Origin: a virus
Virus record (IMG/VR): IMGVR_UViG_3300030101_002870
Coordinates: 1-50,383 of that record
Strand: one strand, 5' to 3'
DNA: 50,383 nucleotides
Within the stretch, counting starts at the first letter, position 1; each line of letters starts with the position of its first letter. A program made the position numbers and the translations under genes. Positions 1-50,383 of the stretch are shown piece after piece. Below the pieces are notes generated by a model. It saw nothing but the letters and a program-made list of their open reading frames with translations, did no database searches and was not told the origin of the DNA.

Positions 1-38
1 GAATTCTTGCTACAAACGCATCACTTGGGCGTGTCCTA

Positions 39-362
39 TCAATCGGAAATTTGCTCATCTGTTTCTCCTAACTTACTGCGGATGAAAAACATTCCCGACT
101 GTTCAGGAATCCATGGTTTACCATCCTTAAATATAGCTTCAACCTCATTTGACTTGCTTGCATCATACAAACAATCTGAACATAATTTGACATATTTTTT
201 ATCTTCTGGCAAGCCTTCTGCTTCAGCTCGCACCCAATACACATCAGTTGGTAGACTGCGGTGCATCTTAACGCCATACTGAGGTTCCCCTAATTGTTGA
301 CACATACCGCAGTAATCTTCGTTTGGTTCTTCTATATGAAAGGTTAATAAAGGATTAGTCAT
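39..362 (-). CDS. small CxxC/CxxC zinc-ribbon-like protein
   Basis: This is a 107-aa protein of unknown function. Two cysteine pairs (C18/C21 and C61/C64) are spaced as in a four-cysteine zinc-binding fold, so a structural zinc site is likely. The start at 362 is preferred over an upstream ATG at 407 because a strong GGGAGG ribosome site lies 7 nt before it; the upstream ATG has none. The start overlaps the end of the preceding gene by 8 nt, which suggests translational coupling. It is the last gene of the leftward early block seen here. No clear gene is visible between its stop and the left edge of the window. Confidence 0.65.
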   Translation of the reverse strand: MTNPLLTFHIEEPNEDYCGMCQQLGEPQYGVKMHRSLPTDVYWVRAEAEGLPEDKKYVKLCSDCLYDASKSNEVEAIFKDGKPWIPEQSGMFFIRSKLGETDEQISD

Positions 363-537
363 GCTTAACCTCCCCATATTTTTCAGGTGCGGGAATCGTC
401 TGCACAACTGGTTCTAACAGGAATTTAACATGGACATACCCACTCTGCATTGAGCTTATGCTGTATGAACATGGACAAGTATCAAGCCATTTTAAAAATG
501 GTTCAAGATCTTTTGCTCTTACTATAAATGCCATCAC
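355..537 (-). CDS. hypothetical 60-aa phage protein
   Basis: This small protein has no recognised domain. It starts MMAFIVRAK and contains two adjacent cysteines (TCPCS) in the middle. Its start overlaps the stop of the gene before it by 4 nt (ATGA type), and its own end overlaps the next gene by 8 nt. That packing, on the same strand as all its neighbours, is the main evidence that it is real. Confidence 0.5.
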   Translation of the reverse strand: MMAFIVRAKDLEPFLKWLDTCPCSYSISSMQSGYVHVKFLLEPVVQTIPAPEKYGEVKHD

Positions 538-836
538 TTCACTCTCCCTTCACGTTTAGCATCTTTTGTTCGGCGAGTATCTAACAAGTGTACTTGCCTA
601 TTGATTTCAGCTACCCTTCTTTCTAATCTTTTTAAAGCATCGGGGTTACTAAAACAGATTGTAGCTAGAGTGAAGATAACTACCCCTAGCCTACGACTAT
701 CATCAAACTCTTTTACAGAAACGCCAATAGATTCATTCTCTAATTGAAACTCACGTTCAGAGGCGTAAAGTAGCGAGCTAATAATAGCTCGCACTTGTGC
801 AATAGAGTGGGTAGTCTGTAAATGTTTACGCCCCAT
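534..836 (-). CDS. hypothetical 100-aa phage protein
   Basis: No family is recognised. The protein is mixed charged, with a basic C-terminal segment (residues about 75-100, many R and K). It follows the 131-aa gene with one base between stop and start, and overlaps the next gene by 4 nt (ATGA), so it probably belongs to one transcript with both. It may be a small early regulator or takeover protein, but nothing in the sequence shows that. Confidence 0.55.
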   Translation of the reverse strand: MGRKHLQTTHSIAQVRAIISSLLYASEREFQLENESIGVSVKEFDDSRRLGVVIFTLATICFSNPDALKRLERRVAEINRQVHLLDTRRTKDAKREGRVK

Positions 837-837
837 A

Positions 838-1233
838 TCATACCCTCAATGAAGCGTTGTTAATTTCAACGGTTGCATCATTAAGCTCAACACTAGCATC
901 AATATCTACCTCTACACTGCGTATCAGCTCTTTTATATTTGCTTCAAACAAAAGCCATATTGAATCACGCAAAGCCTCATTTTCATGGAAAACAGTTTTA
1001 ATAGCATCAGTAAGCCTTTCGGTTACTCTTTCACTCGGCGGTATTTTCCTAGAAAGATTGTTCTGGTATTTGTGCAGTTTCTCAATTTCATCTGCCAATG
1101 TACGGAGCGTCTGCCCTAAGTTTTCACAATCGGCAGAAATTTTCCCTGCTATATTCGGAACAGGATACTCATTAGTCCTATTAGGATCAGTATAAATATC
1201 AGATAACCCATTTACTTCTTCTTTCTCATTCAT
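838..1233 (-). CDS. hypothetical 131-aa acidic helical protein
   Basis: This is an unrecognised protein rich in E, N and D. Predicted helical stretches near residues 30-60 and 85-110 have a heptad-like spacing of L and I. It ends in alternating V/I/N/A strands. The start is supported by an AGAAAGGAG ribosome site a few bases upstream, a form seen in front of several genes in this half of the window. It is the first gene after a 146-bp spacer that holds a palindrome and a promoter-like region, so it probably opens a transcript running to the left edge. Confidence 0.6.
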   Translation of the reverse strand: MNEKEEVNGLSDIYTDPNRTNEYPVPNIAGKISADCENLGQTLRTLADEIEKLHKYQNNLSRKIPPSERVTERLTDAIKTVFHENEALRDSIWLLFEANIKELIRSVEVDIDASVELNDATVEINNASLRV

Positions 1234-1299
1234 GATATACTCCTTTCTTGAGTAATCGTTTGGTTAGGTTGGTATGATGTGCAACAAGCCGAAAGGACA

Positions 1300-1317
1300 A
1301 GTGTAATGTCGTACACT
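1300..1317. promoter_or_regulatory. inverted repeat AGTGTA-N6-TACACT, candidate operator
   Basis: Two perfect 6-bp arms are separated by 6 bp. They lie in the 146-bp gene-free spacer 1234-1379, between the SleB-like gene and the 131-aa gene, downstream of a TATAAT-like box on the minus strand. The symmetry and position suit a dimeric repressor site in the leader of the downstream transcript. No cognate regulator is identified. Confidence 0.4.
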
Positions 1318-1344
1318 AAAATGACGAGTGCCGCACACCATATA

Positions 1345-1389
1345 ATTATACTACTACAGGATAAAATTAATGATAAGTATCAATTTATC
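1345..1389 (-). promoter_or_regulatory. GATAA-N8-TTATC element with TATAAT box (site E)
   Basis: On the minus strand GATAAATTGATACTTATC (1372-1389) is followed 21 nt later by TATAAT (1345-1350). The 18-bp element matches four others in the window (2524, 10927, 12313 and 17451). It overlaps the last codons of the SleB-like gene. It is likely to drive or control the leftward genes starting at 1233. The distance to the -10-like box is longer here than at the other sites. Confidence 0.4.
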
Positions 1390-1823
1390 TTATTAGGTCT
1401 TAGCCGAGGACGTAACCATTTATCATTATCTTTCGTCTTGTAAAATATATGTTTCCCGATCCGTCGTATTTTGTGCAAATCATTTGCCCAGTATGGATGC
1501 ACCTCATTATTATGATAATGTGTTGCCTCATTACCGATAACTGTAATATGGTGACCCTCTTTTAGCATAAGTTCAGCAAGAGCTTTAGATGTCCGTAAAG
1601 AATTATGTTCTCTTGGTTGGTCTGATTTACCATCGCACCACCAACTAAATTGACAACCATCTTTATTATCTTGCAAGACTACACTGCATACATCGTTAGG
1701 ATAATTAGTAGAGGCTACTCTGTTAAGAGTAACCTCCGCTATTGCTATTTGCCCCTCAATGGGTTCGGATCTTGCCTCAAAATAAATATTTAAGGCAAGA
1801 CACATCAATGCTGTTTCTATCAT
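1380..1823 (-). CDS. SleB-like cell wall hydrolase
   Basis: This 147-aa protein matches the Hydrolase_2/SleB family of peptidoglycan hydrolases. The family signature ALNIYFEARSEP is at residues 9-20, followed by GQIAIAEVTLNRV, with the catalytic Glu in YFEAR. A WWCDGK motif near residue 60 and a THYH motif near residue 100 are also typical. There is no separate signal peptide: the hydrophobic N-terminus is part of the catalytic fold. The start abuts the stop of the preceding gene (TGA-ATG). The phage also encodes a GH108 endolysin at 45512-46027, so this second muralytic enzyme, placed in an early-type block, may act at another stage, for example entry or control of lysis timing. That role is inference. 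Confidence 0.85.
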   Translation of the reverse strand: MIETALMCLALNIYFEARSEPIEGQIAIAEVTLNRVASTNYPNDVCSVVLQDNKDGCQFSWWCDGKSDQPREHNSLRTSKALAELMLKEGHHITVIGNEATHYHNNEVHPYWANDLHKIRRIGKHIFYKTKDNDKWLRPRLRPNKIN

Positions 1824-2177
1824 TCAGTACTCACTTGGTAGTAATAAGACATTGTTAGTAAAGAAGAACTTCCATGAACCGTTCTCGGCATCTGTAAAAT
1901 CGATATTCTTTGTATACAAGACATTACCATTGCCATCGTCTGCAGTTATTTTAGCAGAGCTATCTACTACATCTAGTGTGATAGACATGAACTCTTCTGT
2001 TTCCTGCAAGTCGGCAAGCTCGGTAGCTAGTATATCTAGGAACCAATATGCACCTCCTCCGCAGTGTTCAGCAAAGAACTTTACACCATCAGTGTAAAGA
2101 AAGTTAGAGCTCAGTGGGTGACGAAACCATTGTTCGGTCCCCGTAAACATTTTTAAATCAGCTGATAATGCACTCAT
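1824..2177 (-). CDS. DUF6876-like protein
   Basis: This 117-aa protein resembles the DUF6876 family of phage proteins. It has FTGTEQWFRHPL near residues 11-22, YTDGVKFFAEHC near 28-39, AYWFLDILATEL near 43-54 and the family-type C-terminal end LLLPSEY. The molecular function of the family is not known. Its start overlaps the previous gene by 4 nt (ATGA) and its stop abuts the SleB-like gene, so the three genes 2467-1380 look like one operon under the promoter near 2501-2547. Confidence 0.75.
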   Translation of the reverse strand: MSALSADLKMFTGTEQWFRHPLSSNFLYTDGVKFFAEHCGGGAYWFLDILATELADLQETEEFMSITLDVVDSSAKITADDGNGNVLYTKNIDFTDAENGSWKFFFTNNVLLLPSEY

Positions 2178-2467
2178 GTGTCACTCCCAAACAACTCTTC
2201 GATCGTTTCTGCCGCTTGCATTTTATCTATTTCATTAAATTTGACTTGTGTTGCTTCTAACTCTTTAATGAAGTTTACCCTATCGTCGTAATCAGCTTTA
2301 GCATCGCTAAACTCATTATGAACTTTCACGTTACCCTGTATAGGAGCTCCGTAGTAATCAGTACCATCTTCACGGTACACTATGTAGGCTTGGTTGATAT
2401 CTGCATAATGTAGTATCAAACGAGACCTACCCTCGTTAAATACATATGCGTCTGGTTGTGGTTTCAT
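2174..2467 (-). CDS. hypothetical 97-aa protein
   Basis: No family is recognised. The N-terminal half looks like beta strands (residues 8-50) and the C-terminal half is helical and acidic, ending IEELFGSDT. A ribosome site AGAAAGGA precedes the ATG. It is the first gene after promoter-like site A and is coupled by a 4-nt overlap to the DUF6876 gene. Confidence 0.6.
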   Translation of the reverse strand: MKPQPDAYVFNEGRSRLILHYADINQAYIVYREDGTDYYGAPIQGNVKVHNEFSDAKADYDDRVNFIKELEATQVKFNEIDKMQAAETIEELFGSDT

Positions 2468-2500
2468 AAATATATCCTTTCTACGAAATATCTATACTTT

Positions 2501-2547
2501 ATAATAGCAAAGCAGTTAGTATTGATAACTCTTTTGTTATCTTGTTT
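2501..2547 (-). promoter_or_regulatory. promoter-like site A: GATAAC-N6-GTTATC, TTATCA-16-TATTAT
   Basis: On the minus strand GATAACAAAAGAGTTATC (2524-2541) is a perfect 6-bp inverted repeat with a 6-bp centre, preceded by AAACAA. Its right arm gives TTATCA, a possible -35 box, with a 16-nt spacer to TATTAT at 2501-2506. The gene start is at 2467. Site B near 12290 has the same boxes, the same 16-nt spacer and a similar spacer sequence, so this is a repeated element and not a chance match. Confidence 0.6.
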
Positions 2548-2557
2548 ATTCCTCACA

Positions 2558-2818
2558 TTAGCTAGGGAAATCATTATTTTTCTTCTGTGTCCAATAAGTT
2601 CCTGTCAAATATCCACACGATGAACAGCCAATCTGTCTTGTATGCTCATTGAGTAAGAAAAAGGAATTATCTCCACATAAAGAACAGACAAGAACATCAA
2701 CCTCATAACATTCTACAGTGATGTTTTTCTCCTCAGAATGGGATCTTTTTTCTCTTGTGAATGGGATAACATTACTTTCTCCATGAATGGGGGGACTTTT
2801 CTTTTCTTCCATGTACAT
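2558..2818 (-). CDS. small zinc-ribbon protein
   Basis: This 86-aa protein has CSLCGD followed about 20 residues later by CSSCGY, a four-cysteine zinc ribbon of the kind found in small nucleic-acid-binding proteins. The N-terminal 40 residues are charged and probably disordered. Its first 106 nt overlap, in another frame, the end of the 174-aa gene upstream, which is unusually long for two real genes. A GCGAGG site just before the ATG and the clean zinc motif favour it being genuine. The conserved part of the upstream protein ends before most of the overlap. Confidence 0.55.
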   Translation of the reverse strand: MYMEEKKSPPIHGESNVIPFTREKRSHSEEKNITVECYEVDVLVCSLCGDNSFFLLNEHTRQIGCSSCGYLTGTYWTQKKNNDFPS

Positions 2819-3237
2819 AACCTCGCTTTCTCACCGATGTAATAGTTATGATAAGCAAGTAACGGTGTCGGTGATTTGTACTCATCAGGCATAGCCTGAG
2901 GGTGTTTCGTTACTCCTCTTGCGGTTAATTCTACAGGGGGGCATCGGAGTATGGCAAGGATTCTTTCACAAGCATGGATCTTTTCATACCTGAAAGTATA
3001 CTCTTTACATAGTGCAATACCTAAACGCCAGAGCCATTTGTAGTTTTCTACTGTTTGTCCTGCCCACAATGTGCAAGGATGTTTTTGATGAACAGGTAAA
3101 TATGGTCCCTCAGCATTATGTCGCCAATGAACAGTGCTGAGAATTTGAGTAGATTCTAATGGCATTTTAACGACGTGTTTATCGCAATGGTATTGAGCGC
3201 AAGTTTCGTGGTCATAATCTAGTAAGAATATATTCAC
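2713..3237 (-). CDS. conserved phage protein (CDKHVVKM family)
   Basis: This 174-aa protein belongs to a family I know from many tailed phages, with the signature AQYHCDKHVVKMPLES near residues 14-29, HPCTLWAG near 53-60, NYKWLWRLGIALCKEYTFRY near 65-84 and PQAMPDEYK near 113-121. Members are usually annotated as hypothetical; some are named pyrimidine-dimer glycosylase-like, without proof that I know of. The conserved body ends near residue 150, and the remaining tail overlaps the next gene in another frame. It overlaps the preceding gene by 4 nt. It may be an early nucleic-acid enzyme, but function is not established. Confidence 0.75.
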   Translation of the reverse strand: MNIFLLDYDHETCAQYHCDKHVVKMPLESTQILSTVHWRHNAEGPYLPVHQKHPCTLWAGQTVENYKWLWRLGIALCKEYTFRYEKIHACERILAILRCPPVELTARGVTKHPQAMPDEYKSPTPLLAYHNYYIGEKARLCTWKKRKVPPFMEKVMLSHSQEKKDPILRRKTSL

Positions 3238-3494
3238 TCCTCACCCCAATCTTTGCGGTCTTCCTCTTCGTTATAGCCTTTGTAATATTCTTTTATTTCT
3301 TGGTCAGACATATTGTCTTCGTTTATTTCTTTGGATAAATGTGTTTTTCCTACGAAATAATGTGGGCGTGGTGGACGACCATAATAGGCATCCATATTAC
3401 CTCTATCTCTTGGGCTACCGTGTCTTGGCAATGGGTTGCCATAGTGGTATCTATTTTGCCCTTTTACTCGATATTCACCTTCATTATCTGCCAT
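3234..3494 (-). CDS. hypothetical 86-aa protein, basic N-terminus, acidic C-terminus
   Basis: The N-terminal half is rich in R, G, H and Y (YHYGNPLPRHGSPRDRGN), and the C-terminal 30 residues are strongly acidic (E and D). The protein is probably disordered. No family is recognised. A ribosome site AGAAAGGA precedes its ATG, and a 4-nt ATGA overlap links it to the next gene. Confidence 0.5.
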   Translation of the reverse strand: MADNEGEYRVKGQNRYHYGNPLPRHGSPRDRGNMDAYYGRPPRPHYFVGKTHLSKEINEDNMSDQEIKEYYKGYNEEEDRKDWGEE

Positions 3495-3540
3495 GTAAAA
3501 TCCTTTCTATGATTTTGCCTGTAATTTAGTGTAACAGCTT

Positions 3541-3969
3541 TTAATTCATTTGACTTACTTTATTTGCTCTTTTTACTCGGTCTCGTAATTCGGTCGAGGA
3601 GAATCCATGTCCACGGCTATTGTAGTGCAGTTTTATATTTAAATCTTTATGCAGGTGTTCTCCACTTAAAGGTCTGTTTTTATACTCTTCGCCTACTATA
3701 CGGACGTTTACTCTAAGTATCTGCAATAGCTCGTGCATATCGTGTTCAGTATGATAAGGTAAAACATAATCAACATACTTTATCGCTTCTAACTGTATAA
3801 AGCGTTCATGAATAGATTGCACTGGTTTGTTTTTCCATTCACGCTCTTTACTTGGATCTATGTGTAATCCTACGATTAAATAGTCACACACCTCACTTGC
3901 CTCTTGCAGCATTAAAACATGACCGGCGTGTACTAAATCAAATGTTCCACAAGTAAATCCTACAATCAT
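3541..3969 (-). CDS. cytidylyltransferase (glycerol-3-phosphate type)
   Basis: This 142-aa protein is a small nucleotidyltransferase of the cytidylyltransferase/TagD superfamily, which transfers CMP from CTP to a phosphorylated alcohol or sugar. It has GTFDLVHAGH at residues 8-17 (HxGH active site) and a SSTELRDRV motif near residues 126-134, in the place of the family's C-terminal signature. The substrate cannot be told from sequence. It is the last gene of the tight block that also carries a glycosyltransferase and base-modification genes, so it may supply a CDP-activated donor for DNA or virion decoration; that link is inference. Confidence 0.85.
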   Translation of the reverse strand: MIVGFTCGTFDLVHAGHVLMLQEASEVCDYLIVGLHIDPSKEREWKNKPVQSIHERFIQLEAIKYVDYVLPYHTEHDMHELLQILRVNVRIVGEEYKNRPLSGEHLHKDLNIKLHYNSRGHGFSSTELRDRVKRANKVSQMN

Positions 3970-3981
3970 TACTCGCCTCCT

Positions 3982-4530
3982 TTAAACATCATCACATAAT
4001 GTTTTGATTATTTCAGAAACAGGTTCAAAAATCCATTCATTTCTGTACGTTTTATTTAAATAATCTACCCCTCGTAAAAAAACATCTTCTGCCATACCAT
4101 TACCTTGTTGCATCAAACGATAACAATGCAATACAAGCTCTAACTTATCGGCAATATCACACATCTTTTTATCTTCTTCAGTAATTTTGTGTACAGTATC
4201 ACCCACCCTAATAGATTGTTCATAAGCTCTTTCGGCTTTTACCATCAGTTCATTGATTTTAGGGTAATTCCATTTAGTCGTAGCAGGTACATCCCCCACC
4301 TCAGCTTCTGCTACATCGTGATATAATAAATGCAAGATGCAGTTTTTACTTGCGTCAGGATAAAGGGTTTGCAGAATAACTATCGCCCTCCAAGTATGAG
4401 CAGCTACATTTTGCCCATCTCCTAACTCTGGTCGTGTATGATACCGAACAACGTGTCCACCTTTTAACCGAGCGTGTAGCTTGGCTAAGTTTTCATTTCG
4501 CTGTGGTTGTCTTTTAATCCTCTTGTCCAT
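3982..4530 (-). CDS. HD-domain phosphohydrolase (YfbR-like 5'-deoxynucleotidase)
   Basis: The protein is 182 aa from the start chosen at 4530 (MDKRIKRQ). An upstream ATG at 4617 would push the overlap with the polymerase gene to 133 nt; the chosen start overlaps by 46 nt. The HD metal site is visible: H45 (VAAHTWR), H71-D72 (YHDVAEAEVGDVPA) and D138 (DIADKLEL), as in the YfbR family that removes phosphate from dNMPs. The length is close to that family's (about 200 aa). Following the polymerase and a thymidylate-synthase-like gene, it probably shapes the dNTP pool, perhaps by removing a host nucleotide that must be kept out of the phage DNA. The choice of nucleotide is not visible. Confidence 0.8.
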   Translation of the reverse strand: MDKRIKRQPQRNENLAKLHARLKGGHVVRYHTRPELGDGQNVAAHTWRAIVILQTLYPDASKNCILHLLYHDVAEAEVGDVPATTKWNYPKINELMVKAERAYEQSIRVGDTVHKITEEDKKMCDIADKLELVLHCYRLMQQGNGMAEDVFLRGVDYLNKTYRNEWIFEPVSEIIKTLCDDV

Positions 4531-6401
4531 GGTTTCTCCGTGAATGTTTGTTTTGCTTCCCCCCAATTTGGTCCAAACTCTGCGTCGACTACGGAGGGTA
4601 CTTCTAGTTTGACGCAATCCTGCATTATCTCCGTAATCTTTTTAGCTTGGTCTTCACTTTCTACGGAGACATCTAGTTCATCATGTACTTGAATCATGGG
4701 AAGTATACCTTCATCAGCTAAAGCAACCATCGCAGCTTTAGTTTGATCGGCAGCACTTCCTTGGATAAGTTTATTAAGAGCCTTATAAGTAAACGCTCGT
4801 TTGATTGCAGGACCATGTTCGGCATAAGCTTCTTGGTAAGTCATTGGCTTCCAACTCCCATACTTATTTGGTTCCCATTTATCAAACCTACAACGTCTGC
4901 CTAGAACGGTACGAATCACACCTTTTTGGCTTGCTCTGTTTATAGCATAATCACTTAGCTCTCGTACGAAGGGTACTTTCTCATGATATTGAGCAAACAA
5001 CTCTTTTGCATCTTCAAACTCTAAACCTAAGCTTGCTGCCAATTTTTTAGACCCCATACCGTAGAACAACCCGAGGTTAATATCTTTAGCCTGTTTACGA
5101 GGAACCCCTACAATATCTGCTGCCATTTGGTGGAAGTCTGTTCGTGCATCTGCATTGTATTGTTCTGCAAAGTCAGAAGCCCCTCTGAAGCCCATGAGCT
5201 TGCTGTAATGCACAACTATGCGTGGTTCTTGGCTAGAGTAATCGAACGCCCCCCATAATGTGTCTTGTTCGGGTATAAATAGGCTACGTATCATTGGACC
5301 AATTTCGCCATGCCTAGCAGGGATTTGTTGAAGATTAGGGTTACTATAACTAAATCTACCTGTGACTGTGCCGCCGTCGTCAGAACGCAGAGGGTGTAGC
5401 TCAGCATGGATACGCCCATTTATCTGGTGTTTTAATATTGTATCTACAAAAGTAGTTCTTGCTTTATTAAACTCTCTAGCCTGTACAATCATTTGTGGTA
5501 TTTTGTGGGGATGGTTTGCTAAGAATCCTTTAGTAAAGCTTGGTGCTCCTGTTTTTTCTGTTTTACTATACTCTAAACCTAAAGCATCAAATGCTTTTGA
5601 TACGCTTTCAGCAGCCCATAACTCTACAGCGATACCTGATTGTTTTTTAATTTCGTCAAGTAATTTCTTTTCACGTTGCTCTAAATCAACTTTAATACGC
5701 TCGGCTTTTTCTAAATCTACACAGACGCCACGTTGTCGCATAGGTATAATCGTTTTCAATACTTTTAATTCTAGGTCAAAAATATCACCAATATCTTCTT
5801 TTATAATAAGCCCTTTAAAATGTGTCCACAAACGTAAGGTCAATGCTGCATCTTGTTCTGCGTAAGCTCCTACATAAGCAGCAGGAAGTTTGTACATCTC
5901 ACTTTTAGCATTGATACCAAAGGCCTCGGCTGCTTCTCGTAATTCTTTTTCTGATTTACGCTCTTGCAAGTAATCTCTACCAATAGCGTTTAAGGCATAG
6001 CTAAAACGATTTTCGTCTAATAAAGGGGCAACAACCATTGTGTCTACTATTCTTCCTTGGATATTTACACCTTCAGCAAGCAACCACCCGACATCATAAG
6101 GAGCGTTGTGGAAAATATAATCACGATCCTTTGAACATACCTCTTGCAACCACCTGATTGTTGTTTTGGGGTCAAGATTAGAACCTAAATCATGTCGTAT
6201 AGGAAAGTACCACTGGTCACCTTCTACCGCTACAGCGATACCTATAATATGCCCATCTTTTCTAGCCCACCCTGAACCCATTGTTGTAAGGTTAGGATCT
6301 CTAGTTTCTAAATCTATAGCTACTTCTCTAGCATGGCTAAGATCTGGATAACCATCAGGCATAACCCACTCAGTCGGGGGTTGAAATAAAGGAAACTGCA
6401 T
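4485..6401 (-). CDS. polA: DNA polymerase I, family A, with 3'-5' exonuclease
   Basis: This 638-aa replicative polymerase has an intact proofreading domain: Exo I D30/E32 (AIDLETRD), Exo II N99/D103 (HNAPYDVGW) and Exo III Y180/D184. The polymerase domain has motif A D387 (FDYSSQEPR), motif B R435-K439-Y447 (RKQAKDINLGLFYG) and motif C H573-D574-E575 (QVHDELDV). There is no 5'-nuclease domain, as usual in phages. The residue that corresponds to E. coli Phe762 is Leu443; in marine viral polymerases a Leu here has been linked with slower, more accurate synthesis. The gene overlaps both neighbours and is in the same transcript as the candidate base-modification genes. Confidence 0.96.
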   Translation of the reverse strand: MQFPLFQPPTEWVMPDGYPDLSHAREVAIDLETRDPNLTTMGSGWARKDGHIIGIAVAVEGDQWYFPIRHDLGSNLDPKTTIRWLQEVCSKDRDYIFHNAPYDVGWLLAEGVNIQGRIVDTMVVAPLLDENRFSYALNAIGRDYLQERKSEKELREAAEAFGINAKSEMYKLPAAYVGAYAEQDAALTLRLWTHFKGLIIKEDIGDIFDLELKVLKTIIPMRQRGVCVDLEKAERIKVDLEQREKKLLDEIKKQSGIAVELWAAESVSKAFDALGLEYSKTEKTGAPSFTKGFLANHPHKIPQMIVQAREFNKARTTFVDTILKHQINGRIHAELHPLRSDDGGTVTGRFSYSNPNLQQIPARHGEIGPMIRSLFIPEQDTLWGAFDYSSQEPRIVVHYSKLMGFRGASDFAEQYNADARTDFHQMAADIVGVPRKQAKDINLGLFYGMGSKKLAASLGLEFEDAKELFAQYHEKVPFVRELSDYAINRASQKGVIRTVLGRRCRFDKWEPNKYGSWKPMTYQEAYAEHGPAIKRAFTYKALNKLIQGSAADQTKAAMVALADEGILPMIQVHDELDVSVESEDQAKKITEIMQDCVKLEVPSVVDAEFGPNWGEAKQTFTEKPWTRGLKDNHSEMKT

Positions 6402-6570
6402 TACTTTTCACTTTCATCGGTTGGTTGCATTTATGACATTTAGCCCACTTATTTTTCAAATTGCGAAAAGTAACCTCCTTTGTAGCTCCACACTCACAAA
6501 CGGCGATTAGCACTTCATCTAGTTTTCCATTCGCATCTGTCTTCGAGGAAGAGGTCTGGCTCTTGGTCAT
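6370..6570 (-). CDS. small zinc-ribbon protein
   Basis: This 66-aa protein has CECG and CHKC pairs about 19 residues apart, a typical small zinc ribbon. The start at 6570 (MTKSQTSS) is preferred over 6603 because AAGGA lies 8 nt before it. It overlaps the polymerase gene by 32 nt and the preceding gene by 56 nt. It may be an accessory nucleic-acid-binding factor for replication; nothing more specific can be said. Confidence 0.55.
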   Translation of the reverse strand: MTKSQTSSSKTDANGKLDEVLIAVCECGATKEVTFRNLKNKWAKCHKCNQPMKVKSNAVSFISTPD

Positions 6571-6895
6571 TCGTTGTTTCCTTCCGAATAATTTCTGCTT
6601 CAACTAACATAAGATACCTGCGTAAATCTTGTATATCATCCAAGATACCTTCAGCTCTAGTGTCTTTTTCAGCAGCAAGAAAGATGTCATAGTTGCTTTC
6701 ATTTACTTGCTTTTCAAGCCTGTCCCACTTTCGGGCAAGCATCATAAACGCACCTACGCCACCTCTTTGTTTCCAACTGTTTCCGTAACTCTGCTCTGCC
6801 TTATGTAGTTTTGTAACATCTACTTGTGCTACTTTTTCTACGAGTGTAATCATTTCACTGTAATTATACTCGACTTTATCTGACTGAACACTCAT
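6515..6895 (-). CDS. small protein resembling nucleotide-modification-associated domain (Nmad1-type)
   Basis: This protein is about 126 aa. The region AEQSYGNSWKQRGGVGAFMM (residues about 34-53), then ARKWDRLE and a later DDIQDLRRYLMLVEAEI helix, resembles the all-helical Nmad1/DUF1599 fold found beside nucleotide-modification genes. I recognise the pattern but am not certain of the family. The start at 6895 overlaps the stop of the thymidylate-synthase-like gene by one base (TAATG), so the two are translated together. That fits a helper role in the same nucleotide pathway. Confidence 0.55.
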   Translation of the reverse strand: MSVQSDKVEYNYSEMITLVEKVAQVDVTKLHKAEQSYGNSWKQRGGVGAFMMLARKWDRLEKQVNESNYDIFLAAEKDTRAEGILDDIQDLRRYLMLVEAEIIRKETTNDQEPDLFLEDRCEWKTR

Positions 6896-7935
6896 TATGT
6901 TCTCCTCTCTAACCATTCAAGACACGCTTTACGCCATGCCCTATCGTTAATTGTTGTTGCCTCGATTATGGCTTCATCCATAAATAGTTTGTTTGTATTT
7001 TTACTTTTCCATGCTCTCCAAGATTTAATCATAGGTGTTGCTGTTGTATTCAAATAATCATTTATCGCACCTGTATCTTCAACTTTGTCATTGTATTTTA
7101 ATCTTGTTTTACTAGCCTTATTATCGCCTCCCCACCTTTTAAACCACTGACTAAGGTCTTGATCAAAAGTAGCAGGGTTATCTATTAATGGTGGAGGGGC
7201 ATAGCTTAACCCATCATCTGCTATAGTAAGATACGGCTCATAATCTAACGGCAAGTTTTCTAACTTTTGTAAGGTGTCTACATAAGCATGAAGATTATTA
7301 CTAAATTGATAGTAAATCCCTACCCGAAGTCCACACATCGCTGCCATGTACTCTAGTAAAAAAGACATATGCACAGCGTTAGCTCCGTAAGCCCCCCAGA
7401 TCATATCATTACTACGATTAACTACAGTCATATTTAGTTTGCCCTTACGAGACCAAAAATAAATCTGGGTGTTACAGGGGTAATCTTTGCCATCATTATC
7501 TTCCTGCAAATCTTCCCATGGATCCCACATCCCAATAACTGTTCTTCTATCATTTGGATAATTCCTCAGCCTATGGATAGCAGTTAATAATTGATCTTCC
7601 TTAAACCATTCTCTCCATCTAAAGCCATATGCCCCATGAAAATGTTGACCATCATCACTGTAGGTGTTTATCCTGCCATTAAACTGGCTAATCCATTCTA
7701 CATCATTACGCCCTGCTAACATCCATAAAGATTCCATAAAGTGGAAGTATGGGTTGGCATCCCTCTGGGGATAAAACAGCACTCTTTCACGGCTATCTGT
7801 GTAGGTTGTCATAACAGGGGTGGGGAACTCTAAAGCTGCCCCATTACGAGTTTGCACTTCTACTCCGTTAGTTTCTAATGCTTGTTTAGCTAGGTATAAC
7901 GCCTCGCTTACGTTTCTTGCGTGTATCGACTGCAT
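6895..7935 (-). CDS. thymidylate synthase-like enzyme, candidate dUMP hydroxymethylase
   Basis: This 346-aa enzyme belongs to the thymidylate synthase/deoxypyrimidine hydroxymethylase family. The catalytic Cys154 lies in YPCNTQIYF. The phosphate-binding arginines are in NDRRTVIGMW (R130/R131) and NRSNDMIWG (R174), and the HxY motif is in NNLHAY (H216, Y218). RSND followed by a non-LPF loop (GAYGAN) resembles T4 dCMP hydroxymethylase more than cellular ThyA (GLPFN). By hand alignment the ThyA tryptophan that keeps water from the methylene intermediate (W80 in E. coli) is replaced by Asn90, which fits hydroxymethylation. Its neighbours are a base-hypermodification protein and the DNA polymerase. 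A plain thymidylate synthase cannot be excluded. Confidence 0.85.
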   Translation of the reverse strand: MQSIHARNVSEALYLAKQALETNGVEVQTRNGAALEFPTPVMTTYTDSRERVLFYPQRDANPYFHFMESLWMLAGRNDVEWISQFNGRINTYSDDGQHFHGAYGFRWREWFKEDQLLTAIHRLRNYPNDRRTVIGMWDPWEDLQEDNDGKDYPCNTQIYFWSRKGKLNMTVVNRSNDMIWGAYGANAVHMSFLLEYMAAMCGLRVGIYYQFSNNLHAYVDTLQKLENLPLDYEPYLTIADDGLSYAPPPLIDNPATFDQDLSQWFKRWGGDNKASKTRLKYNDKVEDTGAINDYLNTTATPMIKSWRAWKSKNTNKLFMDEAIIEATTINDRAWRKACLEWLERRT

Positions 7936-7958
7936 AGTAGCCTCCTCGATGGTTGTTA

Positions 7959-9278
7959 TTATAGTTGGGTATGGTAGCCTTGCTGTGTATAGTCATAGCG
8001 CTCTTCGATTAGCGTCGAAAGCCTCGGTAAACCAAAGAACTGTAGGTTTTTATTGCAATCGATAATTAGCTGAATATTCTGTTCTGGGTGACCTTTTTCA
8101 AGAAAATGCGTTGGTTGAGTTACAATGTCTACATATTCTTGCGCTACGTTCCGCATATCAAACTTATTTAACAACCCCAGATTATTGTGTCTTATTGTTT
8201 CCCACTGTTCCTTATTAGTTAAGCCTTCATTTACTATATCACCAAACTCTTCAGGTGTGGCTGTATGGGGTATCTCTATATAATTTTTTCCAGATTTAAA
8301 TATCTCACTGTTTTTCATACCTAAATCTGTAGCTACTGGCACAGCACCTTTGATCATAGCTTCTACCGTTGTACGATTAAAGTGTGCGCCATAGTCAGAA
8401 TACTTTTTAGAAAAGCTAGGGTCTATCTGTAGCTTAGTTTCACCAAGTAATTTTAATACTTCTTCATTAGGCACAACGCCACGATAAATCATGCCATGAT
8501 CTAAAGCTACAACCCAAATACGGTTACCATTAGAATCAAAATATTTAGGTTTGCACTTATCTTTACTGGTCATATATCTATATTCAATCCCTGCCCCACC
8601 GACTACAACAGTCTCTTTTATAAATGGTACAGCACGAACCAAAGTATCTACTCGTTTCCACGCTTTAAATATTTGGATTGCTAATGCACCACTACGTTGA
8701 TCAAAATCATAACCAAAATCCCCATGTATTTTAAATGGGTTTAAGATTAACTTGCGTGGAATATCTAAATATTTTGCTGAGTTATATGCACTTTCATGAA
8801 CGCATACAGCCGCATGAAAATATTCTGAAACAGAGATAAGGTGTGGATACAACTTAGGCAAGTTGCCATCATGTATGATAGCAATGTTTTTGCTACCATG
8901 ATCATACAAATCTAACCAAGCTGTAATCTCTGTATTATCTTTATTAAGGGTAGGTACAGGTATGTGCCAGAGAACAGCATCGTATTTACTACACTTTTCT
9001 TTAAATAGCTCTCGTGCCTGTTTGCTCACATAAGGTATCTTGGGTATACCCTTCCACCCTCGTGCTTGGTGAAACTTATACCCTGTCCCACCTTCTAAAG
9101 ATGTATAATCTCCATCCCTACCTCGGATTGGTGCTCTATTAGAAACAGCACTTTTAGGAACGAGCATACAAAAATCTACTTCATGCCCTAACTCTTTTAA
9201 GCCTTTAGTCAAATACTCAGCATGGTTAATTATGCCACCGTAATCTTGTATTTGGAATAGTGTCATTAAGAACTTCAT
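7959..9278 (-). CDS. glycosyltransferase, GT4-like (GT-B fold)
   Basis: This 439-aa protein has the N-terminal glycine loop of GT-B enzymes (FQIQDYGGIINHAEYLTKGL) and a C-terminal donor site of group 1 type (RTTVEAMIKGAVPVATDLG, then NSEIF and NYIEIP). It has no membrane segment or signal peptide, so it acts in the cytoplasm. It overlaps the base-hypermodification gene by 4 nt (ATGA) and is followed by the thymidylate-synthase-like gene, which makes modified DNA bases a plausible acceptor; lipopolysaccharide or a virion protein are the alternatives. The sugar and acceptor cannot be read from sequence. Confidence 0.8.
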   Translation of the reverse strand: MKFLMTLFQIQDYGGIINHAEYLTKGLKELGHEVDFCMLVPKSAVSNRAPIRGRDGDYTSLEGGTGYKFHQARGWKGIPKIPYVSKQARELFKEKCSKYDAVLWHIPVPTLNKDNTEITAWLDLYDHGSKNIAIIHDGNLPKLYPHLISVSEYFHAAVCVHESAYNSAKYLDIPRKLILNPFKIHGDFGYDFDQRSGALAIQIFKAWKRVDTLVRAVPFIKETVVVGGAGIEYRYMTSKDKCKPKYFDSNGNRIWVVALDHGMIYRGVVPNEEVLKLLGETKLQIDPSFSKKYSDYGAHFNRTTVEAMIKGAVPVATDLGMKNSEIFKSGKNYIEIPHTATPEEFGDIVNEGLTNKEQWETIRHNNLGLLNKFDMRNVAQEYVDIVTQPTHFLEKGHPEQNIQLIIDCNKNLQFFGLPRLSTLIEERYDYTQQGYHTQL

Positions 9279-10186
9279 TCTACAGTTCCTTTCTTAAAGT
9301 TATCGTTTGATAATATATTGGCGTTATATCTACTTCTAGGAGTACCTTGTCCTAAGCGTACACGTTCGTATTTATCCCATTCACATAAGCTATGCTCAAT
9401 GGTACGCATATCTACACGAGCTATAGGCACATGAGGCTTACAATATACAGGAGCTTCTTCTAACAACAGTTGCATTTCTATATTTGCGGTGTCTTGATTC
9501 ATGCCTTTTTTAAGGTCACGCAAATGTATGCGGTTTAATCCTCGCACGGCTCCAGGACCTGCGTTAGCCCACGAGAATTGATCTTTCGCGGCTTCCAACA
9601 CAGGTGTGTAGTTGAGGTCGGTAACCACCTCGTATGACATAAAGCCTCCCCCTCCCCACCCTTTATAGGAAGCCATCGCTTGGTGGAGCTTTTGGAGGGA
9701 TAAAGATTCATTGGCAATCTTGGAAAGTTCTTCCTTTTTTTCCCAAATGGGCGCAAGAAAATAGTCAACTACTACCTCCGATTTTGGTGCTTTTAAACCT
9801 TGATTGGTGATTATATATGCACCAGTAAAAGTTCGTAACCCTTTTGACAACCTGTCTTCAATCAGTTGCTTAGTTTTATTTTTATCCCACCCCTCATCTT
9901 CGTAAACCCATTTATGGGCATCGGCAAACTCAGTTGTGCCAATCATACGAAATAAACAGCAGTTAAAAATAATTTCACCATGTGGACGGTTGTGGTTTGG
10001 GTTAGTCCAATTCTCACGCATCCACACAGTTACTTTATCATTTTCACGAAAAGGGTTTGTAAACTTGTACTCCTGAAGAATTTTATCTTCTGTCCATGGT
10101 GGTATCTCGTCGGCTACCCTACGTTGGTAAATAGAATGTCTTTCATTTATCCAACCAAAGTATCTTTCTACAGCTTCGGTATCCAT
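9275..10186 (-). CDS. putative DNA base hypermodification protein (HMUDK_hel-like)
   Basis: This 303-aa protein matches the helical domain family described in thymidine-hypermodification operons (5-hydroxymethyl-dU DNA kinase helical domain / glutamyl-putrescinyl-thymine pyrophosphorylase-like). Signatures in order: INERHSIYQRR (13-23), PWTEDKILQEYKFTNPFRE (30-48), FTGAYIIT (120-127), GFMSYEVVTDLNY (181-193), WANAGPGAVRGLNR (206-219) and CEWDKYERV (268-276). No P-loop is visible, so a separate kinase would be needed if the described chemistry applies. An AAGGAG site precedes the start. It leads a run with a glycosyltransferase, a hydroxymethylase-like enzyme and the DNA polymerase. Confidence 0.82.
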   Translation of the reverse strand: MDTEAVERYFGWINERHSIYQRRVADEIPPWTEDKILQEYKFTNPFRENDKVTVWMRENWTNPNHNRPHGEIIFNCCLFRMIGTTEFADAHKWVYEDEGWDKNKTKQLIEDRLSKGLRTFTGAYIITNQGLKAPKSEVVVDYFLAPIWEKKEELSKIANESLSLQKLHQAMASYKGWGGGGFMSYEVVTDLNYTPVLEAAKDQFSWANAGPGAVRGLNRIHLRDLKKGMNQDTANIEMQLLLEEAPVYCKPHVPIARVDMRTIEHSLCEWDKYERVRLGQGTPRSRYNANILSNDNFKKGTVE

Positions 10187-10197
10187 AAAACTACTCC

Positions 10198-10866
10198 TTA
10201 AAATGGTATGTCTTTATAAGCATCTGTTTCTACTAATTTTATAGCTCCTGCCTTTACAGCAATTTTAATATCTACCCCACCTCCTGGAGAAGGATCTAAA
10301 GCACGAAGTTTTTCCATAGCTTCAGCTACAGTAGTGCATCCCATAATAACTTGCATATTGCGATAACGATTTGTACCTGAACGGATTGGGGGGTCTACCA
10401 TGAGAGGAACTATTTTAGCAGTTTTTTCAAAACGAGGGCGTACCTCTTTTTCTGCTTTTTGAGCTTTATTATTAAATTGATCTACATTAATTGTAGTAGC
10501 GTATGGGGCATCGGTGTCATTCATTTGGTTTTCCTTTTTCCATGGTTTAACACAAAACAGCACAACTTCATGAAGCTTCTGTGCCGCTATCTCTTTATTC
10601 TGAAACTTATTTTTCATGTTTCGGTATGTAGTAAGGTCAGTAACAAACCTTTGGTGAGCTTTTTTACTGTTGAGTAAAATGCTGAGCCATGTACCTTCAA
10701 GCTCTTCTTGTTGCCAGTTATCTATTAACTGTCTTGGTTCTTTATCACTGTAAACCATACTATGTTGGTCTACATATTTGCAGTCTTTCATAGAGGCTAA
10801 CGAAGTAAAAGACAGCACTTGGTAAGGGCTGTTCTCATTATTACTGGTACATATCGCATAGTGCAT
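10198..10866 (-). CDS. hypothetical 222-aa protein
   Basis: No family is recognised. The protein looks soluble, with an N-terminal half containing W and Q/E-rich helices, a basic middle (KAQKAEKEVRPRFEKT) and a glycine-containing C-terminus (SPGGGVDIKI). It sits directly upstream of the base-hypermodification gene with an 11-nt gap, and downstream of the palindromic promoter region 10891-10944. Its ATG follows an AGAAAGGG ribosome site. By position it is the first gene of the modification/polymerase transcript and may belong to that pathway. Confidence 0.6.
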   Translation of the reverse strand: MHYAICTSNNENSPYQVLSFTSLASMKDCKYVDQHSMVYSDKEPRQLIDNWQQEELEGTWLSILLNSKKAHQRFVTDLTTYRNMKNKFQNKEIAAQKLHEVVLFCVKPWKKENQMNDTDAPYATTINVDQFNNKAQKAEKEVRPRFEKTAKIVPLMVDPPIRSGTNRYRNMQVIMGCTTVAEAMEKLRALDPSPGGGVDIKIAVKAGAIKLVETDAYKDIPF

Positions 10867-10890
10867 TTAATTCCCTTTCTATGGAAAACA

Positions 10891-10944
10891 GGTAGTGTTC
10901 ATATTCTAGTATACGAACACTACCAAGACAACATTTACTTTATC
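10891..10944 (-). promoter_or_regulatory. site D: GATAA-N8-TTGTC element with 10-bp palindrome around the -10 box
   Basis: On the minus strand GATAAAGTAAATGTTGTC (10927-10944) is followed 13 nt later by TATACT (10908-10913). The TATACT box lies in the 14-bp centre of a perfect inverted repeat with 10-bp arms GGTAGTGTTC (10891-10900) and GAACACTACC (10915-10924). The geometry is that of a promoter covered by an operator. It drives the genes starting at 10866, including the modification genes and the polymerase. A hairpin terminator is the alternative, but no T-run follows. Confidence 0.6.
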
Positions 10945-10947
10945 AAG

Positions 10948-11976
10948 TTAAGCTACGTTAGCGTACTCAATAGCTTTTGTCAATGCTTTACGTTTAGTGT
11001 TTGCACCAGACCCAAACCATGCAGAGTGTAACGCATTACCCTCAGCTAAAGACTTTTTCTGGTGATCAACTACATAGGTCACAGCATTTACTGCTCCCCA
11101 CCAAGTGCCACGAGCAGAAGATAAGTTAGCTCCTGGACTTGTTTCTACTGCCTCATGTACAAGTTCTGCTGTACGAGCAAACTCTTGGTGCAACGGAGGT
11201 AACGCATCTGGGTTAGGTGCTTTAGCTCGTTCAATCAATAAATTTGGTTGTAACAGCTCTGCAATAAAATTACTCACATCGAAGTCTTTAGCAGTTTTAC
11301 TTGCCAAGAACTCAGACTGTTCTTTGAAGTTCTGCATTTGGTGTCCACTAATGCCCAAAGCTTCTTCTGCCGCTTTGTGGATCTCCTCATCGAACATTTG
11401 TAAGTGTAGCACACGGAAACGTGAACCTTCCATGTTCAATGCCATAGTGAGTGTATTATTGCAGACAACACGTATCGGTGTAAACATAACTGTCATCGCT
11501 TTGCCTACTTGATGGCTGTTGTTCAATAACAAATAGCCACCTACTTCATCGCCACCTGCGAGAGCAAACTCATCTTTAAGTTTTGCTAACCCCCAAATGT
11601 CTTTGCCATCTTTTAAACTACCTGCCGTTTCCATAGTCATAGAACCTGCTTCGGTAAACTTTTTGAAAAAGTCCATAACTTCTGAATTTTGGAAAGGAAC
11701 GTAGCCTTCACCACATGGTGATAATATTTTGTTGTCGCTATCACGAACAAGAAAATAATTGTCGGGGCAACGTAAAAACCCTGCCTCGCCTGTTGGGTCT
11801 ACAATATTCCAACAGTCTGGTTTGTCAACTGTGTAAGCAGGTCGCTTACTAACTGTCCAATCAATCTGGGCAGCTTCTAACATTTGGTCAGGCGACATAT
11901 TGTCGTCGACCTTTTTGCCTAGACCATGCCAAGGAACTTGTCCTGCATAAGCCATTGTTTCTACTTCATGTGCCAT
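10948..11976 (-). CDS. DUF932 phage/plasmid-like protein
   Basis: This 342-aa protein matches DUF932 (TIGR03299, phage/plasmid-like protein). Its N-terminus has the family signature MAYAGQVPWHGLGKKV, followed by FTPIRVVCNNTLTMALN near residue 160 and a C-terminal GTWWGAVNAVTYVVDH. The biochemical role is not known to me; members occur in plasmids and phages near replication genes. Here it lies between the helicase/primase block and the base-modification block. A GAGAAAGGAG ribosome site precedes the start. Confidence 0.88.
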   Translation of the reverse strand: MAHEVETMAYAGQVPWHGLGKKVDDNMSPDQMLEAAQIDWTVSKRPAYTVDKPDCWNIVDPTGEAGFLRCPDNYFLVRDSDNKILSPCGEGYVPFQNSEVMDFFKKFTEAGSMTMETAGSLKDGKDIWGLAKLKDEFALAGGDEVGGYLLLNNSHQVGKAMTVMFTPIRVVCNNTLTMALNMEGSRFRVLHLQMFDEEIHKAAEEALGISGHQMQNFKEQSEFLASKTAKDFDVSNFIAELLQPNLLIERAKAPNPDALPPLHQEFARTAELVHEAVETSPGANLSSARGTWWGAVNAVTYVVDHQKKSLAEGNALHSAWFGSGANTKRKALTKAIEYANVA

Positions 11977-11996
11977 TTAAATACTCCTTTCTCGAG

Positions 11997-12257
11997 TTAA
12001 TGTGTTGGCATTGTTACGACGGGTAAGCTGTCGTATGTTTTAAAAGGTATGTCGATCCACCCATCAGAGTTTGCGTCTAGTAGTAAACGAACGCGCATCT
12101 CTACATCGTTGTGTGTCATTGTCCATACAATCGGATACTTATTGTCTTCATCAAGCTCTGATAAAAACTTTGGTTCAAGCGTACGATTACGGTTAGTACG
12201 AATCGCAGCTTTGTTAGCCTTTACCAAAAGGTCTTTGGTGAAATATTTTACCTGCAT
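11997..12257 (-). CDS. hypothetical 86-aa protein
   Basis: The start at 12257 (MQVKYFTKDLL) is chosen because AGAAAGGG lies just upstream; an in-frame ATG at 12302 would place the start inside promoter site B. The protein is small and probably alpha/beta, with a basic N-terminal helix (VKANKAAIRTNRNRT). No family is recognised. It is the first gene after promoter site B and is followed by the DUF932 gene's neighbour region after a 20-nt gap. Confidence 0.6.
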   Translation of the reverse strand: MQVKYFTKDLLVKANKAAIRTNRNRTLEPKFLSELDEDNKYPIVWTMTHNDVEMRVRLLLDANSDGWIDIPFKTYDSLPVVTMPTH

Positions 12258-12289
12258 TTTATCCCTTTCTATGTTTTTAATGCAACACC

Positions 12290-12336
12290 ATAATACACGC
12301 ACTGTTAGTCTTGATAAGCGTTTATTTATCTTGTTT
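12290..12336 (-). promoter_or_regulatory. promoter-like site B: GATAA-N8-TTATC, TTATCA-16-TATTAT
   Basis: On the minus strand AAACAA is followed by GATAAATAAACGCTTATC (12313-12330). Its right arm reads TTATCA and, after exactly 16 nt, TATTAT (12290-12295). It lies in the 81-bp spacer between the UvrD-like helicase and the 86-aa gene. Boxes, spacing and part of the spacer (ACTAAC) match site A at 2501-2547. Confidence 0.6.
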
Positions 12337-12338
12337 GT

Positions 12339-13856
12339 TCAGTAGGGCAACGCATATCCTTGACTATACATAGGATGTATCAAATGTATGTTATTTATGG
12401 CTCTGGTAAGTCCAACATAAAATACTCTTGTTTCATCTTCTTCATAAGTACGTATCTTACGCCACATTGAGTATGGGCGTTTCATCGTATCAGTTAAAAG
12501 CATTACGTTAGTTGCCTGAGCACCTTTAGCTGAATGAATAGTAGAGATTCGTAGTCGAGGTGTTTCGGTCAAACTTTCACCTTTTCGTAAACAAGCTTTT
12601 ATGTATGTTTTATCTTTTTGATTTATTTTGCCTAGCCCGATATCCCATGGATGATTGTGCAATAAGCCATGATTATTTTGTAACTCTTGCAAACTATAAA
12701 AAGATCCTTCCTCACCATCAGGCATTGTTTTATATCCGTATTTTACTTGACTGTTTATCATCATATGTTTATACACGAGTAAGACTTGTTCTTTACTGAG
12801 TTTGTTACCTTCTCGTAAATATTCCCATAACCTGACTGCCTCTAGTACCTTACTGTCAATACTTTTAGAACCATTGTAGATATATAAATGTCCTCGCCTT
12901 CTTACTTCTTCCTCTATTTGTTGAGCTCCTCGGGTAGTTCTGCTCAGTAGTAACCAGTCACCTTCTGATAAACTCACCTCTTCAGAATGGCGATGCCAAG
13001 TGATATTACCCTCTTCTTGTCTTGGTTCAAACTCTTTTTCCCTACGCCCCACTATCGTTTTGATTACATTGTGGCTGAGTGTATGGTGCGAAGAAGGAAT
13101 ACGATAACTTTTATTTAGTAGGGTCACATCACCTTCAAGACCTACAAAGTAATCTACATCTGCTCCTGCCCAACGGTAAATAGCTTGGTCATCATCACCT
13201 GCTACATAACATATCTTGCTTTTTTGTTCTAACTGTCTTACCATTTCCCACTGCAAAGGGGACAGGTCTTGGGCTTCATCTATAAACACCACTTCTAATT
13301 TAGGGCAAAGGTCACGCTCTACAAAAGCCTCTAACATTCCTGTATAATCATACAGCCCATAAGAGTTTTTCCAATGCTCTATACCTCTGTTTACATAATC
13401 AACTCTAGCCCAATCTGTTTTCAAAGGTACGATGCTATCGTTATATATCTTGCGTAACGGTTGGCGTAGTATACGAGCGATATTAATAATTTCAAGGAAT
13501 TTATCACCATACCCGAAGTCTTTGTATGGTCCTTGTTCTACATTACCACCCCCATAAAACTTTCCTATTTTTAACCAGTCAGCTATTTCTTGGTATTTAT
13601 CTGGCGTAATAACTTGTGAATGGGTCAAACCTGCTTGCAAAAAGGCTAGACTATGTAGAGTTCTAAAGTAAGGTAACTCTTTTTTAGATATATTAAACTT
13701 AGTACAAGCTCTTTCTATAGCTTCCTGTGCTGCTCTTCTTGTAAAAGCAAAGTACCCTATACGGTCTGGCGGCACACCAGAGGCAAGGTATTGTTCAACT
13801 AAGTTAAGAAGTTTAGTTGTCTTACCTGTTCCTGGAGGTCCGAGCACGATGTGCAT
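12339..13856 (-). CDS. UvrD/Rep-like superfamily 1 DNA helicase
   Basis: This 505-aa ATP-dependent DNA helicase has Walker A GPPGTGKT (6-13), motif Ia YFAFTRRAAQEA, motif II DEAQD (193-197), motif III AGDDDQAIYRWAGA (219-232), motif V STIHSAKGAQ and motif VI VFYVGLTRA. It is shorter than bacterial UvrD (about 720 aa), lacking long 1B/2B insertions, as in other phage SF1 enzymes. Its start codon overlaps the last base of the primase gene (position 13856), so helicase and primase are probably made together. I see no DnaB-type helicase in the window, so this enzyme may be the replicative or an accessory helicase. Confidence 0.93.
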   Translation of the reverse strand: MHIVLGPPGTGKTTKLLNLVEQYLASGVPPDRIGYFAFTRRAAQEAIERACTKFNISKKELPYFRTLHSLAFLQAGLTHSQVITPDKYQEIADWLKIGKFYGGGNVEQGPYKDFGYGDKFLEIINIARILRQPLRKIYNDSIVPLKTDWARVDYVNRGIEHWKNSYGLYDYTGMLEAFVERDLCPKLEVVFIDEAQDLSPLQWEMVRQLEQKSKICYVAGDDDQAIYRWAGADVDYFVGLEGDVTLLNKSYRIPSSHHTLSHNVIKTIVGRREKEFEPRQEEGNITWHRHSEEVSLSEGDWLLLSRTTRGAQQIEEEVRRRGHLYIYNGSKSIDSKVLEAVRLWEYLREGNKLSKEQVLLVYKHMMINSQVKYGYKTMPDGEEGSFYSLQELQNNHGLLHNHPWDIGLGKINQKDKTYIKACLRKGESLTETPRLRISTIHSAKGAQATNVMLLTDTMKRPYSMWRKIRTYEEDETRVFYVGLTRAINNIHLIHPMYSQGYALPY

Positions 13857-15379
13857 TATATTATATCATTTTCAACAGGTAGCTGAGGCAATGAAATTTC
13901 CGAGTCATCTGTTTGGAAATAATCTTGTGGTAATGACCATACATGGATACCCTTCCCCCTTACTCTCCAAAACATTTTTTCTGCCTGTAAATCTTGTAAT
14001 CTTAAAGTTATTTTATTAGAAGTGTAATGATTAAAATCGTTTACAGATAAATGTTTCTTTAAATCCTTTATTTGAAAGTATACTCTCCTTTCTGTCCAAA
14101 CTGCAACACCTTGTAAAATGTCTTCACGTTCTTCACCTTTAGCTCTTTCCGCAGCGAAAGCATGAAGTAAATCTTCAAACTCTCCTTTGAACGTGGCATC
14201 AGGCGGCACTTCTATAATAGTTAAATTATCTAACAGCAATTGTATGCGTGTCTGCCATGCACGTTGACTAACCATAATAGGAAATTTATTTATTTGTGAC
14301 ACACACTCTTTTTGAAACTGTGCCTGACTAGTCAAACCATTGGTACTAAGCTCTAATCGTTCGCCATCTACATTAAGAATCCAGATGGGTGGATCACCAT
14401 CAATTTTAGTAAGACTAGACATATCATTGCCTATGCCACTTGGTCCGACACCATACTTCCTTACTTTACATAACTCTTTATCACAGAAGGGTTTTATGGG
14501 TTGATCTTCACATTTATAAAAGTAATCTTTCTTTTTTAGCTGTCTGATTGTATTGCCTACCTCACCATGACTTAAGGGTGGGCTGAGGTAATCTACATTG
14601 TAGCGTTGTACTAACTGTTCCCAGTTATCTTCATCAAACATTCTGGCATATACACCAAGATTAAATAGAGCATTGTTACGAGAACCCTCGCCAAATCCTT
14701 TACTGCATAAGTGCTGTAAACAAGGTGGTCCTTCTTCTAATACTCCCTCTTTTGTACCAAACCCCATATTAAGTTTACGAAATTGATTTGGAGTTATAAT
14801 ATAATCTTTACAGTATTCTATAAACTCTTCTGGCGTTAGTGTTTCTGCATTTTGGTCAAACGCATACCGAGTAGATTTAGAGCCACTAAAGTAGGGCATA
14901 TTAAGAAAGTTGCCTGTATCACCCCTATCTAGCAATATTGTTGTTTGTTTTGGGAATATTTCGCTCCCTGCAAAACCAAGAGCTGCACTTAGCTCAGTTA
15001 GTCTGCGTTGCATATCTTCAGCTTCTACAGGCTCACTTAAAAATATCCATACATGAGCTCCTCCGCTTTTAGTCCTGCCCACCACAGCAGGGATTTTATT
15101 TTTAGCTAAAGTTGTAATTAAATCTTTATGACTAACACTATATTCATCAATATCTATCGCACCCCAATGGCAAGTATTATCACTTTTAATTGGTATGATT
15201 CCAAGACCTGTGCCGCCTTTTAAATGGTCTTCCCACATAGCTATCGTTGTGGGTTCACGAATAACTTTTGCTGTGCCTTGTTTTTTTCCGTCTGCTTCTC
15301 TATTACTTTTTACAATATATGTGCCATGAGCAATATCGCTGCCTTTAAATAAATCGTAAAAATCTTGTGCAAGTGACAT
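13856..15379 (-). CDS. archaeo-eukaryotic-type primase (TOTE-like AEP) with C-terminal region
   Basis: This 507-aa protein has an N-terminal AEP primase domain. The catalytic acidic pair D76/D78 lies in GAIDIDEY, SGGAHVWIF (105-113) gives the His motif, and EIFPKQ (140-145) and NFLNMPYF (157-164) are typical of the TOTE/primase-polymerase group. Residues about 215-330 resemble a primase C-terminal (PriCT-like) region with conserved cysteines. The last 170 residues are alpha/beta and not recognised. The start has a full AGGAGG site, itself placed just after a long hairpin (15398-15450). Together with the UvrD-like helicase and family A polymerase it supplies the replisome. Confidence 0.85.
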   Translation of the reverse strand: MSLAQDFYDLFKGSDIAHGTYIVKSNREADGKKQGTAKVIREPTTIAMWEDHLKGGTGLGIIPIKSDNTCHWGAIDIDEYSVSHKDLITTLAKNKIPAVVGRTKSGGAHVWIFLSEPVEAEDMQRRLTELSAALGFAGSEIFPKQTTILLDRGDTGNFLNMPYFSGSKSTRYAFDQNAETLTPEEFIEYCKDYIITPNQFRKLNMGFGTKEGVLEEGPPCLQHLCSKGFGEGSRNNALFNLGVYARMFDEDNWEQLVQRYNVDYLSPPLSHGEVGNTIRQLKKKDYFYKCEDQPIKPFCDKELCKVRKYGVGPSGIGNDMSSLTKIDGDPPIWILNVDGERLELSTNGLTSQAQFQKECVSQINKFPIMVSQRAWQTRIQLLLDNLTIIEVPPDATFKGEFEDLLHAFAAERAKGEEREDILQGVAVWTERRVYFQIKDLKKHLSVNDFNHYTSNKITLRLQDLQAEKMFWRVRGKGIHVWSLPQDYFQTDDSEISLPQLPVENDII

Positions 15380-15397
15380 GGCTACCTCCTAATAAGT

Positions 15398-15450
15398 GTA
15401 GACCATTTCTCTTGGAAAGATGTCTTGTAGGAAACAGAGAAATGGTCTAC
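15398..15450 (-). promoter_or_regulatory. long perfect hairpin in the primase leader
   Basis: Perfect 15-bp arms (15398-15412 and 15436-15450) enclose a 23-nt loop. The hairpin begins one short spacer upstream of the AGGAGG site of the primase gene. As RNA it would form a stable stem just before the ribosome site, which suits an RNase III-type processing site or translation control. As DNA it could be an operator. No T-run follows it on the minus strand. Confidence 0.55.
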
Positions 15451-15451
15451 G

Positions 15452-15480
15452 CAGTATGGGGTCATGACTCCCCATAACTG
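15452..15480. terminator. GC-rich hairpin between ssDNA-binding-like gene and primase
   Basis: TATGGGG (15455-15461) pairs with CCCCATA (15470-15476) across an 8-nt loop, and CAG/CTG extends the stem past one bulged A. It lies just after the stop of the 272-aa gene. There is no clear U-tract on the minus strand, so it may be a weak terminator, an attenuator or a stabilising 3' hairpin. Confidence 0.4.
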
Positions 15481-15485
15481 TTCTT

Positions 15486-16304
15486 TTACATGATGTCTTG
15501 GTTGCCATCACTTGTATTAGGGGTTACATTTTTAGCTTCTTCAGGAGCTTCTTCTTTTACCTTAACTTCACCTGCCTCTACAGATTTTGCAAAACCAACT
15601 GCTGATTCAAAAATATCTTTATCAGCAGAAACAGAAAGGTCTAATGCACGTTCACGGCTAATATCCCAACCGAACCAGTTACCTTTATCGTTTTTCTCTG
15701 GCGTAGTTTTTACAGTATATACTTGTGACATGAGAGGCAGAACATAAATACCGTTTTTACCTTTAGCTGTCATAGATTGCGCCTGTGTCAACCACTTCCT
15801 ACCCTTTTTAAGTTGTGTGGATGACATAGTCATAAGCACACGCTGAGCACCAAATTGAGGGTGTAACATCAACACAAAAAACTGCGATGTGTTTGTTAAT
15901 ATATTGCCATTTGGCAACATATCTTGCCCTCTTTCATTTTGAGTAGTTGTATCCTTAATAGGATCATCTGGTAAGTAAGAGCCAACGTATCCACCACCTT
16001 GTTCACGTTGTTTCCATTCAACAAAACGTCTGTTGTAATGGCATGGCACAACTTGAATGCCCTTCTCGCCATCGTAAACTTCATTCAACACTGTGTTAAA
16101 CATCATCCCTGCTTCTGCTCCAGGAACATAAGCACCATCTTGTTTATTAACTTGTGGCGAAAGCTGTGCAAGAATCCGTAGGAACGGTATTGAAAGGTCT
16201 TCTGCACCTACCTCACCAAATCCTGTGCCACTGTATTCTTCCATGCCCTCGTAGGAAACTACGTTTGAGCTTTTAGTCTTAGTTAGTTCTTTAGTTTCTG
16301 ACAT
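15486..16304 (-). CDS. probable ssDNA-binding-like replication protein
   Basis: This 272-aa protein is of a type seen in the replication modules of marine phages. The N-terminal region reads DLSIPFLRILAQLSPQ, and the core has VVPCHYNRRFVEW with GGGYVGSY and an aromatic beta-rich central part (FFVLMLHPQ, GIYVLPLMSQVYTV). The C-terminal 35 residues are acidic and disordered, as in ssDNA-binding proteins that recruit partners through their tails. Its place just before the primase fits. I do not see a definite OB-fold signature, so the call is tentative. Confidence 0.5.
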   Translation of the reverse strand: MSETKELTKTKSSNVVSYEGMEEYSGTGFGEVGAEDLSIPFLRILAQLSPQVNKQDGAYVPGAEAGMMFNTVLNEVYDGEKGIQVVPCHYNRRFVEWKQREQGGGYVGSYLPDDPIKDTTTQNERGQDMLPNGNILTNTSQFFVLMLHPQFGAQRVLMTMSSTQLKKGRKWLTQAQSMTAKGKNGIYVLPLMSQVYTVKTTPEKNDKGNWFGWDISRERALDLSVSADKDIFESAVGFAKSVEAGEVKVKEEAPEEAKNVTPNTSDGNQDIM

Positions 16305-16307
16305 ATT

Positions 16308-16868
16308 TTACCCTTTCTTTGGAGTAGTTATTTTTGCTTTCTCTCCGATGTAACCACCGAACAGTTCGTCTGGTATTGAAATACCTTTTTCAGTAGACTC
16401 TTTATACCAAGCCTTCAATGACATTGGTTCTACCCATTTTCTAGTATTGACGGGCATACCTCTTCCTATCAATTCTCCTGCAAAGTTATTTGCTTGTTCT
16501 TCTTGTCCACGAACAAAGTTTGTAGCTACTTGGTTCTTGATTAAATCACCGAAACCATTATCCACTAACCATGCAAACGATTCATCTGCTTTATCTTTCG
16601 GTATAGAAGCACTGTAGAATTTATTTATTTTAATTTCTGAGCCATCTTCCAAACCAATTTTAGTCATATTATATTCAGCCATCGCAGCAGGTAACTGTTC
16701 CTCTGCTACTTCTTTTAAACTTCTCTTAGTTTCTTTTACCTCCTCTTCTAATGTTTTCACACGCTCTTCCAATGTTAATTGCAAACGAGCAAGCTTACTT
16801 ACCCTACTCATGCCATCTTCATTTATTGCGCTGAACTGTTCTGCGACAGATTCAAAGTCGCTACTCAT
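16308..16868 (-). CDS. conserved phage replication-module protein, coiled-coil N-terminus
   Basis: This 186-aa protein has a coiled coil at residues about 25-60 (LTLEERVKTLEEEVKETKRS), then a globular part with SASIPKDKADESFAWLVDNG and FGDLIKNQV. The pattern is familiar from hypothetical proteins beside ssDNA-binding genes in marine phages. Its function is not known to me. It is separated from the 272-aa gene by 3 nt and overlaps the 109-aa gene by 4 nt, so the three are one unit. Confidence 0.65.
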   Translation of the reverse strand: MSSDFESVAEQFSAINEDGMSRVSKLARLQLTLEERVKTLEEEVKETKRSLKEVAEEQLPAAMAEYNMTKIGLEDGSEIKINKFYSASIPKDKADESFAWLVDNGFGDLIKNQVATNFVRGQEEQANNFAGELIGRGMPVNTRKWVEPMSLKAWYKESTEKGISIPDELFGGYIGEKAKITTPKKG

Positions 16869-17191
16869 TTGTCACCTCCTGGTTTGTAATTTAAGTCTGC
16901 GGTTAATGGGAAATACTTACCCTCTTGCCTATCCCACTTTAGCATTTTAAATTTGCCCCTGTTTACTCTTGCAGCGAGGCAAGCGCATAAAGCTATAACT
17001 ACAGGGTCTCCTGCCAAAATAAGATAGTCATTATCAGAAAACTTACTAAGCTTTCTGTTAATTTGTCTAATGGTTGGTTGAGTAGAATAACTTGCTTGCT
17101 CTCCTGCAGGTACAAGTATTTCTACATCACCGAAGCTAGTGGCATCTGTAATGTCACGGCCTCGCATTTCTTGGGTAATATAAACTGTCAT
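16865..17191 (-). CDS. hypothetical 108-aa protein
   Basis: The start at 17191 (MTVYITQE) is chosen because GGAG lies 6 nt upstream; the ATG at 17203 lacks a site. The protein starts with beta strands (DVEILVPAGEQASYS) and has a hydrophobic helix with cysteines (VVIALCACLAARV). No family is recognised. It is the first gene of the leftward replication transcript and faces the SNF2 gene across the spacer 17192-17518. Confidence 0.6.
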   Translation of the reverse strand: MTVYITQEMRGRDITDATSFGDVEILVPAGEQASYSTQPTIRQINRKLSKFSDNDYLILAGDPVVIALCACLAARVNRGKFKMLKWDRQEGKYFPLTADLNYKPGGDK

Positions 17192-17518
17192 GTCTTTCTC
17201 CACATGGGTATATTTTACTTTACTTTATATAGTGTAAAAACAAAAGCAGTAACTTATCCTTTACTATCTCCACTATCTTTAGGGGTTTTTACTTTTATTA
17301 ATAGGCACTAAAATTAAAAGAATGACCAATAAAATAAAGTCCAATTTAGTCGCGCGGACACGAAAGTTGAAGATATTGTATATCGTATATTATAAAATGT
17401 TAAAATTTTAAAATAATCCTATCGATCTTTTTGCTCTATATAACAAACCAGATAAAATAACGGTTGTCTACTACAGGGCTGTATAATAGAATTAATGTAC
17501 CCAATAGAAAGAGGGCGA
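17192..17518. other. AT-rich divergent intergenic region, possible origin
   Basis: These roughly 327 bp separate the leftward replication genes from the lone rightward helicase gene. They hold promoter site C on the plus strand, a TATATA box on the minus strand near 17225-17230, a 12-bp palindrome TTAAAATTTTAA near 17400, a run of ATAT-rich sequence (about 17370-17415), and an isolated GC island TCGCGCGGACACG near 17350. Such an AT-rich, promoter-bearing spacer beside replication genes is a reasonable replication-origin candidate. No known iteron set is visible. Confidence 0.35.
17445..17487 (+). promoter_or_regulatory. site C: GATAA-N8-TTGTC element with TATAAT box
   Basis: AAACCA is followed by GATAAAATAACGGTTGTC (17451-17468) and, 13 nt later, TATAAT (17482-17487). 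It is the same element as sites A, B, D and E but on the plus strand, and it points at the only plus-strand gene. Transcription from this box would start near 17494, which makes an in-frame ATG at 17495 leaderless and supports the ATG at 17519 as the true start. Confidence 0.6.
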
Positions 17519-18958
17519 ATGCGATACAAGTTTAAATTCAAGCCATACGAGCATCAACTCAAGGCTTTAGAAAAATCTTGGAATAAAGAGTATTATGCTC
17601 TTTTTATGGATATGGGTACAGGTAAATCTAAAGTTCTCATAGATAATATTGCTATGCTGTACGATAAGGGTGAAATAGATTCTGCCTTGATTATTGCACC
17701 AAAAGGTGTGTATAGAAACTGGGAACGCAAAGAGTTACCAACCCATTTGCCCGATCATGTAAAAGCGAACATTGTTACATGGTCACCTGAAAAAACAAAA
17801 AAGAAACAAGAAGAATTAAACACCTTAAATAAAATAACAGATGACCTACAAATATTCCTTATGAATGTAGAAGCGTTGTCTACTAAACGTGGGGTTGAGG
17901 TTGCTGATAAGTTTTTACTATGCCATAGGGCAATGCTTGCTGTAGATGAAAGCACTACTATAAAATCACGAACAGCGAATCGTACAAAGAGTATAATAAA
18001 ACTTGGCAAAAACGCCCCTTATCGTAGGATCCTTACAGGTTCTCCTGTAACTAAATCACCTCTTGATTTATATACACAATGTGATTTTTTAGAAAACAAT
18101 GTATTAGGACATACTTCTTTTTGGACATTCCAAAACCGCTATGCTAAAATGGTGCGGAAAAATATGGGAGCTCATTCTTTCAACCAGATTGTAGGATATC
18201 AAAACCTAAGTGAGTTGAATGAATTAATAGAAGAATTTAGTTTTAGAGTACGCAAAGAAGACTGTTTAGATTTACCTGACAAAGTATATACTAAACGATC
18301 AGTAGAGCTAACACCTGAGCAACGTAAATTGTACGACCAATTAAAACGCAATGCACTCGCGATTATTGAAGATGAAGGTATGATTTCTGCCTCTACTATA
18401 CTAACTCAACTATTAAGGTTGCAGCAAGTTTGCTCTGGTTTTGCAAAGCTAGAAGATGGGCGAATGATCAAAGTTCCAAGTAACAAGCTAACTGAGCTTA
18501 TGTCTGTATTAGAAGAAACAGATGGTAAGGTAATTATATGGGGAAACTTTACCCACGACCTTGAAATAATAGGCGAAGCTCTTGCCAAGCAGTATGGTGC
18601 TGAATCTGTAGAATTATTTTACGGTGGGACTCCAGGAGAAGAAAGGCAGTTAATTGTTGAAAGGTTTCAGAATAAAGACGATCCTCTGAGGTTCTTCGTT
18701 GGGCAACCACGCACAGGTGGCTACGGTCTGACTCTGACAGAAGCAAAAACAGTGATCTATTATAGTAATGGATACGATTTAGAAGTTAGGTTGCAAAGCG
18801 AAGATAGAGCTCATCGCATAGGTCAAGTAAACAAAGTTACCTATATTGATATTGTTGCAGATAAAACAAGTGATGAAAAAATACTTAGAGCTTTGCGTAA
18901 TAAGATAGATATTAGCTCACAAGTATTAGCTGAAGGTTACAAAGACTGGATAATCTAA
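17519..18958 (+). CDS. SNF2-family superfamily 2 helicase/ATPase
   Basis: This 479-aa protein counts from an ATG with GAGGG just upstream. N-terminal motifs are a Q-like region PYEHQLKAL, Walker A MDMGTGKSK (30-38), motif Ia IIAPKGVYRNW, motif II DEST (143-146) and motif III LTGSPVTKSPLDLY. The C-terminal helicase domain has motif IV VIIWGNFTHDLE and the SNF2 signature SEDRAHRIGQ (motif VI). SNF2-like phage proteins move on duplex DNA and may strip proteins, aid recombination or start replication. It is the only plus-strand gene and has its own promoter (site C), so it is expressed apart from the leftward units. Its stop lies one base from the end of the convergent small gene. Confidence 0.93.
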   Translation: MRYKFKFKPYEHQLKALEKSWNKEYYALFMDMGTGKSKVLIDNIAMLYDKGEIDSALIIAPKGVYRNWERKELPTHLPDHVKANIVTWSPEKTKKKQEELNTLNKITDDLQIFLMNVEALSTKRGVEVADKFLLCHRAMLAVDESTTIKSRTANRTKSIIKLGKNAPYRRILTGSPVTKSPLDLYTQCDFLENNVLGHTSFWTFQNRYAKMVRKNMGAHSFNQIVGYQNLSELNELIEEFSFRVRKEDCLDLPDKVYTKRSVELTPEQRKLYDQLKRNALAIIEDEGMISASTILTQLLRLQQVCSGFAKLEDGRMIKVPSNKLTELMSVLEETDGKVIIWGNFTHDLEIIGEALAKQYGAESVELFYGGTPGEERQLIVERFQNKDDPLRFFVGQPRTGGYGLTLTEAKTVIYYSNGYDLEVRLQSEDRAHRIGQVNKVTYIDIVADKTSDEKILRALRNKIDISSQVLAEGYKDWII

Positions 18959-19129
18959 CTATGTGCTCGTAACTTCTAAACAAGCTACTTTCATTGAGTT
19001 GTGTGTTACCAGTATTTTTGCTTTTTCTGCTTGAGCTAAACACTCTTCTTTATCAGAGTATGTGCCGATCTGATAGTAGTGCAAATTATCTGTATTTATA
19101 AAGTGTAGAAAAATTAAAACATAAATCAT
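18959..19129 (-). CDS. small 56-aa protein with N-terminal hydrophobic segment
   Basis: This short gene starts MIYVLIFLHFINTDN, followed by YYQIGTYSDKEECLAQ, and has cysteines at residues 30 and 50. The start overlaps the stop of the 151-aa membrane-protein gene by 4 nt (ATGA), which is strong support for coupled translation. Its end lies directly next to the stop of the convergent SNF2 gene. The pattern (hydrophobic N-terminus, then YxxG.Y..KEEC) recurs in small phage proteins of unknown function. It may be membrane-attached or exported. Confidence 0.6.
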   Translation of the reverse strand: MIYVLIFLHFINTDNLHYYQIGTYSDKEECLAQAEKAKILVTHNSMKVACLEVTST

Positions 19130-19581
19130 TTAAAGTAATCCCTTATATCTAGCCAACCCATATAATGTAGATAAGCTGTAGCTCCAACAAACGTGAATAT
19201 GAGTAATACGACTATACCCACTATAGTAACCATTAACTCTTGTCTTTGTATAGCATCACGTCTTGCTTGAGCTTCAGCTTCTCGTTTTTCTGCTAAAACT
19301 TCTTTACGGATTTTTAATAACTCTAACCATTTTGATCGTCCATAGGTTTGTGTAATCCACTCTTGGAGTTCAGCTTCTGCTTCTGCTGCTTGACGTACTT
19401 TAGCCCATCGGTCTAACGCAGTGGCGTTAACACTTTTGCTTGATATACCTTTTTTCTGTAGCTGTTTCTTAGCCGCATCTGTTGCGTCAAAAAATTGTCC
19501 GATCTGTTTGCTTAGACCTGCGACAGTTTTACCTGCGGCAAGACCTGTTTTCAGTCCTGCTAAAATTGTTAAGGGATCCAT
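19126..19581 (-). CDS. conserved phage protein with C-terminal membrane segment
   Basis: This 151-aa protein has an N-terminal helical part (MDPLTILAGLKTGLAAGKTV, then IGQFFDATDAAKKQ), a long charged helix (residues 65-112) and one strong membrane segment near residues 118-138 (VTIVGIVVLLIFTFVGATAY). I know this arrangement from short-tailed marine phages, where it is uncharacterised. With the next gene upstream (also one membrane segment and a coiled coil), it could form a membrane-linked pair used in lysis or DNA entry; this is inference. Confidence 0.65.
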   Translation of the reverse strand: MDPLTILAGLKTGLAAGKTVAGLSKQIGQFFDATDAAKKQLQKKGISSKSVNATALDRWAKVRQAAEAEAELQEWITQTYGRSKWLELLKIRKEVLAEKREAEAQARRDAIQRQELMVTIVGIVVLLIFTFVGATAYLHYMGWLDIRDYFK

Positions 19582-19583
19582 TA

Positions 19584-19994
19584 TTATCTACCGTCAGATA
19601 AGGTGGGACGTCTTGCTAAAAATTCTAATGTGTTTTCTAGAGTTTTAACTCTAGCTTGCAGTTTAACAATCTGATTAAACTGGAGCAAAAAGCCCTCTTG
19701 GGTTTCGTAAACGTCCTCAAACTCTTCGTAAATTTCATCAATCGTTTCGCCGCCATCTTCTTCAACTTCAACGATATAATCAATAATTTCATCTATTCTT
19801 TGTTTGTTTTCTTCAACATCTCTTATAAGATTGGTACGATCAGTTGCATTATTTTCTACTGTTAAAACATTTACAGTTTCTTCAAGGTTCTGTATCGTAC
19901 TCGCTTGCTGTGCAGTCCACCATATAAAACCACCAATCTGGGCTATTACAACCCCGACTACAGCAATACTTACTTTTGGTAATTTATCAGCCAT
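19584..19994 (-). CDS. membrane-anchored coiled-coil protein
   Basis: This 136-aa protein has an N-terminal membrane segment (residues about 8-26, VSIAVVGVVIAQIGGFIWW) followed by a long acidic coiled coil. The segment near 75-95 is made almost only of E, D and I (EVEEDGGETIDEIYEEFEDV). The layout recalls inner-membrane spanin or accessory lysis proteins, but no outer-membrane partner is seen next to it. It lies 2 nt upstream of the 151-aa membrane protein gene. Confidence 0.6.
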   Translation of the reverse strand: MADKLPKVSIAVVGVVIAQIGGFIWWTAQQASTIQNLEETVNVLTVENNATDRTNLIRDVEENKQRIDEIIDYIVEVEEDGGETIDEIYEEFEDVYETQEGFLLQFNQIVKLQARVKTLENTLEFLARRPTLSDGR

Positions 19995-20008
19995 TGGTTT
20001 TTCATCAG

Positions 20009-23000
20009 TTAAGTTAGAGACATAATTCCTTGTTTAGCATTTTGTCGTTTTTCTATAGCAGCAAGCGTTGGATCAAATGGAAAAAGATCACTAGCTGAAG
20101 CTGTTTGTACATTTGGTGGTTGCATATTTGCGACAGGTGCAGGAGGTGGAACATTGTTCGTAGAAAGGTTAGCAACCTGATTTGTATTTACAGGAGGTAA
20201 AATTTCAGGTGAAACAAAACTTTGTTCATTTTCTGGAGCTTTAAAAATAATTTCCCTTGTAGTATCTGGATCAACATCTGGTCGAGCTCCTATAGCCTCC
20301 ACTCCTACATTAAATAAATAAGTGTTTAATCTATTGCGTACAGGTTCTGATATACTGAGATTTTTAGTTCCTACCGCAGTTAAATCTTTTGCAACTTGAG
20401 GATTAAACATCATTTCTTTAAATAACATCTCTGTTCTAGCACTACTTTGTTGTCTTAAAAATCTTGAAGCAATATACCCTATGGCTGCTCTTGGTCCTAA
20501 TCTTCCTTCTTGTACGGCAATGAAACGGTTAGAGATTCCTGCAGGAGAGGTTCCCATTTTAGCAGATAAAGCAGTAATAATATCGTCAGTAGTTGTACCT
20601 GCTCCTTTGGGTAGACCTGTTGCCATTATTCTTTCAGCTGCGTCTGCGATAAGATAAATATTGTTTAAATGATCTTTATCAAAAGCTTGATTTAATGCAA
20701 TTTCGTTATCTACAATCATTTGTTTAAAAGCTTTAGGGTTAGCAAGAACATCAGTTCCTGCGTAATTTTTAAACAATCTATCTGTTATTGCAGCTCGAAA
20801 AACATACAAAGATTCTTCTGGTGATAAACTGTCAGAACCTTTAGCTGCAATCTGTTTTAGCTCTTTCATAATAGTGGGGTTTCTTATTGCATCATCAAAT
20901 AATGATTGAGGATTGCTATTGTTCATAGCCTTTGCAATAGATTTAAATAACAAATTAGAGTTAACAAGTTTTGTTCTAGTAGCTAACTCAGCTTGTCTAG
21001 CTAATACATCGCTTACTAATTGATTAGAGTTGCTGAGTTCATCAAATAAACCGAGCTCTGTATAAATATCTCTGTTTGTGTTAAGATGAGTGTTTATTTT
21101 ATCTGCATTTAAACCTTTCGCTCCCATTCCTGCTTTACGAACTGCATCTAAAACAGCATTTTTCATAAACCTCATTTTATCTGGGTCATCTGCAAAAAGA
21201 CTCATATATGTTTTAGCGGCATTAGAATCACTTAAAAAAGCTTTGGCAACTTTTTCAGGAGCTAATGTATAACCTCGTTTACCTCCAGGACCATCTATTA
21301 CCTTGCTTACGAAACTATTGGAAAAAGGTTCAAGAACAGTTTCATTCCAAACTGTTTTAAACTGTTGAAATTTTTCTGAAGTTCTGCCATAAGAAGTACC
21401 CATATTGTCTAAAGTTTTCTTTAGTATAGCTAGGGTTCTTATATCTTCGCTTTTGTTATTTGCTACAGCTTTGCCAAGAGCATCACTTGTTTGACTAGAA
21501 AAACTTTTCCAATCTTGAAAAGATATACGTTTTAGTTTAGTGTTTAAAAAATCTTTAACTAAAGGGTGCAGACCTTTAAAAGATAACGCTTCTTCTCCTT
21601 GGCGTGTGAGAACTTGTTTTTTCAAACTTTCTTGTGCTTTTACTAGAGCATCATTACTGGCTAACTGATCAGCTTGATTTATTTTTAATTTTGTAGCGAG
21701 TTTTTCCGCAGAATCTTTAGCTGCTTCTTTAGCTGCAATAATACTTTGACGAACTTGTTCTCCTGTTGCCGCTTTGTCTGTCATAAGGGGAAAAGCCCCA
21801 TCAGTTTGATGGCTTAAAGTATCTAATTGAAAAGCTAAATCACCTTTTTCAGCATCTAACTTGCCTACTGTAGAAACGTAAGAGTTCGTAGCTTCATCAT
21901 AAATGTATAAAGGCGCATCTAAAGTAGGGTCGCCTTTGCCTTTTATTAAATAGTTTTTAAAATTAGCAATACTTTCTAACACATTAAATTTACGACTCAG
22001 GTTTTGGCGTGTAAACTCCGCATCTCCTTTTCCTTCTAAACGTGCTTGGGTAGCTAAAAAAGGAGGGTCTAATGTTTTTTCTCCTGGAGTAAGAACTATG
22101 GGTTGATCGTCAGGAGCAAAAGGTCCTAGTGTAGTTTCTATTTCTTCAGCTCTTTGCCAATTCGCAGCTCCCTGATCTGTTCCTTTAGCAATAGCTACCT
22201 GACTTTCTAACTGACTTTGAGCTTTTCCTCCTCCAGGACTTCGGATACCTGTTGCCAGAGCAGCGTCATCTATAGCTGTAAGAGCAGGTCTACCAAACCA
22301 AGTAAAAGCTGTTTTAACTTTAGGTGTTATTTTAGTTCCTAAATAAAAGGGCGCACCAACACCAACTAATCCACCGATACCTGTATTTGTGCCAAATACA
22401 TCTTCTTCAGCTTGCATTCCTACTCCTGCTAAACCTGCTCCTCCAAGTTCTATAGCTGTAGTTGTTCCAGGACTTGTTCTAAAAGGGGCTACTATACGAT
22501 CTAAATAAGGAGCAACTTTATCTGCTACAGTTTTAACACCACTTCGAGCTGCTTGATAAGCAGGAGCTGCTGTAAGATTAACTAATTGAGCAAGTTTCGC
22601 TTGCATGGCTAAAAAAGGAACAGCTATAGCTATATTTTCTCCTGATTTGCGACCATATCGTTCAATAATTGCATCTTTATCTGTAGAACCTATTCTTTCC
22701 CCTGCACCATACTGTAACAAATAAGGGATTATTATTTTTTGTGCTTCAAAATCATTTGACATAAAAAGCCTTTTCAAAAAATCTTGATCTATTGTATCTT
22801 TGTCTATAATTCCTGCTGCGGTCAATGCGTTATCAACTTGATTTAAAGCAGCATCAGGAAGTCCCACTATAAAATCGTTTATTCCTCGGTTAATTCCCCC
22901 AATACTGTTATCTATAAAATCATTAGCAGCAAGAGCAATTTGTCCACCTATGGTAGCCCCACCGTATTGCTCCTCATATATTTCTTTTAAATCTCTTTTC

Positions 23001-23197
23001 TCACCTGTCTCAGGATCTATTCCCAAACCTGTAAGTCTAGCAGGTTGTAACTCTACTTGAGCAGTAATATCTGCTTGAGGCACTATCGCATCAGGATTTT
23101 TCTGATCAGGCTTGCGAGGATCTAAAAATTGAAGGTTAGGTTGTGTGCTCTCTATTTCGTCTAGTGTAGGAGCACCTAATGATAGTGGCTCTGCCAT
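20009..23197 (-). CDS. large internal-virion-type protein (1062 aa)
   Basis: No catalytic domain is recognised. The protein is mostly helical, with an N-terminal proline-rich stretch (SLGAPTLDEIESTQPN), a middle with several alanine/glycine hydrophobic stretches (for example GTTTAIELGGAGLAGVGMQA), and long charged helices. Its size, position after the tail genes and lack of enzyme motifs fit the ejected internal proteins of podoviruses. The C-terminal 70 residues are P/N/A rich and probably flexible. AAGGAAAG precedes the start. The two genes before it look like members of the same functional set. Confidence 0.6.
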   Translation of the reverse strand: MAEPLSLGAPTLDEIESTQPNLQFLDPRKPDQKNPDAIVPQADITAQVELQPARLTGLGIDPETGEKRDLKEIYEEQYGGATIGGQIALAANDFIDNSIGGINRGINDFIVGLPDAALNQVDNALTAAGIIDKDTIDQDFLKRLFMSNDFEAQKIIIPYLLQYGAGERIGSTDKDAIIERYGRKSGENIAIAVPFLAMQAKLAQLVNLTAAPAYQAARSGVKTVADKVAPYLDRIVAPFRTSPGTTTAIELGGAGLAGVGMQAEEDVFGTNTGIGGLVGVGAPFYLGTKITPKVKTAFTWFGRPALTAIDDAALATGIRSPGGGKAQSQLESQVAIAKGTDQGAANWQRAEEIETTLGPFAPDDQPIVLTPGEKTLDPPFLATQARLEGKGDAEFTRQNLSRKFNVLESIANFKNYLIKGKGDPTLDAPLYIYDEATNSYVSTVGKLDAEKGDLAFQLDTLSHQTDGAFPLMTDKAATGEQVRQSIIAAKEAAKDSAEKLATKLKINQADQLASNDALVKAQESLKKQVLTRQGEEALSFKGLHPLVKDFLNTKLKRISFQDWKSFSSQTSDALGKAVANNKSEDIRTLAILKKTLDNMGTSYGRTSEKFQQFKTVWNETVLEPFSNSFVSKVIDGPGGKRGYTLAPEKVAKAFLSDSNAAKTYMSLFADDPDKMRFMKNAVLDAVRKAGMGAKGLNADKINTHLNTNRDIYTELGLFDELSNSNQLVSDVLARQAELATRTKLVNSNLLFKSIAKAMNNSNPQSLFDDAIRNPTIMKELKQIAAKGSDSLSPEESLYVFRAAITDRLFKNYAGTDVLANPKAFKQMIVDNEIALNQAFDKDHLNNIYLIADAAERIMATGLPKGAGTTTDDIITALSAKMGTSPAGISNRFIAVQEGRLGPRAAIGYIASRFLRQQSSARTEMLFKEMMFNPQVAKDLTAVGTKNLSISEPVRNRLNTYLFNVGVEAIGARPDVDPDTTREIIFKAPENEQSFVSPEILPPVNTNQVANLSTNNVPPPAPVANMQPPNVQTASASDLFPFDPTLAAIEKRQNAKQGIMSLT

Positions 23198-23207
23198 GTG
23201 CTTTCCT

Positions 23208-25883
23208 TTAATTAAAAGTTATATCTTCACCAATTTTTAATCGAACAGGACCACCTGCTCCCCAAATTTCTCTGTTATTTGGAAAATTTCTTTTTGCCTC
23301 TTCGTTTGACATAATCATAAACTTACCGTCAAAGTTAGCTCCATTCGCTGTTGCTATTTTCAAATAATCAAACTGACCATAGCCACTGTATAAAAATGGA
23401 TCGTTTGCTGTACCCTCAGGCATAGATTGAGTTTCAACATAATTTTCTCCATTTAAAGTAGCAATAGAGTAGTTTAGGTCATTTTGTAATATGCGAACAA
23501 GTTCTTTTAATCTTACAGCAGACATTTTAGAAGATTGAAAAAATCCTCCAGGTTCAATAGCTAACTCTTGTATTAGCTTTTGTTCCGCAACTGCATATCG
23601 GTCACTTAATGCAAGAGCTCGTGCTAACGCCCTACCAAACAAATTAAGATTTTGATTGCCCCTTGCAGTTTTAGAATAATCTAACAACGCATTGTCTAAA
23701 TTTTGATCTGTCCAACCGCCTATAGCATTACTTACAAAAGATTTCACACTATTTACAGGACCAACAGAACTAAATACAGATTGTATAACTTCATCTGCTG
23801 CGTTCAGTGCTTGGTTTAATGAAAGAATTTTTCGTTGTTCTAGGGCATAAGCAGAAGGAGTAATCAACATTGGGTTAATACCTGTTGGTCCTAGGTCTTG
23901 AGCTAAAGGATTTCCTTTTACAAATTGTCTACTGCCACCTGCTACAGGACTACTGACAGGGTTATTGTTACTGTCAAAATACTGATACTCAGGAGCTTCT
24001 TGTTTAAACGCATTATTGACTGAAACAGAAGCTCCTGCAGGAACAAGAACTTTCGGAGTACCATTAGGATTTTTTACAATAATTGGTTTATTTGTATTGG
24101 GGTCGATTTTTTCTACCAACTGCCCATTTACAATTTCCATTTCAGTCTCGTAAATGTCTTGTCCTTTAATCCTACTACCACCTTCAACAGGACCACTAAC
24201 AGGGTTACCGTCCCTGTCGAAATATCTATACTCAGGATTTACCATTTTGGTCATAATAGTTTGACCTGCTCTTGGTCCTCGTTTAAAGGTGATGGTAGTT
24301 CTACCAACTGTATCAGTAGAAGTTGAAAAGAGATCTTTAGTTCCTACAATAAAACCATTGGGAGCAGCGATAAAATCAGGTTTACCATCTGCTCCTACTT
24401 GGTTCCCACTTTCAGATATCTTATATATACCGTTGTGGAAAATTCCTGCTACTTCCCTCAAACCTGACTCTGTGGTAGGATCAGGAATCAGTATAGTTTT
24501 AGCTGTAGCGCCAGAATAATCTATTTTCCCTGCTGCCTCGTAAGCTCTTACAGTTGTGCCATCCATAGGAGTAAAGCCCTTAGGAATTTTTGAGAATTTA
24601 CCATCATCAAATTTTTGAGGACCATCATCAGTTCTACGCACACCTATTACGGTCACTGTGCCATTATCGTTTACTCTACCCCAAGTCTCTGTAGCTAGTG
24701 TGCCGTATTGATTATTAGCAGCATAGGCTTGCTGTATTTTAGTATTTATCAACGCTATGTTTGTTTTTTCTAAATCAACTCCTTTACTTAAAGCGTCAGC
24801 TCTTGCATTAAAAAGGAGTTTATTTAAATCATTTTCATTTTTAGCTGCTTCTTCTATAGAACTCATAGCTATCGACAACTTTTGACCTTCTAGCTGTGCT
24901 TTCTCCGCTTGCTCTGTAGTATAAGCAAATTCTTTTTGTTCACGATCTAAGGCTGCTTTTTGAGCAGCAACTTTACTTAGGTCAGTAGCAAACTCAGGTA
25001 CAGGTTTTGTTAAAGCCTGTAACAAAGATCCTGGAGTTTGAGCAACTCCTGCTCCATATTTAGCTAGTGCTAAAGAGCCTTGTGTTTCTAAATTTTGTTG
25101 ATCTTGGTCACCGAAAAACCCAATTTGTTCAGCTAATATGTCTTCTTTACTTCTTGGTTCTTTTAAAAACGGATTTAATAACTTTTCGCGTTCAGCCATC
25201 AATGTTGCAGAATCTGTTTGCCCTGTTTTAGCATATGGCTTTAAAATATCCATAAATTTCTCAGTTCCTGCTGCAATGTTACCAAAATTCATTTCTGCAT
25301 AATCAGGCAAATTACTAAGGTAGTTTGTTTTACCTAAAGGATTGGGAACCATTAGAGGGTCGTGATAACCCCCATGTGCAAAATTAACTGGTGTTTCTCC
25401 CATAGCTATACGCATTGCAGCCTCATCCGATCCAGGAGCTTGGATTGGAGAGGCTTCATTAAAATTTACAGTGGACTGCCGACCTCCTGCCATTGGAGCA
25501 TCTGCAATACCTCCAGGAGCTGCGTCGCTCGCTTGGGCTTGCACCATTTCAAGAATTTGAAAGTATGGTTGCATGACTGCTAATACTGATTCAGGAGTTT
25601 TCTTAGCATCTTTTTCACCAACTAACTCCGCTAGTTCACTTACTCTAGCTTTTATAGGCTGTTCATCACCCCTTATGGAGTTTATAACTTCCTCCATATT
25701 TTCTGCTGCGTCTACTTTTTCGTACAAATTTTCAACAGTATTTTCAAATTGTTTCATACCCTGTTGAATTATTGGGTCACTGTTTTCTGGCACTAGTCCA
25801 GAGGTAATGCCTGTCCCTACTGCATTAGGCGCAGAGGGAGACATACCTTGAGCAACCATAGGTCGCTGTGCAAATTCTACCAT
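23208..25883 (-). CDS. large internal-virion-type protein (891 aa)
   Basis: An unrecognised large protein. The N-terminal 150 residues are helical and acidic; residues about 170-200 hold a short GGYHDPLM segment. A module reading EYRYFDRDGNPVSGPVEGGSR is duplicated about 75 residues later as EYQYFDSNNNPVSSPVAGGSR, so the middle (about 545-655) is repeat-built. The C-terminal 200 residues are helical. Its start codon follows the stop of the 458-aa gene directly (TAA-ATG). Probably a virion protein ejected with the DNA or part of the tail interior. Confidence 0.6.
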   Translation of the reverse strand: MVEFAQRPMVAQGMSPSAPNAVGTGITSGLVPENSDPIIQQGMKQFENTVENLYEKVDAAENMEEVINSIRGDEQPIKARVSELAELVGEKDAKKTPESVLAVMQPYFQILEMVQAQASDAAPGGIADAPMAGGRQSTVNFNEASPIQAPGSDEAAMRIAMGETPVNFAHGGYHDPLMVPNPLGKTNYLSNLPDYAEMNFGNIAAGTEKFMDILKPYAKTGQTDSATLMAEREKLLNPFLKEPRSKEDILAEQIGFFGDQDQQNLETQGSLALAKYGAGVAQTPGSLLQALTKPVPEFATDLSKVAAQKAALDREQKEFAYTTEQAEKAQLEGQKLSIAMSSIEEAAKNENDLNKLLFNARADALSKGVDLEKTNIALINTKIQQAYAANNQYGTLATETWGRVNDNGTVTVIGVRRTDDGPQKFDDGKFSKIPKGFTPMDGTTVRAYEAAGKIDYSGATAKTILIPDPTTESGLREVAGIFHNGIYKISESGNQVGADGKPDFIAAPNGFIVGTKDLFSTSTDTVGRTTITFKRGPRAGQTIMTKMVNPEYRYFDRDGNPVSGPVEGGSRIKGQDIYETEMEIVNGQLVEKIDPNTNKPIIVKNPNGTPKVLVPAGASVSVNNAFKQEAPEYQYFDSNNNPVSSPVAGGSRQFVKGNPLAQDLGPTGINPMLITPSAYALEQRKILSLNQALNAADEVIQSVFSSVGPVNSVKSFVSNAIGGWTDQNLDNALLDYSKTARGNQNLNLFGRALARALALSDRYAVAEQKLIQELAIEPGGFFQSSKMSAVRLKELVRILQNDLNYSIATLNGENYVETQSMPEGTANDPFLYSGYGQFDYLKIATANGANFDGKFMIMSNEEAKRNFPNNREIWGAGGPVRLKIGEDITFN

Positions 25884-27257
25884 TTATATTATCCCTACGT
25901 TTTGAGCTGCGTTTGCTATGCCTAACCCACCGATTCCTGCACCAACTACTTGATTTAACATAGAAGGTCGGGGGGCTGTGTTTTGAGTAATAGTCGAAGC
26001 TGTAGATGGTGCGCCTTGTAAAATATCACTATAAAAACCAAGTTTTTGATAAGGTTGATATACATTTTGTAAATCATATTGTTGTTGAGCATCAAAAGCT
26101 GCTTGATCAAGAACTTGTTGTTGCGCTCCTAGTTTAGCAAGAGTATCTACATCTGCCATTTGCATTTGTTGTCCCAATTGACCTAATCCTGCCGTAGTTT
26201 GCCCTAATGCAGCTAATGTTTTAGCCTGATCTAAAGTTTGTCCTGCTTGGGCTTGCCCTAATTGAGCGCCTTGTAAAGCAAGTTGTCCTACTTGACCTGC
26301 CGCCTGACCAGTCATATCAGCACCCATAAGTCCTAATTTAGCAGCAGCTTCTTGTCCTGCAAGCCCTAGTTGTCCATATTGAGCACCTAATTGACCACCT
26401 ATTTGTCCTGCTTGTAGACCAGAGGCTGCTCCTGCTTGACCTAATTGACCAAGCATACCTGCTGCTTGCTGTTGTCTTTTTAAGGCAGCTTCTTGAGCAG
26501 CCATTGATTGTTGTACAGCTTGTCCAAAACCTTGAGATCTTAACGCTGCTGCTGTTTTAGCTTGTTGCTCTAATATATTTCTACCACGTTCAGAATCTAC
26601 AATACCTGAACGAGAACCACCAAACGCTCCTGCGCCAACTGCTCGGGCTGCATCTGCTTGACCTGCGATAGCACCTGCTCTTGCTACATCATCTAATGCT
26701 TGTTGTACTACTGCATCTTCGTAAGGATCCATAAAGGCTTGTGCAGAAGTAGGATCATATTGAGCTGCTGTGCCTGCTAATCCTGCTTGACCAAGTCTAG
26801 CAGAATCCATTCCAAACTGAGCTGCTTGGTCTACGTTAGCAACCGAACTTGCAAGATAAGGATTAGTTGCAGCTAATTGGTCTTGTATTCCTTGCATTCC
26901 TCCAATAGCGGCTTGTTGCCCCATTTGAGCTCCAAGGGCTGTTCCTATCATAGCCTCTTGTTGAGCAGGGGTAAAAGCATCCATAGCTGCTTGCCCTTGT
27001 TGACCTGCTAGTTGAGCTGCCCCACCTGCACCTGTAATAAAATCACTACCAGAAGTCAAAAATGGTTGAAACGACCCTATCCCTTGTTTTGCAAGTTGTT
27101 GGGCTTGTAAAGTCATTGGGTCTGCATCAACCGTGGTAGGTTCAGGAAGTGTTACCCCCTTTTCAATAAGCTCTTTAGCTTTTTGCATCAGCCCTAGCTT
27201 GTATGCTTCTATAGCAGGGGATTCTTGTTGTTGAACGATCTGTGTGGTTGTGCTCAT
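25884..27257 (-). CDS. Q/A/G-rich low-complexity virion protein
   Basis: This protein has 457 aa from the ATG at 27257 (MSTTTQIVQ); the site AGAGGA lies 9 nt before it, and the earlier ATG at 27275 would overlap the upstream gene. The protein is dominated by A, G, Q and L. Irregular repeats of LGQ/AGQ/GQLG fill residues about 230-400, and a less repetitive part has GAFGGSRSGIVDSERGRN. Such proteins occur beside internal virion genes in marine podoviruses. It may form flexible helical bundles in the particle. No enzyme motif is seen. Confidence 0.6.
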   Translation of the reverse strand: MSTTTQIVQQQESPAIEAYKLGLMQKAKELIEKGVTLPEPTTVDADPMTLQAQQLAKQGIGSFQPFLTSGSDFITGAGGAAQLAGQQGQAAMDAFTPAQQEAMIGTALGAQMGQQAAIGGMQGIQDQLAATNPYLASSVANVDQAAQFGMDSARLGQAGLAGTAAQYDPTSAQAFMDPYEDAVVQQALDDVARAGAIAGQADAARAVGAGAFGGSRSGIVDSERGRNILEQQAKTAAALRSQGFGQAVQQSMAAQEAALKRQQQAAGMLGQLGQAGAASGLQAGQIGGQLGAQYGQLGLAGQEAAAKLGLMGADMTGQAAGQVGQLALQGAQLGQAQAGQTLDQAKTLAALGQTTAGLGQLGQQMQMADVDTLAKLGAQQQVLDQAAFDAQQQYDLQNVYQPYQKLGFYSDILQGAPSTASTITQNTAPRPSMLNQVVGAGIGGLGIANAAQNVGII

Positions 27258-27258
27258 G

Positions 27259-28986
27259 TTACGCAGTCCTCTCAAAAGAACGCATCATTTCATACATTCG
27301 TTTAGCTCCTTGTTGACGATCGCCACCTCCTGCTCCTCTTACAGCACGAGCATTCATAACAAATTCACCATCACTTAACATTGCAGGTACTGAATCACTG
27401 GTCGGTGTTCCAGGACCGACGATTTCCCCACCAGAGGCTGCACTGATTCTAGGCATAAAAGGAGGAGGAGGTGGGTTTATACCAACAGGGGGGAGTGGAT
27501 TAGGATTAAAATAGTTTAGACCACTATACGGTGTTTGTGCAAAATAATCTCCACCAAACATCCCCTCATATGGATTGGCCGCATTAGGATTATTAATCAC
27601 TGCTGCAGGAAGACCTGTTCCCGTTGTAGGCCGTGATCCTGGAAATACTGGAGCATAGTCCATAATACTTCCAGGACCTCCAGGCTTTGTATAGACAAGA
27701 TCGTCTGAAGGAAGATTTGTAACCTGATCATAAAATGGATTACCACCTAAATAACTATCAGAAATACCATATGTTCCTGGATCAGAAGCTAACAAATCAG
27801 CTCCTTTATTTTGCAGTGCTTCTAAATCAACTTTTTCTTCTTCTGGTGGAGTAATAATATTTGTGCCTAGTAAAGTATCACTTGCTAAACCTCCTGCTAA
27901 AACAGTGCCTACAGCAGGACCATATTTAGTTAATACTCCAGGAGCATACTTTGTGTCTAATTTGCTTACGAAATTTGTATAATCTGTTGCAGAAGCATCA
28001 GGAAACTTTTTAGCAAAAGCAGCTAAATCTTTTTTATAGCCTTCTTGTGCTGCTGCTGAAATATTTTCACGTCCTGGACTTAAATACTCTTTAAAGAAAT
28101 CATCAAACCCATAATCATCTCCAGGTTTGAAAGCTTTGCTTAATCCATCTTTAAAATCAACTGATTGCCCTCCTGAGCCACGAGTAGAACCTACGAGTTT
28201 AGTTTCAGGAATTTCTCCTGCAGGACTAGGAAGTATTTCTTGTCCACCAAAATCTTGTTTAAATATACCGCTGCCTACTTTGCCTCCTGCTTGTGCCACT
28301 TGAGCACCAACCCCTGTAATTTTAGATGAAATCGCAGCAGTAAATGGGTTATCAGGCGTAAACATAGTGCCTAGTTTTTGTAATCCTGCTATATTTCCAG
28401 GATCAACAGTAGAACCTAAAAAGCTGCCTCCTGCAATCATATTACCTGCACCTGCGGTGAGACCTGTCATTATGCCTGATTTTAATGAATCTTTTAAACC
28501 TTTACCTGCAATCAAATTACCTGCGGTACTGCCTAATCCTGCGGCTAGAGCAATAGGCATGGTAGGAAGCAAAACAGGAGCAGCAATAGCTAATACGACT
28601 GGAGCTACTTTTTTAACAACTTTTTTGACTTTTTTAACAACTTTTTTAACAAGTTTTTTGAGCTTTTTGAAAAAGAACTCAGGTTGTCCTGTTTCTGGGT
28701 TTAAAGAGTTTAACTCATTACCAACAACATATCGCTCTGGCTCTAAACCCATTTCTTCCATTTGGGTATAGATCATATTTTTAAGTCGAGGGTTACTTTC
28801 TAAAACTTCTAACGGTAAAACTGTTTCACCTTCAGCAGCATGAACTAGATAGGTATCGCCATTACGCCCAAAATCTGCTAACATTTCTGCTGCTTGTTGA
28901 TGTCGTGCTATTCCACCTTCCGACATTAAAGCTTCTACAGGGGAAAGTTCTACAACTTCATAACCTAATGATTCTATACCTTGCAT
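27259..28986 (-). CDS. virion protein with Lys/Val amphipathic segment and SDSVPAMLSDGEFV C-terminus
   Basis: This 575-aa protein has an unusual block of KK and VV pairs at residues about 106-127, followed by an alanine/leucine hydrophobic stretch (128-150), so a strongly basic amphipathic helix leads into a possible membrane segment. The C-terminus carries GPGTPTSDSVPAMLSDGEFV, then NARAVRGAGGG and MYEMMRSFE, a tail I know from tail or internal virion proteins of marine phages. The basic helix may act on membranes during DNA entry. The gene is the first after promoter-like region 29053-29081. Confidence 0.65.
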   Translation of the reverse strand: MQGIESLGYEVVELSPVEALMSEGGIARHQQAAEMLADFGRNGDTYLVHAAEGETVLPLEVLESNPRLKNMIYTQMEEMGLEPERYVVGNELNSLNPETGQPEFFFKKLKKLVKKVVKKVKKVVKKVAPVVLAIAAPVLLPTMPIALAAGLGSTAGNLIAGKGLKDSLKSGIMTGLTAGAGNMIAGGSFLGSTVDPGNIAGLQKLGTMFTPDNPFTAAISSKITGVGAQVAQAGGKVGSGIFKQDFGGQEILPSPAGEIPETKLVGSTRGSGGQSVDFKDGLSKAFKPGDDYGFDDFFKEYLSPGRENISAAAQEGYKKDLAAFAKKFPDASATDYTNFVSKLDTKYAPGVLTKYGPAVGTVLAGGLASDTLLGTNIITPPEEEKVDLEALQNKGADLLASDPGTYGISDSYLGGNPFYDQVTNLPSDDLVYTKPGGPGSIMDYAPVFPGSRPTTGTGLPAAVINNPNAANPYEGMFGGDYFAQTPYSGLNYFNPNPLPPVGINPPPPPFMPRISAASGGEIVGPGTPTSDSVPAMLSDGEFVMNARAVRGAGGGDRQQGAKRMYEMMRSFERTA

Positions 28987-29017
28987 TTTTCACCTATCTC
29001 TTTCTGGGGGAAATATG

Positions 29018-29081
29018 CAGGAAGCGTTAGTTCCTGAATAGACGCTAAACTCATAATAGCGTCAACTATATAATATCGCAA
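29018..29081 (-). promoter_or_regulatory. promoter TTGCGA-17-TATTAT with two hairpins
   Basis: In the 118-bp spacer 28987-29104, TTGCGA (29076-29081) and TATTAT (29053-29058) are 17 nt apart on the minus strand. The -10-like box lies in an inverted repeat GACGCTA/TAGCGTC (29041-29047 and 29057-29063). Just downstream is a second hairpin, CAGGAA/TTCCTG (29018-29036). This looks like an internal promoter for the internal-virion genes at 28986 and below, possibly with an operator or leader hairpin. Confidence 0.5.
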
Positions 29082-29104
29082 CCTACATATTTTTTTAATA
29101 ATAT

Positions 29105-29416
29105 TCACACTGTTACCGTAACACTTCCTATTGATCCTGTTACAGAGTTTCCTCGAACATTGGAAGCCTCTGCTACTGCTATTTTAATATTGTTAAATAC
29201 CCCATTCGTATCTTGATCTATAAACAAAGCCCCTACTTCTAATCCTTGGTCATCTGTTTGTAAATTAGTAAGAACTAATTGTGTGTTTCTACCCTCTCCT
29301 GGATTTTGAATTTGTCTTAAATAAATAGAAAAAGATCTTACGATTTCTTCCATGTACTGTTGATCGTACTGTTCTGGTGGAACAGGAAAAAATGGTAAAA
29401 TTAAATTTCTTGACAT
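29105..29416 (-). CDS. hypothetical small structural protein
   Basis: This 103-aa protein starts MSRNLILPFFPVPPEQYDQQ and ends with alternating beta-strand-like residues (NSVTGSIGSVTVTV), similar in style to the GSVxV repeats of the 265-aa and 270-aa proteins upstream. Its start overlaps the end of the tail-hub gene by one base. It is probably a small tail component. Confidence 0.6.
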   Translation of the reverse strand: MSRNLILPFFPVPPEQYDQQYMEEIVRSFSIYLRQIQNPGEGRNTQLVLTNLQTDDQGLEVGALFIDQDTNGVFNNIKIAVAEASNVRGNSVTGSIGSVTVTV

Positions 29417-31341
29417 TATCTTTTTCCATCTGGCCTAATATCTACTCTAGGAGAACCTAATCTCCATGCTACTCCTGTTTCTGCTGAATCAACTCGTAAA
29501 GCAAATGAGCGGCCTCTAACTCGTATATGCACTTGATCAGTAAATTGTTCTACCACTGTTGAAGTTGCAGCCGCAGATTGGGTCACTGCTTTAGCGTTAG
29601 ATTGCAAATATTGTCCTCCAGGAAAGTTCCGTGTTTTCAATGTAAAGGTAGCTTTGGGTGAGGAAGCAGTTGAGTTCCTAAATGTTAGATCAGGTATTAA
29701 TTTATTGATAAATGTAAAATTATCTCCATCACCCATATCAAATTGACTTGATTCTATGAACGCATTTATAGAAGAAACAGGAGCAGTGCTACCATCATCA
29801 AAACCACTTTCATGCTCATACAAATGATGATCTGTTCCTGCAGCTACGGGTAAACTCTCTATACCTCGGTCTAACCACGCAGTTCTAGCCAAATTTCCGT
29901 AATACCAAATTTTTTGTTCGTAATTGTAAATAACATATCTATCGTTTTCATCACTACTCGCACTAGGATAAAACCACCATATTTCTGAAAATGCAGTATT
30001 AGTTGATGCAGTTACTTTTTCAATTTGTTTGTCGTTAAAATCATTAAAAATATAATCACGAACAGTGCAAGGCAGTCTTTGTACCGCTCCACTATACACA
30101 TAAAATTCTTGTTTTCCCATCCAAAACACCATATCTTCAACAGCTATGGCTGCAAGAGGTCCTGCAATAGTTATATTTTCTGATATTGCGTTGATGCCAA
30201 ATGTAAAAGGTGGTCCTATAAACTGCATGGCATGAAGTGATTTATCTGTAAAAACTAATATTTGTTGACGTGTTTCTATCGCAGATATAATTTCACTGCC
30301 TGAGCCAATCCTTAAATCCCCTGCTGTATTTGTGGGTAAAGTTCGCCACTCCGTTAAACTTTCTTGCGAACTAAATCTAATCAATAACGGATCTTGTGTG
30401 CCTATGGCATTTTCAGGATCACAACCAAAAGCTATTACATGTCTATCTGCGTCAGAAACTAAAACTATTTTAGCAATCGTAGGAGCTAAATCTGAGTTAG
30501 TCAGACTAGAAAGTTCTACTGCTCTTGCGTTTACCGTAGTAGTTTTATCCCAGTAAAAAATACCACCATCTCTAACATTTATTAAAAGATCTTCGCCAAA
30601 ATTATCATGACTCCATACTCGTAATGTAGCTCCTGTCACAGATAGATTTGAAGCAGAGTTCCAAGAACCACGACCCCATGTTCCTGCATTCCAACCATTA
30701 CCTGTAAGTGAAGTATCTAAACCTATAGTAACTTGATAAGCTGCATCTGCACTACCCCCACCGTTCCCAGTATCACTAGAATTTGCCAACACAGGTGTCG
30801 GATTTAACCCTGAACTCGTAGTTATACTCGGTATAGAAGTATCTGCTGCACGAGCTTCAAACGTAAAAGTATTTACGTCAGGCACAGAAAGAATTATATA
30901 TTCTTGATTTAAAACATCTGCTGTAATATTACCACCAAGACTAACTGCTTCTGAAATAGTCACAAAATCATCAACAATCGCTCCATGATTACTATCAGTA
31001 GCTGTAATAGTAGCAGAACCATTAGTAGCGGCAAAAGTAATACCATCTGTTGTTGTTTTTCGTATAGGGGTAATATCTCTATACGCACCACCCTCCTCGA
31101 TGTAATATTTAAGATGTGTTCCTAAACCAATAAATTGTGTGCCATCTAACGCCACCCAAGGATGTAACGCTCTGCACGATCCTAAAAACGCATCAATAGA
31201 TTTTTTAACCCAACCACCTATTTTTTCTGCATAGCCGAACCTAAACCTAGTTTTATCCATATCAAACCAACCGCCTTCGTTACTGTAGGAAGTTGTTTCT
31301 CTATTTATTCCAGGACGAAACTGTAACTTAGTTAGAGGCAT
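29416..31341 (-). CDS. tail nozzle / tail hub protein
   Basis: This 641-aa protein begins PLTKLQFRPGINRETTSYSNEGGW with GYAEKIGGW soon after, the N-terminal pattern of phage tail-hub and stabilisation proteins (P22 gp10 / T7 gp12 type) in marine podoviruses. Later parts have propeller-like blades (ALDGTQFIGLGTH, LLIRFSSQESLTEWRT, LHAMQFIGPPFTFG, VFWMGKQEFYVYSG). It likely forms the hexameric nozzle below the adaptors. An extra beta-rich segment at residues about 100-185 may be an inserted module. It follows the fibre gene in one transcript. Confidence 0.75.
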   Translation of the reverse strand: MPLTKLQFRPGINRETTSYSNEGGWFDMDKTRFRFGYAEKIGGWVKKSIDAFLGSCRALHPWVALDGTQFIGLGTHLKYYIEEGGAYRDITPIRKTTTDGITFAATNGSATITATDSNHGAIVDDFVTISEAVSLGGNITADVLNQEYIILSVPDVNTFTFEARAADTSIPSITTSSGLNPTPVLANSSDTGNGGGSADAAYQVTIGLDTSLTGNGWNAGTWGRGSWNSASNLSVTGATLRVWSHDNFGEDLLINVRDGGIFYWDKTTTVNARAVELSSLTNSDLAPTIAKIVLVSDADRHVIAFGCDPENAIGTQDPLLIRFSSQESLTEWRTLPTNTAGDLRIGSGSEIISAIETRQQILVFTDKSLHAMQFIGPPFTFGINAISENITIAGPLAAIAVEDMVFWMGKQEFYVYSGAVQRLPCTVRDYIFNDFNDKQIEKVTASTNTAFSEIWWFYPSASSDENDRYVIYNYEQKIWYYGNLARTAWLDRGIESLPVAAGTDHHLYEHESGFDDGSTAPVSSINAFIESSQFDMGDGDNFTFINKLIPDLTFRNSTASSPKATFTLKTRNFPGGQYLQSNAKAVTQSAAATSTVVEQFTDQVHIRVRGRSFALRVDSAETGVAWRLGSPRVDIRPDGKR

Positions 31342-31362
31342 CTCAATCCTTTAGTTTTATGT

Positions 31363-31632
31363 TTATCCTACAAAAGAATTAGCCGCAGTTATAGCTTTAT
31401 CTATTTCTGTAAAACTTTCACTGCCCCAATCATCAAGTGCTTTCATGTGAATTAGATAACCATTGCTTCGAGCTACACGCTCTTTCTTTTCGTCATGCGT
31501 CATATCATGACCAAAATCTTCGTTTGTTGCATCATTGCCTTTATTATGGGTAGCAATAACACTATTAATTACTGACACACTACCAAGCATTGCAGCATGG
31601 TCTTTTGCGATTTGATCTGTTTCTCTTGCCAT
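31363..31632 (-). CDS. hypothetical 89-aa protein
   Basis: This small soluble helical protein is rich in D, H and A (IAKDHAAMLGSVSVINSV; FGHDMTHDEKKERVARSNGY). No family is recognised. It sits between the fibre gene (5 nt away) and the tail-hub gene. It could be a fibre- or tail-assembly factor, judging only by position. Confidence 0.5.
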   Translation of the reverse strand: MARETDQIAKDHAAMLGSVSVINSVIATHNKGNDATNEDFGHDMTHDEKKERVARSNGYLIHMKALDDWGSESFTEIDKAITAANSFVG

Positions 31633-31637
31633 TGTAT

Positions 31638-34616
31638 TTATCCTTCTAAGGTTGTTACTCTTGCAGTGAGTGCCTCTATTAGTGCGTTCTGTTCTTGAAT
31701 TGCTTTTGTAAGTATTGGTACTAACTTATCGTACCTCATTCCATACTGTTTACCATCGTTACTTACACTTACAGTTAAATTTGTTTTATCTGCAATTTTA
31801 TAATTAGAAGCTTCTTCTAATGCTTTAATATCTTGTGCTTTAAAACCTAAATCTAACCAATCTTCTTTATGAGTTCCATCTGAAGTTATGGCATCTAAAT
31901 CATAATCATCTGAATGTTTGTCTCCATATTTAGAACGCTTATCCCACTTAAAAGTGTATGGTTTCATAGCTTTTACAAAGTCTAAACCTAAGTCTAATGG
32001 AGTAAAATCTGTTTTATCTCGTTCATCAGAAGCTGCCGTTATGCTTACTTGACAATTAAAAGTAGAGATGTTTTCATCACCCATATATATTTCATGCGCC
32101 CCTGTTGTGTTGTTACCTCCGGGACTACCAGTAATTCCTGCATCATGTCCTATATAAATATTGTTATAACCAGATGTATTTGCTCGACCTGCTAAAAATC
32201 CAATAGCTGTATTGTCATACCCAGTATTAGCAGTAAGAGCTTGAACACCTACGCCAGTGCTTGTACCGCCACTATCGGCAGCTAAAGCAAGTCTCCCAAC
32301 GGCAGTATTATCACTGCTATCTACTATTGATGACCCTGCGTTAAAACCAATAACTGTGTTATTAATTCCTGTTGTAATTGATGTTCCTGCAAACGTACCC
32401 ACGGCAGTATTGTAGCTAATTGTATCACTAGTAAAATTTTGTGATTTAAGTGCTGACGCTCCTATTGCAATTGATTTATCACCTTGTGTATCAGCAGATA
32501 AAGCTTCATGCCCCATGACAACATTCATTTCGCCTGTGGTAAGTGCATCTCCTGCCAAACCACCTACTATAGTATTTTTAACACCTGTTGTAATTGCTGT
32601 TCCTGCATTTGTACCCACAGCAGTATTAAAAGTGTCTGTGGCTGTAGTAAAATTTTGATTTCCTAATGCACCATTACCAACAGCTACAGATTTACTGCCT
32701 AACGTATCTACACTAAGTGCTGCGTGTCCTACTGCTACATTAAAATCTGAATCAGTTAAAGCATCGCCAGCTAAACCACCGACCATAACATTTCGTATAC
32801 CTGTTGTAATTGATCCACCTGCTGACATACCCACAGCGGTGTTGTACGCATCGGTAGCTGTAGTAAAGTTTTGCTGACCTAGTGCGCCATTACCTACCGC
32901 AGTAGAACGAGACCCTAAAGTATCACTAGTCAATGCCGAGTAACCTACCGCAGTATTGTAATCAGCATCAGTCAAAGCATCCCCTGCAAGTCCACCGATA
33001 ATGGTGTTCTGTAAGCCTGTTGTTACTGAAATCCCTGCATTATAACCTATGGCGACATTGTAAGGACTAGAAGCAGTTGTGTTGTTTTGACTGCCTAAAA
33101 CATTTTCACCTATAGCGACATTTCTACTGCCCTTCGTTTCAGCACCTAGAGCACCAGTTCCTATTGCAATATTACTTTCAGCAACAGTTAACGCATCCCC
33201 TGCAAGACCACCTATAAGAGTGTTTTGAATACCTGTTGTAACTGATAGTCCTGCTTCATATCCTAATGCTACGTTGTAAGAATTTGTAGCAGTCGTAAAG
33301 TTTTGATTTTTTAAAGCATTTCTACCAATAGCAATTGACCTACTTCCTAGTGTGTCAGTTGTAAGTGACTGATAACCTATTGCTACGTTAAAGTCTGCAT
33401 CAGTAAGTGAATCACCTGCAAGTCCACCGATAAGAGTGTTTTGTAAGCCTGTCGTGACGGATAGTCCTGCATGATAACCAACTGCTGTGTTGTGACTATC
33501 TGTAGCTGTAGTAAAGTTTTGGGCATTTAATGCTGCTTTACCTACTGCCACAGATTTACTACCTAACGTATCGGTAGTTAAAGCTGCATGACCTATTGCT
33601 ACGTTTTCATCTGCATCTGTTAAAGCATCACCTGCTATGCCACCTATTAAAACATTTTTTAGACCTGTTGTGACTGCCTGACCTGCACTTGGACCAACAG
33701 CAGTATTAAATGAGCTTGTAGAAGTCGAAAAGTTTTGCGACATTAAGGCTCTTCTTCCAACTGCAACGCTGTCATTTCCTGCAGTATCAGCTGACAAAGC
33801 ACTTGATCCAACCGCTACATTGTCAGCACCTGTAGTAAGTGCGTCAGCTGCTAGTGCTCCGATAATAGTATTTTCATCTCCTGTGGTGACTGCTGTACCT
33901 GCTTGATAACCGACTGCTGTATTTTTAGCATCTGCACCTGCATTTAATGTTTTTAATGATTGATAACCAATGGCTACATTGTGACCATTAGCATCCTCTG
34001 TTGATAAAGCCTCAAAACCGATAGCTACGTTGTTATCACCTGTAGTCAAAGCAGTGCCTGCCTCATCACCTATGACCACGTTGTAGTTACCGCCAGAAGA
34101 TATTGCATCACCTGCGTTAATGCCGAGACGTAAGTTAGATGTACCTGCTGTTTGTGTGCTTAGACCTCCTACATTAAGAGAAGCAAGAGCCTCGACAACA
34201 GCGGCTCCAGATCCTGCACCATCTAAATAAACAACCTTGACTGTACCATTAGGTATTGTTACATTAGCACCAGAACCTTGACTAATAATAATATTATATG
34301 GACCAGAACTCCCACTATCTGTAGTAGCATTCTCAATAAAATGTACTCTTGATATAGTATTAGGACCAATCGTAATAGTGCAATCAGAATCTAACGCTCC
34401 TGTATATTTTATATACATAGAACGAGCAGGATCTGTTGCCCCATCTGCTACTGTAGAAGCATGAGTATCTGCATTTGTTGTAATGGCTTCAGTCCCAAAA
34501 CTGAGACCTTCAGCGATTAACTCTAAGTTTGTGTTAGTTGTATCTCCCCATGTTCCTGACTGTTCGCCCGAACCGATTTCTTCTAACCTTAAATCGTTTG
34601 TGTATACGCTTGCCAT
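31638..34616 (-). CDS. tail fibre with YadA-like repeats and S74 self-cleaving chaperone
   Basis: This 992-aa trimeric fibre has an N-terminal 60 residues resembling fibre attachment regions (TNDLRLEEIGSGEQSGTWGD). Residues about 160-830 are AVG/AIG head-type repeats like those of bacterial YadA adhesins, including seven near-identical 72-residue units at 294-797. The C-terminus is an intramolecular chaperone of peptidase S74 family: the SDERDK motif at 863-868 holds the Ser and Lys of the self-cleavage dyad, and the domain ends in a coiled coil (LIEALTARVTTLEG). The chaperone should assist trimer folding and then cut itself off at Ser863. This is the likely host-recognition protein. Confidence 0.92.
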   Translation of the reverse strand: MASVYTNDLRLEEIGSGEQSGTWGDTTNTNLELIAEGLSFGTEAITTNADTHASTVADGATDPARSMYIKYTGALDSDCTITIGPNTISRVHFIENATTDSGSSGPYNIIISQGSGANVTIPNGTVKVVYLDGAGSGAAVVEALASLNVGGLSTQTAGTSNLRLGINAGDAISSGGNYNVVIGDEAGTALTTGDNNVAIGFEALSTEDANGHNVAIGYQSLKTLNAGADAKNTAVGYQAGTAVTTGDENTIIGALAADALTTGADNVAVGSSALSADTAGNDSVAVGRRALMSQNFSTSTSSFNTAVGPSAGQAVTTGLKNVLIGGIAGDALTDADENVAIGHAALTTDTLGSKSVAVGKAALNAQNFTTATDSHNTAVGYHAGLSVTTGLQNTLIGGLAGDSLTDADFNVAIGYQSLTTDTLGSRSIAIGRNALKNQNFTTATNSYNVALGYEAGLSVTTGIQNTLIGGLAGDALTVAESNIAIGTGALGAETKGSRNVAIGENVLGSQNNTTASSPYNVAIGYNAGISVTTGLQNTIIGGLAGDALTDADYNTAVGYSALTSDTLGSRSTAVGNGALGQQNFTTATDAYNTAVGMSAGGSITTGIRNVMVGGLAGDALTDSDFNVAVGHAALSVDTLGSKSVAVGNGALGNQNFTTATDTFNTAVGTNAGTAITTGVKNTIVGGLAGDALTTGEMNVVMGHEALSADTQGDKSIAIGASALKSQNFTSDTISYNTAVGTFAGTSITTGINNTVIGFNAGSSIVDSSDNTAVGRLALAADSGGTSTGVGVQALTANTGYDNTAIGFLAGRANTSGYNNIYIGHDAGITGSPGGNNTTGAHEIYMGDENISTFNCQVSITAASDERDKTDFTPLDLGLDFVKAMKPYTFKWDKRSKYGDKHSDDYDLDAITSDGTHKEDWLDLGFKAQDIKALEEASNYKIADKTNLTVSVSNDGKQYGMRYDKLVPILTKAIQEQNALIEALTARVTTLEG
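32226..33737 (-). repeat. seven tandem 216-bp (72-aa) repeats in the fibre gene
   Basis: Seven in-frame units of exactly 72 codons each run from QNFSTST (first unit) to QNFTSDT (seventh). Core positions NTAVG, SVTTG, IGGLAGDALT and LGS.SVAVG are shared, while flanking residues vary. Equal unit length with diverged sequence shows expansion by unequal recombination followed by drift. Copy number could change quickly and alter fibre length. Confidence 0.9.
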
Positions 34617-34627
34617 ATTTTATTTCC

Positions 34628-35425
34628 TTACGCTGCTATATCTATCCAAGAAGGAACTTGGAGAGGTGGTGCTGTACTACCACCAATAGTACTAAAATTA
34701 GGAGTTTGACTAGGTGTTACTATGCTAAAATTAGGAGTTTGACTAGGCACAACAAGTCCCCAAACGAGCACTTGTCCCATAGATGTTGTAGCACTTAATC
34801 CTGTAACTTCAACTGTAGAACCTAAATCTACTGTTACAGACTCAATAAAAGTTGTAATTTGTGGAATTAATCCAGGAAGTTCAACATTTGCATCACCTGT
34901 AACTGTAGAAGAACCCACATTACTTGTCGCACTCACTCCTACATTAGTTTCAAATGTGTTACCTAGAGCAGTAGTACCTGATACACCAGTAACAGATACA
35001 TTTGCATCACCTTCAACTGTAGAAGAGCCTACATTACCTGTTGCATTAACTCCTACATTAGTTTCAAAGGTGTTGCCTATTGCAGAAGTTCCTGCGATTC
35101 CTGTAACTGAAATATTTGAATCAGCAGTAATAGAGGTAGAACCTATCGCACCTGTACCTGACAAACCAGTTGGGGTTACTCTTGCATCACCATCAAGTGT
35201 AACTACACCAACAGAAGCTGTTGCACTGACGCCCACATTTGTTTCAAAAGTATTACCTATCGCAGATGTCGCTGCAACTCCTGTAACATTTTGACTAATG
35301 GTAACTGATACAGAATTGATAGAACCTGTTGCACTAGGAAAAGCACCCCCACCGTTCCAAGTATCGGTGTTCCAAGCAGTTAAAGGGCTGTTCCATGATT
35401 TATTGAATGCAACAGTTGTTGTCAT
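34628..35425 (-). CDS. repeat-built beta structural protein
   Basis: This 265-aa protein starts with a segment TAWNTDTWNGGGAFPSATG and is then built of 38-residue beta repeats (for example IGNTFETNVGVSATASVG, then VTGDANV). The repeats appear at least three times, with one 22-residue shorter partial unit. The C-terminus carries PSQTPNFS twice. It has no known enzyme motif and is probably a surface or fibre-associated virion protein. The start overlaps the previous gene's stop by one base (TAATG). Confidence 0.65.
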   Translation of the reverse strand: MTTTVAFNKSWNSPLTAWNTDTWNGGGAFPSATGSINSVSVTISQNVTGVAATSAIGNTFETNVGVSATASVGVVTLDGDARVTPTGLSGTGAIGSTSITADSNISVTGIAGTSAIGNTFETNVGVNATGNVGSSTVEGDANVSVTGVSGTTALGNTFETNVGVSATSNVGSSTVTGDANVELPGLIPQITTFIESVTVDLGSTVEVTGLSATTSMGQVLVWGLVVPSQTPNFSIVTPSQTPNFSTIGGSTAPPLQVPSWIDIAA

Positions 35426-35862
35426 TAAGCTATCCTAATTATAGCATTACTCGCATCTGCTGTAGGAAAAACTATTGTAAAATCGCCAGAGCTTGCTGCT
35501 TTATCTGCTCCAAAATCTAATACTGCTACGGCAGGATCTCCTGTAGCTGTGTCATTAAATATTAAAGCTCCTCTTACCGCTGAGATTGTTACATTACTAA
35601 ATACTTCATCAGCAAAATCAACCAACGCTGTTGTGCCACTAGCTGTGGGTGTTACAGGGTTTAGAGCAGCTCCTTTAGCAGTATAATTAGTTCCACTAAT
35701 TTCATTACTAGTGGTATATGCCGTTGTCGCGGCTGTAAACGAAGCACTATTATCATACAATGCGATATTAAAAGTATTACCTGTTGTAGCAGTAAAATCG
35801 TGAACACCTTTTAAAAGTTCTGTTTTAAAAGAAGTACACAGAAAGTTTCCCGTGAAAGCCAT
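35425..35862 (-). CDS. conserved virion protein (decoration-like)
   Basis: This 145-aa protein, from the ATG at 35862 (MAFTGNFLCTSFK), has AAGGAG upstream and a one-base TAATG overlap with the preceding gene. The pattern TSFKTELLKGVHDF, then NTFNIALYDNSASF, SGTNYTAKG, RGALIFND and GDFTIVFPTADASNAIIRIA is one I know from abundant structural proteins of marine phages. It is entirely beta-type. Likely a capsid decoration or tail protein. Confidence 0.7.
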   Translation of the reverse strand: MAFTGNFLCTSFKTELLKGVHDFTATTGNTFNIALYDNSASFTAATTAYTTSNEISGTNYTAKGAALNPVTPTASGTTALVDFADEVFSNVTISAVRGALIFNDTATGDPAVAVLDFGADKAASSGDFTIVFPTADASNAIIRIA

Positions 35863-36155
35863 TACATTCTCCTTATATATTCTGCAAGTTTCGGGTTTCC
35901 AGAATCTTTTATTGCATTGCATACAGTGGTTCTATCACTTTTAATAGCTTGTTTCATATATAACGCAATAATCGTTTCCATTTCTTTGCGATAAGCACGA
36001 GCTTGATCGCGTATTGCAGGGTGAGAATTATCAGATATACCGATTATTTTATCAACACATCTTTTTGCTGTTTCCTCTGGAGTAAACCCCCTGTTATTTG
36101 TAGTTTCAACCGTAACAGAAAAGTTATTTGACATACCTAACGATTCTGTAAACAT
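35862..36155 (-). CDS. hypothetical 97-aa helical protein
   Basis: This small protein has FTPEETAKRCVDKIIGIS near residues 21-38 and basic helices in the rest. No family is recognised. Both ends overlap its neighbours by single bases (TAATG), so it is translated in line with the connector genes and is likely virion-associated or an assembly factor. Confidence 0.55.
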   Translation of the reverse strand: MFTESLGMSNNFSVTVETTNNRGFTPEETAKRCVDKIIGISDNSHPAIRDQARAYRKEMETIIALYMKQAIKSDRTTVCNAIKDSGNPKLAEYIRRM

Positions 36156-37009
36156 TATGTCCTAGCCTTTCTTAGTGATCCTGATAGGTATTCATCTGTC
36201 ACTTCTTTAGCTTCGCCTAAATTTTTAAGTCTTGCGAGAGCTTCCGCAAAACGAGAGTTATACATATTCATGACGTCTTGTTCGCCTTTCATATAAGTAT
36301 AACATTCAATTAAAGCTGCGTAAAGTAGAGCAAGTTCACCGTTTTCACTAAGCCAAGAAAGAGTAGAGTCCGAGCCTATGCTAGATATTACTCCTGTAGC
36401 TCCACTAGAACTTCCTGTGATTGTTTCACCTACAGTAAAATCACCACTAGGGATCCCAACAGTAAGTGTAGTAGAACTAGGCACAGCGCTGACATCACTT
36501 GTTTCTCCACTTGTACCTCCTGTTATTGTATCACTTGTTGTGAAAGTACCCACAACAGTGGTCAAAGTCAATGTAAATTTGCTATCTGTTAAACTTGTAG
36601 GACGATAAAAATAACTCATCTCAACAGCATAATTACTATCAGGAGTAGGGGCTAAAATGAAATTATCTACATCAAACTGTGCATAATATTTAGGTGTTCC
36701 TGTAATTGAAGTATCAGGGTTATATGACATTACAAACTCTAATTCTTTAAATTGCAAAAACTCATCATTACTGCTGTTTGTAAGTAATAATGAGTTAGAA
36801 GCTAAAAAATCATCAGGGCAAGCTAAGTATTGATTACTTGCAGTCATATTTCCTGTGGCGTTTTTTTCAAAAACATTTAAATCTACTGCTTTCAGTATGC
36901 GTTCTTCTGCAAGCCTAATAAACATAGGCAGGTTTGATACAAAAGAAACTTCATCGTTTTGGGTATAATCTTTTAAAGCTTGTTTTAATGTGCTGTATGT
37001 AAAACTCAT
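36155..37009 (-). CDS. head-tail adaptor protein with inserted beta module
   Basis: This 284-aa protein resembles the adaptor/tail-tubular A type proteins of podoviruses: an N-terminal helical LKQALKDYTQND, FIRLAEERILKAVDLN, CPDDFLASNSLLL, then YFYRPTSLTD and, after an interruption, SWLSENGELALLYAALIECYTYMKGE. Between these two conserved parts lies an insertion of about 74 residues (143-216) with two copies of an ETITGGTSGAT-type strand pair. The neighbouring 301-aa protein carries a similar insertion. It probably forms the ring between portal and nozzle. Confidence 0.75.
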   Translation of the reverse strand: MSFTYSTLKQALKDYTQNDEVSFVSNLPMFIRLAEERILKAVDLNVFEKNATGNMTASNQYLACPDDFLASNSLLLTNSSNDEFLQFKELEFVMSYNPDTSITGTPKYYAQFDVDNFILAPTPDSNYAVEMSYFYRPTSLTDSKFTLTLTTVVGTFTTSDTITGGTSGETSDVSAVPSSTTLTVGIPSGDFTVGETITGSSSGATGVISSIGSDSTLSWLSENGELALLYAALIECYTYMKGEQDVMNMYNSRFAEALARLKNLGEAKEVTDEYLSGSLRKART

Positions 37010-37818
37010 GGTGTGTTAGCTTGCCATCCCATTCCGCTGTGATTTGAACAATAGTAATAAAGAGTTGGAGCACCAGAGGCAACTGTTATTTGTGTATAGG
37101 CTCCGCTACTTCCTGGAGTCCCATTAGTGGTAACTCCTGTCGTGTACTCTGTTCCACCTCCATGTGTGCCATTCGCTGTGGTGCTAAAACGCAAAGGATG
37201 TCCAGAATTACTAGAATCACTTTGATCAAATCTATAAGTGCTACCTTCACTTAAACTTAAAGTCACATCTGCAGTAGCAGTTGAACCATTTATAGCAAAT
37301 TTATTAGAAGAACCAAAGTTATAATATGGATGGTTAGATGGATTACCACCTACCACAGTTATCGTATAAGTAGCAGCTAACGCAGAGGATCCTGTAGCAG
37401 TTACGGATCCAACAGAGGCTGTTGCTGCGAGGCCTGTTGTAGTTATTGCTATACTTGATATAACCACAGATCCAACAGAGGCTGTTGCTGCGAGGCCTGT
37501 TGGACTCACACTTATTCCTTCATTACTTACGCTTGCTGTTCCGACGGAAGTAATTCCTTGTATTGATGTAGTGGTAAAAAGAGGGAATATATTTTGACCG
37601 ACTAGTATTTCAACTGGTTCTTTTCTATCAGGACGAGGATCTCTTAAAGCTTCTGGTTCAAACGCTACAGGGTGTGGGTCTAGTTGCGGATGTTTTTCTT
37701 CAAAACATTCAGGACATACTCTTAAACCGTTCCATTCTTGTCGTAATGAAATATAATCATATTGTTGACCACATCGGTCACATAGAGCTAAAGCATATTG
37801 TCCTGTTGCAAATTTCAT
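37006..37818 (-). CDS. zinc-ribbon plus cupredoxin-like virion protein
   Basis: This 270-aa protein is modular. Residues 13-38 form a four-cysteine zinc ribbon (CDRC at 13-16, CPEC at 35-38). Residues about 85-145 are GLAATASVGSV beta repeats with a 21-residue period. Residues about 150-268 look like a cupredoxin fold: a His in SGHPLRFS (H207) and YYYCSNHSGM with C257, H260 and M263, the same ligand order (His ... Cys-x2-His-x2-Met) as blue-copper proteins. The gene overlaps both adaptor genes by 4 nt, so it is a connector or tail component. Copper binding is inferred from motif only. Confidence 0.7.
   Translation of the reverse strand: MKFATGQYALALCDRCGQQYDYISLRQEWNGLRVCPECFEEKHPQLDPHPVAFEPEALRDPRPDRKEPVEILVGQNIFPLFTTTSIQGITSVGTASVSNEGISVSPTGLAATASVGSVVISSIAITTTGLAATASVGSVTATGSSALAATYTITVVGGNPSNHPYYNFGSSNKFAINGSTATADVTLSLSEGSTYRFDQSDSSNSGHPLRFSTTANGTHGGGTEYTTGVTTNGTPGSSGAYTQITVASGAPTLYYYCSNHSGMGWQANTP
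37406..37502. repeat. 34-bp perfect direct repeat, period 63 bp
   Basis: The same 34 bp occur at 37406-37439 and 37469-37502. They encode the GLAATASVGSV units of the 270-aa protein. Perfect DNA identity, including third positions, shows a recent duplication or gene conversion inside this coding region. Confidence 0.85.
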
Positions 37819-38720
37819 CTTATCAACGTGTAATAATCTCTGCTAGGTGTTAATGTTAAACTGGCTCGATCACGATCTTCCGCAGCAGCTCGTTCAAATT
37901 CTTCTTCATATACTGCTTTTAATAACTGCACACGATTAGGTGCTTTTTTCAAACTGATATAGTAAGCTAACCCTGCTGCTAAACATGGATAAAATCTAAA
38001 GGGTACATCTACCGTATTTTGTGGATTATCTACATCATCAATTCTTACCAGTCTATCAAAAACAAGAGTATAGGTTGTTGAATCAGGAGTTGACCATAAT
38101 TTTAAAACAGGTGTGATTTGTCTATCAATATAAAATTGAGAGGGTCGTGCAGTTTGCCGTTTACTGGGGATGTTTATATAAGTATCACGACTTATCCTAC
38201 TTATAGCAATATCTGATTGAGTAGAAGCACCTGCATTTTCTCTTATAACTGCAGATAAAATATCTATAGTGCTTCTTACATTAGTAAAATCAACAGCAGC
38301 CGTAACCGTAGTAGTCGCACCGCTCGTGCCTCCTGTAATTGTTTCTGCAGCAACAAAAGTTCCAGAAGGAATAGTTATGGCAATAACTGTAGATGAAGTA
38401 ACGCTTGTTATAGATGCAGTCGCACCGCTCGTGCCACCTGTAATTGTCTCACCAACAGTAAAAGAACCACTAGCTCCTACAGTCATAGTTAGAATTCCTG
38501 CAGGGTAATTTGCTATATCTGTAGCTAAAGGCAAAGATACTTGCTCAATAGTCCAACGATTTAGTCCTCGATTTGCCCAGTCTGCAAAAAGTAAATTTAA
38601 AGAACGTCTTGCTGTTTTTAAATCATATCCTGTAGCTACAATTAAGCCACAACGCTCAAACGCTTCTTCAATATACTCTGCTACATCTGGCTCAAAATCA
38701 ACTGATCCTGATACTGCCAT
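37815..38720 (-). CDS. second head-tail adaptor protein with inserted beta module
   Basis: This 301-aa protein has ADWANRGLNRWTIEQVSLPL near residues 46-65 and IDILSAVIRENAG near residue 152. A C-terminal part reads SQFYIDRQITPVLKLWSTPD and LAAGLAYYISLKKAP, typical of phage connector proteins in marine podoviruses. A block at residues about 76-146 with two ETITGGTSGAT units interrupts the conserved sequence, as in the 284-aa adaptor. It overlaps the cupredoxin-like gene by 4 nt. Confidence 0.75.
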   Translation of the reverse strand: MAVSGSVDFEPDVAEYIEEAFERCGLIVATGYDLKTARRSLNLLFADWANRGLNRWTIEQVSLPLATDIANYPAGILTMTVGASGSFTVGETITGGTSGATASITSVTSSTVIAITIPSGTFVAAETITGGTSGATTTVTAAVDFTNVRSTIDILSAVIRENAGASTQSDIAISRISRDTYINIPSKRQTARPSQFYIDRQITPVLKLWSTPDSTTYTLVFDRLVRIDDVDNPQNTVDVPFRFYPCLAAGLAYYISLKKAPNRVQLLKAVYEEEFERAAAEDRDRASLTLTPSRDYYTLIR

Positions 38721-38730
38721 AACTTATCCT

Positions 38731-39045
38731 CTAACTGTATGGTCCTTTGATAACCTTACCGCCATTTTTCATGCCTTTAGGCTTTCTCATTCTACCGCCA
38801 TTTGCCATACCTTTAGGCTTCATAGCTTTGCCGCCATTTCTCATACCTTTAGGCTTCATGGCTTTGCCACCATTTCTCATACCTTTAGGTTTCATAGCTT
38901 TGCCACCGTTCCTCATGCCTTTAGGCTTCTTTTTCATCTTTTTCATCTTTTTCTCCTTGTTAATAAGTTCAAAATCTCCCGCATCAATTTTGCCGTTTTT
39001 ATTACGGTCTAGCTTTTTTTGTTTTCCAACAAGCTTTTTAGCCAT
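38731..39045 (-). CDS. EF-hand protein with five 12-residue Lys/Gly repeats
   Basis: The protein has 104 aa from the ATG at 39045, which has AGGAGG 6 nt upstream; a second ATG lies one codon earlier. Residues 13-24 (DRNKNGKIDAGD) form a canonical calcium-binding EF-hand loop with acidic or amide ligands at positions 1, 3, 5, 9 and 12. After a lysine-rich stretch come five repeats of KPKGMRNGGKAM. The protein is extremely basic and may bind DNA or RNA. It overlaps the preceding gene by 8 nt. Confidence 0.65.
   Translation of the reverse strand: MAKKLVGKQKKLDRNKNGKIDAGDFELINKEKKMKKMKKKPKGMRNGGKAMKPKGMRNGGKAMKPKGMRNGGKAMKPKGMANGGRMRKPKGMKNGGKVIKGPYS
38749..38928 (-). repeat. five tandem 36-bp repeats
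   Basis: Five 12-codon units encode KPKGM.NGG-type peptides in the EF-hand gene. The first three encode the same peptide, and the last two have diverged. Such a short tandem array should vary in copy number among relatives. Confidence 0.85.
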
Positions 39046-39724
39046 CATTATCCTCCTGATTATAAAGATTGTCAAAAACCCTATTCACATCTAGTGTATA
39101 GTCTAAATCAGATTTTGAATAGTGTATATGTTGAGATGGTCTAAAATCAGGAGCTCCTTCTCCTGTTGCAAACCAAGCAGGATGAGTTACTCTCACCCTG
39201 TTATTAGGTAATGCAACAATATTACCTGTCCATTCTCCTGCTTCTAAAAGCTGTAGAACGTGACTTTGTTTGTGTTGTGCAGGATCATCTGCAATTTCAC
39301 TATTAGTATAATCCACAGTAAACAAATATTTTGCAGGGAAAAACTCTCCATTAATTTTTGCTAACCAAGGACAAGGGGTTGTTCTTTCCATCACATAAAC
39401 AGAGTGATAATGTGAGGCACAATCCCAAGGCTGAGCATCATAAGTTTCCATAGGGTCAGGCCACTCTTCAAGTGGGATATCTGCAACTAGTGCTGTAATA
39501 GGCATTCTAGCCCACATCGCTCCACCATGAACAGTATCCTCCTCTTCGCCTTCTGCTTCACAACCAGTAAATATAACTTGAAAACTAAGAGACCGATTTG
39601 GTATTGTAGTTACGGCAACAACCATAGCATGAAGAAACTCACCATGATATTTTTCATGGTTATGAGTATACTCACGACGCACCCAAGCCTTAAAATAAGG
39701 GATGTTACTTTGTAAGTAACTCAT
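39038..39724 (-). CDS. conserved phage protein, function unknown
   Basis: This 228-aa protein is rich in aromatic, His and acidic residues (YHGEFLHAMVVAVTTIPN, VHGGAMWARMPITALV, PWDCASHYHSVYVMERTTP, FFPAKYLFTVDYTNSE, QSHVLQLLEAGEWTGNIVALPNN). The pattern is familiar from structural regions of marine phages and is usually annotated as hypothetical. I see no enzyme motif. It overlaps genes on both sides by a few bases, in a run of connector and small basic proteins. Confidence 0.65.
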   Translation of the reverse strand: MSYLQSNIPYFKAWVRREYTHNHEKYHGEFLHAMVVAVTTIPNRSLSFQVIFTGCEAEGEEEDTVHGGAMWARMPITALVADIPLEEWPDPMETYDAQPWDCASHYHSVYVMERTTPCPWLAKINGEFFPAKYLFTVDYTNSEIADDPAQHKQSHVLQLLEAGEWTGNIVALPNNRVRVTHPAWFATGEGAPDFRPSQHIHYSKSDLDYTLDVNRVFDNLYNQEDNDG

Positions 39725-39972
39725 TTTTTAGTACTCTTCTTTTTACCTTTTAGTAAGTCAGCGTCTGCTTTCCTAGCTCCACCTTTACCACTTACGAAAC
39801 TTTTCACTCTTCCCATTGCCCACGCATGAGCAGAAGTTTTCGGTCTGCTTCCAGAAGAATAATATGCACCAAGACCTCTTTTATAAACTGCATCTAATTT
39901 AGATGGAGCAAATTTTCCTGCTCCAGGAATAGAAGAATATTTACCACCTTTTTTCTTAGGTTTTGTTGCCAT
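39721..39972 (-). CDS. small basic protein, DUF5824-like
   Basis: This 83-aa protein is very basic. The segment YKRGLGAYYSSGSRPKTSAH, then AWAMGRVKSFVSGKGGARK and DADLLKGKK, resembles DUF5824, a phage family of unknown function. Four-nt overlap with the preceding gene's end and one-base overlap with the next place it in the small basic gene cluster. Confidence 0.65.
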   Translation of the reverse strand: MATKPKKKGGKYSSIPGAGKFAPSKLDAVYKRGLGAYYSSGSRPKTSAHAWAMGRVKSFVSGKGGARKADADLLKGKKKSTKK

Positions 39973-40169
39973 TAGCTCTTACTCCTTTGTTTACTAATTT
40001 TATCCATCATAGCAGGGGTTAACTTGCCTTGCTTATAAAGACGAGCAGTTCTTTTTATTTCTGCTTCTCTTGCTTTAGGGTTTTTTGCACCTCTCACATA
40101 TACTTTAGGAACACCTTTTTTAGTTTTAGGAACTTTTTTAAACTTTCTTGGCACTAGTTTTCCTCGCAT
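39972..40169 (-). CDS. small basic protein
   Basis: This 65-aa protein has K and R as about one third of its residues. Its C-terminal half, EAEIKRTARLYKQGKLTPAM then MDKISKQR, is a helical pattern seen in small phage proteins near structural genes. Function unknown; nucleic-acid binding is plausible. Its first 32 nt overlap the 50-aa gene upstream in another frame. Confidence 0.55.
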   Translation of the reverse strand: MRGKLVPRKFKKVPKTKKGVPKVYVRGAKNPKAREAEIKRTARLYKQGKLTPAMMDKISKQRSKS

Positions 40170-40290
40170 CTCTTAAATTTTTAGCTGTTGGAGCACCTTT
40201 AGATCCAGGTTTTCTCATTCTTTCGCCAGATCCCGCTTTTATCCGTTTTCTTTTAGCCTGAATGTTAGCCCATAAACCTTTTTTCTTCAT
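40138..40290 (-). CDS. 50-aa basic protein (AGSGERMRKPGSKGAP type)
   Basis: This short gene encodes MKKKGLWANIQAKRKRIKAG followed by SGERMRKPGSKGAP. I recognise the sequence pattern as a recurrent tiny protein of marine and other tailed phages, usually next to capsid or connector genes. It is strongly basic and has no cysteine. It overlaps the next gene by 32 nt. Its function is unknown. Confidence 0.7.
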   Translation of the reverse strand: MKKKGLWANIQAKRKRIKAGSGERMRKPGSKGAPTAKNLRDARKTSAKKV

Positions 40291-40299
40291 GGCTATCCT

Positions 40300-40521
40300 C
40301 TATTTTAATTTGCCTAGTATAAATTTCATAACTTGTGAAGATGTTAATCTGCCTTCTTTTAAATCAGTAAATTTTTTAGAAACCTGTGCAGGGGTCAAAC
40401 CTACCTTTTTAACTTCAGCACCTTTAGCCAAGCGGACAGGTTTTTTCATAGGCTTTTTCATAGTTTTTTTCATAGGCTTTTTCATGATTTGCTCCTTCAT
40501 TTGACCACGACTAATTGCCAT
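40300..40521 (-). CDS. small Lys/Met/Pro repeat protein
   Basis: This 73-aa protein has the block MKKPMKKTMKKPMKKP near residues 13-28, a short tandem repeat, and a C-terminal helical part LTPAQVSKKFTDLKEGRLTS. The C-terminal half recalls the KQGKLTPAMMDKISK motif of the 65-aa neighbour, so the two may share ancestry. It ends 9 nt before the start of the 50-aa gene. Function unknown. Confidence 0.55.
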   Translation of the reverse strand: MAISRGQMKEQIMKKPMKKTMKKPMKKPVRLAKGAEVKKVGLTPAQVSKKFTDLKEGRLTSSQVMKFILGKLK

Positions 40522-40815
40522 CTAACAATCCCACGCTCTACGCGACCAGTAGTTAGCTGAAAACTTATTAGTCGCACCTTTAATGCCACCTGATCTAGCA
40601 CAATACGATCTTTTACGGGATGGTTGATCTTTTTTAATAGACAAATTAGGATCGCCGAAGCGAACTATTTTTACATCTTTGCCTACTTTAGCTAAAACTG
40701 CTGATTTTTTCTTTGAGTTAGGGGTTCGTTTAGGTTTATTGTATCCTGGAAATATTTCATCACGATACTTTAGTTTACCACTAGGTAATCGTTTTACGTC
40801 TTTAGTAGTAGCCAT
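40522..40815 (-). CDS. conserved small basic phage protein (KKSYCARSGGIKG type)
   Basis: This 97-aa protein has the conserved core KIVRFGDPNLSIKKDQPSRK, then SYCARSGGIKG and SANYWSRRAWDC. I know this pattern from many tailed phages, where it occurs near structural genes and is annotated hypothetical. It has two cysteines and is strongly basic. It is the first of the small basic cluster in the direction of transcription. Confidence 0.75.
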   Translation of the reverse strand: MATTKDVKRLPSGKLKYRDEIFPGYNKPKRTPNSKKKSAVLAKVGKDVKIVRFGDPNLSIKKDQPSRKRSYCARSGGIKGATNKFSANYWSRRAWDC

Positions 40816-40841
40816 AACAACTCCTTAAATCAATATGCCTA

Positions 40842-41246
40842 TTAGCTAAATTCCTTCCTTACTTGAAGAATAACTGTGTAAGTATCTGCAGAGGTGTGTC
40901 CCACAGTTGTAAACAATATATCTCCAGTAACACCAGAACCTGCATTATTTGTAAGTCCACCAAAACTTGTATAATCATGGTGTCCACTTTGGTTTTCACC
41001 AAGTTCAATACAAAAAACATTTGTAGAAGCGTCAAATAACATTTTGACTTTCATGCCATTGCACTGCCACCAGATTTTTTCAATGGTTGCACCTGTGCAA
41101 CTATCGCCTTGTCCATTTTTTGATAATGCACTAACGTCAACTTTTACTACGTCAGATTCACCTGTCCCGTCAGAAATATTAGTAAATTTCAAAACGGCAG
41201 TTTTCGAACCATCTATTATGGTTTGTGAGGTTACAGCATCTGCCAT
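40842..41246 (-). CDS. virion structural protein, beta-type
   Basis: This 134-aa protein starts MADAVTSQTIIDGSKTAVLK and has a beta-rich body with KIWWQCNGMKVKMLF, ending TYTVILQVRKEF. It resembles small capsid or tail proteins of marine phages; the exact role is not recognised. A 9-bp hairpin (41264-41286) lies between it and the preceding gene, so it may be expressed at a different level from the head genes. Confidence 0.6.
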   Translation of the reverse strand: MADAVTSQTIIDGSKTAVLKFTNISDGTGESDVVKVDVSALSKNGQGDSCTGATIEKIWWQCNGMKVKMLFDASTNVFCIELGENQSGHHDYTSFGGLTNNAGSGVTGDILFTTVGHTSADTYTVILQVRKEFS

Positions 41247-41263
41247 TGATTTCTCCTAACTTG

Positions 41264-41286
41264 TAGGTGAGGCAAAACCTCACCTA
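41264..41286 (-). terminator. 9-bp perfect hairpin, weak terminator or attenuator
   Basis: TAGGTGAGG and CCTCACCTA are perfect arms with a 5-nt loop, in the 54-bp spacer between two structural genes. It has no U-tract on the minus strand. A partial terminator or an mRNA-stabilising hairpin is likely. Confidence 0.45.
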
Positions 41287-41300
41287 ATTAAAACCCAATA

Positions 41301-41807
41301 TTATTGATCAGCAAAAGCAGGTGCAGTTGCGCTCGTAACATTACCAAAAATTTGATAATTTGTGGTATTTAGACCCATAATAGTTAGATCACATCCTGCA
41401 GGAACATTTAACGTAATCTTGCTGTTAGAGCTGCCATTAGAAAAAACGGAGCTTACTTCGTTATCACTGTCTAAAAAAGTTACTCCACCAATAAAAAAGT
41501 TAGTGTTTCCTGGAGTTATAATTATAATATTACTCGCATCTGCTGCACCACCTGCGTATATAAATCTAAACATAGATCCAGCGATTGGAGCAGGTAATGT
41601 AAGAGTATTGTTCTGACCACCATCTGGACAAAGCAAAATTCTTCCACTATGAGTAGCGTTTGTAAGAGTTACGTCTGCATCAGCAAGACTTACTGGAGCA
41701 TCACCAAGTGTTGTTATTTCAGTGATTGTACCAGTCGAGGCATTCTTACTAATTGTTTTTAGTGTGCTTTCAGAACGGACTGGTCCTGTAAATGTCGTAT
41801 TAGCCAT
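41301..41807 (-). CDS. virion structural protein, decoration-like
   Basis: This 168-aa protein is beta-rich, starting MANTTFTGPVRSESTLKTIS, with ATHSGRILLCPDGGQNNTLT and MFRFIYAGGAADASNIIIIT in the middle. This is a pattern I link with abundant capsid-associated proteins placed after the major capsid gene in marine phages. A GGAG site precedes it. It is the first gene past the strong terminator at 41856-41909, so it must be expressed by read-through or from a promoter in the spacer. Confidence 0.6.
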   Translation of the reverse strand: MANTTFTGPVRSESTLKTISKNASTGTITEITTLGDAPVSLADADVTLTNATHSGRILLCPDGGQNNTLTLPAPIAGSMFRFIYAGGAADASNIIIITPGNTNFFIGGVTFLDSDNEVSSVFSNGSSNSKITLNVPAGCDLTIMGLNTTNYQIFGNVTSATAPAFADQ

Positions 41808-41855
41808 ATTGCATCTCCTTGTCGTGGCTAGAGTCAGCTTTCGCTGTCAAGTTGA

Positions 41856-41909
41856 TAAAAAGGGGCGCGGTGGATTTAATTTGCAAAAAGGAAATAAAAC
41901 CACGCCCCT
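41856..41909 (-). terminator. rho-independent terminator after the major capsid gene
   Basis: On the minus strand a GC-rich stem, AGGGGCGTGG pairing with CCGCGCCCCT (one mismatch), is followed directly by TTTTT. It lies just downstream of the capsid stop codon. The loop is about 29 nt and AT-rich. This fits intrinsic termination that isolates or limits transcription beyond the most highly expressed gene. Confidence 0.8.
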
Positions 41910-41917
41910 CTATGAGT

Positions 41918-42826
41918 TTATGCTCCTGGAGAGCCAAACACACATCGTGGGTCTGAAACACCAAAGCTGTAACGCTCACGAGCTTTGTATCGCACGTTGC
42001 CTGTGTCAAAATCGCCTTCCATAGAAGTTTTGACAGCACTACGCTCAAAATGTTTAAAACCATTAGGTGCATCTGTTTTAATGAAAAATGCGTCAGTATC
42101 AGTTAAGAAGTTATTTACTACATAACCTTCTGGCAACATTCCCATGTTACGAAGTGCATTGACATCATTGTCTGCTGATCCTGGACGCAAGTTACTAGCC
42201 ATCAAACGTTCAGCTACAAACTGAAGTGCAGATGGAATAATTAGTTTACGTCCTTGCAGAGCAATTTTAAGTCCACGCTCATCAATAAAAGCAGCGATGT
42301 CAATTAACGACTGCTCTAAAGATGTTTCGTTTAGGTCAGCAGCAGTAGACAACTCGTTACGGAAAGTACCACCACCACTAGTGGGGTGATCAGTCGCACA
42401 AAGTTCTTTACCATCGCCAAAAGTAAATGCACTATCAAACGCATTGTTTAATACAGCAGCCGCTTTGACCTGCTTAGTGTTTGACATAGACCGAGCCAAA
42501 GCACGAGTGTAACGAGAACTGAGTCGATCGTAAAGGTTATCCTCTACAGCTTCTTCTGTAATCGCAAACGCAAGAGCTACTGTCTCATGTGTATATCGAG
42601 CCGTAAATGACTCATTTGCTATGTCGAATGAAACAGCGGAACCTTCCCCTTTAACAGGAGCGGAACCAAAGCCAGTCAACATTACTTCCTCTTCAAACGC
42701 TCTGTCTGAAGTTTCTGTTTCGTAAATTTCGGCATGTTGATTATCATACCGATCATACTCCAGTCCGAATAGAGCATTTAGTCCAGGCTCTAATTCTTTA
42801 AGGAGTTGGGATCTTGCTATAGCCAT
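41918..42826 (-). CDS. major capsid protein
   Basis: This 302-aa protein matches phage major capsid proteins of the HK97-fold class found in marine podoviruses. The N-terminal region reads RSQLLKELEPGLNALFGLEY, then the E-loop-like EEEVMLTGFGSAPVKGEGSA and ARYTHETVALAFAITEEAVE. Later parts are QGRKLIIPSALQFVAERLMA and a C-terminal GVSDPRCVFGSPGA. The context is right: scaffold, 203-aa head protein, capsid, terminator. No N-terminal protease-processed region is obvious and no prohead protease is seen nearby. Confidence 0.85.
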   Translation of the reverse strand: MAIARSQLLKELEPGLNALFGLEYDRYDNQHAEIYETETSDRAFEEEVMLTGFGSAPVKGEGSAVSFDIANESFTARYTHETVALAFAITEEAVEDNLYDRLSSRYTRALARSMSNTKQVKAAAVLNNAFDSAFTFGDGKELCATDHPTSGGGTFRNELSTAADLNETSLEQSLIDIAAFIDERGLKIALQGRKLIIPSALQFVAERLMASNLRPGSADNDVNALRNMGMLPEGYVVNNFLTDTDAFFIKTDAPNGFKHFERSAVKTSMEGDFDTGNVRYKARERYSFGVSDPRCVFGSPGA

Positions 42827-42837
42827 ATCTTATCTCC

Positions 42838-43449
42838 TTATAGACCAGTTGTGGCAGTATGGAATGGTAGATTTAGTTTAACTAAAGCTACAACTCCTGC
42901 GGAAGCGTAGTCAATGCCCTCAACATCTTTAAAACCAACAATCCTAAAATTGTCAGTAGCTGTTGTAGCACCTGCGGTAGCTACTGATATCTCACCTGAT
43001 GAGATACCGTTTGCATTCTCTGAACCAAATCCTGTGCCTTCGGCATTTGAGTGGATCAAAGCTGTAGCTGTTGCTAAGTTAGTTAACGAAGCATCGCATT
43101 GGACTTCATAAACCTGAAAAGGATCATCATAAACAAACACAGTCGCTTCTGTGCCTGATTTCAATGAGCTTGTTCCAGGATAATTATTATCAAAAACGGG
43201 TTTGCCGTTTAGATCAGTATATTGACAACCTGCCATAACACCTAGAATCGCTACCGAACCACCGTCTGCTGCACTTACGTCTACAAGTCCATTAGTTAGA
43301 GGAATCACCATATCGCCCTGAAAAATAGAGCTAGATGAACCTGCAACTCCTGGAATTTGCACTTTGTAAGCAGTTAAACCATTTCCGTTCGGTGTAGACC
43401 CTAATTTGTTATGAGGTCTCAACCCAAAAGGTGAATCTGTATTCGCCAT
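42838..43449 (-). CDS. head structural protein
   Basis: This 203-aa protein has the N-terminal pattern MANTDSPFGLRPHNKLGS, known from head proteins encoded next to the major capsid gene. It is beta-rich, with GVMAGCQYTD and EATVFVYDDPFQVYEVQCDA. It is likely a minor capsid or head-fibre/decoration protein. It is separated from the capsid gene by 11 nt, with an AGGAGA site before that start. Confidence 0.7.
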   Translation of the reverse strand: MANTDSPFGLRPHNKLGSTPNGNGLTAYKVQIPGVAGSSSSIFQGDMVIPLTNGLVDVSAADGGSVAILGVMAGCQYTDLNGKPVFDNNYPGTSSLKSGTEATVFVYDDPFQVYEVQCDASLTNLATATALIHSNAEGTGFGSENANGISSGEISVATAGATTATDNFRIVGFKDVEGIDYASAGVVALVKLNLPFHTATTGL

Positions 43450-43467
43450 GGATTAGTCTCCTAAAAA

Positions 43468-43926
43468 TTAATCAGAGGATCTATCTCCTCCGAAGGTTAC
43501 ACGAGATTGCCTATCAGGTTTGCTAATAGGCATAGATGGATGTTGTTCCCTCATAAGATCATTGTCAACTGCATCCATTTGATCTCTAGTTTGATCTTGG
43601 AAGTAAGCTTTTCGTTGACCTACTGTTTCTTTAGGGATTCTTGCGAGTACTAGACCGCCTACTCCTATAACACCTGCGTGTTTACCATCTTGGACGGTAG
43701 GAGCTTCAAAGTCAGGATACTCATCAGCACGAACTAATTCAAAGCCTTCGCGTAGCCGAGCAGAAAGGTTCTTTTTATCATCGAAACCCATGACAGATTC
43801 ACGGACCCAACGATGAACATAGCCCTCTGGAGGGGGTGGAGCGTCTAATTGTGACGGTGGTGTCCACGGCTTTGCGCGGACGGTTTTTTCCCTAGTTTGG
43901 GATGTGCGTGGGCTTCTATCATTCAT
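43468..43926 (-). CDS. head-region conserved protein
   Basis: This 152-aa protein is charged, with a proline-rich start (PWTPPSQLDAPPPPEGYVHR), then WVRESVMGFDDKKNLSARLR and EGFELVRADEYPDFEAP. It is familiar from the head block of marine phages, between scaffold and capsid genes. Function unknown; it may be an assembly factor or a minor head protein. Confidence 0.65.
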   Translation of the reverse strand: MNDRSPRTSQTREKTVRAKPWTPPSQLDAPPPPEGYVHRWVRESVMGFDDKKNLSARLREGFELVRADEYPDFEAPTVQDGKHAGVIGVGGLVLARIPKETVGQRKAYFQDQTRDQMDAVDNDLMREQHPSMPISKPDRQSRVTFGGDRSSD

Positions 43927-43940
43927 AATTTATCCTCACG

Positions 43941-44849
43941 TTAATTTTGCATACGAGCTTTTTGCTTCGCATATTGTTCATAAGATACACCGAGTTTGTC
44001 GGCGATTGCAACCTCTGATTTTGTCAATTGTATCTTTTGTTTTCCTTTTTTCTGTCCACCACGATTCGCGGAGGCTACAACAGGACCACTTTGTCGAGTC
44101 GTAAGACCAAACTTATGTGGAAATTCTTGTCTGATTCGTTTATCAACTTCAGCATAGTATTCATCACTAGTTGCATCCCAACCTTCAGTTTCCACCATAG
44201 TTTTGTGGATAGAAAAAGCGGTAAGAGTCATAGGTTCATCTGTGCCAAACCACTCATTTTTTGCTGCCCACGCATCTGCTTTAGGGTCTCGTGGTGCAGG
44301 TTGTTGTTGAGGCTGTTGGGGTTCTGCTACAGGAGCAGGTTGTTGCGCTCGTTGTTCTTGCTGTTGTTTTATCATCGCAAGTTTATCGTTTTGTGAAGCT
44401 ACAGCAGCTAATTGTGCTTGAGCTTCTACTTGAGCATCTATATCGCCCCTATCAATAGCTTCTTTTAAATTACTTCTTAAAAGCTGGTCTTGTAGCTTTA
44501 CTCTATTTTCAAATTCGGTAACATAAGAGCTATCTAAAGAAAGATTCTTTTTCTGGTTTTCTTCAAGCTCTTTTTTAGCTGCTTGAGCATACTGTAAAGC
44601 TGCTTGTTCACGACGTTCAGCTTCACGCATTTTAGCTGTAAGCTTACTGATTCGTTTTTTAACACCTTCGCTATACTGCTCTAGCTCTTCATCAGATTGT
44701 TCTGGCTTTGGTTTAACCTCAGTTTTAGTTTCAACTTCAACCTCAGCTTCAGGATTTTCTTGTTCTTCTGTTTCAAGAACTTCTACTTCAACTTCATCAG
44801 TTTCTTTTTGTTCGACCTCTTGGTCTTGTTTTTGTGCTGCTTGTGGCAT
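43941..44849 (-). CDS. capsid scaffolding protein
   Basis: This 302-aa protein is typical of scaffolds: an acidic N-terminal tail (many E, V and D in residues 1-55), long coiled coils (about 60-170), a P/Q-rich linker (about 170-190) and a basic C-terminal part (GGQKKGKQKIQLTKSEVAIA) suited to bind the inner face of the capsid shell. Its place just before the head genes fits. It is likely to guide procapsid assembly and leave the particle. Confidence 0.8.
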   Translation of the reverse strand: MPQAAQKQDQEVEQKETDEVEVEVLETEEQENPEAEVEVETKTEVKPKPEQSDEELEQYSEGVKKRISKLTAKMREAERREQAALQYAQAAKKELEENQKKNLSLDSSYVTEFENRVKLQDQLLRSNLKEAIDRGDIDAQVEAQAQLAAVASQNDKLAMIKQQQEQRAQQPAPVAEPQQPQQQPAPRDPKADAWAAKNEWFGTDEPMTLTAFSIHKTMVETEGWDATSDEYYAEVDKRIRQEFPHKFGLTTRQSGPVVASANRGGQKKGKQKIQLTKSEVAIADKLGVSYEQYAKQKARMQN

Positions 44850-44864
44850 GGTTACTCCATGTAA

Positions 44865-45332
44865 TTAAAGGTGCAAAATATCATCAGGGTTATTAATACG
44901 AGCTATTACCTCGTCATCATTAAGAATGCGGACTTCCCCACCCTCGATTTTGAATCTACTTCCCGCATATCTGCCGAACAATACCCAATCCTTTTCTTTA
45001 CACCAAGGAGAGGCATCTTCGCCAAATTTACTAGAGTCTTGGTACGCCAATGGACCAACTCTCAATACATAGCCACATACAGTGGCGACAGCTTCTCGTT
45101 CTCTGACTTCATCAGGAACAATTATACCGCCCATCGTTTGCTTTTTACCTTGATACGGTAATATTAAAAGACGCCAACCTGTAGGTTGAGGTAATTTATC
45201 TAATGCACTCTCATTAAGTTTGGAAGGTTCTAGGTATCTATCTTCGACTGATACATAAGCTTTTTCAAGCTCGCCTTTTTCTTTTTTCTTTTTATTAGCA
45301 ATATAGTCAGGCACATAAAGTGTTTTAGTCAT
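44865..45332 (-). CDS. GroES-like co-chaperonin
   Basis: This 155-aa protein has a cpn10/GroES domain at residues about 47-155. PQPTGWRLLILPYQGKKQTM, then GGIIVPDEVREREA, GYVLRVGPLAYQ, KEKDWVLFGRYAGSRFKIEG and VRILNDDEVIARI correspond to the GroES core and its mobile loop. An extra 45-residue basic N-terminus is not in bacterial GroES (about 95 aa). As with T4 gp31, it probably works with host GroEL to fold the capsid protein; the gene sits next to the scaffold. Overlap with the 64-aa gene is 8 nt. Confidence 0.85.
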   Translation of the reverse strand: MTKTLYVPDYIANKKKKEKGELEKAYVSVEDRYLEPSKLNESALDKLPQPTGWRLLILPYQGKKQTMGGIIVPDEVREREAVATVCGYVLRVGPLAYQDSSKFGEDASPWCKEKDWVLFGRYAGSRFKIEGGEVRILNDDEVIARINNPDDILHL

Positions 45333-45519
45333 TGTTATTTACTTTCTCTAGCAGGTCTTTTAAATCCTGTTCAGTTTGGGCAAGCTCATCTAAACGAGCT
45401 CGTAATTCTTTAAATGCGGTAAAATCTGCTACAGGACCAACACATATAGCCTCTTTTAACAAACTTTGCCGATCACGAACATTTTTAAGCATTTTTTCAT
45501 AAATGTAAAGCTCATCCAT
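45325..45519 (-). CDS. small coiled-coil protein
   Basis: This 64-aa helical protein has a predicted coiled coil in the second half (FKELRARLDELAQTEQDLKD). It overlaps the endolysin gene by 8 nt and the GroES-like gene by 8 nt. It could be a lysis regulator or a head-assembly helper; no family is recognised. Confidence 0.55.
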   Translation of the reverse strand: MDELYIYEKMLKNVRDRQSLLKEAICVGPVADFTAFKELRARLDELAQTEQDLKDLLEKVNNND

Positions 45520-46027
45520 GAATTAACTCAAATGCCGTTTCTTTTGTTTCTTTATTTCTTCTAGTCCAACCACGACCAAAAGTTTCAAAAGTAGATAGTT
45601 TTTCATAAAAACTTTGCCTTTGGTCATACATTTTTTCTACTAAAAACTCAGGGTCTTCGTTTGCAATTAGTTGTAAAGTCTTAGGACCAATAGCACCATC
45701 TTGTTTTGCCCCGACTATTTTTTGTATTGCTTTAGCAGCCCTGCCTGTCCCAGAATTAACTGCCCAATCAAACACAGACCAATCTGCACCACTAGGTAAA
45801 TCATCACATTTACATCTATCCCAGTAGTTTTTCTTATAAATGGGAGCTACATCATCTTGAGTTAAACCACGCATCTCTTCTTCAGTAGATTCTTTGCCAA
45901 TCCATTTATCATACACAGCTTTAGTAACTCCTAAATTTGTCATGCCTCCAGGATCTTTAGGGTGGTCTACAAATCCACCCTCATGCTTTAAAAGCATAGC
46001 TAAACATTTATCAAAGTTTTTTTTCAC
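45512..46027 (-). CDS. endolysin, glycoside hydrolase family 108
   Basis: This 171-aa muramidase has the GH108 signature LKHEGGFVDHPKDPGGMTNLGVT at residues about 13-35 with catalytic Glu16. WDRCKCDDLPSGADWSVFDWAVNSG follows, and a C-terminal peptidoglycan-binding-like part has QDGAIGPKTL. It lacks a signal peptide, so it depends on the holin. The 3-TM holin gene precedes it with a 4-nt overlap, which gives a compact lysis cassette. Confidence 0.92.
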   Translation of the reverse strand: MKKNFDKCLAMLLKHEGGFVDHPKDPGGMTNLGVTKAVYDKWIGKESTEEEMRGLTQDDVAPIYKKNYWDRCKCDDLPSGADWSVFDWAVNSGTGRAAKAIQKIVGAKQDGAIGPKTLQLIANEDPEFLVEKMYDQRQSFYEKLSTFETFGRGWTRRNKETKETAFELIHG

Positions 46028-46425
46028 TTTGTTAATCCTTTCTGTTTCTCATACGTTCGTAATCCACCTAAACCAAGCATACCCATCAACACCGTCATTA
46101 AACTGCCCATATCAAACTCAGGTAAAGGTGGGATAGTAGCTCCTGAAAGACCTACTCCAAATAAAATTAAGGGAGTTAAAATAAAATGATATAGTAAAGC
46201 AACACCACACGTCCATCCCACAAAAGGTCGCCAACCACCTTTAAACAAACTACCTGATGCAGCTTCTGCTTTATTAACTTCAATTTGTGCAAGTTGTTGT
46301 TCATGAGATAATTTATCAGCCATAGTCGCTAACTCATGCGCCAATGCAGCTTTTTGGTCTTTATCTTCTATAACTTTATCTAATATCCCAGTAACAGGAC
46401 CTATAAGATTATTTAGCAGACTCAT
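46024..46425 (-). CDS. holin, 3-TM family (GTA_holin_3TM-like)
   Basis: This 133-aa membrane protein has an N-terminal helix, then the family-typical GWRPFVGWTCGVALLYHFIL (residues about 64-83), a second hydrophobic part up to GVGLSG, and a third at SLMTVLMGMLGLGGLRTYEK near the C-terminus. This arrangement is that of the 3-TM holins of gene-transfer agents and many phages. It would let the GH108 endolysin reach the wall. The start lies inside the end of the oxygenase gene (17-nt overlap). Confidence 0.88.
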   Translation of the reverse strand: MSLLNNLIGPVTGILDKVIEDKDQKAALAHELATMADKLSHEQQLAQIEVNKAEAASGSLFKGGWRPFVGWTCGVALLYHFILTPLILFGVGLSGATIPPLPEFDMGSLMTVLMGMLGLGGLRTYEKQKGLTK

Positions 46426-47083
46426 CTACATTCTCCTTTGGTGATGCAGCTATAGTGAAATTAACACTAAAAGATCTTCTTTCGCCAGAAGTCTTAAAAG
46501 GGTAAACACAATGGTGCAAATGTGCAGGGAAAACAATAAAATGACCAACTTTCGGTTTCATTAAAAAATTAGAACCTGTATGATTCGCAGCATGACCGTA
46601 AACAAATTGTATATGTCCATGAGCAGGGTGGTGGTCTTTATAATCTTCTTCCCATTCTTCTTCTATTCCTTCAGGTAATTTTAAATAACCAACGCAAGAA
46701 AGCATTGAGCCTAAATGTACATGAATAGGATTATATTCATGCTCATACTGGCGAACAAACCAACTACTAGCTATATCTATCCTGTAATCTAAAACATCAG
46801 GTGTTATATTACGTCTACCCATAGAAGTATATAACTCTGCATGGCTTTGGTAACGCATTAAAAAAGTACCCATTTCTTCAGACCATGCTTGGTTTAAATC
46901 GTTATTCCACTTTAATTCTTCTTTTACTTTACCTACAAGATTACCAGACCAATCCTCCATTTCTTGGTCTATAGCATTATTGCATTTATCTATAAAAGCC
47001 TCTGACATTTTTTTGTATCCCAATATAGGACTAAAAGGTGTCAATATTTCTTCGTCATTTTTTGGTTCATATATATTTGACAT
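46409..47083 (-). CDS. 2-oxoglutarate/Fe(II) oxygenase-like protein
   Basis: This 224-aa protein resembles the 2OG-Fe(II) oxygenases common in marine viruses. EYNPIHVHLGSMLSCVGYLK places candidate iron-binding His121/His123. VGHFIVFPAHLHHCVYPF holds the second His (190/191), and ERRSFSVNF supplies the Arg (203) that binds 2-oxoglutarate. It would hydroxylate or demethylate a target that is unknown; a DNA base, a protein or a metabolite are all possible. It lies directly before the holin gene and overlaps it, so it is expressed late. Confidence 0.75.
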   Translation of the reverse strand: MSNIYEPKNDEEILTPFSPILGYKKMSEAFIDKCNNAIDQEMEDWSGNLVGKVKEELKWNNDLNQAWSEEMGTFLMRYQSHAELYTSMGRRNITPDVLDYRIDIASSWFVRQYEHEYNPIHVHLGSMLSCVGYLKLPEGIEEEWEEDYKDHHPAHGHIQFVYGHAANHTGSNFLMKPKVGHFIVFPAHLHHCVYPFKTSGERRSFSVNFTIAASPKENVDESAK

Positions 47084-47090
47084 ATTTACC

Positions 47091-47210
47091 CTACTTCTTC
47101 AAAACTTTTTTAAGCGTCTTAACTTGTCCTTGGTGTGTTTTAACAGCTTTGTTTAAGCCTTTCACAACATTCTTCACCTTTTTTCTTTTTGATTTAGTTA
47201 ATTTTGCCAT
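47091..47210 (-). CDS. 39-aa basic protein
   Basis: This very short gene encodes MAKLTKSKRKKVKNVVKGLN followed by KAVKTHQGQVKTLKK. The reading frame fills the 129-bp gap between the oxygenase gene and the 95-aa gene. I recognise similar tiny lysine-rich proteins (MAKLTKSKR type) in marine phages. The protein would form one basic helix, possibly nucleic-acid-binding. Confidence 0.55.
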   Translation of the reverse strand: MAKLTKSKRKKVKNVVKGLNKAVKTHQGQVKTLKKVLKK

Positions 47211-47212
47211 TT

Positions 47213-47500
47213 TCACTTTCCCTTTTGTTTTCTCAAAGATTGTTTAGCTTTTTTAAAAATACTTACTACCTCAGTTTTACCCATAACTTTTGCTCTTTGT
47301 TCTCCAACTGTTAGTATTTGGATTTTTCGAGCGTATGGTTTTGATATCTTTTTTACTTTTGCAACTGTATTTCTAGCATCTGTCGGTGTGGCGAATTTTA
47401 TACTGACAGTATCTTTAGGGTTTTCATCAGTATATAATCTTCTGTCACTACCTTTTGGCTTCTTACCTGTGCCTTTTTTAGGATCAGGTTTTTTTGCCAT
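47213..47500 (-). CDS. conserved small basic phage protein
   Basis: This 95-aa protein has DRRLYTDENPKDTVSIKFAT, then DARNTVAKVKKISKPYARKI and QILTVGEQRAKVMGK. The conserved pattern is familiar from phage structural regions and is annotated as hypothetical. It is strongly basic. It lies two bases upstream of the 39-aa gene and follows the EF-hand membrane protein gene by 2 nt. Confidence 0.65.
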   Translation of the reverse strand: MAKKPDPKKGTGKKPKGSDRRLYTDENPKDTVSIKFATPTDARNTVAKVKKISKPYARKIQILTVGEQRAKVMGKTEVVSIFKKAKQSLRKQKGK

Positions 47501-47502
47501 AA

Positions 47503-47847
47503 CTATTCCTCCATTTGTATGGTTGCTTTTTTACTATCTGCTTTTGCAGAGTAAGCATTAAATCCCATAAACGCAGCTACAACACCTGAAGCTGCAATCA
47601 CATATACACTTGCAATATCAGTTATTAAAGTGGCTGCTTTATCAAAACCTAAAACACTAGCTAATAAAATTATAAACGGATAAATTAACATTCCTGCTAA
47701 TGCAAAACCTGTAAATCTACGCTCAGCATTACGTTTTAAATCACGATCAACCATCTCTAACCTACGGTCTTCTAAGGCTAGTTTATTCCATTCAGCTTTA
47801 TCGATAACTCCGTTACCATTAGTATCTGCTTTTTTAAATTCTGTCAT
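47503..47847 (-). CDS. EF-hand plus two-TM protein, holin-like
   Basis: This 114-aa protein has an N-terminal EF-hand loop DTNGNGVIDKAEW (residues 8-20), a charged linker (EDRRLEMVDRDLKRNAERR), and two membrane segments (about 46-70, TGFALAGMLIYPFIILLASV; about 74-99, ITDIASVYVIAASGVVAAFM). The design, a calcium site before a small hairpin membrane protein, recurs in marine and cyanophage genomes. A second holin, antiholin or calcium-sensing lysis factor is likely, given the 3-TM holin 1 kb away. Confidence 0.7.
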   Translation of the reverse strand: MTEFKKADTNGNGVIDKAEWNKLALEDRRLEMVDRDLKRNAERRFTGFALAGMLIYPFIILLASVLGFDKAATLITDIASVYVIAASGVVAAFMGFNAYSAKADSKKATIQMEE

Positions 47848-47854
47848 ACATCAC

Positions 47855-48970
47855 CTAATAATTTTTTAAAAACTCTCTTGCATCTCTTCCCATAGGGGTA
47901 TCTGCTAGTACAGTTGGGTTTTCTTTAATTTGTTGTAATATATTATCTGGTTTACTAATCATCCAACCACTGACTCTTTCAGAATCTAAAAATGTTTCTG
48001 GATCTCCAAGTTTTCTAACCTCAACTTGTTTTAAAAAATTATCTAAAGCATCAGGATGTATAAATGTATCATCGTCTACAAGTTCGTCTGCAACACGTCC
48101 TAGTTCTACATCGCTCATATTTTCAAACATTTCTTTTACCGCTTGTTTTTCTGACGCATTAAACACTTTGTTTAAATTATTTCCTTGTTTATCTCTTATA
48201 TAATCTCCATTTGGAATGTTTTTTTGAAAAATGCGTGCTGCTTGTCCTTGATAATCAAACAATGTTTCTAATGCGTCGTCATATAATCTTGTTGACTCTC
48301 TAATTGCTGATGGATTTGTATCTAGATATGCTCCAAATTTGCTGTCTAACTCACTTTCTTCTTTCATGATATTGTCGTATTTTTTCATTCCCGACAACAC
48401 CTCTTTAATCCCCCCAACTATTTTAGGGGAAGCTTTAGCTACTGTAGCTCCTTCAATAGTTTTTGCTGTAGGCATTATTTCTTCTATTCCTCTTACAGCA
48501 GGAACTACCGATAAAATTCCTGCTGTTCCTGCTTTTTTCATAAAATCTCTTTTACTCGGATCGGCAATTTTTACAGCTTGTTCTGCAACCTCATCAGAAG
48601 CTCCTAAAGGATAAAACAATTCTTGCATATATCTTAATCCTGCTTTCATAGGCTCTTTAGCTCCATAGGCAATACGACCTGCAATAGGACCTGCACTTAA
48701 TAAAGCAGTATCTAATAATGCGCCTAATCCTGCTTGGTAATCCTTACCTCCTGAGTCGAAAAATTGTCCTGATTTACCCGTCATTTCCCTAGCCATTGTA
48801 ATAGGATTCATCGCAACAGCTAAATCACCTGCCTGTTTAGCTGCTAGACTATACGGTCTTAATTCAGGTGGAATATAAGGTGTGACTGTTTTACGCAACG
48901 CCTGTGGTATCCCTCTTAATTCAGGAGGGATATAAGACTTAATCCTATTTGCAACAGTTTGTTCGTCCAT
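47855..48970 (-). CDS. virion-associated protein with duplicated YIPPELR motif and internal Tat-like segment
   Basis: This 371-aa protein has an N-terminal motif YIPPELR that occurs twice (residues 13-19 and 32-38). Residues about 139-158 read SKRDFMKKAGTAGILSVVP, which looks like a twin-arginine-type signal but lies inside the protein. An alanine/glycine segment (residues 82-103) could be membrane-interacting. The C-terminal half is acidic and helical. No enzyme domain is seen. By position it may be ejected with the DNA. Confidence 0.55.
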   Translation of the reverse strand: MDEQTVANRIKSYIPPELRGIPQALRKTVTPYIPPELRPYSLAAKQAGDLAVAMNPITMAREMTGKSGQFFDSGGKDYQAGLGALLDTALLSAGPIAGRIAYGAKEPMKAGLRYMQELFYPLGASDEVAEQAVKIADPSKRDFMKKAGTAGILSVVPAVRGIEEIMPTAKTIEGATVAKASPKIVGGIKEVLSGMKKYDNIMKEESELDSKFGAYLDTNPSAIRESTRLYDDALETLFDYQGQAARIFQKNIPNGDYIRDKQGNNLNKVFNASEKQAVKEMFENMSDVELGRVADELVDDDTFIHPDALDNFLKQVEVRKLGDPETFLDSERVSGWMISKPDNILQQIKENPTVLADTPMGRDAREFLKNY

Positions 48971-48972
48971 TA

Positions 48973-49206
48973 TTACGTCAGATAAGCTTTACCAAATCCC
49001 TTTTTAGCAGCTCTAACTCCTTGGGGTCGCATTTTTTTATTAGGCTTACTTTCAATTATACCACCATGACTTTTCTCAACCAACTTAGGCATAGGGATAC
49101 CAAATATCTTTTCATACTGGCTAGGAAACTCTCTTGCAATATCAGAGGCTGCTTCTTCATTACCCTCTTCAGCTAACTGTATAAGCTGCTTTAATCGTTT
49201 ATCCAT
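48973..49206 (-). CDS. small protein with Gly-rich basic C-terminus
   Basis: This 77-aa protein has an acidic N-terminal helix (LKQLIQLAEEGNEEAASDIA) and a basic tail ending PQGVRAAKKGFGKAYLT. The tail pattern (SHGGI..., then RGVRAAKxGFGKA) is common in tiny proteins encoded near the portal of marine phages. It abuts the next upstream gene (49207), so the two are co-expressed. Function unknown. Confidence 0.6.
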   Translation of the reverse strand: MDKRLKQLIQLAEEGNEEAASDIAREFPSQYEKIFGIPMPKLVEKSHGGIIESKPNKKMRPQGVRAAKKGFGKAYLT

Positions 49207-49434
49207 TTATCTAACTCCTCTGAATTTTACCCCTGCGAACGCAGAACCGCCACCACGACTAATCCTATCAGTATCGGAGGAAGGATAGGCGTTCCCCATA
49301 AAGTAAGGTTGTCCACCATGCGACAACTTCTGACGATTATTTTTCTTAGTTTCTCTACCCATGCTAGGAACACCAAAAATAATTGCGATATCAATAGATT
49401 TTCCTTTTTTACCTTTAGCTTTCTTTTTAGACAT
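49207..49434 (-). CDS. small Lys/Gly-rich protein next to portal
   Basis: The start at 49434 (MSKKKAKGKKG) follows the portal stop by one base, with GAGGGG upstream; an ATG at 49470 would overlap the portal gene. The product has 75 aa, a lysine-rich N-terminus and the C-terminal pattern RISRGGGSAFAGVKFRGVR, a glycine-rich tail I know from tiny marine phage proteins. Function unknown. Confidence 0.6.
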   Translation of the reverse strand: MSKKKAKGKKGKSIDIAIIFGVPSMGRETKKNNRQKLSHGGQPYFMGNAYPSSDTDRISRGGGSAFAGVKFRGVR

Positions 49435-49435
49435 A

Positions 49436-50383
49436 TTATCCCCTCGTTTGATTTTGTTTCTGCAGAGCAATACGAGCTCTCATCTGGGCTATATCCTCCG
49501 TACTCTCTATACGGTCACGTCCTAACTGGAAATTTTGTTGAGCGCGTTGTTGGTCAAGTGCTAATTTTTGCTGATCATTTTGTTGGTCAGCTATCATTTC
49601 TTGTTGACGTAACTGCAACTCTTGCTCTTTTATGCGTACGAGTGGGTCTTGTTCTTGTGCAGGTGGTTGTGATTTTTGATACTCAGCAATTAATTGTGCT
49701 TGTAATTGAGCAACTTGAGCAGGATCTACTTGCTGCCCTTGCATCTGTTGTTGCGCCATAACCATAGCCTTCATACCAAGATGTTCGTAAATGTGTTTTT
49801 CTAAGGTCATTAATAAAGGCGGTTGCATCTGTGCAACCTTACTATTCATATATGCAGAATGCACCGCGATATGTGCATCATGGTCTTGTTGCGGAAATGC
49901 TTGCATTTTACCCTGTCCTGCTGCCGCCTTACTCGCCTCTTGGTTTTCAGTAGAAGGATCCATAGGTTGTGGTTCTGGCTCTGGGTTTAATATTTGCTCA
50001 ATATTACTTACACCCAATGCCTCATACACACGCTTATATGACTCATATAAATTATGCAAATCAGGTGCAGCTTGAGCTAACTTCAACTGCTCTTGTGCTA
50101 AAACAACTCTTTGCGACATACTAAAAATATTTGGGTCACTTACTGGTAAAATATCTACACGATTATCAAAATCTTGCATTTTTATCATACCATCTACACC
50201 AACATTATATGGATAAGGTGTAGGATCTTCTGCAAACAACCGCGCAAGCATCCTTAACTCTGATTTCATAGAAGTATGCAGCCGTTTATGCACAGCACTC
50301 ACAATCCGTGAGCCACGTTCCAATAATGCGATAGTAGTACCGACAGGCATTTCTTGATTACCCTGCCCCATGCCCATATCAGT
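49436..50383 (-). CDS. portal protein, C-terminal part (cut by window edge)
   Basis: The reading frame runs off the right edge without a true start, so this is a fragment of more than 315 codons. Its content fits the C-terminal part of a podovirus portal: helices with VGTTIALLERGSRIVSAVHK, DFDNRVDILPVSDPNIFSMS and KVYEALGVSNIEQIL-like segments, then a long Gln/Ala-rich coiled-coil tail (residues about 180-310). Portals feed DNA into the head and connect to the adaptors. The tail is richer in Q than most. Confidence 0.8.
   Translation of the reverse strand, partial: TDMGMGQGNQEMPVGTTIALLERGSRIVSAVHKRLHTSMKSELRMLARLFAEDPTPYPYNVGVDGMIKMQDFDNRVDILPVSDPNIFSMSQRVVLAQEQLKLAQAAPDLHNLYESYKRVYEALGVSNIEQILNPEPEPQPMDPSTENQEASKAAAGQGKMQAFPQQDHDAHIAVHSAYMNSKVAQMQPPLLMTLEKHIYEHLGMKAMVMAQQQMQGQQVDPAQVAQLQAQLIAEYQKSQPPAQEQDPLVRIKEQELQLRQQEMIADQQNDQQKLALDQQRAQQNFQLGRDRIESTEDIAQMRARIALQKQNQTRG

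Follow-up and report, generated by a model that had tools for sequence, protein, structure and literature searches.

The window analysed here is the whole of a 50,383-bp virus contig from IMG/VR, which belongs to a marine phage and is classed as linear. It contains on the minus strand an operon of overlapping or abutting genes (6515-10186) followed by the gene of a family A DNA polymerase (Table 1). In order of transcription we find a 222-aa orphan, HMUDK_hel, a glycosyltransferase (GT), a thymidylate synthase homologue, a 133-aa protein, a 77-aa ORF, polA, an HD-domain gene and a nucleotidyltransferase. HMUDK_hel and the GT overlap by 4 nt, the synthase and the 133-aa ORF by 22 nt. This gene order is repeated in dozens of independent contigs, far beyond chance. 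A 2OG-Fe(II) oxygenase gene (phrog_81) is located far from the operon, at 46409-47083.

Table 1. Genes and features of the operon and its immediate surroundings, listed in the direction of transcription
Feature	Position	Strand	Evidence
Terminator-like hairpin, 14-bp stem, between DUF932 gene and 222-aa gene	10891..10924	-	consensus match only
Conserved 222-aa protein upstream of HMUDK_hel	10198..10866	-	80-member cluster
HMUDK_hel (5-hmdU DNA kinase helical domain), stand-alone, 303 aa	9275..10186	-	PF18723, E 4.1e-50
GT-B/GT4-like glycosyltransferase, 439 aa	7959..9278	-	Glyco_trans_1_4, 2.9e-5; GT-B model
dUMP-hydroxymethylase-type thymidylate synthase homologue, 346 aa	6895..7935	-	phrog_5131, 4.4e-109; PF00303, 1.5e-23 (profile search)
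Conserved 133-aa protein, orphan	6515..6916	-	neighbourhood comparison
77-aa ORF, two Cys pairs (CEC...CHKC)	6370..6603	-	ORF list, sequence inspection
Family A DNA polymerase (polA)	4485..6401	-	PF00476, 3.7e-63
HD-domain (YfbR-like) nucleotide phosphohydrolase	3982..4617	-	PF12917, 1.6e-8
Nucleotidyltransferase (RfaE-II/TagD-like)	3541..3969	-	PF01467, 1.4e-17; TIGR02199, 1e-21

The initial annotation had described a thymine-hypermodification cassette joined directly to the polymerase gene. The place and order of its ORFs, which are on the minus strand, were correct, but the 77-aa ORF comes before polA, which lies beyond the 6515-10186 interval, and the HD hydrolase and nucleotidyltransferase neighbours had been overlooked. 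The protein families that it named were also right, family A polymerase included, with the exception of Nmad1, proposed for the 133-aa protein. This protein gave no Pfam match alone and no Nmad match was found across its 27-member family, so that we consider it instead a conserved orphan; it is always located between the synthase and polA. The 222-aa protein, for which a Pfam search found nothing over the cut-off, is probably encoded by the first gene of the operon, and the hairpin preceding it is a possible upstream boundary. The 77-aa ORF might code for a zinc ribbon.

HMUDK_hel was confirmed by the HMM check, with a score of 171 bits, the cut-off being 25. In a viral structure library its model (pLDDT 91.6) matched other HMUDK_hel proteins as well as AADT-like ones and the SP10 5-hmdU DNA kinase. 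The SP10 protein is much longer (637 aa), and the match spans nearly all of HMUDK_hel and only part of the kinase. HMUDK_hel is distinct from the P-loop kinase, with which it is paired in M6-type phages as a separate helical protein, and the alignment of homologues indicates that its invariant core residues are kept whether the partner is a kinase or a GT. Against the PDB there was no significant match. The best one, Endonuclease III, had an E value of 0.95 and was discarded as a relative. With nothing significant in the PDB, it is by inference that we see HMUDK_hel as a DNA-binding protein that presents 5-hmdU to the enzyme modifying it. A role as amino acid:DNA transferase (AADT) was rejected: in phage PaMx11 the AADT (gp46, PF18724, a solved protein named 'glycinyltransferase' in the PDB) is separate from HMUDK_hel (gp50, PF18723). 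The profile comparison of the HMUDK_hel family with the AADT family was weak, although AADT-like proteins were still found by the HMUDK_hel model.

An exchangeable position between HMUDK_hel and the synthase

The identification of the third gene as a GT4-like glycosyltransferase was borne out by a Glyco_trans_1_4 match, slightly under the Pfam cut-off, together with a confident GT-B model. This AlphaFold model (pLDDT 87) matched GT-B/GT4 enzymes in the PDB with E values down to 5e-13, the closest being BshA, HepE and MshA. It also matched the DNA alpha-glucosyltransferase (AGT) of T4 (E 6e-10), with a TM-score of 0.59 over the query that is equal to those for BshA and HepE, its best matches. 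Many small-molecule GT4 enzymes are no less similar to the GT than T4 AGT is, and the fold does not reveal the acceptor. At the level of sequence the single protein had no match in the PDB and the profile of its family matched only HepE (E 0.001). A direct homology search of 50,697 phage records gave no match, and no sequence likeness to T4 AGT or BGT was found. The TAGT profile (PF20691) did not match the window GT either, while it did match c14, a protein of other slot types. The motifs HDGN, FKxWKR and HFNRTTxE are invariant or nearly so in the family, a conservation that points to an active enzyme.

We have compared 78 distinct loci containing both HMUDK_hel and the synthase. The slot between them holds a GT of the window type in 34 and, in 25 others, a TAGT (its family includes the DNA glucosyltransferase of T2/T6, acting on 5-hmdC; PMC13216743) together with a radical SAM/SPASM protein. 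Thirteen loci have c19, a GT-B-like protein of 323-364 aa, and four have c39; the remaining two slots are empty, with a GT further upstream in both. FkbM methyltransferases are found beside some of the c19 and c39 slots. No Pfam match was found for c19. Its profile aligns with that of the GT family over the full length and with matching motifs, but weakly (20% probability, P 0.001), so that we do not name it as a GT. Profile searches found no family for c39. The nucleotidyltransferase that follows the HD gene is restricted to part of the phages with a GT or c19 in the slot. A universal co-occurrence with the GT was therefore rejected, and the enzyme may have an accessory role in providing an activated sugar or polyol as donor.

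The clearest case of exchange is provided by two contigs (L042 and L043) that are 96.4% identical over a 6.9-kb stretch closing with the final base of HMUDK_hel. There one continues with the GT and the other with c19, and behind that gene they are again 90-95% identical. The only other large difference in this part is that L043 has gained, next to polA, an additional gene whose product combines a nucleotidyltransferase with a mannose-6-phosphate-isomerase-like cupin, in keeping with the use of another donor. Distant homologues of the GT (33-41%), found in other backbones, also adjoin HMUDK_hel or share a cluster with the synthase. Those of L156, L157 and L159, which have other layouts, lie next to HMUDK_hel and the synthase or close to them; those of L153-L155 adjoin the synthase at a contig edge. 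The comparison of gene neighbourhoods, which had been suggested as a check, indicates that the GT is exchanged within the slot over constant flanks, and that the kinase is absent. The contig of one relative had been placed in the bin of a Flavobacteriaceae MAG, too weak a connection for naming a host.

Search for the kinase and the amino acid route

The profile of the 5-hmdU DNA kinase (PF18748) was run in six frames over the window and over 28 virus records related to it (26-69 kb), and it matched none of them. The controls M6, MP1412, Vi01, Sonora and RHph_I65 were all over the cut-off; PaMx11 gave a weak match of 17 bits. A profile made from four authentic kinases found nothing in 25 records, and PF18751 is absent from the window. 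In the known pathway the AADT attaches an amino acid to DNA after the kinase step. The AADT (PF18724) was also absent from the window in a six-frame search, and three relatives have sub-threshold AADT stretches, one of them inside HMUDK_hel. Neither PALP (PLP enzyme) nor Radical_SAM was found by profile search of the window; radical SAM was found in the relatives with a TAGT in the slot and in L156. The lack of a P-loop kinase and of a PLP enzyme, already noticed in the initial annotation, was thus upheld by six-frame profile searches.

Kinase and AADT are both present in M6, PaMx11, Sonora and RHph_I65, and neither is found in the window or in the longest relatives. The kinase of these four phages is located directly upstream of HMUDK_hel or one small gene away, a place taken by other genes in the window and its relatives. 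M6 has a radical SAM, the kinase gp54 (PF18748), HMUDK_hel gp55, Nmad5 gp56, the synthase gp58, HD and the polymerase. PaMx11 has an AADT, a flavin enzyme, an acetyltransferase, the kinase, HMUDK_hel, the synthase, HD and the polymerase, and in both phages the HD gene is beside the synthase. Like M6, YuA, PaMx11 and the Salmonella phage ViI, the window codes for a dUMP-hydroxymethylase-type synthase, HMUDK_hel and an HD hydrolase, and it shares with M6 and PaMx11 the family A polymerase and the gene order. It differs from all of them in that no 5-hmdU kinase, AADT or PLP or flavin tailoring enzyme was seen, and in that the GT fills the slot separating HMUDK_hel from the synthase. Pathways of the M6/PaMx11 type start from 5-hmdU, which is phosphorylated in the DNA before an amine or amino acid is attached (PMC6449724).

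The kinase and AADT of this amino acid route might have been missed, through divergence or an incomplete contig, with the GT as a passenger or an extra layer of modification. The window and its relatives are linear metagenomic contigs, possibly incomplete, and because of this a kinase could lie in the missing parts. The faint signal of the PaMx11 kinase indicates that divergent ones may escape the profile, and the record of L085, a relative with a relocated GT, holds elsewhere a generic, unrelated-looking P-loop kinase. We consider this explanation unlikely nonetheless. Nothing in the related records was over the cut-off with PF18748, the kinase-family profile, PF18751 or PF18724, and several of these records are longer than the window. 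Besides, other genes occupy the usual place of the kinase, and the slot swaps the GT for another family of DNA glycosyltransferases.

The predicted base

The synthase homologue had been described as hydroxymethylase-like, and this was confirmed by its phrog_5131 match, by 43-47% identity over the full length to the enzyme of phage M6, and by the alignment, in which the catalytic Cys154 and the dUMP-type Asn186 are conserved. This identity, the catalytic Cys and the Asn at the position that selects between C and U make 5-hmdUMP its likely product, as far as can be judged from homology. A cytosine-derived base of the T4 kind, i.e., glycosyl-5-hmdC made with the homologue acting as dCMP hydroxymethylase, appears quite improbable. 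The CMP hydroxymethylase MilA is among the nearest solved relatives, with the same score as thymidylate synthases, the TAGTs of T2/T6 act on 5-hmdC (PMC13216743), and a dCMP hydroxymethylase was predicted by the authors of phage LuckyBarnes. However, the Asp found at the selector in dCMP hydroxymethylases of the T4 gp42/MilA type, which in T4 (Asp179) is the C-versus-U determinant (PMC6400193), is absent from the window protein. The homologous enzyme of M6 serves a phage with 5-hmdU-derived bases in its DNA (PMC6449724), and the synthase co-occurs with HMUDK_hel. Least probable of all is that the GT acts on a host surface, a phage protein or a small molecule and is in the operon incidentally, since, although GT-B/GT4 enzymes mostly take lipids, small molecules or polysaccharides as acceptors and the best PDB matches are BshA, HepE and MshA, its gene overlaps HMUDK_hel, the linkage to HMUDK_hel and the synthase is kept in unrelated backbones, and it is precisely swapped for TAGT, c19 or c39 while the flanks remain constant.

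We therefore favor, as the probable explanation, an operon that makes 5-hmdU; once incorporated into DNA, this base would be presented by HMUDK_hel and a sugar would be attached to it directly. The synthase homologue would convert dUMP to 5-hydroxymethyl-dUMP, as suggested by its homology to the M6 and PaMx11 enzymes over the full length and by the dUMP-type Asn, and the phage family A polymerase would incorporate 5-hmdUTP. The GT-B enzyme would then move a sugar from a nucleotide-sugar donor onto the 5-hydroxymethyl group in the DNA, in the place where M6-type phages use a P-loop kinase followed by amino acid attachment. HMUDK_hel, elsewhere a separate or fused helical partner of the kinase, would have been retained to bind DNA and present 5-hmdU to the enzyme encoded next to it. 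The swaps in the slot (GT4-like, TAGT with radical SAM, c19, c39 and the optional FkbM) might provide different sugars on the same base, presumably for evasion of host nucleases and base-excision defences. The initial annotation had already proposed that 5-hmdU is made as a nucleotide, incorporated and decorated by the GT and not by the kinase/amino acid route. The comparative evidence (swappable GTs, absence of the kinase, and a similar arrangement of genes in an isolate) supports this far more than the single window could, while for the identity of the base, glycosyl-5-hmdU, we have to infer.

A broader proposal, which we see as evenly balanced between right and wrong, is that HMUDK_hel is a general module for presenting 5-hmdU in DNA to interchangeable modifying enzymes, the P-loop kinase in M6-type phages and GT-B or TAGT enzymes here. 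The result would be a combinatorial set of base-J-like sugars on thymine, some of them probably modified further, through methylation by FkbM or through radical SAM enzymes. The role of HMUDK_hel also becomes a testable question.

Several known systems resemble parts of this prediction. The window GT has the GT-B fold of T4 AGT, and like the T-even enzymes it is predicted to transfer a sugar to a 5-hydroxymethyl pyrimidine after replication. It differs from the T4 GTs in having no sequence match to them, in its predicted target (5-hmdU instead of 5-hmdC) and in its linkage to HMUDK_hel, a protein that is not known to be used by T4. The predicted product, a sugar on 5-hmdU in DNA, is like base J of kinetoplastids (beta-D-glucosyl-5-hmdU). 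However, here 5-hmdU would be made before replication by the synthase homologue and not on the DNA by JBP dioxygenases, the GT is different, and presumably a large share of the thymines would be modified. The Bacillus phage SP-15 has glucosylated, phosphoglucuronated dihydroxypentyl-uracil and codes for GT and nucleotide-sugar genes (PMC5977210). It shares with our prediction a sugar on a thymine-replacing base, but its base has a five-carbon side chain, its carbohydrate cluster is large, and no HMUDK_hel slot has been described in it. A 2019 statement held that glycosylated 5-hmdU was unreported in phages, and our literature searches, whose coverage did not reach key primary papers, found no report of it; the novelty of this base is based on both. 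If the explanation is correct, glycosylated thymine of a new class would exist in many marine phages. This would matter for defences based on restriction, CRISPR or DNA glycosylases (a glycosylase of the Brig2 type, directed against modified thymines, has been described; PMC13160076), and the phage enzymes could be used for sugar-labelling of 5-hmdU.

Cultured phages provide parallels. The Brevibacterium phage LuckyBarnes, whose host is B. iodinum ATCC 15728, has HMUDK_hel, two TAGTs and a synthase, and the search with PF18748 gave no kinase match. It is therefore similar to the window in combining HMUDK_hel, GT and synthase with no detectable kinase, and differs in that its GTs are of the TAGT family instead of GT4-like and its synthase is longer (517 aa). 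The Microbacterium phage Alakazam has HMUDK_hel, a synthase and a TAGT, and a gene annotated as thymidylate kinase that gave no Pfam match. With LuckyBarnes, and probably Alakazam, available as isolates, a direct test of the nucleosides is possible now. In a third cultured phage, Golden, HMUDK_hel adjoins a P-loop kinase of another family.

Enzymes at the slot and a possible sugar-donor gene

The radical SAM/SPASM enzyme found with the TAGT, and also in L156 (a contig of other layout with a distant homologue of the window glycosyltransferase, GT, near HMUDK_hel), may alter the attached sugar. The 235-aa protein of L156 gave no matches in a Pfam search; by eye it is sulfotransferase-like, with a GTGSSGT motif. 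A nucleotidyltransferase/cupin fusion was found in L043, a related locus with c19 in the slot, and is absent from its 96%-identical relative that has the GT there.

Synthase of phage LuckyBarnes

Although the authors of this Brevibacterium phage describe its synthase as a dCMP hydroxymethylase, we found Asn, the residue of the dUMP type, at the C/U selector position. The protein also carries a long extra part on its C-terminal side.

Coordinates of the features in the window and related loci
Feature	Location	Remarks
LuckyBarnes synthase	L106:2822-4375	
Radical SAM/SPASM enzyme	L033:7959-8993	accompanies TAGT in alternative slot
Radical SAM/SPASM enzyme	L156:6835-7794	beside GT
235-aa protein	L156:6138-6845	between GT and radical SAM gene
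Nucleotidyltransferase fused to mannose-6-phosphate-isomerase-like cupin	L043:11304-12128	between polA and HD
2OG-Fe(II) oxygenase	window 46409-47083	phrog_81, 1e-27; far from cassette
SNF2-type helicase	window 17495-18958	plus strand
Three large ORFs (1062, 891 and 463 aa)	window 20009-27275	adjoin tape-measure-like ORF
Pyr_excise-like protein (pyrimidine dimer DNA glycosylase)	window 2713-3237	downstream, same direction as cassette

Window genes outside the cassette

The Pyr_excise-like protein matched Pyr_excise weakly and phrog_624 strongly, and none of the three large ORFs had a PHROG match. Apart from the gene for the SNF2-type helicase, the plus strand of the window carries no large gene; a similar helicase adjoins the HMUDK_hel gene of L156.
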